A stretch of DNA of 64,000 nucleotides. It comes from an uncultured Fibrobacter sp. GTDB taxonomy: Bacteria; Fibrobacterota; Fibrobacteria; Fibrobacterales; Fibrobacteraceae. The DNA is taken from NCBI GenBank assembly GCA_946413655.1, contig CAMKLO010000010.1:1-64000 (forward strand). Direction: 5' to 3'. The position numbers and the translations under genes are program-made. Below the pieces are notes generated by a model. That model saw only the letters and a list, made by a program, of their open reading frames with translations. It did no database searches and had not been told where the DNA came from. Of the stretch, positions 1 to 64,000 are shown piece by piece; positions within the stretch are counted from its first letter, which is position 1, and each line of letters begins with the position of its first letter.

Positions 1-70
1 CAGCCATGTCAGTGACCTTGCCGACCTTGAACGCTTCGACCCACGGTTCCTTGAGGTCATCGGATTTCAA
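1..70 (-). CDS. 5' end of a leftward gene, cut by window edge
   Basis: Read on the minus strand, this stretch translates as KSDDLKEPWVEAFKVGKVTD, in codons typical of the prophage. It therefore looks like the N-terminus of a real protein that continues off the left edge. The first in-frame ATG is at 88-86, but a TAG follows three codons later (79-77), so translation would have to start at TTG 70-68 or the gene is broken. No clear ribosome binding site precedes either start. It may belong to a divergent late operon (protease, capsid), but there is too little sequence to name it. Confidence 0.35.
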   Translation of the reverse strand, partial: MKSDDLKEPWVEAFKVGKVTDMA

Positions 71-182
71 AAGTTTCTAGTCTTTCATGGCTTCAAAGTT
101 ACAAGCAGAAAACCGAAAGAGGAGATGACAGAGTCATGTCCTATGTCACGGTTCATCAAGTAAGTTTGTTGCGAGGCACTAT

Positions 183-419
183 ATGGACAAGAATTTTTGG
201 ATTGAAGCTTTCAAGCAGTTTGGCATTAGCGTCGTGTTCGCTGTCATGCTGGCCATCTTTTACACTAACGAAAACGCCAAGTGGGAAAAGAACGCCGCCA
301 ATGACCAGGTACGCTGGGAAGCCGTGTTAAAACAGTACAGCGACGACCAGAAACGTGCACTTGAAACGATACGTGCCTGCTGTGCCGAAAACCACGCACC
401 TTCCGGGAGAATGCAATGA
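183..419 (+). CDS. small single-pass membrane protein of phage head block
   Basis: This 78-residue protein has one hydrophobic segment at about residues 12-27 (FGISVVFAVMLAIFY), followed by a charged, probably helical tail with two cysteines near the end. A GAGG about 8 nt before the ATG supports the start. Its stop overlaps the ATG of the small terminase gene (ATGA), so the two are translationally coupled. Membrane proteins at this position in Mu-like phages are often lysis or spanin-like accessories, but nothing here proves that. Function unknown. Confidence 0.6.
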   Translation: MDKNFWIEAFKQFGISVVFAVMLAIFYTNENAKWEKNAANDQVRWEAVLKQYSDDQKRALETIRACCAENHAPSGRMQ

Positions 420-838
420 GCAAAGCTGAACTCAAGCCCCGCGCAAAGGAACTCTACACCATCCACCAAATGAGCCTGGCAGACATCAGCCGGGCTATTA
501 ACGTTTCTACCCGCACGCTACAGACCTGGAAATCCGAAGACCATTGGGATGAAGCCCGTGTCGCCATAAGCGGTGGCGAAAAGAACTTCCACGCACAGCT
601 TTTCGAACTGGGCGAAGTAATGGCTCGCAAAATCAAGCAAGACGAGCTTGACGGCGTTAAAGTTGCTCCAGAGCGTTACACTGCTTTGCAACGCATCATC
701 GACACGGCAGAACATGCCCGCAAGTACGAATCAGTAGCCCCGAAGGCTAACAAGTCCGAACTTTCCCCGGAAGAAAAACAGAAAGCCGCTCTCGCCAAAA
801 TGAAGGAAGCTCTTGGACTATGCCCGACCAAAGCCTAA
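416..838 (+). CDS. small terminase subunit, Mu gp27-like (DUF1804)
   Basis: The small terminase recognises phage DNA and loads the packaging motor. The 140-residue product has an N-terminal helix-turn-helix of the type found in these subunits (MSLADISRAINVSTRTLQTW, about residues 19-38). A helical oligomerisation region and a charged C-terminal tail follow. Length and order (directly before TerL, overlapping it by 19 nt) fit Mu gp27 and its DUF1804 relatives. The overlap with both neighbours indicates one coupled late transcript. The family call rests on the HTH, size and context. Confidence 0.75.
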   Translation: MSKAELKPRAKELYTIHQMSLADISRAINVSTRTLQTWKSEDHWDEARVAISGGEKNFHAQLFELGEVMARKIKQDELDGVKVAPERYTALQRIIDTAEHARKYESVAPKANKSELSPEEKQKAALAKMKEALGLCPTKA

Positions 839-2232
839 TCGACTACTTTTTTCCGTACCAAAAGAGGTACTTGCTCGACAAGAGCAAGGTTAAAATCCTC
901 GAAAAGTCCCGCCGTATCGGTGGAACTTACGTGCAGAGCTTCGAAGACGTGCAGGACTGCATCGAACAGCCCGGACTGAAGATATTCTTCAGCTCGGCAG
1001 ACATGACCGCCGCCGCAGAATACATGGATTACATAGCCGGTTGGGTTGCGAAGCTGAACACGATTGCAAAGGCGCTGGCGGAAATCAACTGCGAGGACAT
1101 TTCCGAATGTGAGTTTGCTGACGAAGACAAAGGCGTAAAGTCCAAAGTAATCGAGTTCAACAACGGTTCAAAGATTTACGCGCTATCCAGCAACCCCAAG
1201 GCGTTCCGATCAAAAGGCGGTAAAATCGTTTGGGACGAAGCCGCACACCACAAGGATGACCGCAAGATGTGGGCGGCCGCGAAGCCCGCCGCCATGTGGG
1301 GTTACTCAATCCGCATACTCTCTACGCACAACGGCGTCAACTCGCTTTTCTACCTGATCATCGACAAGTGCAAAAAAGGCGAACTCGATTACAGCGTGCA
1401 CACCGTTCCTATCCAGCTCGCAGTGGAAGAAGGCCTCGCCGACCGTATCTGTGGGCGAAAGCTCTCCAGGAAAGAACGCGAAGCGTGGCTGGAAAACGAA
1501 CACAAGGGATGCCTCACCGAAGCCATCTGGCAAGAGGAATACTGCTGCAACCCGCAGGATGAATCCAAGGCCATGATCAGCTACGACCTCATCCACAGCT
1601 GCGAGCGTCAGGGCGTTCTCGGGCTCGAAAAGGCCAAAGGCCCGCTCTACCTGGGTTGCGACGTAGCCCGCCACCGTCACCTTTACGTCATTTACGTTTT
1701 TGAAGACATTGGCGACCGCCTGATTTGTCGCGCAGTAGAGGCCTATCAGAACAAGAAGTGGAGCTATTTGGAACAGAAACTTTACAAGTTCCTAAAACTA
1801 CCGAACCTCATCCGCGGCTGTATTGACCGTACCGGATGCGGCGACCAGTTCACAGAACGGGCCCAGGACAAGTTCGGCACGGTCAAGGTAGAGGGCGTTC
1901 TTTTCTCGAATACGGTAAAAGCCGACCTCGCCATCAACCTTTTGCAGGCTTTTGAAGACCAGAAGCTCATCATCGAGAAGTGCCCGAAGTTCCCGGGCAT
2001 TGACACCAAAATCGAGGACGAGCAGGCCGAAAGCATCCACGCCGTCCGTAAGATTGTCACCTCTGCAGGGAACGTCCGCTACGATGCCGCAAGCACCGAG
2101 CAGGGCCACGGTGACTTCTTCTGGGGCGCGGCTTTGGCATACCACGCCAAATCGGCGAACGCGGCGGGTCCGATATTCGTTCAGACAGCCAATCCATTCA
2201 AGGGGCAAAACGTGAATTTTGACGGGTTTTAA
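820..2232 (+). CDS. large terminase subunit, Mu gp28-like
   Basis: This is the packaging ATPase and nuclease. The 470-residue protein has an N-terminal ATPase with a Mu-type degenerate Walker A (EKSRRIGGTYVQS, about residues 27-39) and a Walker B with following glutamate-like motif (KIVWDEAAHH, about 134-143). A C-terminal RNase H-like nuclease follows, with acidic residues in LGCDVARHRH and GCIDRTGCGDQF. The C-terminal GHGDFFWGAALAYHA is typical of Mu-like TerL. It overlaps the small subunit gene and is followed by 131 nt without a gene before the portal. The protein appears full length. Confidence 0.9.
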   Translation: MPDQSLIDYFFPYQKRYLLDKSKVKILEKSRRIGGTYVQSFEDVQDCIEQPGLKIFFSSADMTAAAEYMDYIAGWVAKLNTIAKALAEINCEDISECEFADEDKGVKSKVIEFNNGSKIYALSSNPKAFRSKGGKIVWDEAAHHKDDRKMWAAAKPAAMWGYSIRILSTHNGVNSLFYLIIDKCKKGELDYSVHTVPIQLAVEEGLADRICGRKLSRKEREAWLENEHKGCLTEAIWQEEYCCNPQDESKAMISYDLIHSCERQGVLGLEKAKGPLYLGCDVARHRHLYVIYVFEDIGDRLICRAVEAYQNKKWSYLEQKLYKFLKLPNLIRGCIDRTGCGDQFTERAQDKFGTVKVEGVLFSNTVKADLAINLLQAFEDQKLIIEKCPKFPGIDTKIEDEQAESIHAVRKIVTSAGNVRYDAASTEQGHGDFFWGAALAYHAKSANAAGPIFVQTANPFKGQNVNFDGF

Positions 2233-2363
2233 AAATTGCACAGAAAGGCCCTTTTAAGCCTGTTTTCGTTTTACCCTAGTAAACGGACTACAAACTTTAA
2301 AAAATCATTTTTCAACGAATTTGAACGGCGATTCAAAAGGATTAGAAAACTACCGAGGATTGC

Positions 2364-3866
2364 ATGAGCAAAAAGAACAAAAAACAACAGAACGATACCC
2401 AAAGCAAGCGTAATTTGCAGCTTGCAAAGGAAGTCGCCACCCGGAATGTCGCCGAGTATATCACCGGGCTAGACTACCTGCCGAATCCGGATACAATCCT
2501 CCAGAAGAACGGCGGGAACATCAAGGTTTACCGCGAAATGGTGGATGCACACCTCGATGCCGTCAAAAACAAGAGGTTCGCGTCCATCACGAGCCGTGCA
2601 TGGACAATCGACGGCAGCAAGGGCGACGCCAAGAAAGCGCAATTCATCGAAGAATACCTTTGGAACATTGACCTCCGCAACACGATTTCGCAGATGCTCG
2701 AAGCTATCGGCTTCGGTTTCGCCGTGCACGAGATTGTTTGGAATGCCGTGCAGACCGAAATCGGAGTCCTTATTTTGCCCACGGCCATTAAGGACCGTAA
2801 ACAGGAATGGTTCAAGTTCGGCAACGACGGCGAACTCCTGTTGCAAAAAAAGGACAGCACCCGCGAACAAATGCCCGACCGAAAGTTCCTTGTGACTCGC
2901 AACAGACCGACAGTGACGAACCCCTACGGCAACGCGGTATATTCCCGTTGCTTCTGGCCTCTCGCATTCAAGAAAGGCGGTCTCAAGTTCTGGATGCTCT
3001 TTGTCGAAAAGTACGGTATGCCCAAGGCTATCGGCAAGGTGCCGCCCACCGCGACCGAAAAAGAACAGCAGGACTTCCTCAAAATGCTCGTGGGCCTTGT
3101 CCGCGATGCAGTCGCAGTCATCCCGCAGACCGGCTCTGTAGAACTCCTGGAAACCCGCCTGAGCGGCACGAACCCGCACTCCGAAATCATCGCATGGGCC
3201 GACAAGGCCATGTCCAAGGCGTGGCTCGGCGAAACGCTCACCACCGAACAGACAAGTTCGGGCGGCACTCAGGCAATGGCTACCGTGCACAACGATGTCC
3301 GCGCAGACCTAGCCCTTGACGATGCCGCAATGGTAGAATCCAGCATCAACCAGCTCATCCGCTGGATCTACGAAATCAACTGGCCGAACGAAAAAGAAAT
3401 TCCCTGGATGAACATCATCCTCCCGGAAGACTTGCAAGAAGCCCGCCTCGAACGTGACGTGAAGCTTACACAGCTCGGAGTCAAATTCAACGCCCAGTAC
3501 ATCACCGATGTTTACGGTATCGACGAAAAGTATTTCGAGATGACCGAAGTCCAGCAAGGGGCAATGTTCGCGGAAGGTCCCGAAAAGAAGCCGAAAGTTC
3601 GCAATGCAGGTCTCGAACTCCGCAAGCAAGTGAACGCGTTCACCGAACACCTTGCAGACGAATGCGAAAAGGTGGATTTCCTCGCACCCATCCGCGAACT
3701 CGTAGAGAACGCAAAGAGCCTCGAAGAGGTCCGCGACAAGCTTGGCGGTTGCTATGGCGAAATGCCCATGGAAAAGATTGAAGACGAAATGGAACAGGCT
3801 TTCATAGCCGCAGACCTCGCAGGGCGTTTCACGCTTTTAAGAAAAGCAGGCATAATCGATGGCTAA
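2364..3866 (+). CDS. portal protein, Mu gp29-like (DUF935)
   Basis: The portal forms the dodecameric DNA entry ring at one capsid vertex. The 500-residue product matches the DUF935 family in length and style: an N-terminal positioned region, a core with FGFAVHEIVWNAV and FWPLAFKKGGLKFWMLFVEK, and then GMPKAIGKVP. The TLTTEQTSSGGTQAMATVH stretch is characteristic of this family (recalled consensus T-L-T-[TS]). It sits between TerL and the MuF gene, whose ATG overlaps its last codons (3859-3866), so coupled translation is likely. It appears intact. Confidence 0.88.
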   Translation: MSKKNKKQQNDTQSKRNLQLAKEVATRNVAEYITGLDYLPNPDTILQKNGGNIKVYREMVDAHLDAVKNKRFASITSRAWTIDGSKGDAKKAQFIEEYLWNIDLRNTISQMLEAIGFGFAVHEIVWNAVQTEIGVLILPTAIKDRKQEWFKFGNDGELLLQKKDSTREQMPDRKFLVTRNRPTVTNPYGNAVYSRCFWPLAFKKGGLKFWMLFVEKYGMPKAIGKVPPTATEKEQQDFLKMLVGLVRDAVAVIPQTGSVELLETRLSGTNPHSEIIAWADKAMSKAWLGETLTTEQTSSGGTQAMATVHNDVRADLALDDAAMVESSINQLIRWIYEINWPNEKEIPWMNIILPEDLQEARLERDVKLTQLGVKFNAQYITDVYGIDEKYFEMTEVQQGAMFAEGPEKKPKVRNAGLELRKQVNAFTEHLADECEKVDFLAPIRELVENAKSLEEVRDKLGGCYGEMPMEKIEDEMEQAFIAADLAGRFTLLRKAGIIDG

Positions 3867-5343
3867 GGAACTCGGTTTCAAGCAAGGGGCGTACAAGGAA
3901 GCGGTTGACTATTTCAAGCAGAAAATCAACCTTCCTACAAAACGCTGGAACGACCTCAAGGGCGCAATGCACACGAGGGCTTTCACCATTGCCGGTGCAA
4001 TGCGTGCCGACATCTTGCTCGATTTCCGCAATGCTGTTGACAAAGCCATCGAGAAGGGCGAATCCCTGCAAGACTTCCGCAACCGTTTCTATCAAATCGC
4101 AAGCAAGTGGCGTGAATCAGACCCAAGCTTTGACGAAAAGATGAAAAAGCCCAAATACGGTGCATGGCGTTCGAAAGTCATTTACCAGACGAACATGCTC
4201 ACTGCAGCGGCTGCAGCCCAGGAACGGCAAGCCAGGGAAATGCCCGAAGTGTTCACCCATGCAAAGTACGTGTGCATGATGCTCCCCGGAAGCCGCGAAG
4301 AACACAAGGCATGGAACGGCACGGTGCTCCCTGTAACCGACCCTTGGTGGGAAAAGCACAGCCCGCCCAACGGCTTCGGCTGTATGTGCTATAAGGATTT
4401 CATCAGCAAGTACGAAATGAAAGCAGGGCTTGAAAAGGAAACGAAAGCCCCGACCCCGGCAAACGACACTAGCAACATTGGCGAAAATTGGGACTACAGC
4501 ATAGGTGATGCCGACGCCGAGAATCAGCGACTCAAGGAACAGCTCGAAGAGAAAGAAGAAAAGCTACTCAAGGAATACCCGGAAACGAGAAAGAACGCTC
4601 ATAAATCTACTAACACCATTGACGAGGAAATCGAAAAAGGGGGTTCAAAAAACAACGACAACGAAGAATTCATTCTCAATCTAAGCAAAATAAAAACGAT
4701 AAAGGCGAAACCGCTGAGCGAAAAGGAACTCCAGGCAGAACGCATCGAAAGAGAAAAGAACTTTGGAGAACTTATCCAGAAGGCAAAAAAGAAAGGTATC
4801 AAGTACATCGAGGCCAAGCCACTAAAAAAGCCGCTTACTGAGCAACAAATCGTTAAAAAAATTGGCGGCATTGATAATGTCGGTGGAGCTTGTTCCTCGC
4901 AGGCATTAGCGTATATCGCTAATAGATTTGGATTTGACGTCAAGGATTACAGAGGCGAGGATAGCCTTGATTTTTTCAGTAAAGACAGTACCATCAATAG
5001 GCTTACCAAATCAGGAGGCTTTGTTGCGATGGAGTGTGGCATGAAAAATACAGAAACTTTGTTTAGGCATATAGAACAAGGAAAGGAATATTACTTCAAA
5101 TGCGGCGTACATGCTGTTATAGTCCGTAAAAAAGAAAATGTATTCGAATGTCTTGAACTACAAGATTCACCAAGGCAGAATGGGTTTAAACCGCTAACAA
5201 TTGAAGAACTTAAGGACAGATTTGAAGCAACATCAAAAATTAAAGATAAGGAGTATAATTACATAATTGACATCGAAAAAATGAAAGACTCCCCAAAATT
5301 TAGGGAGCTTCTAGGATATTTCAACACTCAAGAAAAGAAATAA
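3859..5343 (+). CDS. MuF head morphogenesis protein with C-terminal papain-like toxin domain
   Basis: Residues 1 to about 190 are a Phage_Mu_F/SPP1 gp7-type minor head protein: YGAWRSKVIYQTNMLTAAAA, EHKAWNGTVLPVTDPWW, then PPNGFGCMC. A charged coiled-coil-like linker follows (about 215-330). Residues 330-494 do not belong to the head family. They contain GGACSSQALAYIANRFGFDV with Cys345, then CGVHAVIV with His418 and LELQDSP with Asp436. This Cys, His-Ala-hydrophobic, Asp order is that of papain-fold toxin domains of polymorphic toxins. The C-terminal third is visibly AT-richer than the head part, suggesting a swapped module. The gene is followed tail to tail, 7 nt away, by a small gene that could encode immunity. 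The head assignment is firm; toxin activity is inferred. Confidence 0.8.
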   Translation: MAKELGFKQGAYKEAVDYFKQKINLPTKRWNDLKGAMHTRAFTIAGAMRADILLDFRNAVDKAIEKGESLQDFRNRFYQIASKWRESDPSFDEKMKKPKYGAWRSKVIYQTNMLTAAAAAQERQAREMPEVFTHAKYVCMMLPGSREEHKAWNGTVLPVTDPWWEKHSPPNGFGCMCYKDFISKYEMKAGLEKETKAPTPANDTSNIGENWDYSIGDADAENQRLKEQLEEKEEKLLKEYPETRKNAHKSTNTIDEEIEKGGSKNNDNEEFILNLSKIKTIKAKPLSEKELQAERIEREKNFGELIQKAKKKGIKYIEAKPLKKPLTEQQIVKKIGGIDNVGGACSSQALAYIANRFGFDVKDYRGEDSLDFFSKDSTINRLTKSGGFVAMECGMKNTETLFRHIEQGKEYYFKCGVHAVIVRKKENVFECLELQDSPRQNGFKPLTIEELKDRFEATSKIKDKEYNYIIDIEKMKDSPKFRELLGYFNTQEKK

Positions 5344-5350
5344 ACCACAG

Positions 5351-5581
5351 TTAGTCTTTATTAAAGAAGTTTGCCCAATAAGGATTTTCTTTATCAAATA
5401 AGGATTTTTCTTCTTTTGAAAAATTTTTAGGGTAGTCTCCAAAAAGGAATAAAATTTTTTTCTTATCAAACGAAACAGCTTGATGACCGCAAAGACCCAC
5501 ATAACGAACATGCCAGATTTTATCACCTTCATGTTTCTTGTAAAACTCAATCTTTCTTGTTTCTTTGTCAACCGTAATCAT
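5351..5581 (-). CDS. small cytosolic protein, candidate immunity partner of the MuF toxin domain
   Basis: The 76-residue product reads on the minus strand from an ATG with GAGG about 8 nt upstream. It is soluble, acidic/aromatic, and contains FSFDKKK-type and YPKNFSKEEKSLFDKENPYW stretches. From memory these resemble a widespread family of small uncharacterised proteins (DUF7675-like) often seen near toxins; this was not searched. It is the only leftward gene inside the rightward head operon, is strongly AT-rich like the toxin domain, and its stop lies 7 nt from the toxin stop. Having its own leftward promoter would let a lysogen make it while the late operon is off. Confidence 0.6.
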   Translation of the reverse strand: MITVDKETRKIEFYKKHEGDKIWHVRYVGLCGHQAVSFDKKKILFLFGDYPKNFSKEEKSLFDKENPYWANFFNKD

Positions 5582-5633
5582 GATTAACCTCTTTTAGGAC
5601 AATATACCACTTTTTCAAAGGAAATGCAACCCC

Positions 5634-6146
5634 ATGGCAGATTTCATCAACGCAACCATAGAACGTCATGAGTTCGACACGCTTCTCGAAATCATGAAAG
5701 ACCGAGCCGTCCACCTGAAACCCATCATGGCCGTAACGGGCAACATGGTTGTAAAAAGCGTTCGCCAGAACTTTCGCGACGGCGGCAGACCCGAAAAGTG
5801 GACAAAGTCAAAGAAACCCAAGGGCACGACCCTGGTTGGCACCGGGGCACTCATGAGGAGTATTCATTACAAGCTGGACAGCGACGGTAACGCAGTAACC
5901 ATCATGACCGGGCCGCAAAAATACGCCGCAATACTCCACTTCGGCGGCACGACCGCACCGCACGAAATCAAGGCAAGGAACTTCAAAGCATTGGGCTTTA
6001 TGCGAGGTGGCGAAAAAGTCCATTATCGAAAAGTCAACCACCCCGGCTCAAACATCCCGGCACGCCCCTACATGCTCCTGCAAGACGAAGACATTGAAAA
6101 CATCAAAAAGGTAATGCTCGAATACCTAAAGGACCCCATCAAATGA
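5634..6146 (+). CDS. phage virion morphogenesis protein, Mu gpG-like
   Basis: The 170-residue product belongs to the phage virion morphogenesis family (Mu G / P2 S type), involved in head or tail completion. Recognisable features are VVKSVRQNFRDGGRPEKW, the GTGALMRSIHY segment, ILHFGGTTAPHEI, and the terminal PARPYMLLQDEDIE, the family's typical ending. An AAGGAAA stands about 9 nt before the ATG. It resumes the late head operon after the toxin/immunity insertion, and its stop overlaps the next gene (ATGA). It appears full length. Confidence 0.85.
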   Translation: MADFINATIERHEFDTLLEIMKDRAVHLKPIMAVTGNMVVKSVRQNFRDGGRPEKWTKSKKPKGTTLVGTGALMRSIHYKLDSDGNAVTIMTGPQKYAAILHFGGTTAPHEIKARNFKALGFMRGGEKVHYRKVNHPGSNIPARPYMLLQDEDIENIKKVMLEYLKDPIK

Positions 6147-6397
6147 CCAAACCCACACCCAAACAAACCGCAAAAAAACAGACCTACTACAACGAAATGC
6201 CCGTGGAGACAATCAAGATCATTCACGCAATCGTTGACCGCCCACAAATCCCACGCAAGGCCGCCTACGATATCGGCAATGCAGTGAAGTATCAATGCCG
6301 CGCAGGCCTCAAGCCCGACAACAATTGGGAAGACGATATCCGCAAAGCGGAAAACTACCTGCACCACGCACGAACCGGCGAATGGATAAAGGAATGA
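6143..6397 (+). CDS. DUF3310-like small phage protein
   Basis: This 84-residue protein contains IKIIHAIVDRPQIPRKAAYDI, GNAVKYQCRAGLKPDNN and WEDDIRKAENYLHHA. The pattern (helix, G-N-x-[IV]-KY-x-x-RAG, then a D-x-x-KA-x-x-YL helix) is that of DUF3310, a domain common in phages and sometimes called a nucleotide-kinase-associated domain. It overlaps the gpG-like gene by 4 nt and closes the rightward head block. Only 2 nt separate its stop from the stop of the convergent Mor-like gene. Its biochemical role is unknown. Confidence 0.65.
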   Translation: MTKPTPKQTAKKQTYYNEMPVETIKIIHAIVDRPQIPRKAAYDIGNAVKYQCRAGLKPDNNWEDDIRKAENYLHHARTGEWIKE

Positions 6398-6399
6398 AT

Positions 6400-6693
6400 T
6401 TAGAACAGAGACATCTGTCCGTTGTCACGCTTCTTTGGCACAAAGTTAAGGTAGCGGTAAATCGTGCGTTCGCTAACGCCCGTCTCGAAAGCAAGCTGGT
6501 GGACAGTCTTTTCGCAGTTGTCAGCCATGTAGCGGCGCACGGCGTTCGGAGTCATCCGGGATGGGCAGGCTACATGGTTGCCCGCAAAGCGTTTCCAGAT
6601 TCTCTTGGCGACATCGAGACCGAGGGTCTTTGCAACCCACTTTAAATCCTCGTTCGGCAAGTCATCAAATGTAAGGGAATCCCAGACGCTCAT
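6400..6693 (-). CDS. Mor/C-family transcription activator
   Basis: The 97-residue protein resembles the Mor/C activators of Mu, which switch on middle and late transcription. DLKWVAKTLGLDVAKRIWKR plus FAGNHVACPSRMT correspond to the dimerisation and beta-strand part. The C-terminal VHQLAFETGVSERTIYRYLN (about residues 64-83) is a clear helix-turn-helix. It is read leftward, convergent with the head operon, whereas Mu mor lies in the same direction as the early genes. A TTATATTT box about 12 nt before the ATG could be its -10. The HTH is certain; membership of the Mor family is likely. Confidence 0.7.
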   Translation of the reverse strand: MSVWDSLTFDDLPNEDLKWVAKTLGLDVAKRIWKRFAGNHVACPSRMTPNAVRRYMADNCEKTVHQLAFETGVSERTIYRYLNFVPKKRDNGQMSLF

Positions 6694-6756
6694 CTGTAAT
6701 TCAAATATAACTAAAAACGCACGAAATTACAACAATCCAAACAAAGGAAGTAAATT

Positions 6757-6969
6757 ATGAAAAATTTTATCAAGAAAAGATGGAAGTATATCGTCGCCGT
6801 AATAGATCTTGTTTACAATGCTGCTCTTGGTTTGCCGCTTTATTTACTTACGTTTCCTTGCTTAACACAGCATTTCTGGTCGCCTATTTTTTTCGGTTTT
6901 TTGTATCCGGCCTATTTTTGGGGGCTGTATAAAATCGACCGCTACGCACTGGATCTTCTCCACGATTAA
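6757..6969 (+). CDS. small two-helix membrane protein
   Basis: This 70-residue protein starts with basic residues (MKNFIKKRWKY). It has two hydrophobic segments, about 12-33 (VAVIDLVYNAALGLPLYLLT) and 40-60 (HFWSPIFFGFLYPAYFWGLY), then a short charged tail. AAAGGAAG about 8 nt before the ATG is a good ribosome binding site. The last 86 nt overlap the end of the convergent 6884-7741 gene. It stands alone between two leftward genes next to the lysogeny control region, a position where prophages carry accessory genes. Function unknown. Confidence 0.6.
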   Translation: MKNFIKKRWKYIVAVIDLVYNAALGLPLYLLTFPCLTQHFWSPIFFGFLYPAYFWGLYKIDRYALDLLHD

Positions 6970-7741
6970 TCTTATTAAACTCGCTCAGTTTCTGCTTAAT
7001 CTTGGAGTCAATTTTGTTTATGTATTCTATAGCCTCGCGTCTATTATCGTCGCTCAGAGCCTGTTCAGTAATGGATGAACTAAAGCGAGATATTTCTTCT
7101 CCAACCCACAAAGCAAGCTGGTCATACCCTTTGCAAAATCCCATTTTTTCAAAATTGTTTTCTATTTCTGGGAGAACCGACGAAACCGCAAACGCAAGAA
7201 GTTCGTCATCAGCAGCAGACCCGATTTTATTTAACAAAGAGCATAAGCCATTAAGAGCACTCACCGGGTTTCCTACACGCACTAAAAACGCGTACTGGCT
7301 AAACACCTTTGTCTTCAACATCTTGCTGGTTTCATTTTTGATTGAATCCAGTTTCGTCTGTTGTTCCTTTACCGCGTTTTCAAAATTCTGTTTTGTCTTT
7401 GCGGCGATTTCTTTAGCCGCATCTTGTGCAACCTTTGAAGATGTTGCGTCAAATTCGTTTTTCAGTTTTCGCGAATCAGAGTTTGTTTTGTGCGTTGAAT
7501 ATACAGTAAATACAAACGCGGCTATCGCCACCGATACGCTTACAACAGCCAAAAGACTGTTAAACGAATCTGCATAAAACTGCTGGGCGTCATGAAGAAT
7601 TTGGACAGAGTAATTCGAGTCAAGCATCACCTTCACGGTGTCGAAGGTTCTGACAGTATCGAACGAAACGGTGTGCACCGTATCGTAGACAACGGTGCGG
7701 AGGGTGTCATAGACGGTTTGGCACATGCTGCTGGAAGACAT
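6884..7741 (-). CDS. membrane-anchored coiled-coil protein co-transcribed with the repressor
   Basis: The 285-residue product has an N-terminal region of repeating D-T-V units (about residues 10-38). One transmembrane segment follows at about 62-82 (SLLAVVSVSVAIAAFVFTVY), then a long lysine/glutamate-rich helical region (about 85-145) and a folded C-terminal part. It starts 29 nt after the repressor gene on the same strand, with a GAGG about 8 nt before ATG. It is therefore probably expressed in the lysogen. That suggests lysogenic conversion, such as superinfection exclusion or host protection; this is inference from position and topology. No known family was recognised. Its last 86 nt lie antisense to the 6757-6969 gene. 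Confidence 0.65.
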   Translation of the reverse strand: MSSSSMCQTVYDTLRTVVYDTVHTVSFDTVRTFDTVKVMLDSNYSVQILHDAQQFYADSFNSLLAVVSVSVAIAAFVFTVYSTHKTNSDSRKLKNEFDATSSKVAQDAAKEIAAKTKQNFENAVKEQQTKLDSIKNETSKMLKTKVFSQYAFLVRVGNPVSALNGLCSLLNKIGSAADDELLAFAVSSVLPEIENNFEKMGFCKGYDQLALWVGEEISRFSSSITEQALSDDNRREAIEYINKIDSKIKQKLSEFNKINRGEDPVRSGRFYTAPKNRPDTKNRKK

Positions 7742-7770
7742 TCAAAACCTCAGTTCAATCATGTTCCCGA

Positions 7771-8268
7771 TTACGCGGTAGCTTGGGTGGGTGGGTCTTG
7801 CTTGGCGGCGGATTGGGCGGAGAGGCCGAGGGCGACGACGAGGTTGAAGAGCGTGGAGAGTTGCGTGGGCGTTGGCGTGGCCGTGCCGTCTTGCCAGGAG
7901 GAGAGCACGGCGGGGGCGACCCCTACGAGCTGGGCGAGCCTTTCAAGGGGTGTGTTGGATAGGGCTATCGCTCCCTTGATGTCAATAGGAATGTTTACTG
8001 CATTAAATAAACTTTGTTTATTCTCTAGATTTTCGTTTGCTAATTCTGGGCAAAAGTCTTCAAAAAATCCTACTTCTGCCAATTTTTCTCTAAAAGATGC
8101 TCCAAAATTACGTTTACCGCTAAGATATGCGTGCAACTGAGGAGGACTAATGCCCATAGCTTCAGCCATATTTTTTATCGTCGAAAACCGTTTTTTTGCA
8201 AAAGTTCGCAAATCTTCTGCAGAAAAATCAACTTTGTTTATTTTTACTATTGACATTTGACTAAACAT
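7771..8268 (-). CDS. prophage repressor with two helix-turn-helix domains
   Basis: This 165-residue protein has an N-terminal HTH (IKNMAEAMGISPPQLHAYLS, about 31-50) and a second HTH-like unit at about 107-145 (LERLAQLVGVAPAVLSSWQD). It is transcribed leftward, divergently from the early operon, exactly where a Mu-type c repressor is expected. The start may be the ATG at 8268 or the in-frame ATG at 8256; neither has a strong Shine-Dalgarno. A repeated 12-mer (ACTTTGTTTATT) overlaps its 5' end and may be its operator. Two DNA-binding units in one chain suggest a CI-like regulator rather than a Cro. Confidence 0.75.
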   Translation of the reverse strand: MFSQMSIVKINKVDFSAEDLRTFAKKRFSTIKNMAEAMGISPPQLHAYLSGKRNFGASFREKLAEVGFFEDFCPELANENLENKQSLFNAVNIPIDIKGAIALSNTPLERLAQLVGVAPAVLSSWQDGTATPTPTQLSTLFNLVVALGLSAQSAAKQDPPTQATA

Positions 8269-8276
8269 TGTTTATC
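8011..8276. repeat. candidate repressor operators, three copies of ACTTTGTTTATT
   Basis: An exact 12-bp repeat ACTTTGTTTATT occurs at 8011-8022 and 8231-8242, with a near copy ACATTGTTTATC at 8265-8276 covering the repressor start codon. The first copy is part of an imperfect palindrome (AATAAAC...GTTTATT). Two copies flank the divergent early promoter and one lies inside the repressor gene, a layout like auxiliary operators. Binding is inferred only. Confidence 0.4.
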
Positions 8277-8278
8277 TT
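8250..8278 (+). promoter_or_regulatory. early operon promoter
   Basis: A perfect -35 TTGACA (8250-8255) is followed after 17 nt by TATCTT (8273-8278, four of six matches to TATAAT). This points right into the Ner-like gene and sits between two copies of the putative operator, as expected for the repressed lytic promoter. Confidence 0.5.
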
Positions 8279-8285
8279 TCATTAT

Positions 8286-8308
8286 GTAGTGGTAGTAACC
8301 ACCACTAC
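8286..8308. promoter_or_regulatory. 8-bp inverted repeat upstream of early operon
   Basis: GTAGTGGT (8286-8293) and ACCACTAC (8301-8308) form a perfect inverted repeat with a 7-nt centre. It lies between the early promoter and the first early gene. It could be the binding site of the Ner-like protein or a small hairpin in the 5' leader. Confidence 0.45.
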
Positions 8309-8336
8309 AACGCAAAGGTAAAAAAAGGATTTGCCC

Positions 8337-8525
8337 ATGCCAACAATTAAAAATCTTACAGAGACAAAAATCTCATGGATAGCGGTCGCTAACGCGGTAT
8401 CAGAAATCGCAGGAAAGCCCTACAGCCCGCACTACATAAGGGAAGTAGCCACAGGCTACCGCTCCAACAAGCAACTCACCCCCATCCTCCAAAACCTTGG
8501 AATCGTCAAAAAGGAAGTAGCATAA
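8337..8525 (+). CDS. Ner/Cro-like small DNA-binding protein
   Basis: First gene of the early operon, 62 residues from ATG 8337. AAGGA lies about 10 nt upstream of it and too close to the alternative TTG at 8331. The sequence ISWIAVANAVSEIAGKPYSP followed by HYIREVATGYRSNKQL resembles a compact helix-turn-helix with a basic recognition region. Position right after the divergent promoter fits a Ner or Cro role, damping both early and repressor transcription. The next gene begins at the last base of its stop. The fold is inferred from pattern and place. Confidence 0.6.
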   Translation: MPTIKNLTETKISWIAVANAVSEIAGKPYSPHYIREVATGYRSNKQLTPILQNLGIVKKEVA

Positions 8526-9421
8526 TGATCAAGTCCATTTACGAAGAAGATAACGAAAACACCGCCCAAGGGGCAACCAAAACGGTTGACCCTTCGGACA
8601 AAGAAAACGGCGAAGAAAGCCTGCTCGAAACCGCCAACAAGCTCGACGAAGTTCTCGGAACGGACGGTTCCAACAACGAAGTCCTCTACGGTAAAAACGC
8701 CGCTTTCCCCGAAAGCCCGCTTGTCCCGGTCGAATATTCCAACTCCAGTGCAAAGTGCATCGTCAAGGAACAGGGCCTCGAAGAAGGCGAACTTGACCCT
8801 ACAACGGCGACCGCCCTCAAGCTGCGTTACCGCATCTTCAACGACACGTCCATCCGCATGAGCATCGACACCGAAAAGAATGTGTGGTTCGTCGCAGACG
8901 ATATTGTGAAGGTTCTCGGCTATACCAAAGACACGGCAGCGGTCATCAAGCGTCACTGCGGCAAGGTCTATGACAGCAAGGACCTCGACGGCACAAACGA
9001 GCTAGCCAAGAAACTCGTCATCGATACGAAGGGTGGCAAGCAGGCGATGATCGCCATCAGCGAACCGGACGTTTACCGACTCATCATGCGTTCCAACATG
9101 CCCGAAGCCCGCAACTTCGAACGCTGGGTGGTAGAAGACGTGCTCCCGTCCATCCGCAAGACGGGCAAGTATGCCGTCAAGCGCAAAATCGAGTTCAGCA
9201 ACCCGGAAGACCAGGCGAAGTTCGAAGCCGCCAAGACGGAACTTTCGGGCCAGTGCGAACTGTTCCCGCGGATGGTTCCGAGCGTATCGCTCCCGGCAGA
9301 CATCACCGACCGCCTGAACTCTGTCAAGAAACGCCTTTTCGAGCAGGGCCACACGTTCCCCAACAACAAGGAGTTCGTGAAGTTCCTCGTCAACAAGGCA
9401 CTCGAAGATTTGGAGGGCTAG
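8525..9421 (+). CDS. BRO-N domain protein, probable antirepressor
   Basis: The 298-residue protein has a variable acidic N-terminus (1-95) and then a BRO-N domain. The domain shows VWFVADDIVKVLGYTKDTAA, HCGKVYDS, ISEPDVYRLIMRSNMPEAR and FERWVVEDVLPSIRKTGKY, the standard BRO order. The C-terminal part (about 225-298) is a separate helical region. Phage BRO/Ant proteins act as DNA-binding antirepressors or regulators in early operons. It directly follows the Ner-like gene with coupled start and stop, so both are made from the first early transcript. Confidence 0.8.
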   Translation: MIKSIYEEDNENTAQGATKTVDPSDKENGEESLLETANKLDEVLGTDGSNNEVLYGKNAAFPESPLVPVEYSNSSAKCIVKEQGLEEGELDPTTATALKLRYRIFNDTSIRMSIDTEKNVWFVADDIVKVLGYTKDTAAVIKRHCGKVYDSKDLDGTNELAKKLVIDTKGGKQAMIAISEPDVYRLIMRSNMPEARNFERWVVEDVLPSIRKTGKYAVKRKIEFSNPEDQAKFEAAKTELSGQCELFPRMVPSVSLPADITDRLNSVKKRLFEQGHTFPNNKEFVKFLVNKALEDLEG

Positions 9422-9425
9422 GCCC

Positions 9426-9575
9426 ATGACGGAGCTCAAGAAATCACAGATGAGGCGCATCGTCGAGCTTGACACGCTCCGTCGCAACTTCAAGCCCGGC
9501 ACCAGGGAATACCGCCTTGTCAGTGCCAAAATCCACCACGAGCGGACAAAGTTCCGCACCACCCCCAACCGCTAA
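9426..9575 (+). CDS. 49-residue basic early protein
   Basis: A short gene of 49 codons starts 4 nt after the BRO gene stop: MTELKKSQMRRIVELDTLRR, then a lysine/arginine-rich end (TKFRTTPNR). It is highly basic and helical, so nucleic-acid binding is possible. Codon use matches its neighbours. Only 11 nt separate it from the next gene, whose own ribosome binding site is clear. No family recognised. Confidence 0.5.
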   Translation: MTELKKSQMRRIVELDTLRRNFKPGTREYRLVSAKIHHERTKFRTTPNR

Positions 9576-9586
9576 GGAGAAACAAC

Positions 9587-9883
9587 ATGCATTACGAACT
9601 CAACCGCAAGACGCTCAAGATTCTCGCCAACGAGCCCACCCGCACGCTGCTCGAAAAACAGCTCATCGACCTCTGCCTGAGGCAATACGAAAGGCTCAGC
9701 CAGCGTGATAACGATAACAACGACCTCAAGCAGACGCTCATCCGTATCCAGAACGCCATCCTCAGCAATTGCCCGTGGATTGTCGAAAACACCCTCAAGG
9801 CAAAGGAACAGGGCCGGGCCAGCGGCCAGAACGCAGTCCACGTCGCCGTGGTGGGCATCGCCCCGGAAAACGTCAAGCAGTAA
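9587..9883 (+). CDS. hypothetical early phage protein, helical
   Basis: A 98-residue protein with a strong AAGGAG about 8 nt before ATG. It is mainly helical: LNRKTLKILANEPTRTLLEK, then IDLCLRQYERLSQRDNDNND, with a hydrophobic C-terminal strand (AVHVAVVGIAP). It lies in the tight early operon between the 49-residue protein and the zinc-ribbon protein, with 11-nt gaps on both sides. No family was recognised; a role in early phage take-over or transposition control would be only a guess. Confidence 0.6.
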   Translation: MHYELNRKTLKILANEPTRTLLEKQLIDLCLRQYERLSQRDNDNNDLKQTLIRIQNAILSNCPWIVENTLKAKEQGRASGQNAVHVAVVGIAPENVKQ

Positions 9884-9894
9884 GGAGAACGACC

Positions 9895-10170
9895 ATGAAT
9901 ACCACTCTTATTCATCGTTCCGCACGCCCCCGCGTCACCCTCGAATTTTCCGCCGTCCGCAAGTGCGAATGCTGCGGTGAACATCCCAACATGATTGTCA
10001 ACGGTCATCATGTCTGCGGCAAGTGCCTCAAGGCAGGCCGTGTGCTCGACATGCTCTGGAAAGAACAAGTCGCACGCCAGTTCCGCTGCGAAGGCACGGT
10101 CGTTTTCTGCAACAACGACCTGCCCACTGAAGTGATGGACGCAATGACCGCAAGGGCACTCAACCGATAG
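9895..10170 (+). CDS. small zinc-ribbon early protein
   Basis: This 91-residue protein starts at ATG 9895, 8 nt after TAAGGAG; a longer upstream reading frame lacks a start signal. It has four clustered cysteines, KCECCGEHPNMIVNGHHVCG followed by KC, in CxxC...CxxC spacing (about residues 24-45), a zinc-ribbon arrangement. A helical tail follows. Such small zinc proteins are common in phage early operons as DNA- or RNA-polymerase-binding factors; the partner here is unknown. Confidence 0.65.
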   Translation: MNTTLIHRSARPRVTLEFSAVRKCECCGEHPNMIVNGHHVCGKCLKAGRVLDMLWKEQVARQFRCEGTVVFCNNDLPTEVMDAMTARALNR

Positions 10171-10182
10171 GACGGACAGGGC

Positions 10183-11553
10183 ATGGCAGATTACAACGCA
10201 AAAGGCTTGCAGGACAAGGACAACAACAACCTCAACTTCACGCCCACGAATTTCATGGACGCGCAGGGCAACTCCAAGTCCATCGAGGTGGAGTTCGGCA
10301 AGAAGCAGAACACGCTCTCGCTGGAAGCCGACAGCGCGGATATCGACGACAGCACGACGATCGTCAAGACGCTCGACGGAGCGAAGCTCAAGACCGCCCT
10401 CGCCGTCAAATTTTGGAACTACATCAAGGACAAAATATCCTCAGTCCTGGGCCTCACGGTGACTAATTATGGAGGCACGGCCAACACCGCCACCAATTAC
10501 AACACTTCATCCGGAAACATCAAGACTACACTGGATGGAAAATCTAGCACTACACACACGCATTCGGTGTCCATCAACGGTAATACGAAGACCATAGCTG
10601 CTTCGGGCGGAACGGCGGTTGACCTCGGAACGTACAAGGTATTCAAGTATGCTAAGGTGTACGCAACGCAGACCTACGATGAGAATACCAATCGGTATAT
10701 ACTGCTGGCCTTCAAGGCAGTCACTTATACCAATAACTGGGAAGAATCTAGCACGTTCAAGCTGGTGGTGCATGACGGTCAGCTCCCGAAGGAGCTTGTG
10801 TTCCGCCTATGGCTCAACGGCACTATGAGTACCGGTGTCGTTCCAGCCGATCCGTCGGACCCGAAACTGTACCGGGTGTACTCCGAGAACTTCTCCGCGT
10901 CGGTGCTGGATATTCTTGACGTGCGGCTTTTTGTCGTCGAAAAAAGTGCCGGGTCAATAACCTTTACCATCGGGATATTCATAGACCGTTATTTCTTGCA
11001 GTCACGTTGGGTATCATATCAGATGTACCCGCTTTCCTACGGCACGCGCGACCGAGGCAACACAATCGACAACGGGCTGTCGAGCTGGACGTACACTGTC
11101 GGACAGGACGTATATAACGACCTTCATAACATATTCACGATCATGTTTGAGGTGTCCGAGTTGCCTATCAAAATGAATGTCGTGGACGCGTACGAGATAG
11201 AATACCTGACCGGACCTATTACGTCGCTAAACCCGCTAAAACTTCCGAGCAATATAATATGTCCGAACGGCTACGCGCCACACCCTGGTGGTAGTTATAT
11301 AGCGCTTTCGCAATTTGTCAAAAACAAGACACATCGATTCGAGTTATGGCAGCCTATGTCCGAATCAGTATGGCTGTACAACAATCTAGGCGTAACCATT
11401 GTTTACCGTACGGTATCTTCTAGCGGTTACGTCGAATACGACGTTCTGCCACAGGAAGTAATCATTCTGAATAAGGGCGGGAATAGAGTGAAACCGACAA
11501 GCGCGTGGGCGACTCTTATTGGCACTAACTTGTATGTCACTTTCGGGTATTGA
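10183..11553 (+). CDS. tail-fibre-like or receptor-binding protein
   Basis: The 456-residue protein begins with a low-complexity region. Its linker is rich in Asn, Thr and Gly (YGGTANTATNYNTSSGNIKT) with a THTHSVSINGNTKT motif typical of phage fibre linkers. After about residue 150 it is beta-rich with many Tyr, Trp and Val. Codon use changes from the strongly C-ending phage style to a mixed one (many ATA, TAT, AAT), indicating separate origin. It lies in the early operon, not with structural genes, and its stop overlaps the start of a glycosyltransferase gene. The fibre role is inferred; a surface protein made by the lysogen is an alternative. Confidence 0.55.
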   Translation: MADYNAKGLQDKDNNNLNFTPTNFMDAQGNSKSIEVEFGKKQNTLSLEADSADIDDSTTIVKTLDGAKLKTALAVKFWNYIKDKISSVLGLTVTNYGGTANTATNYNTSSGNIKTTLDGKSSTTHTHSVSINGNTKTIAASGGTAVDLGTYKVFKYAKVYATQTYDENTNRYILLAFKAVTYTNNWEESSTFKLVVHDGQLPKELVFRLWLNGTMSTGVVPADPSDPKLYRVYSENFSASVLDILDVRLFVVEKSAGSITFTIGIFIDRYFLQSRWVSYQMYPLSYGTRDRGNTIDNGLSSWTYTVGQDVYNDLHNIFTIMFEVSELPIKMNVVDAYEIEYLTGPITSLNPLKLPSNIICPNGYAPHPGGSYIALSQFVKNKTHRFELWQPMSESVWLYNNLGVTIVYRTVSSSGYVEYDVLPQEVIILNKGGNRVKPTSAWATLIGTNLYVTFGY

Positions 11554-12236
11554 TGATGCACGTTGTCGTAATCAACAAGGACCAGCAGGAGTTCGTAGCT
11601 CCGATGATGGCGGCGCTGTCGCCGGTTGAACCGCTGTTCGTATTCGACAGGTGCGAGCCCGTAGAAGGTTGTAAGTACCGTATCAATTCGTCAGGTATAG
11701 GTTTCCTTGCAGGTAAAATGCGCGACTTGGGAGCGGAAGGAATTGACGACGATATTCTCTTCCTCGACGGCGACAAGGTGCCGCAAGGCAACATAGTAGC
11801 GGACATTGAACGGTTGAAAAGTAAGTATGACTGCATCTGTTACGGCGTAGAAGCCCGATACGAGCACTCGGAACTGCGAGGCTTCATGCGGACTGATGGT
11901 GTGGACGGCATCGTTCCCTGGCAAAAAGATGGCAGGCCTTTTGCATACGGCTGCTATACATGCGGTATGTGGATTTGCCGCGAAGGCATCAGGAAGCTCC
12001 GCATGCTGAACGGCGGGCGCATATTCCACCCAGCGTTCGACGGGACCTGGGGAGACGAGGACAACTTCGTCGCCGACGAACTCCATTACAGCGGATACCG
12101 CATCGGATACTCTACGCACGTGCGGCTTGGCGGGCGGCTTAGTCCTTGCAACGATCCGATGAAGATGGAAGGTTTTGCGAGAAATTTCATCAAGCGAGTC
12201 CATTTGAGAAGAAACCTTCTTAATGCACCCGTATAG
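11553..12236 (+). CDS. GT-A type glycosyltransferase
   Basis: A 227-residue protein (ATG at 11553 or 11556, overlapping the fibre stop). It has an N-terminal nucleotide-sugar region (HVVVINKDQQEF), a DxD motif in DDDILFLDGDKVPQ (about residues 66-79, metal and UDP-sugar binding), and a C-terminal GTWGDEDNFVADELHYSGYR. The last is the W-G-x-E-D acceptor motif of galactosyltransferase-like GT-A enzymes. The coupled fibre/glycosyltransferase pair suggests glycosylation of the fibre protein, or modification of a host surface glycan used as receptor. Mixed codon use matches the fibre gene, so both were probably acquired together. Confidence 0.7.
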   Translation: MMHVVVINKDQQEFVAPMMAALSPVEPLFVFDRCEPVEGCKYRINSSGIGFLAGKMRDLGAEGIDDDILFLDGDKVPQGNIVADIERLKSKYDCICYGVEARYEHSELRGFMRTDGVDGIVPWQKDGRPFAYGCYTCGMWICREGIRKLRMLNGGRIFHPAFDGTWGDEDNFVADELHYSGYRIGYSTHVRLGGRLSPCNDPMKMEGFARNFIKRVHLRRNLLNAPV

Positions 12237-12262
12237 ACAATGGCTGATTAAGAGAGATTTTT

Positions 12263-14212
12263 ATGAAACCTATTTGGATATCCACAGAAAAGGCCGCAGA
12301 GCTTCTGGGCATTTCCGAGCGACACGTCCGCCGCCAGCTCCCTCTTTGGGAGTACGAATGGCAAGAGGAAAACGGACGCAAGGTCGTGAAGATAAACGTC
12401 CGCTCGCTCCCGAAAGAGGCATGCGACCGCTATATCGCAGGATGCCTGCCGGAACTTTCGAGCGTGACAAGACCCAAGGAAGACCTTGACCTTCTGAGCC
12501 GAGCCTACGACCGTTCTTGCGGGAGATCCAAGAAGAACTATGACAAATGGACGCTCATCTTGCTCAAGTGCGAAGGCATCACGGGCACGAAGGAGCTCGG
12601 GCGTTTCGTGGACGATTGGAACAAAGCGCATCCCGAAATGAAGACGAGCATCAAGAGCATCTACCGTCAGCGTGCAGCTGTCGATGACTGCGGCAAGATT
12701 GCCCTCATCAACCACCGCGAGACGATGAAATCCACCGTGAGTGACGCGATGTTCGAGGACTTCAAGACCGCGTACTTGACCGCGAACAAGATAAGCGTTT
12801 TCTCCTGCCGCATGATAGCTCTCGGCAAGGCGATGGAACGCGGCGAAGTCGCAGACGAAAGCGAGTTCCCAAGCGCATCCGCTTTTACCCGCAGGCTCAA
12901 GACCGAGTTCGCCCCCGATGTCATCTACTTTGCACGCGAAGGCAAAAAGAAGTTTTATGACAACAAGGGCTACCACCTCGACCGTGACTACTCCGACCTC
13001 AAGGCCGGTCAGGTATGGGTGGGCGATACCCGCACGTGGGACGTGTTCGTGAAAGTTCCGGGTCAAGAGAAACCCGCCACCTGCTACATCACGCTCTTCA
13101 TGGACTTCAAGACCTATATGCCCATGGGCTGGTGCCTGCACCACGACGCACCGGGTACGGAAAACACGCTCAGGGCCATCCGCAACGGCATCGAACGCTA
13201 CGGACTCCCTGAAGAACTCTATGTCGATAATGGCCGCGAATACCGCAACCGTGACTTCTCCGGACAAAGCCGTGGCAACAAGATTGTCGAGGACGAACAG
13301 TATGCGGAATCCTTGGCAAGCCGCCTCGGCATCAAGATGCACTTTGCCATTGTGCGCAACGCACGTGCAAAGATCATTGAACGCAACTTCCTGGTCATTA
13401 AAAACGGCTTTGACAGGCTGTTCAACAGCTTCAAGGGCGGCACGGTCGTGGAAAAGCCCGAACCGCTGAAAGGCGTGCTCAAGCGTGGCGACTTCCTCAC
13501 TTGGGATGAGTTCTACGACCTCGCACAGGACTACATGACGAACGTTTTTCCGGGTCTTCCATGTCTCGGCAAGCACCACAACGGCATGACCCGCGCACAG
13601 CTCTGGAACGCAGAAATCGTGAAGCGTGAACCGATGCGCCGCGTATCGAAGGACACGCTCTCCATGCTGGTAAGCCGCACCGTCACGGGCCGCATCATGC
13701 ACATGGGCTTCCATTACGCACAGATGGATACTTGGTACTGGGCAGAATGGATGCCGGTTTACAAGGGCCGCGAGGTTACTTTCAGATACGACCCCGAAGA
13801 CATGCGCACAGCCTGGTGCTACGACTCCGACAAGAAGCTCATCGGCGAATGCTACCTGCAAAGCTCCGTGGGTGCGATGGTCAAGGATGACGACGCCGTG
13901 AGCAAGCAGCAGATTGCCGAAGGCGTTGCACGCAAGCGTCACGAAGAAAAGCTCCTCAAGGAAATCTGCCCGGAAATGACGAAGGAACAGGCGGCGGAAT
14001 ACATCGGTGCCATGCGCACCGCAGTAGGCCCGCAGGGCGTATTCATCCCGGAAGGACCGACTCATATCACCCGCCACGACAAGGACACCGCCCAGCTCAA
14101 GAGCGAGAAACTTGTCGGCAATGGCGAAATCATCAACCTGCTCGGAGACGATGACGACGGCGAAACCGCCGAACCCGAATCGCTCTGGGAAGAACTCGCG
14201 AGGCACGCATGA
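12263..14212 (+). CDS. MuA-type DDE transposase
   Basis: This 649-residue enzyme cuts and joins the phage ends during replicative transposition. The N-terminus has a winged-HTH of the Mu DNA-binding type (ISTEKAAELLGISERHVRRQ, 6-25), then more DNA-binding helices. The catalytic core shows D255 in VWVGDTRTWDVF, D322 in LYVDNGREYRNRD and E373 in RNARAKIIERNF, the DDE triad. The C-terminal part is the Mu transposase beta-barrel and B-interaction region. Length is close to Mu A (663). It sits 26 nt after the glycosyltransferase and overlaps the next small gene by 4 nt. Apparently intact. Confidence 0.93.
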   Translation: MKPIWISTEKAAELLGISERHVRRQLPLWEYEWQEENGRKVVKINVRSLPKEACDRYIAGCLPELSSVTRPKEDLDLLSRAYDRSCGRSKKNYDKWTLILLKCEGITGTKELGRFVDDWNKAHPEMKTSIKSIYRQRAAVDDCGKIALINHRETMKSTVSDAMFEDFKTAYLTANKISVFSCRMIALGKAMERGEVADESEFPSASAFTRRLKTEFAPDVIYFAREGKKKFYDNKGYHLDRDYSDLKAGQVWVGDTRTWDVFVKVPGQEKPATCYITLFMDFKTYMPMGWCLHHDAPGTENTLRAIRNGIERYGLPEELYVDNGREYRNRDFSGQSRGNKIVEDEQYAESLASRLGIKMHFAIVRNARAKIIERNFLVIKNGFDRLFNSFKGGTVVEKPEPLKGVLKRGDFLTWDEFYDLAQDYMTNVFPGLPCLGKHHNGMTRAQLWNAEIVKREPMRRVSKDTLSMLVSRTVTGRIMHMGFHYAQMDTWYWAEWMPVYKGREVTFRYDPEDMRTAWCYDSDKKLIGECYLQSSVGAMVKDDDAVSKQQIAEGVARKRHEEKLLKEICPEMTKEQAAEYIGAMRTAVGPQGVFIPEGPTHITRHDKDTAQLKSEKLVGNGEIINLLGDDDDGETAEPESLWEELARHA

Positions 14213-14400
14213 TTGACATTGATTCCAAGAAGCTACTCAAGATTTTTAGGGCCGTGGCTGGGCCTGTAGCGACAAGAAACGTCGAGAAGGCCGTTGCCAT
14301 CATCAGGAACGGCGGCAAGATGCCAGAAAAGGTTCCGCCTGACGAAATCCGCACTTACTTCCGGGTAAAGGCAAGGCTCAAGGAACACAGGCTCATCTAA
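14209..14400 (+). CDS. small basic protein between transposase A and B genes
   Basis: This 63-residue protein starts inside the transposase stop (ATGA). It is lysine/arginine-rich and probably all-helical: SKKLLKIFRAVAGPVATRNV, then VEKAVAIIRNGGKMPEKVPP and a basic tail (FRVKARLKEHRLI). Size, charge and coupling to the transposase suggest a DNA-binding accessory of transposition, but no family was recognised. 116 nt without a gene follow before MuB. Confidence 0.55.
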   Translation: MIDIDSKKLLKIFRAVAGPVATRNVEKAVAIIRNGGKMPEKVPPDEIRTYFRVKARLKEHRLI

Positions 14401-14420
14401 CGAATTTGCCGATGGGGGCA

Positions 14421-14434
14421 GCGGCACATGCCGC
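14421..14434. repeat. 14-nt palindrome in front of MuB gene
   Basis: GCGGCA CA TGCCGC is a perfect 6-bp-arm palindrome in the leader of the MuB gene. It could form a hairpin or bind a dimeric regulator between the A and B genes. It may also be chance. Confidence 0.3.
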
Positions 14435-14516
14435 AACACTTCACACAACCGAAAACACCTCCCTTGTTACCGCTCCCGGAGGCTCCCACTTTCAACAACA
14501 ACCCATAAGGATAGAT

Positions 14517-15413
14517 ATGGAACAGATTATCGAACAGCTCAACGACTACATGTCACGCACGGGAGCCTCGCAGACGAAAGTCGCAAAGGCCCTCGGCATA
14601 AGCCCCGCCACCCTCAGCTACTTCCTCAAGGGTAGCTACACGGGCGACATCGACTCCATCTGCGACAAGGCGAAGGACTTCCTTGCGACCGAAGCCGAAC
14701 GTTCCAAGTTCAGGACTAACGATGGCATCGTTCAGACAAGCGCGTTCAAGACCATCCAGAAGTTTTGCAGCCTCGTTCTCGCTCACCAGATTTGCGGAAT
14801 GCTCACAGGCGATGCGGGTTGTGGCAAGACAACCGCCCTCAAGGAATTTGCGAAGACTCACCCCTCCGTCATCCTCATCGAGGCGGACCACGGCTACACC
14901 GCGAAGGCTCTCTTTGGCGAACTCTGTGCGGAACTCAGCCTCGACGATCGTGGCAGCCTACACGACAACCTTGTCCGCATCGTCGCGAAGCTCAAGGACT
15001 CGGGCCGTCTCATCATCATTGATGAAGCCGAACACTTGCCTTACCGTGCACTCGAACTTATCCGTAGGGTGCACGACAAGGCGGGTGTGGGCATCGCACT
15101 TTGCGGCATGCCCCGCCTCGAAAAGAACGTGCAGGGCGACCGTAACCACTATGCACAGCTGAACAGCCGCATCAGTGCACCATGCAGGGCTAAGCTTCTC
15201 AAGGATGCGGATATCAAGGCCTACATCGATAGCCGATTCGAGAACTACGAGCCGAACGTCATTGAACAGTGCGCAAAGACTTGCCGCCGCAACTTCCGTC
15301 TGCTTTCGCACCTCGTGATGTGGAGTCGCGAACTCATGCGCAACAACCAACGGGACACTCTCGACAATGAAATCATCGAAAGCGCGTCACAGATGCTGGT
15401 GGTAGCCCAATGA
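14517..15413 (+). CDS. MuB-type AAA+ target-DNA ATPase
   Basis: MuB chooses target DNA, protects the prophage from self-insertion, and activates the transposase. The start at ATG 14517 is preceded by ATAAGG; a longer frame from 14406 has no such signal. The 298-residue protein has an N-terminal HTH (ASQTKVAKALGISPATLSYF, 17-36), Walker A GDAGCGKTT (98-106) and Walker B LIIIDEAEHL (about 162-171). A C-terminal helical domain follows (CRRNFRLLSHLVMW). This domain order (HTH, ATPase, C-terminal DNA-binding) is that of Mu B. Its stop overlaps the gp16 start. Confidence 0.9.
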   Translation: MEQIIEQLNDYMSRTGASQTKVAKALGISPATLSYFLKGSYTGDIDSICDKAKDFLATEAERSKFRTNDGIVQTSAFKTIQKFCSLVLAHQICGMLTGDAGCGKTTALKEFAKTHPSVILIEADHGYTAKALFGELCAELSLDDRGSLHDNLVRIVAKLKDSGRLIIIDEAEHLPYRALELIRRVHDKAGVGIALCGMPRLEKNVQGDRNHYAQLNSRISAPCRAKLLKDADIKAYIDSRFENYEPNVIEQCAKTCRRNFRLLSHLVMWSRELMRNNQRDTLDNEIIESASQMLVVAQ

Positions 15414-15865
15414 CACCCGCAGACCGCCGCACGCAGGACTTCAAGACCATCCACGGCCTTGCAAGGCTACTGGGGCTGAACGACGAAGCTTACCGCGACA
15501 TGCTGAACGACCGCTACCACGTCCGAAGCTCCAAGGACCTGAACCCGCAGCAGCGTTTCCAGCTCATCAAGGAATTGCGGGTACAAGTCCACGGCAACGT
15601 GCAGAAGTTCAACGAACTCGGCAAGCGCAAGTTCAAGGCAAGCCCCAAGCAGCTGAGAGCGATTGAAGCGATGTGGGCGCAGGTCTCAAGGGCCTCGACA
15701 GCCCAAGACCGCCGCAAGGCCCTGAACACCTTCTGCAAGCGCCTGACTGGCGTCGAGGTCATCACCTGGATCTGCAAGGATGACGCGAAAATCCTCTTCA
15801 AGGCAATCCAGGCAATGGGAGCCAAGAGCCCCGAACAATTTAAACAACAAACCAAAAACAAGTAG
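15410..15865 (+). CDS. Mu gp16-like protein (DUF1018)
   Basis: The 151-residue product matches the DUF1018 family of Mu-like phages. The N-terminal IHGLARLLGLNDEAYRDMLN, a short R-x-S-S-K-D-L segment, and a second half with RAIEAMWAQVSRASTAQDRR and ITWICKDDAKIL all fit. It is coupled to MuB through a 4-nt overlap. In Mu it lies in the early semi-essential region; its molecular role is not established. Confidence 0.8.
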   Translation: MTPADRRTQDFKTIHGLARLLGLNDEAYRDMLNDRYHVRSSKDLNPQQRFQLIKELRVQVHGNVQKFNELGKRKFKASPKQLRAIEAMWAQVSRASTAQDRRKALNTFCKRLTGVEVITWICKDDAKILFKAIQAMGAKSPEQFKQQTKNK

Positions 15866-15872
15866 GTAACTT

Positions 15873-16526
15873 ATGGCACAGAAAGACAAACAAGGCAACT
15901 GGCTCGATTCCAAGGGCCGCCCCGTCCCGGAAGAATACATCCGTCCCGAAGACAAGAAAAGGGACAAGCTCGTCGAATCCATGATCAAGAAGGTGCAGAA
16001 GCTCTCCGACAAGCTCGCGAGCGAAAAGGCCGACATCGTGGGTTCTATCGAGAAGTACCTCAAGGAACTTGCGAAGGACAACAAGGTCCGCGAAGGCTGG
16101 AAGGGAAACATCCTCCTCTACAACTTCTCGCAGAACCTCTGCATCGAACGCCGCATCGACGAAACCATCAGTTTCGACGAACGCCTGCAGATGGTCAAGA
16201 CCACCATCGACAAGTGGATCAACGACAAGCTCAAGGACACCGACCCGACGCTTTCCAAGGTCATCGCTCAGGCGTTCTCCGTTGACAAGCAGGGCCGCAT
16301 CAATACGGCGATGCTCCTCAAGCTCAAGCGCATCGACATCCAGGACCACGAATGGAAAAAAGCCATGCAGCTCCTTGACGACTCCATCTTCGTGAAGTCC
16401 TCCAAGATGGCACTCCGTTTCCGCTCCAAGAACACCGATGTTCCCGAAGGTGGCTGGAACGAAATCAGCCTGAACTTCAACGACATCCAAGTTGATGCAG
16501 AGGAAGTCAAGAATGCCGAACAGTAA
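15873..16526 (+). CDS. DUF3164 family phage protein
   Basis: This 217-residue protein has the DUF3164 signature: an N-terminal WLDSKGRPVPEEYIRPEDKK (about 10-29), then a long charged helical region. IERRIDETISFDERLQMVKT and IDKWINDKLKD follow, and the end has a short beta region (NEISLNFNDIQVD). The family is frequent just after gp16 in Mu-like early operons. The start has a weak AGGTAACTT leader. The last nucleotides overlap the next small gene. Function unknown. Confidence 0.8.
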   Translation: MAQKDKQGNWLDSKGRPVPEEYIRPEDKKRDKLVESMIKKVQKLSDKLASEKADIVGSIEKYLKELAKDNKVREGWKGNILLYNFSQNLCIERRIDETISFDERLQMVKTTIDKWINDKLKDTDPTLSKVIAQAFSVDKQGRINTAMLLKLKRIDIQDHEWKKAMQLLDDSIFVKSSKMALRFRSKNTDVPEGGWNEISLNFNDIQVDAEEVKNAEQ

Positions 16527-16692
16527 AGAGACACTCGACTTCTTCCGCGACCAGCTCTCCCTCGAAGCTGACTTCACGCACGGTTACGCCGTGGTCATCA
16601 GGCAATCGGCAGGCAAGGAACTCATGCGTGGCGTAGGCGCAAGCCCACACGCGGCAATGAACGACCTGCTTGCAAAGTGGGAGAAGGGATGA
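16513..16692 (+). CDS. 59-residue early protein
   Basis: Start at ATG 16513 is chosen because AGAGGAAG lies 7 nt upstream; the frame is open from 16492 without a signal there. The product (MPNSKETLDFFRDQLSLEAD, then GYAVVIRQSAGKELMRGVG, ending in a helix) looks like a small alpha/beta fold. It overlaps DUF3164 by 14 nt and the next gene by 4 nt. No family recognised. Confidence 0.55.
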   Translation: MPNSKETLDFFRDQLSLEADFTHGYAVVIRQSAGKELMRGVGASPHAAMNDLLAKWEKG

Positions 16693-16832
16693 GCAAACAA
16701 CAAATCTTTCCGCTGGTCCTCATCATCCTTGACATTGCGGCGGCCATCGTTTACGGCATCGTAGATATGGACATCCGCAAGGTCATCTACTGGATAGCGG
16801 CGGCAGTGCTTACGATAACCGTCACGTTCTAG
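16689..16832 (+). CDS. 47-residue two-helix membrane protein, holin candidate
   Basis: This gene overlaps the previous stop (ATGA). The product has two hydrophobic helices: FPLVLIILDIAAAIVYGIV (about 7-25) and VIYWIAAAVLTITVTF (about 32-47), with a short charged turn between (DMDIRK). Tiny two-helix membrane proteins near an endolysin-type gene are often holins, and a DUF5675 protein lies about 220 nt downstream. Holin function is an inference from topology and place. Confidence 0.5.
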   Translation: MSKQQIFPLVLIILDIAAAIVYGIVDMDIRKVIYWIAAAVLTITVTF

Positions 16833-16854
16833 CCATTTTCGAGACGGCTATCAC

Positions 16855-16926
16855 GGCGGGTTGCGGTTGGCCACGGTGCAAGTAGAGTGGCTTGCATCGG
16901 CGGGGTTCGAGCCCCCGCACTCGCCC
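16855..16926 (+). other. tRNA-like element, degenerate
   Basis: GGCGGGT (16855-16861) pairs fully with ACTCGCC (16919-16925) as a 7-bp acceptor-like stem with one G-U. GCGGGG / CCCCGC encloses the loop TTCGAGC (16906-16912), a normal T-loop. TGCAAG / CTTGCA (16877-16882, 16891-16896) forms an anticodon-like stem. However, the loop (TAGAGTGG) is 8 nt and lacks the usual U33 context, and the D-arm region has no convincing stem. It lies in a gene-free gap between two tiny membrane proteins. A decayed tRNA gene or a structured RNA using tRNA mimicry are both possible. Confidence 0.45.
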
Positions 16927-16949
16927 GAATTTTACAAAGGAAAAAGCTG

Positions 16950-17048
16950 ATGCAGCGCACTAACAAGCTCATTCTCGCATTTGCGGTACTCGCCGCACTT
17001 GAAGCAATCGGCTTCGCCATCGTCATCCACCAACTCAACAACTTCTAG
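16950..17048 (+). CDS. 32-residue single-helix membrane peptide
   Basis: A very short gene with AAAGGAAAAAG before its ATG. The peptide starts basic (MQRTNKL) and is hydrophobic from about 7 to 26 (LILAFAVLAALEAIGFAIVI), then ends HQLNNF. It lies 2 nt before the DUF5675 gene and so is probably co-translated with it. It could be a lysis accessory or signal-anchor peptide. Size alone limits confidence. Confidence 0.45.
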   Translation: MQRTNKLILAFAVLAALEAIGFAIVIHQLNNF

Positions 17049-17050
17049 CC

Positions 17051-17521
17051 ATGAAATTCAAACGCATCCACATCAACATCGAACGCAGAATCTTTTTGCC
17101 GGACCGCACCATCGGCTGGATGAAGATTGCCCACGAATACCTCGACACCGACCTCAAGACATGGCGTTCGCGGGAATACGACCCGCAGGGCCATTTCGTC
17201 TGCTACACCATGGAACCCACAGTCCGCACGGGCCCGAAAGTTCCAGGAAAGACAGCAATTCCCGCAGGCACATACCAGTGCGTCATTACGCACTCCAAAC
17301 GCTTCCAGAGGCCGCTTCCGCTTATTTTGAATGTACCCGGATTTGAAGGTGTTCGCATTCATGGAGGCAACCGCCCGGAGGAGACGCAAGGCTGCATCCT
17401 TGCCGCTTTCAAGCACGACGAAAAGTCGAACATCATCTATCAAAACGCCACGTCCAAGGTCATCGAGTACATGACCGAGGACTACAACGAAGCGACGCTC
17501 ACCATCATCAACAAGAGATGA
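17051..17521 (+). CDS. DUF5675 protein, putative cell-wall-active enzyme
   Basis: The 156-residue protein matches DUF5675: TIGWMKIAHEYLDT, CYTMEP, PGKTAIPAGTYQCVITHSKR, then NVPGFEGVRIHGGNRPEETQ followed directly by GCI. The H-G-G-N...Q-G-C arrangement resembles the catalytic His...Cys motif of L,D-transpeptidase (YkuD-like) folds. A role in cell-wall processing or lysis is therefore likely but unproven. The neighbours are tiny membrane proteins, and a terminator follows 25 nt downstream. No signal peptide is visible, so export would need a holin-type partner. Confidence 0.65.
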   Translation: MKFKRIHINIERRIFLPDRTIGWMKIAHEYLDTDLKTWRSREYDPQGHFVCYTMEPTVRTGPKVPGKTAIPAGTYQCVITHSKRFQRPLPLILNVPGFEGVRIHGGNRPEETQGCILAAFKHDEKSNIIYQNATSKVIEYMTEDYNEATLTIINKR

Positions 17522-17546
17522 TTTAAACGGTTCAAAGCTCAAAATC

Positions 17547-17569
17547 AAGGCCTGAAAGGGCCTTTTTTT
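17547..17569 (+). terminator. rho-independent terminator after DUF5675 gene
   Basis: AAGGCC (17547-17552) and GGCCTT (17559-17564) form a stem with a 6-nt loop, followed by a run of seven T. It would partly end the early/lysis transcript. Confidence 0.75.
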
Positions 17570-17582
17570 AAAGGAGAAAAAC

Positions 17583-17765
17583 ATGATAAAACACCCAAAA
17601 AAGCGCACCGAAATGGGCAATTTCGAGACGCTAAAACACCGTATCAGGCAGGGATTCAAGAACAACTGCCTACATCTAGCCGTTTTCTTCGCAAACCTTT
17701 TCTCGTTCGGCATAATGATCGCCATCATCTTCAAACTCTTGTCAACACTGACAAGGATATCGTAA
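17583..17765 (+). CDS. 60-residue single-pass membrane protein
   Basis: AAAGGAGAAAAAC precedes the ATG. The N-terminal half is basic and amphipathic (MIKHPKKRTEMGNFETLKHR). The C-terminal half contains one transmembrane helix (HLAVFFANLFSFGIMIAIIF, about 31-50). It starts 14 nt after a terminator, so it may need read-through or its own promoter. No family recognised. Another candidate for a lysis or host-membrane accessory. Confidence 0.5.
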   Translation: MIKHPKKRTEMGNFETLKHRIRQGFKNNCLHLAVFFANLFSFGIMIAIIFKLLSTLTRIS

Positions 17766-17776
17766 GGAGACTTCTA

Positions 17777-18169
17777 ATGAATACAGTCCTCATACTGATG
17801 AGCATTCACCATGAATGGGCAAACCTCATTTACAGTAAGTACAAGACAATAGAACTCCGCAAAACCGCACCAAAGGAACGCGGACCGTTCGAAGTCTATC
17901 TCTATGACACTTCCTCCCATCATGTAACCGGCATAATGGAAGTTTCGCACGTCCAAGAAATACCGTACGTCACCGATGAACTTTGCTCTAGAGCCTGCCT
18001 TGATCGCGAAGCCGTTGAAGCGTACAAGAATCAGGGTAACGGCAAGCTTTACGCCTGGCACATCGACAGCGCCTCATTTTATGACAATGATTGGCTCACC
18101 GTCGCAGACGCCCTGAACGACCCGAAAGCGACACGCCCACCACAATCCTGGCAATACCGTAAGAGGTAA
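17777..18169 (+). CDS. ASCH domain protein
   Basis: This 130-residue protein opens with ILMSIHHEWANLIYSKYKTI followed by ELRKTAP, the typical first strand/helix and E-x-R-K loop of ASCH domains, part of the PUA-like superfamily. ASCH proteins bind RNA or modified nucleosides, and some are amidohydrolases of acetylcytidine. The remainder (VTGIMEVSHVQEIP, YAWHID) fits the barrel. AAGGAGAC precedes the ATG. It is followed 2 nt later by a second PUA-like protein, so the two probably act together. The target is unknown; counter-defence or regulation are both possible. Confidence 0.7.
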   Translation: MNTVLILMSIHHEWANLIYSKYKTIELRKTAPKERGPFEVYLYDTSSHHVTGIMEVSHVQEIPYVTDELCSRACLDREAVEAYKNQGNGKLYAWHIDSASFYDNDWLTVADALNDPKATRPPQSWQYRKR

Positions 18170-18171
18170 CT

Positions 18172-18969
18172 ATGGAACACATCTTGAAAGTCACTAAAAA
18201 GAAATTTGAACCGCTGTTGAATGGCGACTTGACATTCGTCATCCGCAGGGCTGACCGCCTGTATTCCGTCGGTGACCGCCTCGTTCTCTTCGAAATAGAC
18301 GGTTCAACAGAAACAGGACGCTCGCTTATCGTCATCATCAAGTTCATAATGCACTCCGAGGACTCCGAAGGAATTAAGGACGATTACTGCGTTTTCAGCG
18401 TCAAACGCTCCGCAAAGAACTCCAGAACAAACGCAGGCAACCACCCGCAAAGCGAAGCCGAAGCCATAGAATACGCAGCCACAATCGGCAAGTCCGCAGA
18501 CTGTGCAAAACGCTTCTACAACTACTACGCAATGACCGGCTGGAAGATGAAATCCGGCCTTCCGCTCTCCGACTGGCATGCAGCCCTCCGCAACTGGAAG
18601 GACTTCCAGGGCACGCAGAAGACCCCCGAACAGGCCGAAACCGACAGCCAGCTCGAACTATTGCTCCCGCTACTCCTCAAGAAAACTGCAAAAATCGCCA
18701 AAAAATACAAAAAGCTCGTTTTCAACGATCCGCACGTCGGTACAGTGCTCAATTTCTATGGATTTGACCGTCTGGAATACCCGTTCAACGCCTTCGAAGT
18801 CCATGAAATGGTCAAGCACTACGCCACTTCTAAACGTATGGGAACAGGCATTGAAAGCATGGATTCACCCGGAAATTACGGCAACGGCACACTCCAGGTG
18901 CCAACAATCGAACAGTTCTCGCAGATACTGCAAATGAAAAAGGCCAAATGCAACAATCCAAGCAAATAA
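18172..18969 (+). CDS. two-domain protein: DUF3850/ASCH-like N-terminus plus phage helical C-terminus
   Basis: Residues 1-90 (HILKVTKKKFEPLLNGDLTF, VIRRADRLYSVGDRLVLFE) look like DUF3850, an ASCH-like PUA fold. About residues 115-145 contain FYNYYAMTGWKMKSGLPLSD and WHAALRNWKDF, a motif common at the end of phage replication-initiation proteins. The C-terminal 120 residues are helical with no recognised family (YGFDRLEYPFNAFEVHEM). It is coupled to the ASCH gene and is the last gene of the prophage. The combination of the two domains in one chain is unusual. Confidence 0.6.
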   Translation: MEHILKVTKKKFEPLLNGDLTFVIRRADRLYSVGDRLVLFEIDGSTETGRSLIVIIKFIMHSEDSEGIKDDYCVFSVKRSAKNSRTNAGNHPQSEAEAIEYAATIGKSADCAKRFYNYYAMTGWKMKSGLPLSDWHAALRNWKDFQGTQKTPEQAETDSQLELLLPLLLKKTAKIAKKYKKLVFNDPHVGTVLNFYGFDRLEYPFNAFEVHEMVKHYATSKRMGTGIESMDSPGNYGNGTLQVPTIEQFSQILQMKKAKCNNPSK

Positions 18970-18993
18970 CACCAACCGCCAAAATTCTAGGGT

Positions 18994-19020
18994 CTCGGAC
19001 AAAACCGAGGCTCTTTTTTT
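18994..19020 (+). terminator. terminator at end of early operon
   Basis: CTCGG (18994-18998) and CCGAG (19005-19009) with an ACAAAA loop, then GCTCTTTTTTT. The stem is short but GC-rich and stands 24 nt after the last prophage gene. Confidence 0.55.
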
Positions 19021-19304
19021 GTCTCACAAAATGCGACAAACTCAAAAAACATGTCCGCACGAAATGTCCGCACCCCATTTTTCAATAAAGATTCAAAACG
19101 CTCTAAACGGCTCAAAAACGCCAATTCAATAAAATAAAAATGTCTCACCACTCGTGAGACATTTTCGCATCGAAAGAACACATGGCGAAATTTGCGAAAA
19201 AACGGCAAAATTAAAAAACACACATTTATCGGGTAAAATGAGACAAGCAAACCCAATAAAATCAAGGCTTCCGGCTTGATTTCCTCTTTTTAATCTTGTC
19301 TCAT
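19020..19304. repeat. putative transposase-binding end, five TGTCTCA cores
   Basis: The 7-mer TGTCTCA occurs at 19020-19026, 19141-19147 and 19298-19304, and as TGAGACA at 19155-19161 and 19239-19245. The 19141/19155 pair forms a perfect hairpin (arms 19137-19148 and 19154-19165). Two direct repeats ATGTCCGCAC lie at 19051 and 19064. By chance a given 7-mer is expected about 0.03 times in this length on both strands. Mu ends carry several transposase sites and finish in CA, so TGAGACA ending at 19245 is a candidate terminus. The gene-free stretch 18970-19415 holds these repeats, a small hairpin (19259-19282) and terminators, and no gene that I can support. Confidence 0.55.
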
Positions 19305-19385
19305 TTCTTCCGCTTTGGCTTACGCTTATTGCATTATAAAACGTATCTGCAATTATAACTGTGTAAGCTATTCAAGACGTTTATA

Positions 19386-19409
19386 AAAAGGCGACCGAAG
19401 TCGCCTTTT
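19386..19409 (-). terminator. terminator downstream of leftward lipoprotein gene
   Basis: AAAAGGCGAC and GTCGCCTTTT form a 10-bp stem with a 4-nt loop. Read leftward it ends in a T-run, directly after the stop of the 19416-19859 gene. Confidence 0.7.
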
Positions 19410-19415
19410 CGTTTG

Positions 19416-19859
19416 CTAGTAGATATAGCTTGGAGTTTTCTTGGATTCGCCGGGGAGCAGTTGGCCAGGGCTAGTGCGTTCGGCATCACGCCCTTTGAAA
19501 TTCGGATTGAACTTTTTGATGTCACGCGCTTTAACCTCCGCCTGGACATCAAGCAAATGACGCTCCCATTCCTGTATAGCGCCATCGAGTTCCACACGAG
19601 CATTCAGCATCAGTTCCTTGAGCTGCATGAGTTCTAACATGCGCTCGCGTTTCATAATCCAAAGTTCTTCTTCTTCGGGCATGCGTTCGATGTTGAACAA
19701 TAAGTTCAAATATTTTTCTTCTGCTTCGCGATACGCTTTGTACGTATCTTCATAGACGAGGTTACGGTCATCGGCCATCGTCTGCTGCGAAGACACGTGG
19801 GTCGCACAGCCAAAAAAGCTACACGCAAAAGGAATAAGCAACAAAGATTTAAAACGCAT
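19416..19859 (-). CDS. helical lipoprotein
   Basis: Start at ATG 19859 gives a normal lipoprotein signal (MRFKSLLLIPFACSFFGCAT, lipobox FFGC). The mature protein is mostly a long charged helix (YKAYREAEEKYLNLLFNIER, MLELMQLKELMLNARVELDG), probably a coiled coil, with a proline-rich tail. It is the first chromosomal-looking gene to the right of the prophage and has its own terminator. No family recognised; a periplasmic structural role is plausible. Confidence 0.65.
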   Translation of the reverse strand: MRFKSLLLIPFACSFFGCATHVSSQQTMADDRNLVYEDTYKAYREAEEKYLNLLFNIERMPEEEELWIMKRERMLELMQLKELMLNARVELDGAIQEWERHLLDVQAEVKARDIKKFNPNFKGRDAERTSPGQLLPGESKKTPSYIY

Positions 19860-19945
19860 GAGATTAAAGTACAAAAATGGAAAGAACGAAATTGAGGACC
19901 AGCCTCGCAGATTAACGGCTCAAAGCGATTATAAGTCGCAAGCCC

Positions 19946-20872
19946 TTATTCTGCGGCTTCGGGCACATCGCGCTTGATGTTGTAAAGTCTCTCGTACGAG
20001 ACATGACTCGTAAACGTGACCGAGTCCTTCGTCTCAGGATGGACCATCGTATGCGTTCCAACCTTGACCTCACGTTCCTGACAAGGCACGCCAGTCTCAG
20101 GTTCAATCATGACTTCGAACTCGGTGCGGTACTCGCCCTTGTGACCAGCCGTATAGAGCTTAAACTTGTCCGGAACGATTTTGCTACCGACATGCTGTTC
20201 CCAGATGAAATACGGGAAGCTTTCTGTTTCTTGCAGATAAACCACGTAATCCAGACACTTGCGGTGGTCGCGGTTCGTAAAGCCCTTGGTCACGACGGAA
20301 TCTATTTTGATAAGGGCAAAGTTCAACCGTCCCTGTTGCTTGAGAAGTTCTGTCACATTGCCTTTCACGGGAACGACACCCTTGAGCAAATGACTCATTT
20401 CCCAACGGTGTTTTTCCAAACGTTTGAGGTGGGGCTTGAAGTCGGGGTTCAGGAGTTGGGCGCGCCAACGGGTCGGCATCGGGATATGGGCAAGCAAAGT
20501 GTCATAGCCGTCATCAATTCCTGTGAGGCTAGTCACACTTCGGTCAACTGCGGAGAGATTTACCTCCTTGATGCGCCAAGCGAGTTCAGTCGGCATAAAA
20601 TTCTTAAGGTATCCACGAGACTTGTCGATGACATAATTGCGCTTTACAAACGTCGTATCGCCTTTCATAGAGTAGTTCACATCAGCATACGTCGCCGTAA
20701 TCGTTCCCATTTTTTCTTCGCCCTTCAAATCCAAAGTCGCATAATAACTTTCGGTATATAGTTCGAGCGTAACGGGGTCATTTAATTTATAGTCAACAGA
20801 CACTTCAGATTCACCGCAAGCGCTAAGCATTGCGGCCACAAACATTCCACTCAAGAATTTTATTTTATTCAT
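19946..20872 (-). CDS. hypothetical lipoprotein
   Basis: ATG 20872 is chosen over an upstream TTG because it gives a clean signal peptide (MNKIKFLSGMFVAAMLSACG, lipobox LSAC). The roughly 308-residue protein is mostly beta (VTLELYTESYYATLDLKGEE, GTITATYADVNYSMKGDTTF) with no recognised domain. It follows another lipoprotein gene by 12 nt on the same strand, so the two are probably one operon. Likely an envelope protein; function unknown. Confidence 0.65.
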   Translation of the reverse strand: MNKIKFLSGMFVAAMLSACGESEVSVDYKLNDPVTLELYTESYYATLDLKGEEKMGTITATYADVNYSMKGDTTFVKRNYVIDKSRGYLKNFMPTELAWRIKEVNLSAVDRSVTSLTGIDDGYDTLLAHIPMPTRWRAQLLNPDFKPHLKRLEKHRWEMSHLLKGVVPVKGNVTELLKQQGRLNFALIKIDSVVTKGFTNRDHRKCLDYVVYLQETESFPYFIWEQHVGSKIVPDKFKLYTAGHKGEYRTEFEVMIEPETGVPCQEREVKVGTHTMVHPETKDSVTFTSHVSYERLYNIKRDVPEAAE

Positions 20873-20884
20873 CAAGACAACCAA

Positions 20885-21328
20885 TTATTCATTGACAATA
20901 GTCAATTGTTTTGCAGCAATCAATCCTTTTTCGGATGAAACTTCAACAACAACCGTTCCAGGAGCTTTAAGTTTCGTCATCTCGCGGGCCGTTGCATAGC
21001 CACCACGACGTGAACGAGCTTCTAGCGTGAATGCCTCCATTTTATCGGTAACACGGAAATCATGTTCCCATAGTTGTTCACCCTTACGGGCCAACGTTCC
21101 TTCATAGAACGCAAATTTCAGCGTGTTAAAATCAAAACCCGTTCCGTAACGCAACTGGATGATGAGTTCATCAGCCATCCTAAATACGCTACCCGTATCG
21201 GCAACATAACCCACAGCCGGATTCCATTCACGACCGCAAGCAATGACCGGATCAGGACTTGAACACCCTGCAAACAAAGCACCCATAGAGAGTGCAGCTA
21301 ACATAGCGACTTTTTTTGTTTTTTTCAT
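20885..21328 (-). CDS. hypothetical lipoprotein
   Basis: Starting at ATG 21328 the product begins MKKTKKVAMLAALSMGALFA followed by GCSS, a standard lipobox. The mature part (about 125 residues) looks like a single beta-sandwich (MADELIIQLRYGTGFDFNTL, KAPGTVVVEVSSEKGLIAAK), similar in style to an Ig-like fold. An upstream in-frame start (21394) would overlap the methyltransferase gene and has no signal. It precedes the 19946-20872 lipoprotein in one unit. Confidence 0.65.
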   Translation of the reverse strand: MKKTKKVAMLAALSMGALFAGCSSPDPVIACGREWNPAVGYVADTGSVFRMADELIIQLRYGTGFDFNTLKFAFYEGTLARKGEQLWEHDFRVTDKMEAFTLEARSRRGGYATAREMTKLKAPGTVVVEVSSEKGLIAAKQLTIVNE

Positions 21329-21377
21329 GGCATTGCCCTCTTTTTTCCCAACAGCAATTATTAAGTTAGCAAAAAAA

Positions 21378-22841
21378 TTAGCGGTCAAGTACAAACATCA
21401 TCTCAAAATGGGGCGTTTGAGGGTAAAAAGCGAACCCTTCGGCATGGGAAAGGGTGAATCCAGCCTCGGAAAACTTCGAAAAGTCGCGTGCAAGTGTCAC
21501 CGGATCGCACGAAACGTAAATTAAACGTTTCACAGAGCTTTTGATGATGGCAACAAGTGCATCTTTGGGCAGTCCCGTACGCGGAGGATCGACGATAAGC
21601 GTCGCGGGAATATTGACCACATTTTCAAGCAGCCAATCTTCGGCCGGAGCGGATACGTTTTCAATTTCGATAGCGTATCGATTTATCATTCCTGCCCCAG
21701 CACGGGGACCGGGGTAAACTCCAGCGGGAATTTCCAATACATTGTGAGCCGTCGTCGAAGCAGACAAATTAACTTTCGCATGTTTAAGGCAGCCTTCTTC
21801 ACGTTCGACGGTCGTAATCTTTTTAAACTTGTCCTGTAAAATGCACGCAAAAAAACCGACACCACTAAACAAGTCAATCAGCCAATCGTTAGTTGATTTT
21901 CCGCTGGCAAGCCCTTCATCAACAGCGTTGCGAACAGCATCGACAAGCTTCGGGAGGAGCCCCAAATTGCTCTGGAAAAAGACGGATGCATCGGCTTCTA
22001 TCTTGCGGCCAGCAATTTCAACATGGCTCATGGCGTGCGCATCGAATTCGGACTTGCGCATTCCCGGATAGTAAAACGAGATTTCACCGGCTCCGTTATC
22101 GAAAATATTTATGTCCATTTCGCGGGGAAAACGGTCGCCCGCAAACCCACTACTGATGAGAGAAGCGGCAGGTCCGCGCAAGAAATCGTTCAGGCCGTCC
22201 GTCAGCACGGGGCAGTTTTCGAACGGAACAACGTTATTGCTCTCTTCGCCGCGGAAACCAAAGCGTGCGCGGTTAGCAGAAGCATCACGATTTGCAGAAC
22301 CTTCGAGAGTCGCCGCGTCTGCTCCACGATTTGAACCGCCGCGGAACACGACGCGGGCGCGGTTTCTGTAGCCCCACGCATTCCCCGTATGGATGACAAA
22401 ATCTTCGGGCAGTTCCGCATGGGCCAAGCGCCTAAAATTTTCGCGTTCGACCTTTTCCAAATATTCCGCTTGCTTTTCAGATGCGAGATGTTGCAAACTG
22501 CAGCCGCCGCATTTTCCGTACAGCGGGCAAAGTGGTTTCACGCGATCGGGGCTAGCTTCCAAAACTTCGACAACACGGCCCTTGGTAAAATCCTTCTTCT
22601 GGAAAGTAAGACGCACCTTACAGATTTCGCCCGGCAAGACTCCCGCTACAAAACACACGCGACCATCTTCCAAGCGAGCCAAGCCCTCGCCCCCCTGCAC
22701 CATCTTTTCGATGCGGAGCGTGAAGCATTCACCACGCGGTTCGCGACTAGAGCCGCGACGGTCGTTATTACTGTTCGGACGCGAGCCCTTAAAAGGGGAG
22801 CCATTGCCCTTAAAGCGATTGTTTCTGCGAAAGTCTTGCAT
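21378..22841 (-). CDS. TrmA/RlmD-family RNA (uracil-C5) methyltransferase
   Basis: The 487-residue enzyme methylates uracil C5 in rRNA or tRNA using S-adenosylmethionine. It has a basic low-complexity N-terminus (1-35), a TRAM-like RNA-binding region, the iron-sulfur cysteine motif CPLYGKCGGCSLQHL, a Rossmann methyltransferase domain (LIDLFSGVGFFACIL), TLIVDPPRTGLPKDAL, and the catalytic cysteine in YVSCDPVTLARDF. About 65 residues in the middle (GGSNRGADAATLEGSANRDA) look like an inserted low-complexity stretch. RlmD and TrmA cannot be told apart here. A CTATTTTT box lies 6 nt before its ATG without a Shine-Dalgarno. Confidence 0.85.
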   Translation of the reverse strand: MQDFRRNNRFKGNGSPFKGSRPNSNNDRRGSSREPRGECFTLRIEKMVQGGEGLARLEDGRVCFVAGVLPGEICKVRLTFQKKDFTKGRVVEVLEASPDRVKPLCPLYGKCGGCSLQHLASEKQAEYLEKVERENFRRLAHAELPEDFVIHTGNAWGYRNRARVVFRGGSNRGADAATLEGSANRDASANRARFGFRGEESNNVVPFENCPVLTDGLNDFLRGPAASLISSGFAGDRFPREMDINIFDNGAGEISFYYPGMRKSEFDAHAMSHVEIAGRKIEADASVFFQSNLGLLPKLVDAVRNAVDEGLASGKSTNDWLIDLFSGVGFFACILQDKFKKITTVEREEGCLKHAKVNLSASTTAHNVLEIPAGVYPGPRAGAGMINRYAIEIENVSAPAEDWLLENVVNIPATLIVDPPRTGLPKDALVAIIKSSVKRLIYVSCDPVTLARDFSKFSEAGFTLSHAEGFAFYPQTPHFEMMFVLDR

Positions 22842-22847
22842 GCAAGC

Positions 22848-22855
22848 AAAAATAG
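22848..22855 (-). promoter_or_regulatory. -10-like box 6 nt before RNA methyltransferase ATG
   Basis: On the minus strand TTTCTATTTTT precedes GCTTGC and then ATG. The same box and spacing occur before four other genes in this window. Transcription from it would begin at or next to the start codon. Confidence 0.4.
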
Positions 22856-23086
22856 AAATTAAACGAAATAGCGAACTGAGAGAAACCTTGAGTTAGGGAT
22901 TTGTGGGCAGTTGGAGGTAAGAATTGAGAACGTGTTTTTGGGCAGCCGCATAATATAATACAGACTTAACGATAATTATAATACAAGGTTGATGGATATC
23001 GCGAATTATTGAATCTTGAAAAAAATTTTTTGTTCCCTCCTTGAAAAAAAAGTTTATACTTATTCATTGGATATGAGGAGGTGGGT

Positions 23087-25198
23087 GTGAAAGTTGTTCA
23101 CATAGTGTTACCCTTATTAATGTTGGCCGCACAATGTTTTGCAGTTCCTGCGAGCAACGATACATTTTTCTTGAAACAGCCCGATGGGAGCACCATCGAG
23201 GTGCGTTACGTAGGCGACGAAAACTTTCACGCGCTGGTATCTGCTGACGGTTACATTCTGCAAAAGGACGCTCTCGGCTATTATGCCTATGTCAACGAAA
23301 AAGGAGAGTCTTCAGGAATTTACGCCCGCGACGCCCAAGACCGCAGTACAACGGACATGGAATTTTTAGCAGGACTCGATCCGGAAGCAATCTATAAAAA
23401 AATGATAGACAACGCTCCAACGGAAGATGTTCCCGACTACGGAATTCCTAAATTCGTTTCACCCAGAATACAGCGTTTACCCACTCCAAAATACAACCTT
23501 ACATTGGGCGAACTCCGTGGAATAATATTGCTTGTACAATTTTCCGATGTCAAGTTCAAAAGTTCGAACCCCCAAAAGCTATACACGGATTTCATGAACA
23601 AGGAAGGGTTCAGCGAATTTGCACACAGCGGCAGCGTAAGGGATTATTATATACAGAATTCCATGGGAAAATTCACCCCGACATATGATGTTTATGGTCC
23701 CATAACGGTTCCTGGCAGCAGGGAATCTTATGGAAAAAACCAGACCGGAAACAAAGGCGCAAAAAAAGCCATGCAAGAAGCCCTAGATACGCTCGTCAAG
23801 CGAGGCGGAATTGATTTTTCGATGTACGACAAGGACAAAGACGGATTTGTTGACTTCGTTTTTATGATTTTTGCAGGTGTCGGTGCAGCCAATTCTGGAA
23901 ACAAAGACGCCATTTGGCCCCATGCAGGGAGTATCGGCAATATAGGGAACCCGAAAAACGGGGTAAAACTAACAGACGACATTTATATGAACCGATATGC
24001 CTGCGCTAACGAAATAAGCGGCAAGGCCTACAAAAAAGACAGCACTACCTCTACCATAGAAGGAATCGGAACGGTCGTACATGAATTCGGCCATGTTCTT
24101 GGCCTACCCGACCTGTACGATACAAAAAAGACGAATCCCCGCAAGCCATTGGGCAGCTGGGACATCATGGCAAGTGGAAACTACAACTGCCCCAGCAACT
24201 CCTACAACACGCAAAGCTGTTCGCCTCCTTTATTTTCCGCTTTCGAAAGAATGTCACTTGGATGGTTCACGCCGACGGAACTCAACGATACCGGTTCCGT
24301 AAAACTGGACAAACTAGATGACAATATAGCCTTCAGCGTCACCAATCCCAAAAATCCAAACGAAATGTTCTTACTGGAATATCGAACAAAGAAAAACTGG
24401 GACAAGGCGCAAAAATCCTCCGGAATGCTGATTTGGCATATCGATTACTCCGATTCCGTATGGAAAAAGGGAGGCATCAACAGCGACAGCAACCACATCT
24501 ATGTCAATATCATCGAGGCCGTACCCGAGACAAGTACCAGCGCGGCAACGACAGACCCGTTCCCAGGCTCGGGCAAGGTCACCGATTTCAACAAGTTCAT
24601 ATTCTGGAACGGTGACGACATGAAAATCGCCCTTTCCAACATTACGGAATCCCCGGACACAAATTACATCACCTTTACAGTCGATATGACCATCAGGTCG
24701 TCATCCTCAATGTCGTCCAGTTCCTCCGTCCTGTCGAGTTCCGCGACATCTTCAAGTTCGTCGATTTTCTCTAGTTCCGCGACATCATCGAGTTCAGGAA
24801 CAGGTTTGTCAAGTACGGCTGAGCCAAGTTCGTCCAGTTCGGCGCTTATTTCTTCGAGTTCGGGAGTCACGTCGTCCAGTTCGGCGACTTCGTCGTCTTC
24901 GGAAATAATTGCATCTAGTTCCAGCGATTATACGACTTCTATTGCATACAAGACGCCTGCGCAAAGCGTTAAAGTCAGAGCGCGCAACGGGGACATTTAC
25001 ATCCATGCTCCGCAACAAGGCGAAAAGACCGTGCGGTTATTCTCGCCCATCGGAACATTACTGTTCGAAAAAACGATGGACGGCACCGAACTCGTCATTG
25101 AAAAAGCCCGCAAACGGCGGAACCAAAGCATTATTTTATCGATAACTCAAGGGCATAAACAAATATACACAGGAAAGCTCCATGAGATAATAAAATAA
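23087..25198 (+). CDS. secreted M6-family metalloprotease, copy 1
   Basis: GTG 23087 is the start: GAGGAGG lies 5 nt upstream, and it aligns with the two paralogues. The roughly 703-residue product has a signal peptide, a pro-region, and an M6 (immune-inhibitor-A-like) catalytic domain with zinc motif HEFGHVLGLPD (H332, E333, H336, D342). A Ser-rich linker follows (about 545-625), then a C-terminal beta domain (NGDIYIHAPQQGEKTVRLFS) like type IX secretion sorting domains. It is the most divergent of three tandem paralogues. A role in extracellular protein breakdown or processing is expected. Confidence 0.82.
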   Translation: MKVVHIVLPLLMLAAQCFAVPASNDTFFLKQPDGSTIEVRYVGDENFHALVSADGYILQKDALGYYAYVNEKGESSGIYARDAQDRSTTDMEFLAGLDPEAIYKKMIDNAPTEDVPDYGIPKFVSPRIQRLPTPKYNLTLGELRGIILLVQFSDVKFKSSNPQKLYTDFMNKEGFSEFAHSGSVRDYYIQNSMGKFTPTYDVYGPITVPGSRESYGKNQTGNKGAKKAMQEALDTLVKRGGIDFSMYDKDKDGFVDFVFMIFAGVGAANSGNKDAIWPHAGSIGNIGNPKNGVKLTDDIYMNRYACANEISGKAYKKDSTTSTIEGIGTVVHEFGHVLGLPDLYDTKKTNPRKPLGSWDIMASGNYNCPSNSYNTQSCSPPLFSAFERMSLGWFTPTELNDTGSVKLDKLDDNIAFSVTNPKNPNEMFLLEYRTKKNWDKAQKSSGMLIWHIDYSDSVWKKGGINSDSNHIYVNIIEAVPETSTSAATTDPFPGSGKVTDFNKFIFWNGDDMKIALSNITESPDTNYITFTVDMTIRSSSSMSSSSSVLSSSATSSSSSIFSSSATSSSSGTGLSSTAEPSSSSSALISSSSGVTSSSSATSSSSEIIASSSSDYTTSIAYKTPAQSVKVRARNGDIYIHAPQQGEKTVRLFSPIGTLLFEKTMDGTELVIEKARKRRNQSIILSITQGHKQIYTGKLHEIIK

Positions 25199-25212
25199 TC
25201 TGTGTAAAAAAA

Positions 25213-25220
25213 GGGGGGGG
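25213..25220 (+). promoter_or_regulatory. G8 tract forming the ribosome binding site of M6 copy 2
   Basis: Seven A and eight G precede AC and ATG. The tract is the only possible Shine-Dalgarno. The equivalent tract before copy 3 has six G (27215-27220). Length changes by strand slippage could alter translation. Confidence 0.5.
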
Positions 25221-25222
25221 AC

Positions 25223-27202
25223 ATGAAGTCCATTCAAATGCTATTACCGTTAATGGCGTTGACGGCGCATGCTTTTGCAATGCCAGCAAGCAACGCGACG
25301 TTTTTGTTGAAACAGCCCGACGGGACATCCATCGAAGCACGTAACGTGGGCAACGAGCATTTTCACGTACTCGAAACAGCGGATGGCTACATTCTGCAAG
25401 AGGATGAACTCGGCTATTACGCCTACGCAGACGAGACGGGTAAATCTTCAAAGATTTACGCCCGAGATGCGAAAGACCGCAGCGCCTCGGACATCCAATT
25501 CTTATCGAAACTCAAGCCCAAGGCGATTTATCGAAAGCTACGCGAATCAGCACAAAAAAACGAAATCCTAGCAGAATACAAAGTCCCAGCATACGCTCCA
25601 CAAGAGCGACAATTCCCTCCCAAGAACAATGCAAAAGGTGAATTGATAGGCGAATTTCGAGGGATTGTCATACTCGTACAATTCAAGGATGTCAAATTCA
25701 AAAGTCCCGACCCGCAAAAGCTATACACGGACTTTATGAACAAGGAAGGATTCAACGAGTTTTCAAATCAAGGTAGCGTAAGGGATTATTTCATAAAAAA
25801 TTCCATGGGAAAGTTTGTCCTGACATATGATGTTTATGGACCAATCACCCTCCCTGAAACTAGAGCCGATTACGGAAAAACCAGTGGCGCCAATAATTTT
25901 TTCGGGGCAGGACGCGCTTTCAAAGACGCTGCAACAATGCTGAGTCAACAAAAGAATATCGATTTTTCGAAGTATGATAATAACGGAAATACCGTAATTG
26001 ATTTTCCCGTTTTCATTTTTGCCGGCGTAGGTTCCAGTGATTCACCCGTCAAGGAGGCTTTTTGGCCGCATCAAGGCCTATTAGATTGGTCCCGGTTGCA
26101 AGCGGGCGTAAAAATGAACAGTAATCTTTATCTCAACGAATACGTCTGTGCTCCAGAAATTAACGGTTACGCCTACATTAAAGACAGCACGACCTCCACC
26201 ATACAGGGGATTGGAGCCGTAATTCACGAAACAGGGCACAGCCTTGGGCTACCGGATCTCTACAATACAGTACAAACTCATGCTCTATTCAACAATTCAT
26301 CATCCAGCAGTACAACATCTGGAATAAGACGAAAGACCCTGGGTACGTGGGACATAATGGACGACGGCTCTTATAACTGCGCAACCAATCCCTTTCAAGC
26401 CTGCACACCTCCGATGTACTCCGCATTCGAACGGATGACTCTGGGATGGCTTACGCCAACCGAACTTGAAGAAATCGGTTCCGTGAAACTGGATAAAATC
26501 GACACCAATGCGGCCTACAGCATCACCAACCCTAAAAATCCTGATGAATTTTTCCTATTGGAGTATCGGACAAACAAAAATTGGGATAAAGCAGTCCCGA
26601 ATTCGGGAATGCTGATATGGCATATCGACTATGTCGATACTATTTGGCTCCAAAGTATAATCAACGCCAACTATGAACATATGCATGTGGATATTGTAGA
26701 AGCGGATACTGCAAAGGACGCTAGAACCCATGCCTTCCCCGGTTTAAAGAACGTCACCAATTTCAACAAGTTCATATTCTGGAATGGCGACAGCATGAAA
26801 ATCGCCCTTTACAACATTACCGAATCGCCGGACTCGGAATACGTCACCTTTACCGTGGATATAGACGGGAGATTGTCAAGCGCAGCGGCACTTTCGTCAT
26901 CTTCACAAACGATCGAGTCCAGTTCCAGCGAGCAAACTGTTTTTGCAATGCACCATACACCTGCGCGAAACGTGCGGGTCCGGGCACACAACGGAGATAT
27001 TTACATCCATGCTCCGCAACAAGGCAAAAAGACCGTGCGGATATTCTCGCCCATCGGAACATTACTGTTCGAAAAAACGATGGACGGCACCGAACTCGTT
27101 ATTGAAAAAGTCCGAGAACTGCGAAACGCAAACGTCATCCTGTCCGTAACGCAAGGGAACAAGCAAATATACACCGGAATGCTCCATGAGACAATAAATT
27201 AA
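25223..27202 (+). CDS. secreted M6-family metalloprotease, copy 2
   Basis: A 659-residue paralogue of the upstream gene, 24 nt behind it and so in one operon. It has a signal peptide (MKSIQMLLPLMALTAHAFA), the pro-region (FLLKQPDGTSIEARNVGNEH), the zinc motif HETGHSLGLPD (H335, H339, D345), a short Ser-rich linker near residue 580, and the same C-terminal sorting-like domain. A small Ser-rich insertion follows the zinc site (about 354-368). Large blocks are almost identical in DNA to copy 3, while others differ strongly, suggesting exchange between copies. Confidence 0.82.
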   Translation: MKSIQMLLPLMALTAHAFAMPASNATFLLKQPDGTSIEARNVGNEHFHVLETADGYILQEDELGYYAYADETGKSSKIYARDAKDRSASDIQFLSKLKPKAIYRKLRESAQKNEILAEYKVPAYAPQERQFPPKNNAKGELIGEFRGIVILVQFKDVKFKSPDPQKLYTDFMNKEGFNEFSNQGSVRDYFIKNSMGKFVLTYDVYGPITLPETRADYGKTSGANNFFGAGRAFKDAATMLSQQKNIDFSKYDNNGNTVIDFPVFIFAGVGSSDSPVKEAFWPHQGLLDWSRLQAGVKMNSNLYLNEYVCAPEINGYAYIKDSTTSTIQGIGAVIHETGHSLGLPDLYNTVQTHALFNNSSSSSTTSGIRRKTLGTWDIMDDGSYNCATNPFQACTPPMYSAFERMTLGWLTPTELEEIGSVKLDKIDTNAAYSITNPKNPDEFFLLEYRTNKNWDKAVPNSGMLIWHIDYVDTIWLQSIINANYEHMHVDIVEADTAKDARTHAFPGLKNVTNFNKFIFWNGDSMKIALYNITESPDSEYVTFTVDIDGRLSSAAALSSSSQTIESSSSEQTVFAMHHTPARNVRVRAHNGDIYIHAPQQGKKTVRIFSPIGTLLFEKTMDGTELVIEKVRELRNANVILSVTQGNKQIYTGMLHETIN

Positions 27203-27223
27203 TCTGCGTAAAAAGGGGGGAAC

Positions 27224-29209
27224 ATGAAATCCATTCAATTACTATTACCGTTAATGGCATTGGCGGTGCATGCTTTGGCAGTGCCTGCAAGCAACGCAAC
27301 ATTTTCGTTGAAACAACCCGACGGGACATCCATCGAAGTGCGCAACGTAGGCGACGAGCATTTTCACGTACTCGAAACAGCAGACGGTTACATACTACAA
27401 GAAGACGAGCTTGGCTACTACGCCTACGCAGACGAGACGGGGGAATCCTCAAAGATTTACGCCCGAGATGCGAAAGACCGCAGTGCCTCGGACATCCAGT
27501 TCTTATCGAAACTCAAACCCAAGGCAGTTTATCGAAAGCTACGCGAATCAGCGCAAGAAAAAGAGATTCTGGCGGAATACAATGTACCATCATACGCACC
27601 ACAAGAGCGACAATTTCCTCCCAAGAACAACGTAATAGGTGAATTGATAGGCGAATTTCGAGGGATTGTCATACTCGTACAATTCAAGGATGTCAAATTC
27701 AAAAGTCCCGACCCGCAAAAGCTATACACGGACTTTATGAACAAGGAAGGATTCAACGAGTTTTCAAATCACGGTAGCGTAAGGGATTATTTCATAAAAA
27801 ATTCCATGGGAAAGTTCGTCCCGACATTTGATGTTTATGGACCAATCACCCTCCCTGAAACTAGGGCCTTTTACGTAAAAAACGGTAATAACAATATTTA
27901 TACTGAAGCAAGACTAGCCTTTAAAACCGCTGCAGAAATACTGAGTCAACAAGAAAATATCGACTTTTCAAAGTATGATAAGAACGGAAATTCCGCTTTT
28001 GATTTTCCCGTTTTCATTTTTGCCGGCGTAGGATCCCATGATTCACCCGTCAAGGAAGCGTTTTGGCCGCATAAAAGCCTATTTAGCACTAACTTGCAAG
28101 CAAGCATAAAATTTGGCAATAATCTTTATCTCAACGATTACGTCTGTGCTGCAGAGATTAACGGTTACGCCTACTCTATAGACAGCACAACCTCCACCAT
28201 ACAGGGTATAGGAACATTAGTTCACGAAATCGGACACAGTCTTGGACTACCGGATCTCTACAACACATCATCCAACGTAACATCATCCATCAGTTCATCA
28301 TCCAGCAGTACGCCATCCAATCGTTCATCTTCTAGCGTAATAAGAAAAACTCTTGGTAGGTGGGAAATCATGGACATGGGCATGTACAACTGTCTAGACA
28401 ATCCCAATCTAGGCTGCACACCTTCGATGTACTCCGCGTTCGACCGGATGTCTCTGGGATGGCTTACGCCAACCGAACTTGAAAAAGTCGGTCCCGTGAA
28501 ACTGGACAAAATCGACAACAATGTCGCCTACAGCATTACCAACCCTAAAAATCCTGATGAATTTTTCCTATTGGAATATCGATCACATAAAGATTGGGAT
28601 GAAGGGATCCCGATTTCGGGAATGCTGATATGGCATATCGACTATGTCGATTCAATTTGGCGACGTAGAATAATAAACAACAGGTATGAACACTTGTATG
28701 TGGATATTGTAGAAGCAGATACGGCAATGAACGTTAGAACCGATGCTTTCCCCGGTTTAAAGAACGTCACCAGTTTCAACAAGTTCATATTCTGGAATGG
28801 CGACAGCATGAAAATCGCCCTTTACAACATTACCGAATCGCCGGACTCGGAATACGTCACCTTTACCGTGGATATAGACGGGAGATTGTCAAGCGCAGCG
28901 GCACTTTCGTCATCTTCACAAACAATCGAGTCCAGTTCCAGCGAGCAAACTGTTTTTGCAACGCATCATCCACCTGCGCGAAACGTGCGGGTTCGGGCAC
29001 GCAACGGGGATATTTACATCCACGCTCCGCAACAAGGCGAAAAGACCGTGCGGATATTCTCGCCCATCGGTGCATTGCTGTTCGAGAAAACGATGGACGG
29101 CACCGAACTTGTCGTTGAAAAAGTCCGAGAACTGCGAAACGCAAACGTCATCCTGTCCGTAACGCAAGGGAACAAGCGGCTGTTTACGGGAATGATTGCT
29201 CAGAACTAG
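27224..29209 (+). CDS. secreted M6-family metalloprotease, copy 3
   Basis: A 661-residue paralogue, 21 nt after copy 2. Zinc motif HEIGHSLGLPD (H334, H338, D344). The Ser-rich insertion after the zinc site is longer than in copy 2 (SSISSSSSSTPSNRSSSS region), so this surface loop is a site of length variation. The last residues differ (LFTGMIAQN), but the C-terminal sorting-like domain is otherwise the same. The substrate-facing parts between the conserved blocks diverge most, pointing to different substrates for the three enzymes. Confidence 0.82.
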   Translation: MKSIQLLLPLMALAVHALAVPASNATFSLKQPDGTSIEVRNVGDEHFHVLETADGYILQEDELGYYAYADETGESSKIYARDAKDRSASDIQFLSKLKPKAVYRKLRESAQEKEILAEYNVPSYAPQERQFPPKNNVIGELIGEFRGIVILVQFKDVKFKSPDPQKLYTDFMNKEGFNEFSNHGSVRDYFIKNSMGKFVPTFDVYGPITLPETRAFYVKNGNNNIYTEARLAFKTAAEILSQQENIDFSKYDKNGNSAFDFPVFIFAGVGSHDSPVKEAFWPHKSLFSTNLQASIKFGNNLYLNDYVCAAEINGYAYSIDSTTSTIQGIGTLVHEIGHSLGLPDLYNTSSNVTSSISSSSSSTPSNRSSSSVIRKTLGRWEIMDMGMYNCLDNPNLGCTPSMYSAFDRMSLGWLTPTELEKVGPVKLDKIDNNVAYSITNPKNPDEFFLLEYRSHKDWDEGIPISGMLIWHIDYVDSIWRRRIINNRYEHLYVDIVEADTAMNVRTDAFPGLKNVTSFNKFIFWNGDSMKIALYNITESPDSEYVTFTVDIDGRLSSAAALSSSSQTIESSSSEQTVFATHHPPARNVRVRARNGDIYIHAPQQGEKTVRIFSPIGALLFEKTMDGTELVVEKVRELRNANVILSVTQGNKRLFTGMIAQN

Positions 29210-29290
29210 TCGTTAGCCATCGGTTGTTGCATTTCATCACGTATAATTACATGTACGTCGTTTTTGCTATACCTATAATGGAGATTTTTT

Positions 29291-29298
29291 CTAAATTT
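29291..29298 (+). promoter_or_regulatory. -10-like box 7 nt before the MlaE-type gene
   Basis: TTTTTTCTAAATTT is followed by CCGCCCA and ATG. An almost identical leader precedes the DedA gene at 40475. A perfect TATAAT also lies upstream (29274-29279) and could be an alternative -10. Confidence 0.45.
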
Positions 29299-29305
29299 CC
29301 GCCCA

Positions 29306-30370
29306 ATGGAAACGACATCGATAGTTTTGCCCAATGCACTCACCGCAGCTAACAGCAAAAAGCTGCTCTCCAGCTGCAGGAGTGCCCTCAATAAAGGGGA
29401 GCTACATCTGGACGGATCAAGCCTCACCTCGATGGACTACAGCGCCGATGCGTTTTTTGCACTTTTGGCAGAACTTTCCGAAAAGACGGGCAACAGGCTC
29501 GTCCTCGCCCATTTCACCCCGGAAATCAAGCAGCACTTGCAGAACCTCCGCAAGATGGAGCCGCCCGAAAAGCCCCAGCGCGAAACGAACAATGTCCTCG
29601 AAATGATGGGCGATGTCGGATTCATGCTGCTCCGCGAAACGTTCGAAGTGCTCGTTTTGCTCTTCATGTCCATTTACTGGACGCTAATCGGCCCGTTCGA
29701 CAAGGGGAAAATCCACTTTGGCGGCATCACCAAGCAGATGTTCAAGTCGGGCAGCGAAGCCATGGGCATTTGCTTTTTGTTCGTAGGACTCATTTGCCTT
29801 ACGATGGCCTTGCAGAGTTCAGTGATGTTGAATGCTGTTGGCGGCGGTTCCTACCTCGCTTCAGGGCTCGGGTTCCTCATTTTTGCAGAAATCGGCCCGC
29901 TGCTCACGACAATTATTCTGGCCGGGCGTTCCGGCAGCGCCATGGCGGCAGAAATTGCGAACATGAGCGTCTGCGAAGAAGTGAAGGCGCTAAAATCCAT
30001 GGCGATTCCGCCGGTGCAGTACCTCGTGGTCCCGCGGTTCATCGCTTTAAGCGTCACGACGCCGATTCTTTCGTTCAGCGCGTCCATCGTCGGTAGCTTT
30101 GCCGGATTCCTCATTGCGTATTTCTTCTGCGACATTTCTTTCTCGAACTACATGATGGGGCTGCGCGACGGCATCGACCCGATGACGTTCCTCAAGAGTA
30201 CCATCAAGGCGCTTGTGTTTGGCTGGATTGTAACGCTCATCGCCTGCAATAAGGGGCTGAACGCCCACGGCGGTGCAGAGGCGGTCGGTAAAGCGACCAC
30301 GTCCAGCGTTGTGGCTGCGATTTGCACGATTGTTGTTTCCGACACCCTTTTCGCCTTCATTTTCTACTAG
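29306..30370 (+). CDS. mlaE: MlaE-type lipid ABC permease with N-terminal STAS-like domain
   Basis: The 354-residue protein has a soluble STAS-like N-terminus (1-95: GELHLDGSSLTSMDYSADAF, FALLAEL). A MlaE permease with about five to six membrane helices follows, including the family segment FAEIGPLLTTIILAGRSGSA and AAEIANMSVCEEVKALKSM. It transports phospholipid between the membranes together with the ATPase, MCE protein and lipoprotein encoded next. Many MlaE proteins lack the STAS part, which in other systems is a separate MlaB. No Shine-Dalgarno is visible. First gene of a four-gene operon. Confidence 0.85.
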   Translation: METTSIVLPNALTAANSKKLLSSCRSALNKGELHLDGSSLTSMDYSADAFFALLAELSEKTGNRLVLAHFTPEIKQHLQNLRKMEPPEKPQRETNNVLEMMGDVGFMLLRETFEVLVLLFMSIYWTLIGPFDKGKIHFGGITKQMFKSGSEAMGICFLFVGLICLTMALQSSVMLNAVGGGSYLASGLGFLIFAEIGPLLTTIILAGRSGSAMAAEIANMSVCEEVKALKSMAIPPVQYLVVPRFIALSVTTPILSFSASIVGSFAGFLIAYFFCDISFSNYMMGLRDGIDPMTFLKSTIKALVFGWIVTLIACNKGLNAHGGAEAVGKATTSSVVAAICTIVVSDTLFAFIFY

Positions 30371-30378
30371 AGGTCAAT

Positions 30379-31161
30379 ATGGACGAAATTCTGAAAGTTG
30401 ACCATTTGAAGGCAAGCTACGGCAGCGAGACTATCCTGAAGGACGTTTCTTTTGGCGTGCGCAAAGGCGAAATCCGCATGGTGCTCGGAAGCTCCGGTTG
30501 CGGTAAATCGACGCTACTGAACAATGTGCTCAAGTTCATCAAGTCGGACGAAGGCACGATTACGTACTTCGGAAAATCTTTCGGCCCCAAGGAAGGCCTC
30601 GACAGCGAGACCCGCATGCGTACTGGCGTACTTTTCCAGAGCGGTGCGCTCCTTGCAGACTTGACCGTCGCCGAAAACGCGATGCTTCCGCTCAAGAGGA
30701 GCATGCCCTACATGCCCAAGAGCCAGATGGAAGCGATTGTTGCAGACCGCCTCGAAAAAGTGCACCTGCTCCACGCATTCCACAAGTTCCCCGGCGAAAT
30801 CTCCGGCGGTATGAAAAAGCGTGCCGCCCTCGCCCGTGCTATTGCGCTCAAGCCGGAACTCTTGTTCTGCGACGAACCTTCGACAGGCCTTGACCCGGTG
30901 ACCGCCCGTTCGCTCGACGAGCTGCTCCTCGAACTGCGCGACACGCTCAAAGTTTCGATGGTCATCGTGAGCCACGAACTCGAAAGCATCAAGATTGTCT
31001 GCGACCGCTTTGTTTATCTCAAGGACGGTTACGTTCTGAAAGACGCGACTTTGAAAGAAGGCATGGAATCCGACGATCCCGTCCTTCGGCATTTTTTCAA
31101 CAGGCAGTGCCCCAAAGAAAACAATGCTACTGATTTTTATAACTTTGAATTTATAGATTGA
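30379..31161 (+). CDS. mlaF: MlaF-type ABC transporter ATPase
   Basis: ATG 30379 (AGAGG 8 nt upstream) gives a 260-residue ATPase. Walker A is GSSGCGKST, the signature is SGGMKKRAALARA (the M-K-K-R form typical of MlaF), Walker B is LLFCDEPSTGLDP, and the switch histidine is in VIVSHELESI. The longer upstream frame would overlap the permease and lacks a signal. It powers lipid movement by the permease. 12 nt separate it from the MCE gene. Confidence 0.9.
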   Translation: MDEILKVDHLKASYGSETILKDVSFGVRKGEIRMVLGSSGCGKSTLLNNVLKFIKSDEGTITYFGKSFGPKEGLDSETRMRTGVLFQSGALLADLTVAENAMLPLKRSMPYMPKSQMEAIVADRLEKVHLLHAFHKFPGEISGGMKKRAALARAIALKPELLFCDEPSTGLDPVTARSLDELLLELRDTLKVSMVIVSHELESIKIVCDRFVYLKDGYVLKDATLKEGMESDDPVLRHFFNRQCPKENNATDFYNFEFID

Positions 31162-31173
31162 GTTGGAGATATA

Positions 31174-32097
31174 ATGGAAACCACCCGATCAGAAAGAATA
31201 AAACTAGGCGCATTCATGCTCTTTTGCGGAGTGCTTATTTGCGTGTTCCTAGGTTATGTACTTAAGCGCTATTTGAGCGAGCAATTCGACAACTACTACA
31301 CCATTTTCGACACGGACGTAAACGGGCTTTTTGTCGATGCCAAGGTGAAGTTGAACGGTATTTCCGTCGGTAGCGTCACAAGCATTACCATCAACGAACA
31401 AAATTTGAACCAGGTTGTCGTCGCATTCAAAGTGCAACGCGGCACGCCAATCAAGGTCGGCACACGCGCCGGCATGACGGCAGGTATGAACCTCACCGGT
31501 GAAAAGCAGGTCATCCTTTCGGGCGGAAACTACGACGAACCCAACGTTCCCGAAGGCGGACTCGTGCCGGCGGCGACATCGATGTTCGACCAGATTACCG
31601 GCAAGGTAGGCGATCTCTTCGGCAAGGTAACTCCGATTGTTGAAGGACTGAACCGTTTGCTCTCCGAAGAAAATGCCGAAGCGCTCTCCCGTAGCCTCAA
31701 GAATTTCGAAAAGACGACAGAAAACCTGAGCAAGTTAACAGAGGATTTGAGGAAACCGCTCAACACGATGAGCAAGTCCGCCGCCTCGATGCAAAAGATT
31801 CTTGCAGAAATCGAAGAGGCGAAGCTCGCCGCCAAGGCCGATGCAAGTATCACGACGCTCAAAGAAAAGCTCGACGCCATCGACACGAAGGGCTTGAACG
31901 ACAACCTGATGCAGACCGCGGAATCGATGAACAAGCTCACGCAGCGTGTTGACGCAATGGTCTACAAGAACGAAGACCAGGTGGGCAATGCCGTGGAAGA
32001 ACTCAACACGATTCTTGAAAACCTCGAAGAATTTACCCAGAAGATTAAGAACAACCCGTCCGTACTCATCCGCTCCGAAGGCAAGAACGGTCGATAA
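31174..32097 (+). CDS. mlaD: MlaD-type MCE-domain lipid carrier subunit
   Basis: A 307-residue protein with one N-terminal membrane helix (about 11-30, LGAFMLFCGVLICVFLGYVL). A single MCE domain follows (VNGLFVDAKVKLNGISVGSV, GTRAGMTAGMNLTGEKQVIL), then a long helical, coiled-coil-like tail from about 140 to the end. MCE subunits form a hexameric ring with a lipid tunnel in the periplasm. The helical tail could extend the tunnel towards the outer membrane. GGAG precedes the ATG. Confidence 0.88.
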   Translation: METTRSERIKLGAFMLFCGVLICVFLGYVLKRYLSEQFDNYYTIFDTDVNGLFVDAKVKLNGISVGSVTSITINEQNLNQVVVAFKVQRGTPIKVGTRAGMTAGMNLTGEKQVILSGGNYDEPNVPEGGLVPAATSMFDQITGKVGDLFGKVTPIVEGLNRLLSEENAEALSRSLKNFEKTTENLSKLTEDLRKPLNTMSKSAASMQKILAEIEEAKLAAKADASITTLKEKLDAIDTKGLNDNLMQTAESMNKLTQRVDAMVYKNEDQVGNAVEELNTILENLEEFTQKIKNNPSVLIRSEGKNGR

Positions 32098-32109
32098 AAA
32101 GGAGAAATC

Positions 32110-32712
32110 ATGCGTATTCTTAAAGCAAATCGTTTGTTGGCTGTTGCCGCACTCCTTTCCGTTTTCACACTCACGGGTTGCCTCGGCGGTTCGACAGAAC
32201 CGTCCCGCTATTACACAGTCTCCGCGGAATCCATCTCGGTGGCCGGGACCGCCAGCGATGCCCGCGTGCACGTCAAGAAATTTACGATTGACCCAGCCTA
32301 CCAGCGCAGCAACATCGTCTATCGCGAATCGCCGTACGACTTCATGTTCTACGATTTGGACCTCTGGGCCACGCGTCCAGAACAGATGCTCACGCAGGTC
32401 GCAGGCGAATACCTAGTCAAGAGCAACCTCTTCAAGTCCGTGGATTTGAAGCCGATAGGAAAGCCGGACTTTGAATTGCTCGGTAGCGTGGATGCGATTG
32501 AGGAAATTGACGAAGGCAGTTCGCAGGACGCCCACCTCGCCTTGCAGCTCACGTTCCGCAAGACAGGCGAAGACGCCCCGCTGTGGGAAAAGCGCTATGA
32601 CGAACGCCAAAGCATGAACAAACGCGATGCACACTCCGCTGCCGAAGCACTCTCGAAGCTCTATGCAAGGTTCATGCAGGACGCACTCGAAAATATTGCA
32701 AGGGTGAAGTAA
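32110..32712 (+). CDS. ABC-transport auxiliary lipoprotein, PqiC-like
   Basis: A 200-residue lipoprotein (signal ending TLTGC) with the pattern of PqiC/ABC auxiliary lipoproteins: SRYYTVSAESIS, VHVKKFTIDPAYQRSNIVYR, SPYDFMFYDLDLWATRPEQM, and a helical end (SAAEALSKLYARFMQDALEN). These proteins sit at the outer membrane and work with MCE transport systems. It closes the mla-like operon, with AAAAGGAG before its start. Confidence 0.8.
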   Translation: MRILKANRLLAVAALLSVFTLTGCLGGSTEPSRYYTVSAESISVAGTASDARVHVKKFTIDPAYQRSNIVYRESPYDFMFYDLDLWATRPEQMLTQVAGEYLVKSNLFKSVDLKPIGKPDFELLGSVDAIEEIDEGSSQDAHLALQLTFRKTGEDAPLWEKRYDERQSMNKRDAHSAAEALSKLYARFMQDALENIARVK

Positions 32713-33290
32713 TAGTAGGCAGTTCACCGAGCCTGCCCCGGACTTGTTCCGGGGTCATCCTGAAGCCTGTAGGGCTGATATAGAATTGTTGGCATTTTAA
32801 TGCCTTACAATTCTTAGGTTCGAAGGAGCAGGATCCAGTGAAGGTCTGGGCTATGGGGTATGGGCACGGGCCTTACGGCCCTTTGAGGTATGAGGAATGG
32901 GGTTTAGTTGGTAGAACTTAGTAGGAAGTAGGCGGTAGGAAGTAGACTGTTGACTGTGGATTGTGGACTGTTTGCAGTGGGCGGTAAATTGAATACGTCA
33001 TGCTGAGCCCTATAAAAATGCGAAGCCATTTTGCCTTTAGCCCCGGCCGGAACCTGCCCCGGACTTGTTCCGGGGAGCCGGGGGAAGCATCCAGTTAAAT
33101 TTCAAGATTTCATGCAACTAAACACGTCGTTTTCAACTTTTTGTAGCATATCACGCATCAAAAGAAGCGAATATCCGGCCAATTTTATTTAATTTATCCA
33201 AAGCCCATGCTACAAAAAACATCATTTCTGATTTTCAGTAGCGCATTTTTGCAAAAACGAACTAGTACACGTCCATTTTAACACAACGGC
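32713..33290. other. 578-nt intergenic region with dispersed repeats
   Basis: No gene was found. It contains two copies of a palindromic repeat (see separate entry) and a low-complexity stretch of AGTAGG/ACTGTGG units at 32911-32985. GGGGTATGGGCA also occurs near 32853, a string that recurs at 41248. It looks like a collection site for decaying repeats. Confidence 0.6.
32732..33075. repeat. two copies of palindromic repeat CCTGCCCCGGACTTGTTCC + GGGG
   Basis: The same 23-nt sequence is at 32732-32754 and 33053-33075. Its CCCCGGA and TCCGGGG arms form a 7-bp stem with a 5-nt loop. It is followed by GTCATCCTGAAG in the first copy and by AGCCGGGGG in the second, so it is mobile or scattered rather than a simple tandem repeat. 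Confidence 0.65.
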
Positions 33291-34115
33291 TCAATCCCGA
33301 CGTATCGTCGGCACACTCGCCAGCAATTTTTCCGTGTACTCGTTCTGTGGGTTCGTGAGGACTTCATCGGCAGGACCGTGTTCCACGACATGACCAAAGT
33401 ACATCACAAGAACATCGTCGCTCAACGCGCGAACCACCTGCATATCGTGACTAATAAACAAAATGCTCAAACCCAAATCACGGCGTAGGTCGTCGAGCAA
33501 GTGCAAAATCTGAGCCTGCACGGACACATCCAAAGCGCTCGTCACTTCGTCACAGAGCAGCACCTTCGGGCGAACCATCAAGCTACGCGCAATGCAAAGG
33601 CGCTGACGCTGACCGCCCGAGAATTCATGCGGGAACTTGTCCATGGCACCCGCCGGCAGCGAAACTCGGTCCAAGAGTTCCCTCGCCCGCTTGCAGGATT
33701 CGTCAAACGAAAACCCTCGGGCAATAACGGGAGCCGTCAATATTTCCGTCACCGTCTGGCGCGGGTTCAGGCTGCTGAACGGGTCCTGAAAAATCATCTG
33801 CACCAAGTCCGAAACGCGAACGGATTTCTTGGGCGAATCCACCTTGCCATCCTTCACCGCCATTCCAAACAAACTAAAACTCCCCTTCGCAATAGGAACA
33901 AGCCCGACCAAGGACTTCACAAGCGTCGATTTTCCACAGCCGGACTCCCCCACAATCGAAAGGATCTTACCCTGCGAAAGCGTAAACGAGACATCGTCAA
34001 CAGCCGTAAAATAGTCCTTAACCTTGCTAAAAACGCCACCGCGAATCGGGAACCGGACCGTCAGTCCGTTCACTTCGAGAGCAGGGACCATACTATCAAA
34101 ATTTTCGGAACCCAT
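33291..34115 (-). CDS. OppF/DppF-type oligopeptide ABC transporter ATPase
   Basis: The start at ATG 34115 shares its A with the xseB stop (TGATG). The roughly 274-residue ATPase has Walker A GESGCGKST, Q-loop MIFQDPFSSLNPR, signature FSGGQRQRLCIARSL, Walker B VLLCDEVTSALDVS, and the family ending VVEHGPADEVLTNPQNEYT. It would energise uptake of peptides or similar solutes. Permease and binding-protein genes are not next to it. Intact. Confidence 0.85.
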   Translation of the reverse strand: MGSENFDSMVPALEVNGLTVRFPIRGGVFSKVKDYFTAVDDVSFTLSQGKILSIVGESGCGKSTLVKSLVGLVPIAKGSFSLFGMAVKDGKVDSPKKSVRVSDLVQMIFQDPFSSLNPRQTVTEILTAPVIARGFSFDESCKRARELLDRVSLPAGAMDKFPHEFSGGQRQRLCIARSLMVRPKVLLCDEVTSALDVSVQAQILHLLDDLRRDLGLSILFISHDMQVVRALSDDVLVMYFGHVVEHGPADEVLTNPQNEYTEKLLASVPTIRRD

Positions 34116-34315
34116 CAAGCATCCAACTCAGCAAGAGCGTCCTGAACGTTCTTTTCTGTCGCCACCAAAATCTGGCGGCACTTACGCAAAAGTTGCGTAG
34201 CCTCTTGAACCTCCAGAGCAAGTTCATCGATTTCCATCTCGGAATTGTCGATTTTCGAAAGAATCTCTTCCAAACGGTTCATTGCGTTTTTATATTCAAA
34301 ATTTTGCGCACTCAT
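34115..34315 (-). CDS. xseB: exodeoxyribonuclease VII small subunit
   Basis: The 66-residue protein matches XseB: FEYKNAMNRLEEILSKIDNS, EMEIDELALEVQEATQLLRK, then CRQILVATEKNVQ. This is the family's normal length and two-helix form. It binds the large subunit XseA to make exonuclease VII; xseA is not adjacent. A CTATATTC box lies 6 nt before the ATG with no Shine-Dalgarno. It is coupled to the downstream ABC ATPase. Confidence 0.9.
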   Translation of the reverse strand: MSAQNFEYKNAMNRLEEILSKIDNSEMEIDELALEVQEATQLLRKCRQILVATEKNVQDALAELDA

Positions 34316-34321
34316 ATCGAC

Positions 34322-34329
34322 GAATATAG
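34322..34329 (-). promoter_or_regulatory. -10-like box 6 nt before xseB
   Basis: On the minus strand CTATATTC is followed by GTCGAT and ATG. It lies in the 29-nt gap to the divergent 34345 gene, so both promoters are packed into this space. Confidence 0.45.
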
Positions 34330-34344
34330 TTAGATTTAAATCAA

Positions 34345-35052
34345 ATGAATTTATTCAATCGCCCTATTTTACCGTTTTTAGTGTTCGCCACTTTTTTTGC
34401 ACTGCATCTAGTCGGTTGCCTCGATGTACCCGACTATCCGCACGAATTGCAACCCGTTGAGTCCATCACCGTCATGGTCCAGCAAAAGAAGGCCCCTTAT
34501 TCGACCTTACTCAAAGTCAACCCATCTGATTCGGCGACAATCACAGCAAAAGCCATTCCCGAAGAAAATCAAGACGACCTGACCTTCAAGTGGTTTTTTG
34601 TCAGCGAAAGCAAAGACAGTTTGCTCAAGCAAGGCGATCATTACTCCTTCTACCCGAATACGCTCAACGAAACGATTCCAAACAAACTTATAGTCTTGGA
34701 TAAAGAAGGGAATCAACAAGTTCTCGAATTCACAGTCGTCATCAATACGCCTCCTGTACTTTCGGATTCGACAGTCCCAGCAAGCGGGGACACGCTCTAC
34801 GGCTCGCAATTTTCGGCATTCCGTTTTTCGTGGAGCAGCATGGACTTGGATTTATATAGCGGAGACACGCTTTTCCATATTCTAGAAATCGACGGAAAGC
34901 AATATGATGTAGGGACGCTCCTCGAAGTCAAACAATCGGGGTTCAAAGCGGGCAAACACAAATTCCGCATCATCGTCCGCGATCTCTATGGCGATACAGA
35001 TACTCTTTCGTACAAGGACTTCTATGTCGTTGACACATTGGAGGCCAAATGA
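34345..35052 (+). CDS. lipoprotein 1 of a five-gene envelope operon
   Basis: The 235-residue lipoprotein has signal LVFATFFALHLVGC. A PKD/Ig-like domain follows (LTFKWFFVSESKDS ... LEFTVVINTPPVL), then a second beta domain ending LYGDTDTLSYKDFYVVD. The same plan, with a D-x-x-G-D strand and VNTP/ADNP turn, recurs in the next two proteins, so the three are diverged paralogues. Its stop overlaps the next start (ATGA). No Shine-Dalgarno precedes the ATG. Function unknown; an outer-membrane binding complex is one possibility. Confidence 0.75.
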   Translation: MNLFNRPILPFLVFATFFALHLVGCLDVPDYPHELQPVESITVMVQQKKAPYSTLLKVNPSDSATITAKAIPEENQDDLTFKWFFVSESKDSLLKQGDHYSFYPNTLNETIPNKLIVLDKEGNQQVLEFTVVINTPPVLSDSTVPASGDTLYGSQFSAFRFSWSSMDLDLYSGDTLFHILEIDGKQYDVGTLLEVKQSGFKAGKHKFRIIVRDLYGDTDTLSYKDFYVVDTLEAK

Positions 35053-36620
35053 AATTTGCAAGAATCTATTTCCTTGTAGCGATAGTCTGGCTCTTCCAGT
35101 CTTGCTTTGATTCCGACGAGCACATTTTTGACGAAGCCGACGCCACAGACATAAGCATCGATGCGACTTTGGCAAGGTCAGCATCCCCTGTTACAGAAAG
35201 CGTCAAGGCAGATACATTCAACATCAACGACACAATCTATTTCCAGACATCGGTTGTACCCAACAAAGTCGTCCGAGTCCAAGATTATCATTGGCTCATG
35301 AACGGACAATACTGTTCATCGGAATACAACTTCAAAAAACAAATCGAAGTTCCCGGCTACTACAAATTCACATTTGTCCTTAAAGACTACTTTGGCGACA
35401 TGCACTACGATTCCCTTGAGGTGTGGGTCGCAGACAATCCCATCCTAAACGACACTTTGTTCATCCCGGCAACAGGAACACAGACCATAGACCCCTACGA
35501 GAGCATCTACTTCTCTTGGAAAGCTTCAACCAAAGGGATCCGTCTCGCCCATCATTTCCGTTTTACACTGAGCGAAGAAGAATTTGCAAATTCAGAAACC
35601 AACTTTAAAGACATTGACACAATCTTGGACGAGCCGCACTTTGTATTCCACAATGAATTGAACCCATTAAAAAAATACAACTGGACAGTCCAAGCCTTTA
35701 ACGAATACAATTTTGCATCTAGCGAAAAAATCGAGAGTTTCTTTTTCACCAAGGGGCTCGATGGCGAAGGATCACTACAGGCAACCATTAAAACGAGTGT
35801 GCAATCATCTATCCCCGTACATTTATCGCTCACAGACAAAACAAACGAAAACAAAGTGTTCAATTACGAGTTTTCAATCTCGCAATCCAAAAACAAAATA
35901 TCGGTAGGCGCCGTCCCAAAAGGATCATACAAACTAGAATTAAGTTCCAATTATTCCGATTTCGGAACAACAAAAAAAGACGTCACCATTCACGAAGGGC
36001 TCGTTACAACATTAGACAACATCAAGCTTGTCGATTCCATAGCGCCATCAATTACATCCGTTTTGAATCTCGACACACTTGATTTTTCCGACACCCTGCA
36101 CTTTGTCATAAAAGATGAAGGAGGTCCAATAAACTCGCAAAACATAGCTGTCAATTTGGAATCCGACATTATTACAGATCGATTCTACAAGGATAGCATT
36201 CTAACAGTAATCCTCAAAGAAACTGATAAAAGTTGGACTTACCGAATCCTCACAATTTCTGTTATTGACGGAAGCAACAACAACAAAACAAAATCTTTCT
36301 ACATCACTCCAAGTTCGCTATGGTTTACTACGAACGACGACACAATCATTGAAAGCGACGAATCTATCGTGCTATTCATCAATGACATAAACCCATTCGG
36401 TTTCAAAGTAGCAGCACTTCAATTATTTAATGTCACCAAGAACGAAGACATTATAACAGTTTCAAATATTGACAACAATTCTCTTCACGCAGAACTAGGA
36501 GCCGATTTATTCGATAAAGAACAAATTATACGATCTACAGTCATTTACACGAACGGCATAACGCAAAACAAATATTGGAAACTGACTGTTAGAAAAGCCG
36601 AGACGAAGGAGGAGGACTAA
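35049..36620 (+). CDS. lipoprotein 2 of the envelope operon, multi-domain
   Basis: A 523-residue lipoprotein (signal ends IVWLFQSC). Domains are an N-terminal PKD-like part (DYHWLMNGQYCSSEYNFKKQ ... DYFGDMHYDSLEVWVAD), a fibronectin-like part (LNPLKKYNWTVQAFNEYNFA), a carboxypeptidase-regulatory-like part (VPKGSYKLELSSNYSDFGTT), and further beta domains to the end. Codon use is AT-richer in the second half. It overlaps both neighbours (ATGA and a shared base), so the operon is tightly coupled. The structure suggests a rod-like surface protein. Confidence 0.75.
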   Translation: MKFARIYFLVAIVWLFQSCFDSDEHIFDEADATDISIDATLARSASPVTESVKADTFNINDTIYFQTSVVPNKVVRVQDYHWLMNGQYCSSEYNFKKQIEVPGYYKFTFVLKDYFGDMHYDSLEVWVADNPILNDTLFIPATGTQTIDPYESIYFSWKASTKGIRLAHHFRFTLSEEEFANSETNFKDIDTILDEPHFVFHNELNPLKKYNWTVQAFNEYNFASSEKIESFFFTKGLDGEGSLQATIKTSVQSSIPVHLSLTDKTNENKVFNYEFSISQSKNKISVGAVPKGSYKLELSSNYSDFGTTKKDVTIHEGLVTTLDNIKLVDSIAPSITSVLNLDTLDFSDTLHFVIKDEGGPINSQNIAVNLESDIITDRFYKDSILTVILKETDKSWTYRILTISVIDGSNNNKTKSFYITPSSLWFTTNDDTIIESDESIVLFINDINPFGFKVAALQLFNVTKNEDIITVSNIDNNSLHAELGADLFDKEQIIRSTVIYTNGITQNKYWKLTVRKAETKEED

Positions 36621-38008
36621 TGAATTACAAATTCCATTCCTTTCCGATAATTTTCTCGGCAATTATTGCGCATTTGCTGATTTCATGTTCCGATTCCGAA
36701 ATCCATTCTTCGGACGTTCCCGAAATCACGCAATCTATTTTCGTCGTACCAGAAAGCTATATTGGCGATCCATACAACCGTTACGCACCTTCTGACGAAT
36801 TCTACGTTGACATCAATGAGAAAATTCGTTTTTGCGGTATTTACTCCGTTAACGGAGAATTTGTACCTAGTGACCAATCAATAATGTATTACAATACACA
36901 CAAATGGACAGTTGACAACCACGAAGCAGGAACATCATCCTTGTATTACAAATTCGATAAAGCGGGCGTCCACAAAGTTTCATTTGAAACAATAGACCAT
37001 CTCGGCGACACGCTACTTTCGCGTGCAACTGTTTATGTCAATACACCGACGACCATTTCGTTGCAATCTCCTCCCAACAGATACAACTTGGTCAATGGAG
37101 ACAATCCTAACGGGCTCGAATTATCCTGGAAAGTGTTCGGCATCGATCCGTGGGAATCATCCATTTGCGTCATCTATGCGAGCTACTACCGAGACGAAAT
37201 TTGGGATTCTCCTCTAGGAGAAACCGAATGCTCGCAAAGCGTAGATTTGATGGGCAGACTCAAAAAAGACATCAATGAAAATGGAGACCCCATCAATCAT
37301 GTCATTGACAACTCCACTATTTACTGGGGAGTCCGGGTACTTACCAAAAACAGCAGGGGCAACATTGAACAAGCATATAGTGATGTTTTCAGTTTTTCAA
37401 CAAAGCTTGATAACAAAGGCAAGGCCATCATAGAGGTACCTGTCGCTTGTATGTACAGTCAGTATCCCGAAAAGTCCAAGTTAAAAGGAGCGTTCATTTC
37501 TAAAGCCGGCGATACCCTTTCCAGATTTTCCGACATCAGCGTAAACTCGACTATCAAAAAAACATTGCCCCCGCAATCCAACGTTAAAATAGTCGTCTGC
37601 GACAGCATCCGTACGGAATATGGTTGCAGTTCCATGACTATAGATTTGGCGCCAGGTACAAAGACATTAACAGACACGCTGTTCCTGCAGGACAAAGTAA
37701 AACCCAACATGACTCCCGCTTCAACAGAAACTTCATCCTCATCACCAATAAAGTTCTTTATTCTCGATAATGGTTCAGGCGTCAACGCATCAAGAATCAC
37801 AACCATCATGAACAACGATACTCTTAAAACCGTTTTTGACGACTACACGTTGAGCATTCCAAACAAATGCAAAAAAGAATGTAAACTTGTTATCAAAGCC
37901 GAAGATTACGCCCAAAACAAGGCTCCCGAAGTCTATTGGAAGATTTCAACCGTAAAATCAGTAACGACTGTCACGGGTCCCTATTCAGAAACGGAGTACG
38001 ACAAATGA
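36620..38008 (+). CDS. lipoprotein 3 of the envelope operon, multi-domain
   Basis: A 462-residue lipoprotein (signal ends AHLLISC). It follows the plan of lipoprotein 2: PKD-like part (HKWTVDNHEAGTSSLYYKFD ... DHLGDTLLSRATVYVNTP), fibronectin-like part (NSTIYWGVRVLTKNSRGNIE), then a regulatory-like beta domain, and a domain with SSSSPIKFFILDNGSGVNAS. Several extra cysteines (KCKKECKL and others) may form disulfides. The start shares a base with the previous stop, and the end overlaps the next start. Confidence 0.75.
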   Translation: MNYKFHSFPIIFSAIIAHLLISCSDSEIHSSDVPEITQSIFVVPESYIGDPYNRYAPSDEFYVDINEKIRFCGIYSVNGEFVPSDQSIMYYNTHKWTVDNHEAGTSSLYYKFDKAGVHKVSFETIDHLGDTLLSRATVYVNTPTTISLQSPPNRYNLVNGDNPNGLELSWKVFGIDPWESSICVIYASYYRDEIWDSPLGETECSQSVDLMGRLKKDINENGDPINHVIDNSTIYWGVRVLTKNSRGNIEQAYSDVFSFSTKLDNKGKAIIEVPVACMYSQYPEKSKLKGAFISKAGDTLSRFSDISVNSTIKKTLPPQSNVKIVVCDSIRTEYGCSSMTIDLAPGTKTLTDTLFLQDKVKPNMTPASTETSSSSPIKFFILDNGSGVNASRITTIMNNDTLKTVFDDYTLSIPNKCKKECKLVIKAEDYAQNKAPEVYWKISTVKSVTTVTGPYSETEYDK

Positions 38009-38646
38009 GCTGTCTTAAATGCACCTCCTTCTTTTTTGTACTTCTGTTCGTACTTTGCGCAAATCTTTTCGCTCAGCCAAAGACAAATGTACGCTACTTA
38101 CAAGTTTCAACAAATCCATCTACTGTAGATCTCTATACCGGAGACACACCACCTGATTTTTCAAAGAATCCCGCATACACATCTCCGGCATTCATCCCTA
38201 TTCCTGACAGGGCAGAAAGCATTACAGTTTCATTTTTTCACCCCGATTACGCGGACACGACGATAAACATCACCTTGTCTGAAAGTGATACATCCTTTAT
38301 TATTGTAGCCCTTCGCCAAACCTACGATGACGATATTCTTGCCGATCATCAGGACATGCTAAAGCATCGCAGCAGGCGCAATCTCGGGCAAGCCCTCCAA
38401 TGGTTCTCTATTGCGCCATTCGTGATTAGCGGTATTTCGGCCATTGTCACGTTATACGACATAGGCAAAGCGAACGACCACAAAAAAGCGATGGAAAACA
38501 CACGCTTTATGAATGAAAAATACGATGTCCACATGCAGGAATTCAAGGATTACAGGAAGAGTGCCAAGACATCGAAAACAGTTTCCAAAGTTTTTTTCGG
38601 AACCGGTTTAGTGTTCCTTGCCGCAGGATTTGCCCTTTCATTTTAG
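38005..38646 (+). CDS. PEGA-like membrane protein of the envelope operon
   Basis: Start at ATG 38005 (ATGA overlap with lipoprotein 3) gives a 213-residue protein with a signal peptide (SFFFVLLFVLCANLFA). A PEGA-like beta domain follows (VRYLQVSTNPSTVDLYTGDT ... VSFFHPDYADTTINITLSE), then a helical region with two membrane segments: near 130-152 (FSIAPFVISGISAIVTLY) and at the C-terminus (VFFGTGLVFLAAGFALSF). PEGA domains bind surface or wall components. The C-terminal half resembles the end of the next protein. Confidence 0.7.
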   Translation: MSCLKCTSFFFVLLFVLCANLFAQPKTNVRYLQVSTNPSTVDLYTGDTPPDFSKNPAYTSPAFIPIPDRAESITVSFFHPDYADTTINITLSESDTSFIIVALRQTYDDDILADHQDMLKHRSRRNLGQALQWFSIAPFVISGISAIVTLYDIGKANDHKKAMENTRFMNEKYDVHMQEFKDYRKSAKTSKTVSKVFFGTGLVFLAAGFALSF

Positions 38647-38653
38647 GTAGATT

Positions 38654-40360
38654 ATGAAAAAGATTTTCTCAATTCTAGCAATCGCCTTAGTCTCTGCCTT
38701 CGCTGAGCCCGAAGGAAAACTCGTTGACGTTGAGCTCCTCTCGGGAACACAACAACGTGCAAAGCTCATGGGCATCGAAAACGATACCGTGAGCCTCGGT
38801 GGCTACATTCAGAATAAGTTTACAATCGTAAAAATTGCCAAGAAGCAATTCAAAAGAATTGTAGATGAACAGGGCAACGATTTGTTGAATGCAGATAACG
38901 CACAAGGCAGCACGGCTAAAAAAGAACCCGCCGCCAAAGAACCTATTGCAGTCAAAGACTCCGTCAAGACAGCAACGAGTTCAAGCGCAACCACCACAAG
39001 CTCCGCATTTCAGGAACCAACTACAAAACCGGTACCAAGTTCTAGTTCCGTTGTTTCCAAAGAACCCAGTTCCAGTTCGATCATCAAAAGTTCTTCATCG
39101 ATTGCTAGTTCTTCTGCCGTTTCAAGTTCGTCGAGCGTCAGTTCCTCAAGCGAAATTGCAGTCGTGAAGCGTGAAAACAAAACAGTTCTTGTCGCCTACG
39201 ACGCCAACAATGTCGAAAAATCCTTTGCAGATCAATTTACTGCACTTACCGCACGCCTTTTATTCGAATCTGGAGAAAAGCCTCAAATCATCCGCAAGAC
39301 CGACATACAAAACTGCAACGACAACGTCTGCATTCAAAGTGAACTCGCCGCCCACGGTTTCAACTCCATCTACTTCGGCGACATCACCCCCGTCATCGGA
39401 ACAGACAGTCTCCGTTTAAACCTAACACACGTTTTTTATGAAGATACACTCCCGACACTGCACCGCGCAACGCTCACAATTTCTGAAGAGAAAGCTCTCA
39501 GCGATGCCATTACTAATAACAAACTAAAAAATCAATTATTGAATGCCCAAGGTAAAGACATCGTCAAATTGAAAAAAGACCGCGCCTACATCCACATCGA
39601 CACCGATCCCGACGGAGCAACGATTTCACGCACCAACAAAGACGCCATTTGCAAATCGCCCTGCACATTTATCACCACAGACACATCCAAATTCACAGTC
39701 CACGCCTACTGGAACGTCGAAAGGCACCTCTGGGGTGCAAGCACAAGCGTTGTCCCGCTCATTGGCGACACGACGCACATTTCGCTAAAGCTCAAACGCG
39801 TTACGCCAGAAATCCGCATCCAGACATTCCCCGAAGGAGCAAACGTCTATAAAGCAGAAAAGCCCATCACCAAGCGCACCAAGGCCATTGCACAAACCCC
39901 TGAAAAAATACCGGTTTACGAAATGGGAATGGACAGTCTCGTCATCCGCAAGGCAGGTTACCGCGACACGCTAATCAGTTTCTTCGTCGCTCCCGTTCCG
40001 CAAATCGACTTGAGCATTGACCTGCAAAAACTCACCGACTTTGACGAAATCGAAAAACAGAACAAGTGGCTCCACGACAAGAAAATGCACACCCTCGGTG
40101 AAGCGTTTATCGGCGGATCCATCGGCACGGCGCTTATCGGCGGCCTGTTCATGTACCTTGCGCACTTGGACTACAGCGACGCTGACGACATCAAGAAAGA
40201 ACTCCGGATTCCCGGAGCCGTCAAAGGCGAGAACTACAAGAATAAAGTTGACAAGAACCACAAGCTAGTCAAGCAAGGTGACAACAAGGCCATCGCCGGA
40301 GGCATCCTGCTAGGGACCGCAGCGGCCCTCCTCGGCGTCGGCATCTACTTTGTATTCTAA
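38654..40360 (+). CDS. large PEGA-type membrane protein ending the envelope operon
   Basis: The 568-residue protein has a signal peptide, a small beta domain (KLVDVELLSGTQQRAKLMGI), and a Ser-rich linker (about 110-172). A central alpha/beta domain follows (KTVLVAYDANNVEKSFADQF ... GFNSIYFGDITPV), reminiscent of TolB-like N-terminal domains, then PEGA-like domains (YIHIDTDPDGATISR; EIRIQTFPEGANVYKA) and two C-terminal membrane helices (about 487-505, 545-566). This suggests a periplasmic sensor or anchor tied to the inner membrane. AGG precedes the ATG and a strong terminator follows. Confidence 0.75.
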   Translation: MKKIFSILAIALVSAFAEPEGKLVDVELLSGTQQRAKLMGIENDTVSLGGYIQNKFTIVKIAKKQFKRIVDEQGNDLLNADNAQGSTAKKEPAAKEPIAVKDSVKTATSSSATTTSSAFQEPTTKPVPSSSSVVSKEPSSSSIIKSSSSIASSSAVSSSSSVSSSSEIAVVKRENKTVLVAYDANNVEKSFADQFTALTARLLFESGEKPQIIRKTDIQNCNDNVCIQSELAAHGFNSIYFGDITPVIGTDSLRLNLTHVFYEDTLPTLHRATLTISEEKALSDAITNNKLKNQLLNAQGKDIVKLKKDRAYIHIDTDPDGATISRTNKDAICKSPCTFITTDTSKFTVHAYWNVERHLWGASTSVVPLIGDTTHISLKLKRVTPEIRIQTFPEGANVYKAEKPITKRTKAIAQTPEKIPVYEMGMDSLVIRKAGYRDTLISFFVAPVPQIDLSIDLQKLTDFDEIEKQNKWLHDKKMHTLGEAFIGGSIGTALIGGLFMYLAHLDYSDADDIKKELRIPGAVKGENYKNKVDKNHKLVKQGDNKAIAGGILLGTAAALLGVGIYFVF

Positions 40361-40397
40361 CATTTTTTGCAAATGGCATAATTCAAACATGTTTTTC

Positions 40398-40426
40398 ACC
40401 TCGGCTACTGTGCCGAGGTCTTTTTT
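40398..40426 (+). terminator. terminator of the envelope operon
   Basis: ACCTCGGC (40398-40405) and GCCGAGGT (40412-40419) with a 6-nt loop, then C and six T. Confidence 0.85.
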
Positions 40427-40460
40427 GTGGGAATCTTCCGGCGATACGCCAAATATTTTT

Positions 40461-40468
40461 CTAAATTG
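40461..40468 (+). promoter_or_regulatory. -10-like box 6 nt before the DedA gene
   Basis: ATTTTTCTAAATTG, CGTCCA, then ATG. The leader is nearly the same as that of the MlaE-type gene at 29306, and no Shine-Dalgarno is present. Confidence 0.45.
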
Positions 40469-40474
40469 CGTCCA

Positions 40475-41227
40475 ATGAAAAATTCAGTTCTAAAAACAAC
40501 AATCGCTTTAGCACTCCTCCTTACCGCATTTAATTTTGCCGCAGATTCGCTCTCTGTCGATGCCACCAACGCCGCAGGCGCAGTCGCCGACACCACAAAA
40601 TCGACAGGCATTTACAACCGCATTATTGACTGGTACAATGACAACCTGAATTACGGCACAATCACGCTTTTGATGGCCATCGAAAGTTCTTTCATCCCGT
40701 TCCCGTCGGAACTCGTCGTGCCGCCCGCCGCCTACAAAGCCTTGCAACCAGGTTCCGGCCTCAACATCGCACTCATCGTTTTCTTCGCAACAGTCGGCGC
40801 GCTCATCGGAGCATACGTCAACTACTTCCTCGCCAAGATTCTCGGTCGCCCGATTATCTACAAATTCGCGGACAGCCGCCTCGGGCACTTCTTGCTGCTC
40901 GACGTCCAGAAAGTCGAAAAGGCCGAAAACTACTTCCGCGAACACGGCGCCATTTCGACGTTCGTCGGCCGCCTCATCACCGTCATCCGCCAGCTGATTT
41001 CCATTCCGGCAGGCCTTGCGAAGATGAAGCTCGCCCCGTTCACGCTTTACACGTTCCTCGGCGCCGCCATCTGGAACTGCGTCTTGGCACTGCTCGGCTA
41101 CCTTGCCCACGGTCAAAAAGACATCATCGAAAAATACAATTCCGAACTCGCCATCGCGCTGCTCGGCTTCGGTGCGCTCTTCATCGGTTACATGGTGTGG
41201 AACGCAGTAAAGCCGAAGAAGAAGTAA
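40475..41227 (+). CDS. DedA/VTT-domain membrane protein
   Basis: ATG 40475 gives a 250-residue protein with a cleavable-looking N-terminus and then the DedA core: LLMAIESSFIPFPSELVVPP, GALIGAYVNYFLAKILGRP, EKAENYFREHGAISTFVGRL, and a membrane C-terminus. The pattern E-x-x-x-P-x-P-x-E and the F-x-x-x-G...R-x-x-P-x-x-R-like segment (GRLITVIRQLISIPAG) are family marks. DedA proteins are lipid or undecaprenyl-phosphate flippases/transporters. A longer N-terminus from 40427 is less likely. Monocistronic. Confidence 0.85.
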   Translation: MKNSVLKTTIALALLLTAFNFAADSLSVDATNAAGAVADTTKSTGIYNRIIDWYNDNLNYGTITLLMAIESSFIPFPSELVVPPAAYKALQPGSGLNIALIVFFATVGALIGAYVNYFLAKILGRPIIYKFADSRLGHFLLLDVQKVEKAENYFREHGAISTFVGRLITVIRQLISIPAGLAKMKLAPFTLYTFLGAAIWNCVLALLGYLAHGQKDIIEKYNSELAIALLGFGALFIGYMVWNAVKPKKK

Positions 41228-41358
41228 TTGCTATGGGCTCGGGGAATGGGGTATGGGCAATGCTCAAAGCGAAGCGTGCCTAGAGGCACAACGTGCCGAC
41301 CCCATAGCCAAAAGCGAGTTTACGGGCGAGCTGAGAGCAAAGCGACCACTCCGCCCCA

Positions 41359-42336
41359 CTAGTCTTTTACGCAACGGATGGAATAAGCGTTATAAAAATT
41401 AAAAGGTGCTGAATTAAAATCCTCATAAATTGCATCCGAGGAATATTTCAAGCTAAAATAAGCTTCACCTCTATTGATGTATCCAGAGGGAAGACCAAAA
41501 TACGAACTCCAAAAGAAGGCATCAGAACCGCCATCAAAAGAATAATAAGTTAATGTATTTTCATTTGAAAAATTTTCTGAATCAACATCCACTCTATGCA
41601 ATTGTCCCGCCGGTTTCGCACAAAAACCAAACTCATCCGTTCCATTGCCATCATTTAACCATCCTTCGCTAGACTTCAACTTTTTTCCAGCAACATCTTC
41701 ACCACCAACAAATTCAAATAGCATTTCAAATTCTTCTTTACTTGGCAAGTGCCATCCCTTTGGACAGATTCCGCGAACGGGGTCCACTATTTTGCAATTA
41801 TTGTAATCAAAGCACCCTTTCCCATTACTCCCAAAAATTCCAGCACCATCGACCGCGGCCCCCCAATAATAAAGCCTTCCATATTTAGAACAGCTATCCG
41901 GTTCATTCCCATAGCACCAGCTCGATGAATCCTGATATCCGGCCGGTTCCAAATAGGCATAATTCAAATTCTCAGCCATCCACGTCTGCGTCCCGATAAC
42001 CACCGTCCTATATTCCTGGCTATCGCGAAGATCAAATAATTTATTCTGTTCAGAATTAAATATGCTACTGTCTTTAAGAACTACGCTATGTTGTATATAA
42101 ATTGATGAAGAGGATTCAGTCACATTGGATACGCTAGACGATTGTGCCTCTGACGATGAACTTTCAACCAGTGCAAAATCACTTGACGATAGAATCCATG
42201 ACGAAGACGAGGTTAACACGGCATCACTTATGGAGGACGGCAGACTTGCATACTCAGCATCCGTTGCGCTATCGTCAGTACACGCAACAATAAAGAACAA
42301 CATGCAAAGAAAACAGCAAAGCACAATCTTTTTCAT
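41359..42336 (-). CDS. FISUMP-domain lipoprotein
   Basis: A 325-residue lipoprotein (signal ends MLFFIVAC) with a Ser-rich linker (about 35-80) and one Fibrobacter major paralogous domain: EYRTVVIGTQTWMAENLNYA, KYGRLYYWGAA, VRGICPKGWHLPSKEEFEML, and a final SIRCVKD. GGAGG stands before the ATG. The domain is related to the SUMF1/FGE-like fold in its G-W-H-L-P part and is highly expanded in this genus. Molecular function unknown; surface exposure is likely. Confidence 0.88.
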   Translation of the reverse strand: MKKIVLCCFLCMLFFIVACTDDSATDAEYASLPSSISDAVLTSSSSWILSSSDFALVESSSSEAQSSSVSNVTESSSSIYIQHSVVLKDSSIFNSEQNKLFDLRDSQEYRTVVIGTQTWMAENLNYAYLEPAGYQDSSSWCYGNEPDSCSKYGRLYYWGAAVDGAGIFGSNGKGCFDYNNCKIVDPVRGICPKGWHLPSKEEFEMLFEFVGGEDVAGKKLKSSEGWLNDGNGTDEFGFCAKPAGQLHRVDVDSENFSNENTLTYYSFDGGSDAFFWSSYFGLPSGYINRGEAYFSLKYSSDAIYEDFNSAPFNFYNAYSIRCVKD

Positions 42337-42400
42337 ACAGCCTCCATTGTGACTAATATAATTTTCAAAAAGATTGTTTTAATAAAAAAATTTCAATAAT

Positions 42401-43012
42401 CTAAAAATTACAATTCTTGACGCAGCGGTTGTCCCTAAATTCCGCTTCGAGCATGACCTTGCCGAAACTATAGCGGTGGTATTTGCCGTTGCGGATGCCA
42501 CGTTCAAAGTTCATGTCTTCAGACAAAAGTCCCATTTCATCGTAAATTTTCACGATGCCATGAATTTGTCCGTTCTCGTATGGGATCTGGCGACGGATTT
42601 TTCCATTTTCGTACCAGTCTTCCGACATGCCGTTTAACGTTCCGCGGCTATACTTCTCGCTCGATTTCTTTTTGCCGTTTTCGTAATAGATGATGCTCAA
42701 GCCTTCTTCTTCACCATCTTTATAGCCAACCGTTTCGCGAAGTTTTCCGTTTTCGTCGTACGAGCGTAAGACGCCGTCCAACTTGCCGTTTTTATACGGC
42801 GCTTCGACCGCCAACTTGCCGTTCGGATGGTACGTCAGCGACACGCCTTCGCGCACATCGGTTCCCTTTAAAACGGTGTAAATTCTCGACACACGACCAT
42901 CGTCAAAGGTCATGCGAACCGTATCCAGGGCGGCAGAGGCAGCAACGGGCGCCGCTAGAGCAGTGCCACACGTCACTAGACACGAAAAAAACGTTAAAAA
43001 AAGCTTTTTCAT
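42401..43012 (-). CDS. exported MORN_2-like (YwqK-type) repeat protein
   Basis: ATG 43012 gives a signal peptide (MKKLFLTFFSCLVTCGTALA) and about 180 residues of roughly 23-residue beta repeats. Examples are GVSLTYHPNGKLAVEAPYKN, GVLRSYDENGKLRETVGYKD and GLSIIYYENGKKKSSEKYSR. The Y-x-x-N-G-K pattern is that of MORN_2/YwqK repeats, seen in bacteria as envelope or toxin-associated proteins. It is divergent from the radical SAM gene. No neighbouring toxin is evident. Confidence 0.75.
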   Translation of the reverse strand: MKKLFLTFFSCLVTCGTALAAPVAASAALDTVRMTFDDGRVSRIYTVLKGTDVREGVSLTYHPNGKLAVEAPYKNGKLDGVLRSYDENGKLRETVGYKDGEEEGLSIIYYENGKKKSSEKYSRGTLNGMSEDWYENGKIRRQIPYENGQIHGIVKIYDEMGLLSEDMNFERGIRNGKYHRYSFGKVMLEAEFRDNRCVKNCNF

Positions 43013-43044
43013 CGCAATATAATGTAGCATAATCAATTAAGATT

Positions 43045-44568
43045 ATGTATTTTGTGTCCGTCATGCATGTTACTTTTTTAAATCCTCCTTTTCACCCGAT
43101 GTTCAGTCGGGAATCTAGATCCCCGTGTGTTACGAAGTCCAGTACGCTTTACTGGCCGATGTTTTTGAGTTATGCAGCCGGCGTTTGTGAAGCCGACGGC
43201 AACGAAATCCAGCTGATTGACAGCCCCGCTATGGAGCTTGACTTGCCCCAGACGCTCGAGGGCATCAAGAAGTTTGGTCCGGAGCTCGTCATTTGCAGCA
43301 CGAGCACCCCGAGTATTTTGAACGACCTCAAGGTGGTCCACGCCATCAAGCAAGAAATGCCGAACGTGAAGGTCGCCATCATGGGTACGCACGCCACGGC
43401 CGAACCGCTCGAATCCATGGAAATGGAACCGAGCCTTGACTACGTGGTTATTGGCGAAGCCGACTACACCTGCCGGAACCTCGTCCGCGCATTGCGTGGC
43501 GACGGTGCTCCCATCGGTCAGTTTGCAGGACTCGCCTACCGCACCGCCGAAGGCAAAGTCGATTTCCAGCCGGAAGGCCCGAAGATCGAGAACCTGAACG
43601 AAATCCCGTGGGTTTCCAAGGTCTATCGCAAGCACCTCTACAGCTGCTACAAGAAGTATTTCTACGGTGCAAACCTGAACCCGCTTATCGTGATTCTCAG
43701 TGGTCGCGGTTGCCCGAACCACTGCAGCTACTGCGTGATTCCGCAGACGCTCAACGGCCACAAATTCCGCCGCCGCGACCCGAAGGATGTTGTCGATGAA
43801 TTGCAGTACATCAAAGACAACTTCGAAGATTTAGGCGAAGTGTTCTTCGAAGACGATACGTTTACAGCTAGCCACGAACACGTGCGCCAGATTTGCAACT
43901 TGATTTTGGAACGCGGTCTCAAGATTACATGGAGCTGCAACGCCCGCGCCGATGTGCCGCTGGACTTGCTCAAGCTCATGAAGAAGGCTGGCGGCCGCGA
44001 AATGTGCGTGGGCTTTGAAAGTGCAAGCCCCGAAGTCTTGGAAAAGATTCACAAGGGCGTGAAGAACACCGACAAGGCCATTGAATTTACGAAGAACGCC
44101 CGCAAGGCAGGACTCCTCGTTCACGGATGCTTCATGGTGGGCAACCCGGGCGACACACCGGAAACGCTCCGCATGACGCTCGACTACGCGAAGAAGCTGA
44201 ACCCGAACACGGCCCAGTTCTACCCCATCATGGCGTACCCCGGTACCGAGGCCTACAAGGAAGCTCTTGAAAGCGGTGCCTTGAAGTCGAAGGATTACAG
44301 CCAGTGGCTCGACAAGGACGGTTTCCACCGCACCACGATCCAACGCGGCGAACTTACGAGCCAGGCTCTCGTCGATTTCTGCGACAAGGCACGCCGCGAA
44401 TTCTACCTGCGTCCAAGCTACATCATCCGTCAGGGTATCATGGCCATCAAGAACCCGCGTGAACGTTACCGCGTTCTCCGTGGATTCGGCACGCTGGTGA
44501 AGCACTTGTTCAGAAAGCACGGCGAACTTGCCCCGGTCGCAAGACAGGCTCCGACGATAAAGGAGTAA
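43045..44568 (+). CDS. B12-binding-type radical SAM enzyme
   Basis: The 507-residue enzyme has an N-terminal cobalamin-binding-like domain (about 1-140: LSYAAGVCEADGNEIQLIDS, VKVAIMGTHATAEPLE, YVVIGEAD). A radical SAM domain follows with the cluster motif CPNHCSYC (C223, C227, C230), then VFFEDDTFTAS and a C-terminal helical part. Such enzymes catalyse methylation or rearrangement of lipids, cofactors or secondary metabolites. No biosynthetic partner genes are adjacent, so the substrate is open. The start may be ATG 43045 or 43063. Confidence 0.85.
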   Translation: MYFVSVMHVTFLNPPFHPMFSRESRSPCVTKSSTLYWPMFLSYAAGVCEADGNEIQLIDSPAMELDLPQTLEGIKKFGPELVICSTSTPSILNDLKVVHAIKQEMPNVKVAIMGTHATAEPLESMEMEPSLDYVVIGEADYTCRNLVRALRGDGAPIGQFAGLAYRTAEGKVDFQPEGPKIENLNEIPWVSKVYRKHLYSCYKKYFYGANLNPLIVILSGRGCPNHCSYCVIPQTLNGHKFRRRDPKDVVDELQYIKDNFEDLGEVFFEDDTFTASHEHVRQICNLILERGLKITWSCNARADVPLDLLKLMKKAGGREMCVGFESASPEVLEKIHKGVKNTDKAIEFTKNARKAGLLVHGCFMVGNPGDTPETLRMTLDYAKKLNPNTAQFYPIMAYPGTEAYKEALESGALKSKDYSQWLDKDGFHRTTIQRGELTSQALVDFCDKARREFYLRPSYIIRQGIMAIKNPRERYRVLRGFGTLVKHLFRKHGELAPVARQAPTIKE

Positions 44569-44569
44569 G

Positions 44570-44600
44570 AAGTAGACAGTAGGCAGTAGGCAGTGGTTAG
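44570..44600. repeat. low-complexity AGTAGGCAGTAGG repeat
   Basis: Degenerate repeats of the unit AGTAG(G/A)C begin just after the radical SAM stop. GTAGGCAGTGGTTAG (44586-44600) recurs exactly at 63959-63973, and related units are at 32911-32985. Nearby, 44636-44664 has similar TTACTAG units. Confidence 0.55.
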
Positions 44601-44713
44601 AAACCGTAAGAAAAAAACTTGCTGAATCTAGCCGCAGTAACTAGTTACTAGTCAATAGTTACTAGAATACGAAAAGAACATCCATGAATCGTAAAAGGAA
44701 CTGTCGCGATTTT

Positions 44714-44745
44714 AAAACGACTTGCAATAATGCAAGCCGTTTTTT
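44714..44745 (+). terminator. terminator after radical SAM gene
   Basis: AAACG-A-CTTGCA / TGCAAG-C-CG with one mismatch and a 4-nt loop, followed by a T-run. It separates the radical SAM gene from the 44813 gene. Confidence 0.65.
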
Positions 44746-44812
44746 GCGAGAGCCGCGTACGCATTTTTTTATTTTTTACGCATAAACAATTTTTTTCTAT
44801 GAGAGTAGCATT

Positions 44813-45661
44813 ATGATTTGCAAGAAGTGCGGAAGAGAATACGAAGACGACATGCCCAAATGCCTGTGGTGCGATGCACCGAACGAAAGCTTAACCGATT
44901 CCACGGCCGCGAACTCAGCAACCGCACAACCTGAGCTTTATTGCGACACGTACAAGGATTCGCCCGAAAAAATCGTTGACATCGAACTAGAGCAGACCCT
45001 GACAAAGAACATTTACCAAGGACAAAGCGCCATATCATGGACAAAGTTCATGATTTTCATAAACATTCTCTTGTTCCTCATCGAAGTAAGGACATTCAGC
45101 ATAATCGACGCGGGAATAAAAGGCGTAAAACTCAACGTTCCCTTGCCCAATGAATTTTTCCTTGCCCTATTTATTTTAATAGCATTCCTTCTCTTCACGG
45201 CAGTACCGCTTTGCATGTTTGTCGGAAAGAACTGGATCTGGATTTACCATGCACAAAAAATACAGAGCAATTTCACGGAGACATTCTTTTCGCCCGCAGG
45301 AGCCGTTTTCTGTTGCTACATCCCCGTTGTAAATTATTTTGTATTTAAAGACTTGCTCAAAAGTCAAAAAGAAACCTTAGCATTTTTGAGGATAGATTCA
45401 AAACCGATTCCAAGCAAAACACTCGTAGGATTATTGATAATCTCTATCCTAATGCTCATTTGCAATATTTTGAATTATATCAAGAACAACGAAACATTCT
45501 ATTTATTTTTATGTTCCGCAGCATGGATTGTCTTTATCGTTTTCTGCATAAAGCTAATAAAGGTATCTACGGAAAATCAGCGTCTGTTACAGTCCAAGCT
45601 GTACGACAACATCATCAACCACAAAGCCGAAGAAATCATCGCACAGCGCAAAGCAGAATAG
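44813..45661 (+). CDS. zinc-ribbon multi-pass membrane protein
   Basis: The 282-residue protein starts with a zinc ribbon (MICKKCGREYEDDMPKCLWC; C3, C6, C17, C20). A polar linker follows, then about five membrane helices (near 77-97, 115-140, 165-185, 205-225 and 230-252), with a charged cytosolic tail. This resembles DUF4328-like membrane proteins with an N-terminal zinc ribbon. Base composition is AT-rich. GAGAGTAGC before the ATG is a weak ribosome site. Function unknown. Confidence 0.7.
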   Translation: MICKKCGREYEDDMPKCLWCDAPNESLTDSTAANSATAQPELYCDTYKDSPEKIVDIELEQTLTKNIYQGQSAISWTKFMIFINILLFLIEVRTFSIIDAGIKGVKLNVPLPNEFFLALFILIAFLLFTAVPLCMFVGKNWIWIYHAQKIQSNFTETFFSPAGAVFCCYIPVVNYFVFKDLLKSQKETLAFLRIDSKPIPSKTLVGLLIISILMLICNILNYIKNNETFYLFLCSAAWIVFIVFCIKLIKVSTENQRLLQSKLYDNIINHKAEEIIAQRKAE

Positions 45662-45741
45662 TCCAACGCACAATCCCTAAAACGCATAAAGCCTCCATTT
45701 GTTAAAATTGGAGGCTCAAAATAATTATAAACAACTAAAAT

Positions 45742-46329
45742 TTATTTTGTTTTAGGTTTCTTTTTGCGGGCGCGTCGCGCAGAGACAACCGGGCGCACCA
45801 TCGTCGCAATGTTCATCGCCGTTCCGATCAAGATGAGGAAACTGGCGCAATAAAGCCCTATTCCGCCCTCAACTTTCAACAGCGGAATTCCAAGCTCATT
45901 CCCTAATTGCGACAGCTTCATCAAAAGCGACCAAAGCGAGACCATCGACAAAAGTCCCATCACAGTCGAAGCTAGAGGAACGAACCACGAAAAGAGTGCG
46001 GCAAGGAAAATTGCAACGAGGATTCCGTACAAATGTCGAATAGGTTCCATTTTCGGATAATTCGGCATCTGCGCCTTGAAATGATCCAAGATCTTCGGAT
46101 TTTCCTTGACCATGCGGTGCATCTGCCCAAGGGCAGCGTCCGACAAAGACTTATCCAAATCGACTCCCGACGCGATTTGATAGAACGTTGCTTCAGCAAT
46201 CGGTTTGCTGTCTTCTTTCACAGAACAAGAAACATTCGCCAAAGGCATCAGCAACGCCAAAAACACGAGCAAATACGGAAACGCCGTCAGCTTCTTGAAA
46301 AGACTCATTTCTTTGCTAGACTTTTTCAT
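45742..46329 (-). CDS. four-helix membrane protein coupled to the SUMF1-domain gene
   Basis: A 195-residue protein with a hydrophobic N-terminal segment (about 17-33, FPYLLVFLALLMPLANVSC) and three further membrane helices (about 99-120, 121-142, 157-178). It ends in a basic tail (ARRARKKKPKTK). Its ATG overlaps the stop of the upstream 790-residue gene (ATGA), so the two are translated together. The short soluble part after the first helix (about 36-95) probably faces the periplasm. No family recognised. Confidence 0.65.
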   Translation of the reverse strand: MKKSSKEMSLFKKLTAFPYLLVFLALLMPLANVSCSVKEDSKPIAEATFYQIASGVDLDKSLSDAALGQMHRMVKENPKILDHFKAQMPNYPKMEPIRHLYGILVAIFLAALFSWFVPLASTVMGLLSMVSLWSLLMKLSQLGNELGIPLLKVEGGIGLYCASFLILIGTAMNIATMVRPVVSARRARKKKPKTK

Positions 46330-48698
46330 TTTTTATAATCCGGAATTATTCGATGAAGCGGGAACGCGCAACGGAAACCGATATAGTCAGACCAATAGCG
46401 AGGATCTTCATCATCTCTTGCCGTCATGTTCAATTTCTTTGCCTTGTCCTTCCACGAACCGCCCTTCAGAACTTTATTCGTTCCCAAGTAAGAACCTGTC
46501 GGGTTTGAATCTTCGATTTTAAAGGTAATGGCAAAGTAGTTATCAAGAGTCCATTCGGCTACGTTCCCCGACATATCGTAAAGTCCCAAGGAATTCGGGG
46601 TCTTCGTAGCTACATTTTGCGGGCCGTAAGCAGAATCCTGCTTGCCAAGTTTCATAGAATTTTCTGCGAACACAGCATACTTATTCACGCTCATGACGTC
46701 ATCCGATGTCCAAAGCGTTCCTTCGTTGGCTCCGGCACGCCCAGCAAATTCCCATTGCGCTTCGGTTGGCAATTCGCCACCAAGAATTTTGCAGAAATAC
46801 TGAGCCTTTTCCCAAGTAATGCCTTGGACCGGTTTTTTAGGCCCCTTGAACATGGAGCGGTCTTCGTAGCGCGATGCGGAATCTATGGTCTCCATCGTCT
46901 TCTTAAAAAATTCCTGCGTCACTTCAGTTGTATGAATTGCAAACGGAGACATCGAGACAACCTTTCCACGGAAACGGAATGACCCAGAGTCTATGATAGC
47001 CACCACACCGCGAGTGGCGTGCTCAATAATCTTATCAGAAGAATCCTTTGCCGCTGAAGAAGAACTAGCGACCGAGGACGAGGGTGCGTTCTTGGCAGCA
47101 AACCAGTCACGCACTTCCTGTTCCGATGCAACATACGATGGCAGAATAAATTCACCCTCGCCGACATAGAGATTTAAGCCGATGCGGAAAGCAACCTTGT
47201 CAAAACGATATTGGTAGCGACCGAGAATATCTCCTTCTTTATAAACCCATACGGGCTTATTGTTCACAAGGAACAACGTCGTCACAAGGGAAGGATCGTT
47301 CGTTTTTATTTTAGCAACAAGCGAATCCATCGGATAATCTTTGACAACGCCCTTCCAGACGACATGTATTCTATCGCGTTCCGAGCCAAAAGTCAGTTTC
47401 AATGTATCGATTTTCGTCGGCTCGGTCGGGACCGCAACCGCAGGCACCGCAGCAGCAACTTTCGCTGTAGAATCTGCAACCTTAGCCGTCGTATCAGCGA
47501 CCTTCGCAGTTGAGTCAACGGCAACTTTCGCCGTAGAATCAGCAGCCTTCGCAGTCGTATCGACAACGGCAACCGAATCCGTTTTTTTGACAGCAGGTTC
47601 TGCATTTAAGGTTACCGCATCCTTCGAAATCGTCTCGACGACACTCGGCATCAAGTTCACTTGCACCGGAAGAGCCTGAAGACTATCCAACTTTGCATGA
47701 ATCGCCTTGGAAATCGCATTGACAGAGCTTAACTTTTTGCCTCGCCATATTTTTTTAGCTTCGTTGCGCTTGAGATTATAACGAGAAACATAATTGCGGT
47801 AATCCGTACTTTTTTCAGCAAGTCCCAAAGAATCTGCGGCCACCTTTGCCGGATAGGCTTTTGAAAATTCAGTCGTATCGACGCGATGGACGTTCTTTTC
47901 GACTTCCGCAGAATACTTGTCGTAAAGTTGTTCCGCTTCTTCCACAGTCTTTAAAGAATCCACCTGGTCAAGCGAGACACCCAAATTTACCGATATCACT
48001 TCGCTGGATTCTAACGTCGGAAATTCCACTTTAAAAGACAACACGTCACCGGGCTTCAGAGTTCCGATATCCACATAAGGCAGTTTATCTGGAGCACTGA
48101 ACGCGAACATATAGAGGCCTTCTTTCGCTGGATAGAACGTTCTAGTTCCATTCTTCATGTTCGCATTATAAGAGACTATTTCCAAATCCTTTTCATCAGA
48201 CTGGATTTGCACCAATCCCGGATGAGCGCTTTCCTTTATCGTTTGCCACTTTCCGTTTTTCACAAACAAAAGCTTTGAAACCCGCGACGAATAAATATTT
48301 TCAGCATCAAAATAAATGTCGGCTTCGTCCTGGAAAGCCTTGTGCTGGCGAGAAGCATACAGCCTAAGGCCAACGACTTCACGGACGCCTAGATGATTTT
48401 CCTTAAGGTTAAAAGCATGGAGATTCTTATATTCATCAACCTTGACGTTGCCCGAGAACCAAAGATATTCCTTCACCGACTTTTTCTGACGAAGATAAAG
48501 TTTGTTCGCCTGTAACGGGAAAACAGGTTCCTGCGAGAATGCTACAGCACTATCCAGTTCAATGGCCGTTTTGGACGAAGGATCTAGGAGACTGCCAACT
48601 TTGAAATTCTCCGGCAACAATTTGAAGTTCTGATCATCATCAGCCATCGTAAGTGCCGGGACCAGCAACAAAAGCGGAAGCAATCTGGAAAATGTCAT
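46326..48698 (-). CDS. exported protein with C-terminal SUMF1/FGE-like domain
   Basis: The 790-residue protein has a signal peptide (MTFSRLLPLLLLVPALTMA), then a long beta-rich N-terminal region (20-270). A helical part follows, with a tandem 7-residue repeat (D-S-T-A-K-V-A, about 380-415), a small beta domain, and a formylglycine-generating-enzyme-like domain. The last shows FAIHTTEVTQEFFKKTMET, GELPTEAQWEFAGRAGANEG, GLYDMSGNVAEWTLDN, VLKGGSWKDK and YIGFRCAF. In bacteria this domain is often a binding or structural module rather than an enzyme. It is coupled to the next membrane protein. Confidence 0.75.
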   Translation of the reverse strand: MTFSRLLPLLLLVPALTMADDDQNFKLLPENFKVGSLLDPSSKTAIELDSAVAFSQEPVFPLQANKLYLRQKKSVKEYLWFSGNVKVDEYKNLHAFNLKENHLGVREVVGLRLYASRQHKAFQDEADIYFDAENIYSSRVSKLLFVKNGKWQTIKESAHPGLVQIQSDEKDLEIVSYNANMKNGTRTFYPAKEGLYMFAFSAPDKLPYVDIGTLKPGDVLSFKVEFPTLESSEVISVNLGVSLDQVDSLKTVEEAEQLYDKYSAEVEKNVHRVDTTEFSKAYPAKVAADSLGLAEKSTDYRNYVSRYNLKRNEAKKIWRGKKLSSVNAISKAIHAKLDSLQALPVQVNLMPSVVETISKDAVTLNAEPAVKKTDSVAVVDTTAKAADSTAKVAVDSTAKVADTTAKVADSTAKVAAAVPAVAVPTEPTKIDTLKLTFGSERDRIHVVWKGVVKDYPMDSLVAKIKTNDPSLVTTLFLVNNKPVWVYKEGDILGRYQYRFDKVAFRIGLNLYVGEGEFILPSYVASEQEVRDWFAAKNAPSSSVASSSSAAKDSSDKIIEHATRGVVAIIDSGSFRFRGKVVSMSPFAIHTTEVTQEFFKKTMETIDSASRYEDRSMFKGPKKPVQGITWEKAQYFCKILGGELPTEAQWEFAGRAGANEGTLWTSDDVMSVNKYAVFAENSMKLGKQDSAYGPQNVATKTPNSLGLYDMSGNVAEWTLDNYFAITFKIEDSNPTGSYLGTNKVLKGGSWKDKAKKLNMTARDDEDPRYWSDYIGFRCAFPLHRIIPDYKK
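47457..47565 (-). repeat. 21-nt minisatellite encoding DSTAKVA repeats
   Basis: About six imperfect 21-nt units occur in frame in the SUMF1-domain gene, encoding D-[ST]-T-A-K-[VA]-A. Being in frame, gain or loss of units would only lengthen or shorten the linker. Confidence 0.6.
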
Positions 48699-48764
48699 AA
48701 GCTCTCCTGTCTTTATAGGAACCTTCTTGTCTAGAAAAAATAATTTCTTCTTAGAAAATATGTT

Positions 48765-51700
48765 CTAAACTTTTAACGAATTAACACCCATTTCGAGCAA
48801 GTAACCGCCATTTGCACCGCCAACAGGCCCCAATTCGACCTTCCAGTCCGCCAAACGGATAATATCGGGGTGATGTTCGATGACAATGACCGTATCGCCA
48901 CGAGCCGAAAGACGGCGTAAGAGGTTCCACAAGATTTGAATATCCTTCAAATGGAGGCCCGTCGTCGGTTCATCAAGCAGATAGACCATTTCCGTCGCCG
49001 GACGGCGGCAGAGTTCCGCGGCAAGCTTCAATCGCTGAGATTCGCCGCCCGAAAGCGTGGTAACCGGTTGTCCAAGCTTCACATACGGGAGGCCCACATC
49101 GCGGAGGCATTCCAGCTTCGGTAAAATCTTCGGCTGATCCTTGAAGAACTCACAGGCTTCCACCACACGCATGTCAAGCACGTCAGCGATGTTCTTGCCC
49201 TTGAACGTGACCGTCAGCGTTTCCTGGTTGTAGCGTTTGCCACCGCAAGCTTCGCACGTTTCCCAGATGTCCGAGAGGAAGTGCATTTCGACAGCGATGG
49301 CGCCACGGCCTTCGCAAACTGGGCACCGGCCACGTGCGAGGTTGTAACTGAAACGGCCGTAATCAAAGCCTTTAACCTTAGACTGCTCGAGTTTGGAGAA
49401 CAGCTTGCGGATATCGTCAAACACGCCCGTAAAGCTCGCCGGCGTACTGCGCGGCGTCCCGGAAATCGGGCTCTGATCGACGAGCAAGACCTCACCGCTC
49501 TGCTTTTTGCGACCACGCGCCTGGAACTGTTTCTTAAGCGCCGGGAAAATTTCATCTACGACAAGCGAGCTCTTGCCCGAACCCGAAACGCCACAGACAA
49601 CGCTCACCGCTCGCTTCGGGAATTTTACAGACAAATTCTTAAGATTATTCGCATTGAGGTTCTTGAACTCATAGAATTCCGTATCATCCGTAATGCGCAC
49701 CGGTTCCAGTTGGTTCGCCACCGGCGTAGAATACGTGAGGAACTTGACCGTTTCGCTACGCGGGAAACGCTGCAACGCATACGGTTTCGCCAGTTCTGCC
49801 GGAGTTCCTTCTGCGACGACTTCGCCACCGAAATCACCCGCGCCAGGACCCATGTCAATAATGTGGTCCGCCGCCTGCATCATCTTGAGGTCATGTTCCA
49901 CGACCACGAGCGTGTTGCCGAGGTCGCGCAAGCGGTAAAGCGTATCGAGGAGTTTCGCGGTATCGCTTTCGTGGAGGCCGACCGTCGGTTCATCAAGCAC
50001 ATAAAGCACGCCTTCGAGGCCGCTACCAATTTGGCTTGCCAAGCGAATGCGCTGGGATTCGCCGCCCGAGAGCGTGTCGCCCGCACGGTCAAGGCCAATG
50101 TAGCCAAGCCCCACGCTAATCAGAAAATCCAAACGCCCGATGATTTCGCGGAGGAGCGGCGCGGCAATCGTCGTCTTGCTTTGGATGGATGCAGACGTCG
50201 CATTTTCTTCGTTCGCGAAATCGACTTTCGCAAACCAGTCGCGGGCTTCGGCAATGCTCATGTGATGCACGTCCATAATGTTCTTGCCCAAGATGCGCAC
50301 CGCCAGATATTCGGGCTTCAAGCGTTCGCCGTGGCAGTCGGGGCATTCTTCGCCATCCTTGAAGTGACCAAGGCCGAGGCATGTTTCGCAGGCGCCCCAG
50401 TGCGTGTTGAAGCTGAAATGTTTCGGATTGAGCGCCGAATCCATGTACCAGCCACATTCCGGGCAGCCCGGCTTTTCGCTGGCCGAGAGGCGTTCTTCGC
50501 CATCGCAATCCACGTAGAGAATACCGTTACCGTCGCGGTAGCCACGTTCAAACGCTTCGACGAGGCGAGCACGGTTTTCTTCCTTGACGACCACGGAATC
50601 AACCACGGCGAGCAACTGCTTTTCGCGTGTCGGAATTTTCGGCAAAGGAAGCTCTACCAATTTATTGCCAAGATACGCCTTGCGATAACCCTTTTCCGTG
50701 AGAATCTTGGACAACTTAATTTCGTCCTTGATTTCGAACGGGGCAAGCACCGTCACCATCTTGTTGAGGTCGCGGTCAAAGGCAAACTGCACCAAGTCGC
50801 CTGCGGCGTAGGAGCTGACCGGCTTTCCACACTTCAAGCAATGAGCCGTTCCCACGCGGGCCCACAAAATGCGGAAGTAGTCGTAAATTTCCGTGAGTGT
50901 CGCGACCGTACTGCGCGGGCTCTTGCTTGCGCTCTTCTGGTCAATCGCAATCGCAGGCGCGAGTCCCGAAATGGAATCAATGCTACCGCGGTCGGGGCGG
51001 CCCAAGAATCGGCGAGCGTAAGTGCTGAGCGTTTCGACAAAACGGCGCTGCCCTTCGCTAAAGAGCGTATGGAAAGCAAGGCTAGACTTGCCCGAGCCCG
51101 AAACGCCCGTAATCACCGTGAGCTTGTGACGCGGAATCGTGACATCGATATTCTTGAGGTTGTGCTTGCGCGCTCCATGAACTTCGATATCGAGCGAGTA
51201 ATCTTCGCCCTTTTCGTCCGTGCGGTCAAAATGCTTGTTTTCGCCATGCTTTTTCGCCAAAACCGGAGCCAAGTAGCGCCCCGTCTCCGACTTTTTGCAT
51301 TTGGCAATTTGTTCGGGAGTTCCCGTGGCGATAATGCGGCCGCCGTTCACGCCCGCATCCGGGCCCAAATCGATAATCCAGTCTGCACACTTGATCACGT
51401 CGAGGTTGTGTTCAATCACCACGACGCTGTTGCCGAGACTACGCAAACGGTTCAAGCATTCGAGCAATCGGCGAATATCTTCAAAGTGCAAACCGGTTGT
51501 CGGTTCGTCGAGCAAGTAAAGCGTCTTGCCCGTACCCGGACGGCGGAGTTCCGAAGCAATTTTCACGCGTTGCGCTTCACCGCCGCTAAGCGTTGTCGAG
51601 GGTTGACCCAGCGTCAAATAGCCAAGGCCCACTTCGCAAAGGAGCTTGAGCGGTTCTGCAATTTTCGGAATGTCCTTGAAAAATTCAGCGGCATCGGCAA

Positions 51701-54089
51701 TGCTCATGTCGAGCACTTCCGAAATATTCTTGCCTTTAAAATAAACTTCACGGGTCGCTTCGTTAAAGCGCTTGCCATCGCACACATCGCAAGTGACTTG
51801 AACGCTCGGCAAAATGTGCATGTCGATGACTTTCACGCCAGCGCCTTCGCAAGCGTCACAACGGCCACCCTTCACGTTAAAGCTGAAGCGGCTCTTCGTG
51901 TACCCGCGCACCTTGCTTTCTTCCATGCCCGCAAACAAGTCGCGGATATCGTCCCAAATTTTAGTATAAGTTGCCGGGTTACTGCGCGGGGTGCGTCCAA
52001 TCGGCGTCTGGTCAATTTCAATGACCTTGTCAATGTTTTCAAGACCTTCCAAATGGTCAAACTTGCCGACCGGTTCTTCGGAATTGTAGAACACGCGAGC
52101 GAGTTCACGGCGCAAAATCTGGTTCACAAGCGTGCTCTTGCCTGAGCCCGAAACGCCAGTGACTACAGTAAACGCACCGCCGAGCGGGATTTCCACGTCG
52201 ATGTTCTTGAGGTTGTTTTCGCAGGCGCCGCAAACCTTGAGCTTCGGCGTATTCTTGTCAATCTTCATGCGCTGCGATGGGATTTCAATCGCTTTGCGAC
52301 CACTCAAATACGCGCCCGTGAGCGAAGACTTGTTCTTCTCCAGCTCTTCGACCGTGCCTGCCGCCAAAATGCGACCGCCCTCGACACCCGCCCCCGGCCC
52401 CACGTCAATCACGCAGTCCGCATGGCGCATCGTATCCTCGTCGTGTTCCACGATGAGAAGGCTATTGCCTTGGGCTCGCAAGCGTTCGAGCATCTCGAGC
52501 AACTTATCGTTATCGCGTGGGTGCAGCCCGATACTCGGTTCATCCAAAACATACAGCACACCCTGCAAGCCCGCCCCCACGGCGCTGGCGAGCCTGATAC
52601 GCTGCGCCTCACCGCCCGAAAGCGTCGAAGCCTTGCGGCTAATGTCCAAATAACCAAGCCCCACCGCCTTCAAGAATCCAAGGCGCCCGCGAATTTCCTT
52701 GAGCACTTCGCGACCGATGCGCTGCTCCTTTGGCGATAGTTTTAGCTTGTCAAAAAACTCGACAGACTTTTCGACGGACCATTCCGTCATTTCGCAAATG
52801 TTATGACCGTGGAAATCGACTGCCGCCGCAATCCGGTTGATTCGCGTTCCGTGACATTCCGGACAAACGCCAATCTGCATGTACTTGCGGAAGTGGTAAA
52901 TATGCCACATATCCCAAAGTTCCTGCATAATCGTCACCACGCCGCGTTCGCTCCCGCTGGGAGTCCCGTACAGCACGGCATCCTGTTGTGCCTTCTTGAG
53001 CTTGTTCCACGGCGTATCGAGCGAAAAATGCATTTCGTTTGCAATCGTGCGCAAATTGCGCCAGCCAAAATCGCTAAAGATGATGCAGCCGTCATCCTTC
53101 TTTTGCGGAGCAAGGCAACCCTGTTTTATAGACAAACTCGGATCCGGCACAATCAAGTTCACATCGAACTTGCAACTTTCACCGAGGCCGCGACAAGCCG
53201 GGCATTGCCCCTTCGGGTCATTAAAGCTAAAGAATCGCGGTTCGAGTTCCGGGATAGAAATTCCGCACTTCGGGCAAGCGAGCTGAGTACCCTGCAAGCG
53301 GTATTCGTCCTTCGCAGCAGCCCCACCCTGCGACGCATCCGCGGCACTTTCCGAGCCCGCAGCCTCCGGCGCCGTCAGCAAGAACGACACAAGCTTTCCG
53401 TCCGTGAGCTTGAGCGCACCTTCAATCGCCTCGCGCAAACGGCTCATGTTCTTGCGTTCGAGCGTCAAGCGGTCAATCACCACTTCAATCGTGTGCTTCT
53501 CGTAACGCACCAACAGCGGCACTTCTTCGAGCCTGTAAATCGTCCCATCGACACGTACGCGGACAAAGCCATTTTCCTTGAGCTCCGCCAACTCCTTGCG
53601 GTATTCACCCTTGCGCTCCTGCACAATCGGCGCCATCACCAAAATCTTTTTATTCTCGTCGCTAGCGTACAAGTTATCGACAATCTGATCCACCGACTGC
53701 GCCTGAATCACCTTGCCGCACTTGGGGCAATGCGGAACGCCGAGGCGCGCGAACATCAAACGGTAATGGTCCAAAATCTCGACCACCGTCCCCACCGTAC
53801 TGCGCGGGTTCCGGTTCACCGTCTTCTGGTCAATCGAAATCGTCGGCGAAATTCCGCGAACGCTTTCCACGTCCGGGTGCTTCATGCGCCCGATGAACTG
53901 GCGTGCATACGCCGAAAGCGACTCCACAAAGCGACGCTGTCCTTCCTGGAACACCGTATCAAACGCCAAACTCGACTTGCCCGAGCCCGAAACGCCCGTG
54001 ACCACGACAATCGAGTCGCGGGGAATCGTCAAATCGACATGGCGGAGGTTGTGTTCATGAGCATCGCGGATTTCAATAGATTTCGTCAT
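48765..54089 (-). CDS. uvrA: excinuclease UvrA, tandem (dimer) fusion
   Basis: UvrA recognises DNA damage in nucleotide excision repair, normally as a dimer of about 940-residue chains. This 1774-residue chain contains two complete UvrA copies joined near residue 960. Walker A motifs (GVSGSGKS) lie near 32, 645, 985 and 1505. Signatures are LSGGEAQR (twice) and LSGGESQR (twice), Walker B LDEPS/LDEPT occurs four times, and both halves carry the C-terminal zinc finger (CDACEGAG...CDVC; CPVCEGRG...CEAC). Fused UvrAs of this size are also known in Chlamydia. A CTATATTT box is 6 nt before the ATG. Confidence 0.92.
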   Translation of the reverse strand: MTKSIEIRDAHEHNLRHVDLTIPRDSIVVVTGVSGSGKSSLAFDTVFQEGQRRFVESLSAYARQFIGRMKHPDVESVRGISPTISIDQKTVNRNPRSTVGTVVEILDHYRLMFARLGVPHCPKCGKVIQAQSVDQIVDNLYASDENKKILVMAPIVQERKGEYRKELAELKENGFVRVRVDGTIYRLEEVPLLVRYEKHTIEVVIDRLTLERKNMSRLREAIEGALKLTDGKLVSFLLTAPEAAGSESAADASQGGAAAKDEYRLQGTQLACPKCGISIPELEPRFFSFNDPKGQCPACRGLGESCKFDVNLIVPDPSLSIKQGCLAPQKKDDGCIIFSDFGWRNLRTIANEMHFSLDTPWNKLKKAQQDAVLYGTPSGSERGVVTIMQELWDMWHIYHFRKYMQIGVCPECHGTRINRIAAAVDFHGHNICEMTEWSVEKSVEFFDKLKLSPKEQRIGREVLKEIRGRLGFLKAVGLGYLDISRKASTLSGGEAQRIRLASAVGAGLQGVLYVLDEPSIGLHPRDNDKLLEMLERLRAQGNSLLIVEHDEDTMRHADCVIDVGPGAGVEGGRILAAGTVEELEKNKSSLTGAYLSGRKAIEIPSQRMKIDKNTPKLKVCGACENNLKNIDVEIPLGGAFTVVTGVSGSGKSTLVNQILRRELARVFYNSEEPVGKFDHLEGLENIDKVIEIDQTPIGRTPRSNPATYTKIWDDIRDLFAGMEESKVRGYTKSRFSFNVKGGRCDACEGAGVKVIDMHILPSVQVTCDVCDGKRFNEATREVYFKGKNISEVLDMSIADAAEFFKDIPKIAEPLKLLCEVGLGYLTLGQPSTTLSGGEAQRVKIASELRRPGTGKTLYLLDEPTTGLHFEDIRRLLECLNRLRSLGNSVVVIEHNLDVIKCADWIIDLGPDAGVNGGRIIATGTPEQIAKCKKSETGRYLAPVLAKKHGENKHFDRTDEKGEDYSLDIEVHGARKHNLKNIDVTIPRHKLTVITGVSGSGKSSLAFHTLFSEGQRRFVETLSTYARRFLGRPDRGSIDSISGLAPAIAIDQKSASKSPRSTVATLTEIYDYFRILWARVGTAHCLKCGKPVSSYAAGDLVQFAFDRDLNKMVTVLAPFEIKDEIKLSKILTEKGYRKAYLGNKLVELPLPKIPTREKQLLAVVDSVVVKEENRARLVEAFERGYRDGNGILYVDCDGEERLSASEKPGCPECGWYMDSALNPKHFSFNTHWGACETCLGLGHFKDGEECPDCHGERLKPEYLAVRILGKNIMDVHHMSIAEARDWFAKVDFANEENATSASIQSKTTIAAPLLREIIGRLDFLISVGLGYIGLDRAGDTLSGGESQRIRLASQIGSGLEGVLYVLDEPTVGLHESDTAKLLDTLYRLRDLGNTLVVVEHDLKMMQAADHIIDMGPGAGDFGGEVVAEGTPAELAKPYALQRFPRSETVKFLTYSTPVANQLEPVRITDDTEFYEFKNLNANNLKNLSVKFPKRAVSVVCGVSGSGKSSLVVDEIFPALKKQFQARGRKKQSGEVLLVDQSPISGTPRSTPASFTGVFDDIRKLFSKLEQSKVKGFDYGRFSYNLARGRCPVCEGRGAIAVEMHFLSDIWETCEACGGKRYNQETLTVTFKGKNIADVLDMRVVEACEFFKDQPKILPKLECLRDVGLPYVKLGQPVTTLSGGESQRLKLAAELCRRPATEMVYLLDEPTTGLHLKDIQILWNLLRRLSARGDTVIVIEHHPDIIRLADWKVELGPVGGANGGYLLEMGVNSLKV

Positions 54090-54095
54090 GACCGC

Positions 54096-54103
54096 AAATA
54101 TAG
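54096..54103 (-). promoter_or_regulatory. -10-like box 6 nt before uvrA
   Basis: On the minus strand TTTTTCTATATTT is followed by GCGGTC and ATG, with no Shine-Dalgarno. This fits a leaderless uvrA transcript. Confidence 0.45.
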
Positions 54104-54224
54104 AAAAAGAGTTCCCAAATGTCTAAAAAATAGTGAACATTTGGATAGAAATTGTTATTTTACAGAACGCGCAGGTACAGAAAATAATACTATATTAGCT
54201 CCAACTTAAAAGGAGCTGGAATTA

Positions 54225-55784
54225 ATGAGAATCATTCTCTATACATTTTTGTTCACATTTTGGTTAATCGCCTGCGGAGACAACGATCCATCTTCGCCCC
54301 AAGACAGCGATATTTCCTCTACGGAATCATCTTCGTCAAAAAAGAGTTCTTCTTCACAGAAAAAGAACTCCTCGACCAAGGAAAAAAGCTCTTCATCAAA
54401 GGCAAAGAGTTCTTCCTCTAAGGCCAAATCGTCTTCTTCGGCAAAACAGTCTTCGTCCTCCGCAAAACAGTCTTCATCGTCAGTACAGTCTTCGTCCTCC
54501 GTATTTTTGTTCAAAATCGAAAACGATGACATGATTCTTGATTTAAAGCAGATGAAGGTCACCGACAAACGCGATGGCCTTATCTACGATGTTGAAGTCC
54601 GCGAAGACAGCACCGTCCATATGATCCAGCCCATCAATCACGAAATACCTGAAAGTACATGGTGTTTCAACGATTACCCTGCGAACTGCGAGCGATACGG
54701 CCGTTTATACAAATGGGATATGCGAACACAAGGAATCGGAACCATAAATTATTGCAACTCGGTCTTAACAAATCCGTGCCCAACAGGATGGATCCGGGAT
54801 AAAAACGGAACCAAAGGTTTTTACGGAGGTTACCGCACTGCCGGCGGTCAATATAGAGGATTCGACAAAGTTCAAATTTATTGGTCAGATAAAGCTGGCG
54901 GAACCATGGAAAGCAATCAACAGTGTTCTAAAGAAATCTATGTAGGAATATTTTACAAGGATTCCACAAACAACTATCATATACCTACAGACTGGGATAG
55001 TTGGGGAGGCATAAAACTAAACAGGTATAACGCCGTCAACATCCATTGCGCCTGGAAAAATAAATTAAAACCACCTGAAGGCACCGTATTTCCGAAGCCA
55101 GACTTCGAATTTCCCGACAACACCCTCAAAAATACGAGGGAGCGACCTTTTGAGGATTACGAACAACTTGAAGATGAACGTGATGGTTTTGTTTATGACG
55201 TAGTCACAATAGGAAATCAAACCTGGATGACACAAAACCTGCGTTTCGAAATTGAAAATAGTTACCGCAGCCCCAATAGTCGTAACATATACCTCGGACT
55301 ATACTACGATTGGGAAGACGCTCACAACTACTACGCAGACGATTCTTTAGTATGGCCCATTCAAGGCGTATGCCCCAACGGATGGCATATACCAACGCTC
55401 GCCGAATGGAACACCTTATTCAATTACGTCAAGGAACAAAATAACGGCCATTATATCAGAAAAACACTGACATCAACAAGGAAATGGGGCGATGTTGAAC
55501 CCGCAGGCACCAACACATACGGATTTGAAGTAATTCCGTCAAGTTACGTATATGTCGAAGATGGACGCGTGAGGTCTCCATCTCTTAGCGCAAAAGTTCT
55601 CTTTATGGTATCTGGCGATGGTTACACGTTTTCCGATGCAGCAATCGCTTTCGAATCCCCTGAAGAAGATGTCGAACCATATCTCTACCATTGGCCATAC
55701 ACCTACGATTCTAAAATCAAGCCCAACATCCGTTGCGTAAAAGGGCAAGGCACCCGCGGAATACAAATACCGTACGAAGATTAA
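54225..55784 (+). CDS. FISUMP-domain lipoprotein with Lys/Ser linker
   Basis: A 519-residue lipoprotein (signal ends FTFWLIAC). The linker at 25-95 is built of SSSS units separated by K, A and Q. A degenerate first FISUMP-like domain follows (KVTDKRDGLIYDVEVREDST ... NYPCPTGW-like), then a full second domain: DERDGFVYDVVTIGNQTWMT, WPIQGVCPNGWHIPTLAEWN, IRCVKGQG. AAGGAG precedes the ATG and TATATT upstream may be its -10. Probably surface-displayed; function unknown. Confidence 0.85.
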   Translation: MRIILYTFLFTFWLIACGDNDPSSPQDSDISSTESSSSKKSSSSQKKNSSTKEKSSSSKAKSSSSKAKSSSSAKQSSSSAKQSSSSVQSSSSVFLFKIENDDMILDLKQMKVTDKRDGLIYDVEVREDSTVHMIQPINHEIPESTWCFNDYPANCERYGRLYKWDMRTQGIGTINYCNSVLTNPCPTGWIRDKNGTKGFYGGYRTAGGQYRGFDKVQIYWSDKAGGTMESNQQCSKEIYVGIFYKDSTNNYHIPTDWDSWGGIKLNRYNAVNIHCAWKNKLKPPEGTVFPKPDFEFPDNTLKNTRERPFEDYEQLEDERDGFVYDVVTIGNQTWMTQNLRFEIENSYRSPNSRNIYLGLYYDWEDAHNYYADDSLVWPIQGVCPNGWHIPTLAEWNTLFNYVKEQNNGHYIRKTLTSTRKWGDVEPAGTNTYGFEVIPSSYVYVEDGRVRSPSLSAKVLFMVSGDGYTFSDAAIAFESPEEDVEPYLYHWPYTYDSKIKPNIRCVKGQGTRGIQIPYED

Positions 55785-55805
55785 CGCCCCCCCCATAACC
55801 GCAAA

Positions 55806-55835
55806 AACCTCCGTCAAAACGGAGGTTATTTTCAT
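55806..55835. terminator. bidirectional terminator between convergent genes
   Basis: AACCTCCGT (55806-55814) and ACGGAGGTT (55819-55827) form a 9-bp stem, with T-rich tails on both strands. It serves the FISUMP gene and the leftward lipoprotein gene. Confidence 0.8.
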
Positions 55836-55865
55836 TTCAAAGAGAGACAACTTCACAAAACGTTC

Positions 55866-56669
55866 TTATTGGGCCAAGTCCGCACGGAACCATTCACCGT
55901 AAGCGAGCACTTCGGTATGAGCGTTTTCGATGCAGTCCGGATTCGGCTTATAGCGACTCCGGTTCAAATTCAACGAATCGCCAACACTCATTTCATCAGG
56001 AGTTTTCCAGACATCGCCGCACCATGTCCGACTACTAAAGCCTTTATGCGTAATTTTCGAATTTCTATCAATGAGCCCTTCGCAATCCTGCACAAGGAAC
56101 CCTACTGTAAAATACATACATGTTTGGGGATAGGTTCCGCCTCGAACGACTTCGGTCAATTCCACTTGACCTTGAGAAACCTTGGTCAGGACATGCCCTG
56201 TCGGTTGAGCGCCATCGTTTGACTCGACAATATAAAGCTTGCAATTTTCTTGGTTCAGTCGATTGCCCGCAACTTCGGCTGTATTCGGGAAATACTTGGC
56301 AACCTCAGAAACGCCAATCTCCTTAATCGGCGATTTATCGATAGCTATAATGTCCGGATTTGCGTCCAACGAATCCTGGGGTACAACAATTCCGGGGTAA
56401 CTCCCGTTGTACGCAAGCACATGGCTGTCAAACGAAAGTTCGTTCGGGTCATCCGTGTACTGCGCCACGTAATTTTCCAGAGAGGCGATTTTGACAGCCG
56501 AATCTTCGTAACTCGCTTTCACATCCCCCAATTGCTGCACCTTATCGCTAGCCGAACCTTCCGAATCAGCGGCCACCGTGTTAGAACCGTTAGAACAACC
56601 GACAAGGGTCATGAACGAAACACAGCATATAGCGGCCACATTCGTGGTTATAAATTTTTTGCAAGACAT
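55866..56669 (-). CDS. hypothetical lipoprotein
   Basis: From ATG 56669 the product starts MSCKKFITTNVAAICCVSFM and has lipobox LVGCSN. The mature part (about 240 residues) has an N-terminal helical piece, then beta segments (SFDSHVLAYNGSYPGIVVPQ, TCMYFTVGFLVQDCEGLIDR) and four to five cysteines that could form disulfides. A start two codons upstream is possible. No family recognised. The 240-nt region upstream is AT-rich without a gene. Confidence 0.65.
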   Translation of the reverse strand: MSCKKFITTNVAAICCVSFMTLVGCSNGSNTVAADSEGSASDKVQQLGDVKASYEDSAVKIASLENYVAQYTDDPNELSFDSHVLAYNGSYPGIVVPQDSLDANPDIIAIDKSPIKEIGVSEVAKYFPNTAEVAGNRLNQENCKLYIVESNDGAQPTGHVLTKVSQGQVELTEVVRGGTYPQTCMYFTVGFLVQDCEGLIDRNSKITHKGFSSRTWCGDVWKTPDEMSVGDSLNLNRSRYKPNPDCIENAHTEVLAYGEWFRADLAQ

Positions 56670-56914
56670 CATCAAACTCCTTTTTTTGATTTGCTACCGT
56701 TATTCATACCAATAAAATAGATATCCTCCACATTAAAGTCAATGTTTCAAATTATACAAATATTTACTTTTTTATTAATATTGCCAAATTCTCATAAAAC
56801 AAATGCAGTTATATTTTCCATATTATACAAACCGTATGATATACGCCAAGCACCATATTTTTCTATTTTTAGAGTAGGATTTATCGATTCTTAACAAACA
56901 CAAACAGGATTTAT

Positions 56915-58471
56915 ATGAAAAACAAGAATAAACTAGCGCCTTTTTTATTGAATATATCTGTTGCCGCTTTTTTCAGCGCATGCCTTGTGGCTTGCGGTTC
57001 CGACTCCAGCAGCAACCCCGATTTAAGCATTTCAACAGAAAATTCCAGCGCAGGGACGAACTCCAGCGCCGCAAATTCCAACAACGACAAGCCATCTTCC
57101 AGTTCGTCAACCGTCCGGGCCACCAGTTCAAGTTCATTTTCTAAAGCTCTATTCCTGAACGAAAATATTTCGTACGGCGAAATAACCGACGAGCGCGACG
57201 GACAGACCTACAAGACCGTACTAATCGGATCAAGATACTGGATGGCAGAAAACCTGAACTTCAAGACAGAGAACAGCTATTGCGTCAACGACAACGATAC
57301 GTTATGCCTCAAGTATGGCCGTCTGTACACATGGTCCGCCGCCATGGATAGCACAGGCGCATTCTCCACAAGCGGTTTAAACTGCGGAAACGGAACAAAA
57401 TGTACAGCCGATTCCATCGTCCGTGGCGTTTGTCCGCAAGGCTGGCATCTGCCCAACTACAGTGAGTTTTCGGCTCTCTATGGTTACGCAGGAGGGATTA
57501 GAATCGCCACACGGACACTCAAGACCCGCTATGAATGGGGCGGCGGACATGGAAACGAGCTTGGCTTTTCAGCCGTTCCCGCCGGTTACAGAGAAGACGA
57601 AGGATATTATTACTCCCTGAAGAAAGGCGCTTATTTCTGGTTAAACAGCGAATCATACGAGACACACGCGCAATGGGCCCAAATGTACGACCCCGGCGAA
57701 TTAAGGGCAAACACCTACTACAACGGAGATATCATAACAGACTGGTATTTCGCGGAATTCAGGACACAGCCAAAGTCCAACGCCGCCTCTGTCCGCTGCG
57801 TCAGGGATTCAATTCCTGGCGACACGACCATAAAACCGTTCAGCTGGCGCTATATGGACCCCGAGTTTTCGTACGGCACAATGACAGACGAACGTGACGG
57901 AAGAGTGTATCGAACTACCACCATCGGTAGTCAAACATGGATGGCCGAAAACCTGAATTTCAAGACAGAACACGGAAGATGCCTCCATAGAGTTGACGAA
58001 AACTGCGAAAAATACGGGACTGTCTATCCGTGGAGCGACGCAACTGACAGCATTGCAGAATTCTCGGATAACGGCAAGGGCTGCGGTTACATAGGATTCC
58101 ATGGTACCGCCCCATGCGAAATCACCTACCCGGCGCGGGGCATTTGCCCCCAAGGGTGGCACCTTCCCTCTACCGAAGAATTTTCAACATTATTCGATGC
58201 CGTCGGAGGTCCGGAAGTCGCCGGAAAGATGCTCAAATCGAAAACGGAATGGTACTCAGGCACCGGATTGGACTCATTCGGTTTTACAGCACGTCCGGCT
58301 GACAATTTTTACGATTATTCACCATCTACAGTCCTAAGGACAGAAACTGGATTTTGGTCATCCAATAAATCAACTGCCGTTATTATAAGCTTTGATTATA
58401 AGCAAGACAGCGTTTTTGTCGGCGAACAAGACAATCGTTCTGTATGGTACATCCGCTGCCTAAAAGATTAG
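56915..58471 (+). CDS. double FISUMP-domain lipoprotein
   Basis: A 518-residue lipoprotein (signal ends FFSACLVAC, followed by a Ser/Asn linker to about 75). It has two complete FISUMP domains in tandem. The first is EITDERDGQTYKTVLIGSRY ... VRGVCPQGWHLPNYSEFSAL; the second is TMTDERDGRVYRTTTIGSQT ... ARGICPQGWHLPSTEEFSTL, ending WYIRCLKD. The domains share the W-M-A-E-N-L-N-F-K-T-E motif, which indicates an internal duplication. CAGGATTT before the ATG is a weak ribosome site. Surface protein of unknown function. Confidence 0.88.
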   Translation: MKNKNKLAPFLLNISVAAFFSACLVACGSDSSSNPDLSISTENSSAGTNSSAANSNNDKPSSSSSTVRATSSSSFSKALFLNENISYGEITDERDGQTYKTVLIGSRYWMAENLNFKTENSYCVNDNDTLCLKYGRLYTWSAAMDSTGAFSTSGLNCGNGTKCTADSIVRGVCPQGWHLPNYSEFSALYGYAGGIRIATRTLKTRYEWGGGHGNELGFSAVPAGYREDEGYYYSLKKGAYFWLNSESYETHAQWAQMYDPGELRANTYYNGDIITDWYFAEFRTQPKSNAASVRCVRDSIPGDTTIKPFSWRYMDPEFSYGTMTDERDGRVYRTTTIGSQTWMAENLNFKTEHGRCLHRVDENCEKYGTVYPWSDATDSIAEFSDNGKGCGYIGFHGTAPCEITYPARGICPQGWHLPSTEEFSTLFDAVGGPEVAGKMLKSKTEWYSGTGLDSFGFTARPADNFYDYSPSTVLRTETGFWSSNKSTAVIISFDYKQDSVFVGEQDNRSVWYIRCLKD

Positions 58472-58504
58472 GCTACATGCCCTTGCCAAGAAAGCTCCGT
58501 TTAG

Positions 58505-58512
58505 CTATATTC
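58505..58512 (+). promoter_or_regulatory. -10-like box of tRNA-Ala gene
   Basis: TTAGCTATATTC ends 18 nt before the mature tRNA. It matches the box found before several protein genes here, which supports its being the genuine -10 of this organism. Confidence 0.5.
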
Positions 58513-58530
58513 ACCCCACCATCCGACTAT

Positions 58531-58603
58531 GGGGATATAGCTCAGTTGGTAGAGCGACAGGTTCGCAATCTGTAGGTCATGGGTTCGACTCCCACTATCT
58601 CCA
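58531..58603 (+). tRNA. tRNA-Ala(CGC)
   Basis: A full cloverleaf: acceptor GGGGATA / TATCTCC with the alanine G3-U70 pair, D-arm GCTC...GAGC, anticodon stem with loop TTCGCAA (anticodon CGC at 58564-58566), T-arm ending TTCGACT, and discriminator A73. CCA is not encoded. It reads GCG codons. Confidence 0.95.
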
Positions 58604-58606
58604 CGC

Positions 58607-58639
58607 AAAAGAGGCAAGCATCAGCTTGCCTCTTTTGTT
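58607..58639. terminator. strong terminator after tRNA-Ala
   Basis: AAAAGAGGCAAGC (58607-58619) and GCTTGCCTCTTTT (58624-58636) form a 13-bp stem with a 4-nt loop and T-runs in both directions. It also faces the leftward 58704 gene. Confidence 0.85.
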
Positions 58640-58703
58640 TAGCATCGATACAAGAATCTCATCCCTCAAAGCTGCGAAGCAGCGACCTCACACCTCAAGA
58701 CCT

Positions 58704-59921
58704 CTAAATATCCCACTTGGCACCGAGTTTCAATTGCGTACGCATGTAGCTTTCGGTGTATTTTCCTTGATAATATCGGGGCAAATTATAGCGTTTATAC
58801 TTGCGATCCAGTCCTAGATAAAAGTTCATCTTCCAATATTGCCACGAAACCGTCACCCCGTATGAGCCATCGAATCTTTTGATTTTCTTGTATTCTTCAT
58901 CGGGGCCATCAACGGCAAAACCATAGAACAAGCTCACATTCGCCTCGACCGCGATGCGGTTCTTAAACTTGTACGAAATCCTAGGACGGAAAACCGGTCC
59001 GAGCCAAGATCCTAAAGTCTGGCGGAACACAAGACTTTCTAACGAGGGTTCCTCCAACAGTTCAGTCGTCCCCCCGGACCATTCATAAATTTCTTTCGAT
59101 TGATAGTATTCTTCATATGCTTGGCCATACTCTTTCAAAGACTGATCAAGTGCCTTATAATCAAAAGCAGAATCCGCCTCGAATTTCGCACCTAGATAAA
59201 CCGTCCCGTTCAAGCCCTCGGCAGCAGTCCTGTGCCACGATGCGTAAAACGCAAACGACATCGGTCCCGATGTTCGGTAAAACGCCCACGCCACTGTACC
59301 TATGCGCTGTTTTTCGAATCGGTACCAATCCTTTTCAAACCAAAGCAAAAAATCGGACGAAAGTTCCTCGCCCTCAATATTGAAATCGTACCCCACATCT
59401 AGGAGCATTCCACGTCCTATAAGTGTGTATTCCAATCCAAGGACTAGGTTCCAGTCATTCGTATCGAGCAGCGGCATGTTATCGTTATTCAAAAAGTAAT
59501 CGGCCTGTACAGATGCGGCGAACGTATGCGACCATTTCCTGCTCACGTAATCCAGATATGGATTCACATTCAGAAAAAGGTCTCCGCCTTTTTCCCCTTC
59601 GTCCATGCCGGTCTCTTTGTAGTGCAGTCCATAGAGTCCAAGTTCGCCCGCCACATGGAACTTCCACGACGATTCAGCATTGTCCAAGCCCGCAGAATCG
59701 CTGCTTGTATCGCCTAAAGCCGCCTTGTATTCGCGGATAATCTCTTGAATTTCCTCGGTATATTCGCCCGGCAAGGCCGCAGCTTCTTCAAAAGCTTGAA
59801 TGGCCGCAGGAATATCGCCCGATTCCTCGAATTTCATCGCACGGTAATACGCTTCTTCTTGCGTCTCGGCAAAGAGCGCAGTCACAAGCATCACCACCAT
59901 CAAAAAGAACAAACGCAACAT
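58704..59921 (-). CDS. TPR plus outer-membrane beta-barrel-like protein
   Basis: A 405-residue protein with a signal peptide (LRLFFLMVVMLVTALFA). A short TPR-like helical part follows (EEAYYRAMKFEESGDIPAAI, QAFEEAAALPG), then a long region of alternating amphipathic strands rich in Tyr, Trp and Phe (MLLDVGYDFNIEGEELSSDF, YGVTVSWQYWKMNFYLGLDR). It ends in aromatic residues like an outer-membrane barrel. It is the last gene of a leftward cluster with a kinase and sigma-54 activator. Confidence 0.7.
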   Translation of the reverse strand: MLRLFFLMVVMLVTALFAETQEEAYYRAMKFEESGDIPAAIQAFEEAAALPGEYTEEIQEIIREYKAALGDTSSDSAGLDNAESSWKFHVAGELGLYGLHYKETGMDEGEKGGDLFLNVNPYLDYVSRKWSHTFAASVQADYFLNNDNMPLLDTNDWNLVLGLEYTLIGRGMLLDVGYDFNIEGEELSSDFLLWFEKDWYRFEKQRIGTVAWAFYRTSGPMSFAFYASWHRTAAEGLNGTVYLGAKFEADSAFDYKALDQSLKEYGQAYEEYYQSKEIYEWSGGTTELLEEPSLESLVFRQTLGSWLGPVFRPRISYKFKNRIAVEANVSLFYGFAVDGPDEEYKKIKRFDGSYGVTVSWQYWKMNFYLGLDRKYKRYNLPRYYQGKYTESYMRTQLKLGAKWDI

Positions 59922-59942
59922 TACTTTCTCAGGAAATCTCCC

Positions 59943-60449
59943 TTATTTCCAGCCAAACGGCTTAATAGGTTCAACCTTCGGTTTTTTGCCACGTTCATAC
60001 GGATTGAACGGACAAACTTGTTTGCCATCAGGGCGTCCCATCGGGGGCTTAGGAGTACCAAACGGGGGAAATCCATGTGGGCCTTTTATTTGTTCGATCT
60101 CGTTCATTTTCTGTTCACGAACAAGTTCTTCCTTTGGTTTCTCTGCCTTCTTATCGATAGGAGGCAGAGACATTTCCAAGGCAGATGACTTCACAGACGC
60201 TTCGCGCATCTCGTTCTTTTCGAGAGCCGTCTTGTTTCTCAAATCCTTGAGAATCTGTTCGCGGGCGGCACGGCGTTCTTCACGCATTTTTTGCCAATCC
60301 ACGTTTTCCTTTTCCGTCATCTTCGGAACGTTGTTCAAAGCCTCACGAGCTTCGACAGGTGTCGAAACGCTGGCCTCTGGGCGAGAATCTAAATCGCCTG
60401 CCATGGCGGTCGCCGCCACCACAGCAGATGCCACTACGATTTTTTTCAT
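59943..60449 (-). CDS. small exported charged/proline-rich protein
   Basis: ATG 60449 gives a signal peptide (MKKIVVASAVVAATAMAGDL) and about 148 mature residues. The centre is a highly charged helix (VDWQKMREERRAAREQILKD), and the end is rich in Pro, Gly and Lys (GPHGFPPFGTPKPPMGRPDG) with a single cysteine. It lies 21 nt upstream of the barrel gene. No family recognised; a periplasmic linker or substrate-like protein is possible. Confidence 0.6.
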   Translation of the reverse strand: MKKIVVASAVVAATAMAGDLDSRPEASVSTPVEAREALNNVPKMTEKENVDWQKMREERRAAREQILKDLRNKTALEKNEMREASVKSSALEMSLPPIDKKAEKPKEELVREQKMNEIEQIKGPHGFPPFGTPKPPMGRPDGKQVCPFNPYERGKKPKVEPIKPFGWK

Positions 60450-60492
60450 GACCACACTCCTTAATTTAAGCATTTTCATGTTCAGAGACCCC

Positions 60493-61947
60493 CTACCCTT
60501 TAAAATCTTCCTTTTTCAGATTCAAACGTTCCATGATTTCGCGAAGCACCTTGCGGTCAATGCCAAGGATTGTCGCCGCCAAAGTGAGGTTCGCGTTGGC
60601 ATCCCTGAGTGCATGGGAAATCACTTCGCGTTCGACCGCTTCGCGGGCTTCCTTGAGCGTGCGCGGCGAAGCCTTCGCCTGAACCTGCACATCGTCCAGA
60701 CCCAAATCCTTAGGCTGAATCACGCCATGTACCGCCTGGACCAAACCTTTCTGGATGCGGTTTTCAAGTTCGCGGACGTTACCCGGCCAGTGGTAACCGA
60801 GCAGCGCCTTTTCGGCATTGCGGCTCAGGTGGAATTTACCGCGACCGTATTCTGCGCCGTAACGTTGTATAAAATTTTCTGCCAAAAGCACCACGTCCTG
60901 ACCGCGGTCCCGGAGCGGAGGAAGTTCCAAAGGCAACACCTGAATGCGGAAGTACAAATCTTCGCGGAAACGCTTTTCGCGAACAGCATCTTCCAAATCG
61001 ACATGAGTAGCACTGATAACGCGCACGTTCACCGGAATTTCGCGGTTGTCGCCCACACGGGTGATGTGCTTTTCTTGCAGCACACGCAAGAGTTTCACTT
61101 GCATATTGAGCGGGAGTTCACCGATTTCGTCAAGGAAAATCGTACCGCCGTCGGCTTCCTCAAAAAATCCTTTCTTATTTTCAATCGCACCCGTAAACGA
61201 ACCTTTCGCATGCCCGAACATCAGCGATTCCATCAAGTGTTCGGGAATCGCGCCGCAGTTCACCGCAATAAACGGCTTTTCGGCGCGAGGGCTATGCTTG
61301 TGGATGTAACGCGCCATCACTTCCTTGCCAGTCCCCGTCTCGCCACGGATAATCACCGGGAGCGGAAGTGGCGAGAGCTTATCCGCCATCGCAATCACAT
61401 CGACCATGGACTTGGAGGAATAAACAATACCGTCTTTACGGACAACATTTTTCAAGGTATCCAGCGATTCCTTGTCGCGCAAACGGTCGTATGCGGCAAA
61501 AGCGAACTTTTCGCAGACAGCGACAAAGGAATCAAAAAGTTCGCTATCTTCTTCGGTAAAAGGTTCCTTGCGGGCCGCACGCTGCAAATAAAGATACCCG
61601 GCCTCGGATTCCGGCGTACGGAACGGAGAAACCATGATACTCGTCAGCTGGTTTTGCACAATCGACTTGGACAAATCCGCCGATTCATCATCGAGCTGGT
61701 TCCATACGACGGCGCTTTTTTCGCTTTTAGCCAGCTTGACGGCCGAAATCGAAATGGAAACTTTTTCTGGATTTGAAAAATGGAGCGGATTCTCGCCACC
61801 GATGTCCAAGACAGCGGCATCCGCATGCAAAACACCCTTCGCTACTTCAAGGATTTTCGGAAAAAGCGCCTCTGGCTGTTCTTCGTCCAAAAGCGTCTTG
61901 ACCACATCAAGCATCTGTTCCGTGGCAAGCATTGATTCCGATTTCAT
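60493..61947 (-). CDS. sigma-54-dependent activator with GAF domain
   Basis: The 484-residue regulator has an N-terminal GAF sensor domain (about 15-155) and an AAA+ domain with Walker A GETGTGKE (202-209). The sigma-54 contact loop is GSFTGA (249-254), with Ser where most have Ala, and Walker B is FLDEIGEL (271-278). The C-terminal Fis-type HTH is NLTLAATILGIDRKVLREIM. It opens RNA polymerase-sigma54 promoters in response to a small-molecule or protein signal. It directly follows the kinase gene (27 nt), so the kinase may control it. Confidence 0.92.
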   Translation of the reverse strand: MKSESMLATEQMLDVVKTLLDEEQPEALFPKILEVAKGVLHADAAVLDIGGENPLHFSNPEKVSISISAVKLAKSEKSAVVWNQLDDESADLSKSIVQNQLTSIMVSPFRTPESEAGYLYLQRAARKEPFTEEDSELFDSFVAVCEKFAFAAYDRLRDKESLDTLKNVVRKDGIVYSSKSMVDVIAMADKLSPLPLPVIIRGETGTGKEVMARYIHKHSPRAEKPFIAVNCGAIPEHLMESLMFGHAKGSFTGAIENKKGFFEEADGGTIFLDEIGELPLNMQVKLLRVLQEKHITRVGDNREIPVNVRVISATHVDLEDAVREKRFREDLYFRIQVLPLELPPLRDRGQDVVLLAENFIQRYGAEYGRGKFHLSRNAEKALLGYHWPGNVRELENRIQKGLVQAVHGVIQPKDLGLDDVQVQAKASPRTLKEAREAVEREVISHALRDANANLTLAATILGIDRKVLREIMERLNLKKEDFKG

Positions 61948-61974
61948 AACTAAGCCCTTTAAGCGATTACACCG

Positions 61975-63174
61975 TTATTCAGCAGAAGGCACTGGGAGTT
62001 CCGAAAGCAAGCTATCGACCTTCAAATTCGGGGCGTTCTCGCTTTCCACAGAAGACTCAATATTCCTCGACCGTTTTAACAGTTGGTCCCCCGTCGCATC
62101 GATACTGAAACTCATTGTTCCACTCGAAAGCAACAGCATTATCAAAGCTAATATAAGAATGAAAACGCCCAAAACGGCCCATTTTAGCCCATTTTTTTTC
62201 TTACAGACCATAAAGGGAAGGTCTTTTTCAAGGGCGTTTGGAACTTTTCGTGCCACATTTGAAATATTTTCCGGGCATTTCAAATAGGACTCTACAAACT
62301 GCGCCTCGGAAGACGAAAGCGCTATTTCGCCGTGCCCTACCTTGTCGAGCGCAATTTCCAAAAGTTCGTCCAATTCGTCAAAATCTTCAACACGTTCAGC
62401 AGCATCCGAACGGAGCAACCCCGCCCATAGCGGCTCGAGAGCCGAAAGCAGCAACGCCCCCTCGGGAGTATTGAACGCGCCTGTCGAATAGAGCTTTTCC
62501 GTGACATCCACTTTCTCTACATTCGCCATCTGCTCGGCAAAACGCTCATATCCATCTGCCTGAACCAAGTCTTCGCCTGCAATCCAGCGGTACAGCAAAA
62601 GTCCAAGGCTGAACAAGTCACTTTTTTCGTCCGCCTTTTTGCCCTGGAATCGCTCCGGAGCTGCATACGCAAGTGCCCCAGGGCCAACAATCCCGCAGTC
62701 GATGACAACCGTCCGCAAGCCACTCGCCGCTTTTGCAGCTGTTTTTGCAACTTTTGCACGTTCAACATTCGATCCGTCAGCCGAAAATATCACGTTCGCC
62801 GGGTTCAAGTCCCCATGCGACACGCCCTGCTTGCGCAATGATGCAAGCGTACTTGTCACCTGGCGTAAAGCAAAAAGGGCAACAGCCACCGGGATTTGCC
62901 CCAATTTATCCGAAACGACACCTTCGACGAAATCGTAAATCAAGTAAGGCGTCCCGTCACGGCGCCCCCATTCCTCAATACGGTACAAGCCGGACTCATG
63001 TACTTTATATACATTTTCAACAACATTTTCGTCAAACGAGAAACCGTCGTTGTACCACTTCAGCACATACGGAGCACCGCCAATATTCAAAAGGTAAATC
63101 GATGATTCGCCGCCCACATGCAACAAGGCGCCACCGGCCACAGAATCTAACATTGAATTTCCGGACGTTTTCAT
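61975..63174 (-). CDS. divergent Ser/Thr protein kinase with C-terminal membrane anchor
   Basis: The 399-residue protein has a kinase fold: ATP-lysine K39 (APYVLKWY) and catalytic loop HGDLNPANV (H120, D122, N127). The metal-binding motif is DCG (159-161) instead of DFG, and the activation segment ends YAAPE. HRD is replaced by HGD, as in some divergent bacterial kinases. The glycine loop is reduced to VGGESS. A single membrane helix lies near 345-367 (WAVLGVFILILALIMLLLSS), followed by about 30 periplasmic residues. It is 11 nt after a TPR lipoprotein gene. Confidence 0.8.
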   Translation of the reverse strand: MKTSGNSMLDSVAGGALLHVGGESSIYLLNIGGAPYVLKWYNDGFSFDENVVENVYKVHESGLYRIEEWGRRDGTPYLIYDFVEGVVSDKLGQIPVAVALFALRQVTSTLASLRKQGVSHGDLNPANVIFSADGSNVERAKVAKTAAKAASGLRTVVIDCGIVGPGALAYAAPERFQGKKADEKSDLFSLGLLLYRWIAGEDLVQADGYERFAEQMANVEKVDVTEKLYSTGAFNTPEGALLLSALEPLWAGLLRSDAAERVEDFDELDELLEIALDKVGHGEIALSSSEAQFVESYLKCPENISNVARKVPNALEKDLPFMVCKKKNGLKWAVLGVFILILALIMLLLSSGTMSFSIDATGDQLLKRSRNIESSVESENAPNLKVDSLLSELPVPSAE

Positions 63175-63185
63175 TGCTTACCCGC

Positions 63186-63908
63186 TCACAGCTTACCCGA
63201 ATAGACCATAGCCTTCAGTGAATCTTCCGCCACATGCGTCCACTTGGCAAGCACAGGATCTTGCGGTAAAGCCTCATGCCCCATCGACCAGATGTCCCAC
63301 GCCGATTCGTAATCGTGCGCATTCCAGTAGAGGTTTCCGAGATTCACGTAAGCTGATGCAAATTTCGGTTCGCGGGTCACGATGTACGCATAAATTTTCT
63401 TTGCGCCGTCGATATCGCCTTGACCGCCGAGAATCAGGGCCTTCAAGTTATAGCTAAAGTAATTTAGAGGATCCAACTGGATAGACTCGTCCAACAGCCG
63501 CATGACCTTGGCTTGTTCGTTTTCGGCAAGCATCGCACGGGCAAGGTAGAATAGCGATGTCGAATACAAGGGTTTCACCTTTTCGCTGCTATCGACTGCG
63601 GACAAAATTCTGAATTCACGGACAGTACGTTCCCACAGTGCAAGCGTATTCCCCCTCACGCGTTCCTTGTCTTCGGCGATGGCATAATAGGCAATCGCAA
63701 GACCGTAGCGGGCATCCCGGTTCGCGGGTTCGCAATCCAGGACTTTTGAAAAATTCGCAATAGCACGGTCGTAATCGCCAATGCGGAGAGCCGCGTCGCC
63801 ACGATTCATGTCGTTTCCGTTGCATGCACAAAGAAGTAACACGAAAAAAATTGCGACAACCGCCCCAACAGCGCTACGCAAACGATTATAAAGAACCCGT
63901 CCTAACAT
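63186..63908 (-). CDS. TPR lipoprotein
   Basis: A 240-residue lipoprotein (signal ends IFFVLLLCAC) with several TPR-like helical pairs: GDAALRIGDYDRAIANFSKV, GLAIAYYAIAEDKERVRGNT, SYNLKALILGGQGDIDGAKK, AYVNLGNLYWNAHDYESAWD. It starts the cluster containing the kinase. TPR lipoproteins scaffold envelope complexes. A TATACT 7 nt before the ATG, without a Shine-Dalgarno, again resembles the leaderless pattern. Confidence 0.75.
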   Translation of the reverse strand: MLGRVLYNRLRSAVGAVVAIFFVLLLCACNGNDMNRGDAALRIGDYDRAIANFSKVLDCEPANRDARYGLAIAYYAIAEDKERVRGNTLALWERTVREFRILSAVDSSEKVKPLYSTSLFYLARAMLAENEQAKVMRLLDESIQLDPLNYFSYNLKALILGGQGDIDGAKKIYAYIVTREPKFASAYVNLGNLYWNAHDYESAWDIWSMGHEALPQDPVLAKWTHVAEDSLKAMVYSGKL

Positions 63909-63950
63909 GGTAGTAAGTATATATAAAATTTGAGACGAAAGATGTGGAAA

Positions 63951-63990
63951 AGTAGGAAGTAGGCAGTGGTTAGTGGCGAGTAAGCACTGG
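63951..63990. repeat. AGTAGG-type low-complexity repeat at window end
   Basis: AGTAGGAAGTAGGC is shared with 32920-32933, and GTAGGCAGTGGTTAG (63959-63973) is identical to 44586-44600. It is the third intergenic copy of the family in this window. Confidence 0.5.
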
Positions 63991-64000
63991 TCAGGGGGCA

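Follow-up and report, generated by a model that had tools for sequence, protein, structure and literature searches.

A conserved five-gene operon in Fibrobacteraceae links beta-domain lipoproteins with PEGA-hairpin proteins in a putative envelope module

Five head-to-tail open reading frames, A to E, occupy the + strand at 34345-40360 of the 64,000-nucleotide stretch of Fibrobacter DNA analyzed here (the window), as located by the first-pass annotation, and form an operon that is maintained in nearly unchanged form across the family. Our preferred reading, to which we assign a probability of about 0.5, is that A to E make up one constitutive envelope module of the Fibrobacteraceae that acts as a structural anchoring or display scaffold for outer-membrane lipoproteins, and that has no dedicated role in cellulose adhesion or in sensing. 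The means by which Fibrobacter retains its surface proteins and makes contact with plant fibre are a long-standing question, and to our knowledge the Fibrobacter 'major paralogous domain' proteins have no known partner. Strain S85 has 54 of these proteins and a relative as many as 119 (PMC4704652). A small, universal and strictly ordered operon, the membrane-protein family of which recurs beside such lipoproteins, provides a concrete candidate partner.

Table 1. Features of the five-gene operon and its borders (window coordinates).
Feature	Position	Strand	Description
Gene A	34345-35052	+	235 aa; signal peptide, lipobox C25; PKD-like and Ig/FN3-like beta domains
Gene B	35049-36620	+	523 aa; lipobox C19; PKD, FN3-like and CarboxypepD_reg-like domains; variable C-terminus
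Gene C	36620-38008	+	462 aa; lipobox C23; four beta domains in the model
Gene D	38005-38646	+	213 aa; signal peptide, PEGA-like domain, helical hairpin, C-terminal Phe
Gene E	38654-40360	+	568 aa; signal peptide, LSm-like domain, TolB_N/PelC/LpoB-type domain, two PEGA domains, hairpin, C-terminal Phe
Terminator-like hairpin with T-run	40398-40419	+	8 pairs, 6 of them G-C; 3' of E, ends the five-gene unit
Gap between divergent xseB and A	34316-34344	.	about 29 bp

Within the window, the overlap is 4 nt at A/B and at C/D and 1 nt at B/C, and a gap of 7 nt separates D from E. The upstream neighbors, which are divergent from A, are xseB and a gene for an oppF-type ABC ATPase (both named by eye), and a DedA-type gene is the next one after the terminator-like hairpin. 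Since the gap between xseB and A is so short, any promoter of A must overlap xseB; no match to the sigma-70 consensus was found in this region.

A scan of named genomes recovered 54 loci, all labelled Fibrobacter, Fibrobacteraceae or Fibrobacterales, and genes A to E were intact and in the same order in 53 of them, the remaining locus lying at a contig end. The spacing of the genes is conserved along with their order, as junctions fell within ±14 nt at 53/54 loci for AB, 54/54 for BC, 53/54 for CD and 53/53 for DE, with -4, -8, -4 and +7 nt, respectively, as the commonest gaps. A query with protein B found the gene in all 25 genomes of the same genus (the window genome included) and in none of 16 genomes from other families, and a profile of E detected relatives throughout the Fibrobacteraceae and further out. 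Seven more Fibrobacteraceae genera (g8, g9, g10, g11, g12, g14 and g16) likewise retain all five genes. In g10 the flanking genes differ (serine acetyltransferase and endonuclease III-type genes), yet A to E remain together, along with the downstream gene F described below. In two further genera, g13 and g17, the block is cut down to short lipoproteins and an E without the N-terminal domain. The dN/dS ratio against the nearest relative was about 0.10-0.18 for each gene, which indicates that all five are under purifying selection. Thus the genes are not scattered in relatives, and the view of the block as one tightly coupled unit that was taken from the window is borne out by the recurrence of overlaps and short gaps at nearly all loci. 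No regulator was found that is conserved alongside A to E where the neighbors change.

Searches of Pfam and NCBIfam with the window proteins alone returned almost nothing, and the domain assignments therefore required orthologue sets and structural models. In A, B and C alike, the lipobox cysteine never varies among 25 aligned orthologues. Profile comparisons (hhalign) indicate that B and C are homologues over most of their length (99.8% probability), and that A is a shorter relative of B that matches just the first part of it (98%, over about the first 180 residues of A; 94% for A and C). Some B orthologues have Pfam matches to PKD_4 and CarboxypepD_reg. The model of C (pLDDT 89.9) comprises a PKD domain (33-142), an Ig/FN3 domain (145-264), a regulatory/TTR-like domain (265-358) and an Ig-like domain (363-456). 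Its PKD domain superimposes on that of ColG (Z 10.2, rmsd 2.2, 82 aligned residues), and pairings of the Ig/FN3 domain, with cellulase CbhA FN3 modules among the comparisons, gave Z of about 10. The lipoproteins combine a lipobox with PKD-type beta domains, the hallmarks of tandem PKD/Ig lipoproteins. The proposal that all three share one beta plan holds as far as their relatedness is concerned and fails for the regulatory-like domain in A, which is too short to include one. Neither carbohydrate-binding nor signalling domains were found in A to E, nor a Fib_succ_major domain in A to C, with Pfam and NCBIfam; a SusC/SusD pair was likewise not found in the operon, which is not of the SusCD/PUL kind.

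The signal peptides of D and E are of the ordinary type, and E has no conserved lipobox cysteine. The whole of mature D aligns with E (hhalign 99.5%) and amounts to a copy of the C-terminal half of E, that is, its second PEGA domain and the hairpin, so that the two hairpins are homologous. Taken together, the hhalign pairs indicate that the operon is built from two duplicated families, the beta-domain lipoproteins A, B and C and the PEGA-hairpin proteins D and E. The model of E (pLDDT 80) begins with an LSm-like barrel (22-83), for which Foldseek gave a weak match to Hfq, followed by a disordered Ser-rich linker (84-170), a TolB_N/PelC/LpoB-type domain (172-303), two PEGA/TTR-like domains (PEGA1, 311-383; PEGA2, 386-456) and the helical hairpin (463-567), modeled as long alpha helices. 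Residues 172-303 match the folds of PelC (Z 10.4), FlgT (Z 10.0) and the N-terminal domain of TolB (Z 9.4, rmsd 3.1, 111 aligned residues). PelC, FlgT and TolB are all envelope proteins. The Pfam PEGA family (PF08308) scores E at 21.0 bits against a cut-off of 20.8, and 53 of 54 orthologues match; D alone has no Pfam match, and its PEGA domain was assigned through its homology to E. Sequence searches with 54 E orthologues gave no significant match to CsgG, LpoB or TolB_N, and a sequence-profile search of the PDB with E returned nothing significant. The likenesses noted for domains of C and E are resemblances between modeled folds and are not functions. The annotation of D and E as two related membrane-type proteins with PEGA domains and two-helix C-termini stands on this homology and the PEGA matches, and the TolB-like domain ascribed to E proved to be the amino-terminal TolB fold, with no beta-propeller.

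Beyond the family, three other families encode distant relatives of E in which CsgG/LpoB domains, PEGA domains or both are combined with the same hairpin. Genomes G039, of the same class, and G103 and G060, of the same phylum, each have a gene for PEGA and/or CsgG-type domains followed by the hairpin. The CsgG matches of two distant relatives (L174 and L175) have E-values of 2.7e-8 and 2.2e-10, and LpoB Pfam matches are also significant among the relatives. When E itself was compared with the distant CsgG-type domains by hhalign, the alignment was insignificant (E-value 0.14), and a conserved pair of cysteines aligned. In G039 and G060 the E-type gene is directly followed on the same strand by a gene for a large lipoprotein with PKD and Fib_succ_major domains; the lipoprotein in the equivalent position in G103 seems on visual inspection to have PKD-like and regulatory-like parts and is truncated by the end of the contig. 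Two other genomes (G025 and G026) have an E-like gene with no adjacent lipoprotein gene. Many Fibrobacter also have a paralogue, E', which was not found in the window genome. At 9 of 11 E' loci the gene is followed by a same-strand run with a large lipoprotein gene (recognized by Pfam or lipobox), and Fib_succ_major occurs in 4, but genes with this domain are so numerous in these genomes that adjacencies at single E' loci could be due to chance. Among the neighbors of E' are genes for lipoproteins, in some cases with a PCMD or Fib_succ_major domain, and barrel-like genes, some with weak matches to outer-membrane barrels. Genes of the PEGA-hairpin family therefore lie repeatedly, but not in every case, beside genes for multi-domain lipoproteins.

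A sixth gene, F, follows E at 41 of the named loci, usually by about 85 nt. Its product (about 476-560 aa) has a weak outer-membrane barrel match (12/27), then a conserved helical-looking part and mostly a Lys-rich tail, and a PDB sequence-profile search with F gave nothing significant. F was not found at the ten named loci nearest to the window, in the window genome or its four nearest genomes, or in the tested genomes of g8, g9, g11, g13 and g17. One genome (G112) has F elsewhere. We considered F as a core part of the system and rejected the idea, since a gene that is missing from the window clade and five other genera is better seen as accessory; the simplest reading is that F is ancestral and has been lost repeatedly.

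In which membrane do the hairpins of D and E reside? The first-pass annotation envisaged a complex running from the surface to the inner membrane, a layout that we consider doubtful. In 47/54 E and 17/25 D proteins, lysine and arginine are commoner on the N-terminal side of the first transmembrane helix (TM1) than on its C-terminal side, and if the N-terminal domains of D and E are periplasmic, this pattern would run against the positive-inside rule and fit an inner-membrane location poorly. The last residue is phenylalanine in all 160 distinct hairpin proteins, which share ancestry and so do not represent 160 independent events, though they span classes; among background ORFs the frequency is 6.5% (n=826). 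Both Phe codons are used for this residue. An invariant terminal Phe is unusual for a helical hairpin and would also suit the outer membrane. A serious rival, which we hold to be possible if somewhat unlikely, is accordingly that D and E are inserted into the outer membrane by means of the glycine-rich helical hairpin and a terminal Phe that the outer-membrane assembly machinery recognizes, and form a lipoprotein display platform there. The high glycine content of both E hairpin helices favors this idea as well, but the model has long alpha helices and no strands, no Pfam glycine-zipper family matched the hairpin segments (searched to E 10), the side preceding TM2 in E is also basic, and the kinship of the Phe-ending proteins weakens the count. 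Bolder and more speculative is the extension of this idea in which D, E and their relatives would constitute a phylum-wide family of outer-membrane hairpin proteins, targeted by the invariant terminal Phe in spite of a helical membrane part, and would be the missing platform on which Fibrobacterota anchor or display surface lipoproteins of the PKD, regulatory and Fib_succ_major types.

The two functions suggested on first reading, attachment to plant fibre and envelope sensing, are not favored. If A to C were plant cell wall adhesins or glycan-binding spacers anchored by D and E, the resemblance of their multi-Ig plan to SGBP-B (Foldseek) and to the FN3 modules of the cellulase CbhA would be explained, and the distant partner lipoproteins do carry Fib_succ_major, which is listed among cellulose-binding proteins (PMC4704652). 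GH9 and fibro-slime genes occur in all Fibrobacteraceae genomes tested, but their presence is the same in genomes with full and reduced operons, and they are therefore not very informative on whether the operon serves cellulose use. We judge this explanation improbable, given that A to E contain no carbohydrate-binding module and that E-like genes are paired with PKD lipoprotein genes in G039 and G060, where GH9 was not detected, a weak argument as G039 is only 79% complete. Moreover, an envelope proteome reported a regulatory-domain lipoprotein of strain S85, FSU_2134, to be lowered 1.33-fold on cellulose (PMC6851124), and this protein may be the orthologue of C or B, to judge by gene order and the length of its signal peptide (22 residues). 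A sensor of envelope stress or of the surface, in which the lipoproteins detect the state of the surface and D and E relay it across the inner membrane, is very improbable. TolB_N-type domains are known interaction domains, and an envelope-spanning arrangement is possible, but no signalling domain (kinase, anti-sigma, cyclase or other) was found in A to E, no regulator stays with the block where its neighbors change, and a loop of some 40 residues would be the sole non-periplasmic part in the model.

Under the scaffold reading that we prefer, the five proteins would form a physical complex in which A, B and C are outer-membrane lipoproteins that act as rod-like beta subunits, and D and E are a platform held in the membrane by their glycine-rich hairpins. 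The PEGA domains of D and E would be periplasmic, as would the TolB_N/PelC-like and LSm-like domains of E, borne on its flexible linker, and these periplasmic parts may dock the bases of the lipoproteins to gather or anchor them. D and E would thereby tie the lipoproteins to the rest of the envelope, and in many relatives the putative outer-membrane barrel F may join in. Points that weigh against this reading are the E-like genes of G025 and G026 that have no lipoprotein neighbor, the lack of F in the window genome and in several genera, and the insignificant sequence matches of E to CsgG, LpoB and TolB_N and to the distant CsgG-type domains. The role of the module is probably one of constitutive envelope architecture.

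The domains of this operon are of known kinds, and their combination and recurrence in the phylum appear to be undescribed; the literature covered, outside which most subscription journals lie, yielded no relevant paper on the operon or on PEGA in connection with either Fibrobacter or CsgG. E shares the TolB_N alpha/beta fold with TolB of the Tol-Pal system, but it lacks the beta-propeller and differs further in its LSm-like domain, its PEGA domains and its membrane hairpin, and the operon adjoins no pal or tolA gene, its neighbors not being those of tol-pal. The same fold relates E to PelC, CsgG and LpoB, and the distant relatives match CsgG and LpoB in Pfam. E itself differs in lacking both a lipobox and a significant sequence match and in its fusion to PEGA domains and a hairpin, and no curli or exopolysaccharide export genes are present in the operon. 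E belongs to the PEGA proteins by a score just over the Pfam cut-off and D by way of E, and the papers found describe no PEGA operon with three lipoproteins and a hairpin ending in Phe. Like SlyB-type glycine-zipper 2TM outer-membrane proteins, D and E are exported with a glycine-rich two-helix hairpin, but they lack a lipobox and a Pfam match to those proteins, and their helices are longer. A to C resemble SGBP-B of Bacteroidota (6e9b) as tandem Ig-like lipoproteins and differ from it in the carbohydrate-binding domain and the SusC/SusD genes, for which we found no counterpart. Finally, A to C differ from the Fib_succ_major (TIGR02145/PF09603) lipoproteins in lacking that domain, but genes for lipoproteins of this type do neighbor the E-type genes of distant Fibrobacterota as well as E' at several loci.

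Among the 160 distinct hairpin proteins compared (D, E and relatives with a two-helix C-terminal hairpin), phenylalanine is the invariant C-terminal residue (160/160). Most relatives carry a sixth gene, F, directly 3' of E (41 loci, L122-L164), whose product combines a weak outer membrane barrel match, a conserved part of helical appearance and a Lys-rich tail; F was not found in the genome of the window or in its nearest relatives.

Upstream of genes A-E, and in several relatives too, lies an Mla-type lipid transport cluster (29306-32712), comprising by eye permease-, ATPase- and MlaD-like genes and a lipoprotein gene. It is preceded by three tandem genes (23081-29209) whose secreted products, each about 660-705 aa long, closely resemble one another, and, in the left part of the window, by prophage-like genes (416-18969, by eye), including terminase-, portal- and head-morphogenesis-like ORFs. 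Downstream, a 1774-aa ORF (48765-54089) appears UvrA-like by eye, at ~2x the usual length.

Features and their coordinates
Feature	Locus	Coordinates	Basis
Last sense codon of D (Phe)	window	38641-38643	
Last sense codon of E (Phe)	window	40355-40357	
F, example copy	L122	10663-12264	
E-like gene and PKD/Fib_succ_major lipoprotein	L174	6706-11761	
E-like gene and PKD/Fib_succ_major lipoprotein	L176	913-4935	
Fib_succ_major-like protein, lipobox-type signal sequence	window	41359-42336	by eye and motif
Fib_succ_major-like protein, lipobox-type signal sequence	window	56915-58471	by eye and motif

Downstream of E', a paralogue of E, are lipoprotein and barrel-like genes (L101-L111), and some of these lipoproteins contain PCMD or Fib_succ_major domains, the latter being the 'major paralogous domain' of Fibrobacter lipoproteins. 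An RsmB/F-type methyltransferase gene lies upstream of E' in L103. In distant Fibrobacterota, a PKD and Fib_succ_major lipoprotein gene directly follows an E-like gene. It is possible, judging from this adjacency at L174 and L176, that E-like proteins are partners of the 'major paralogous domain' family.
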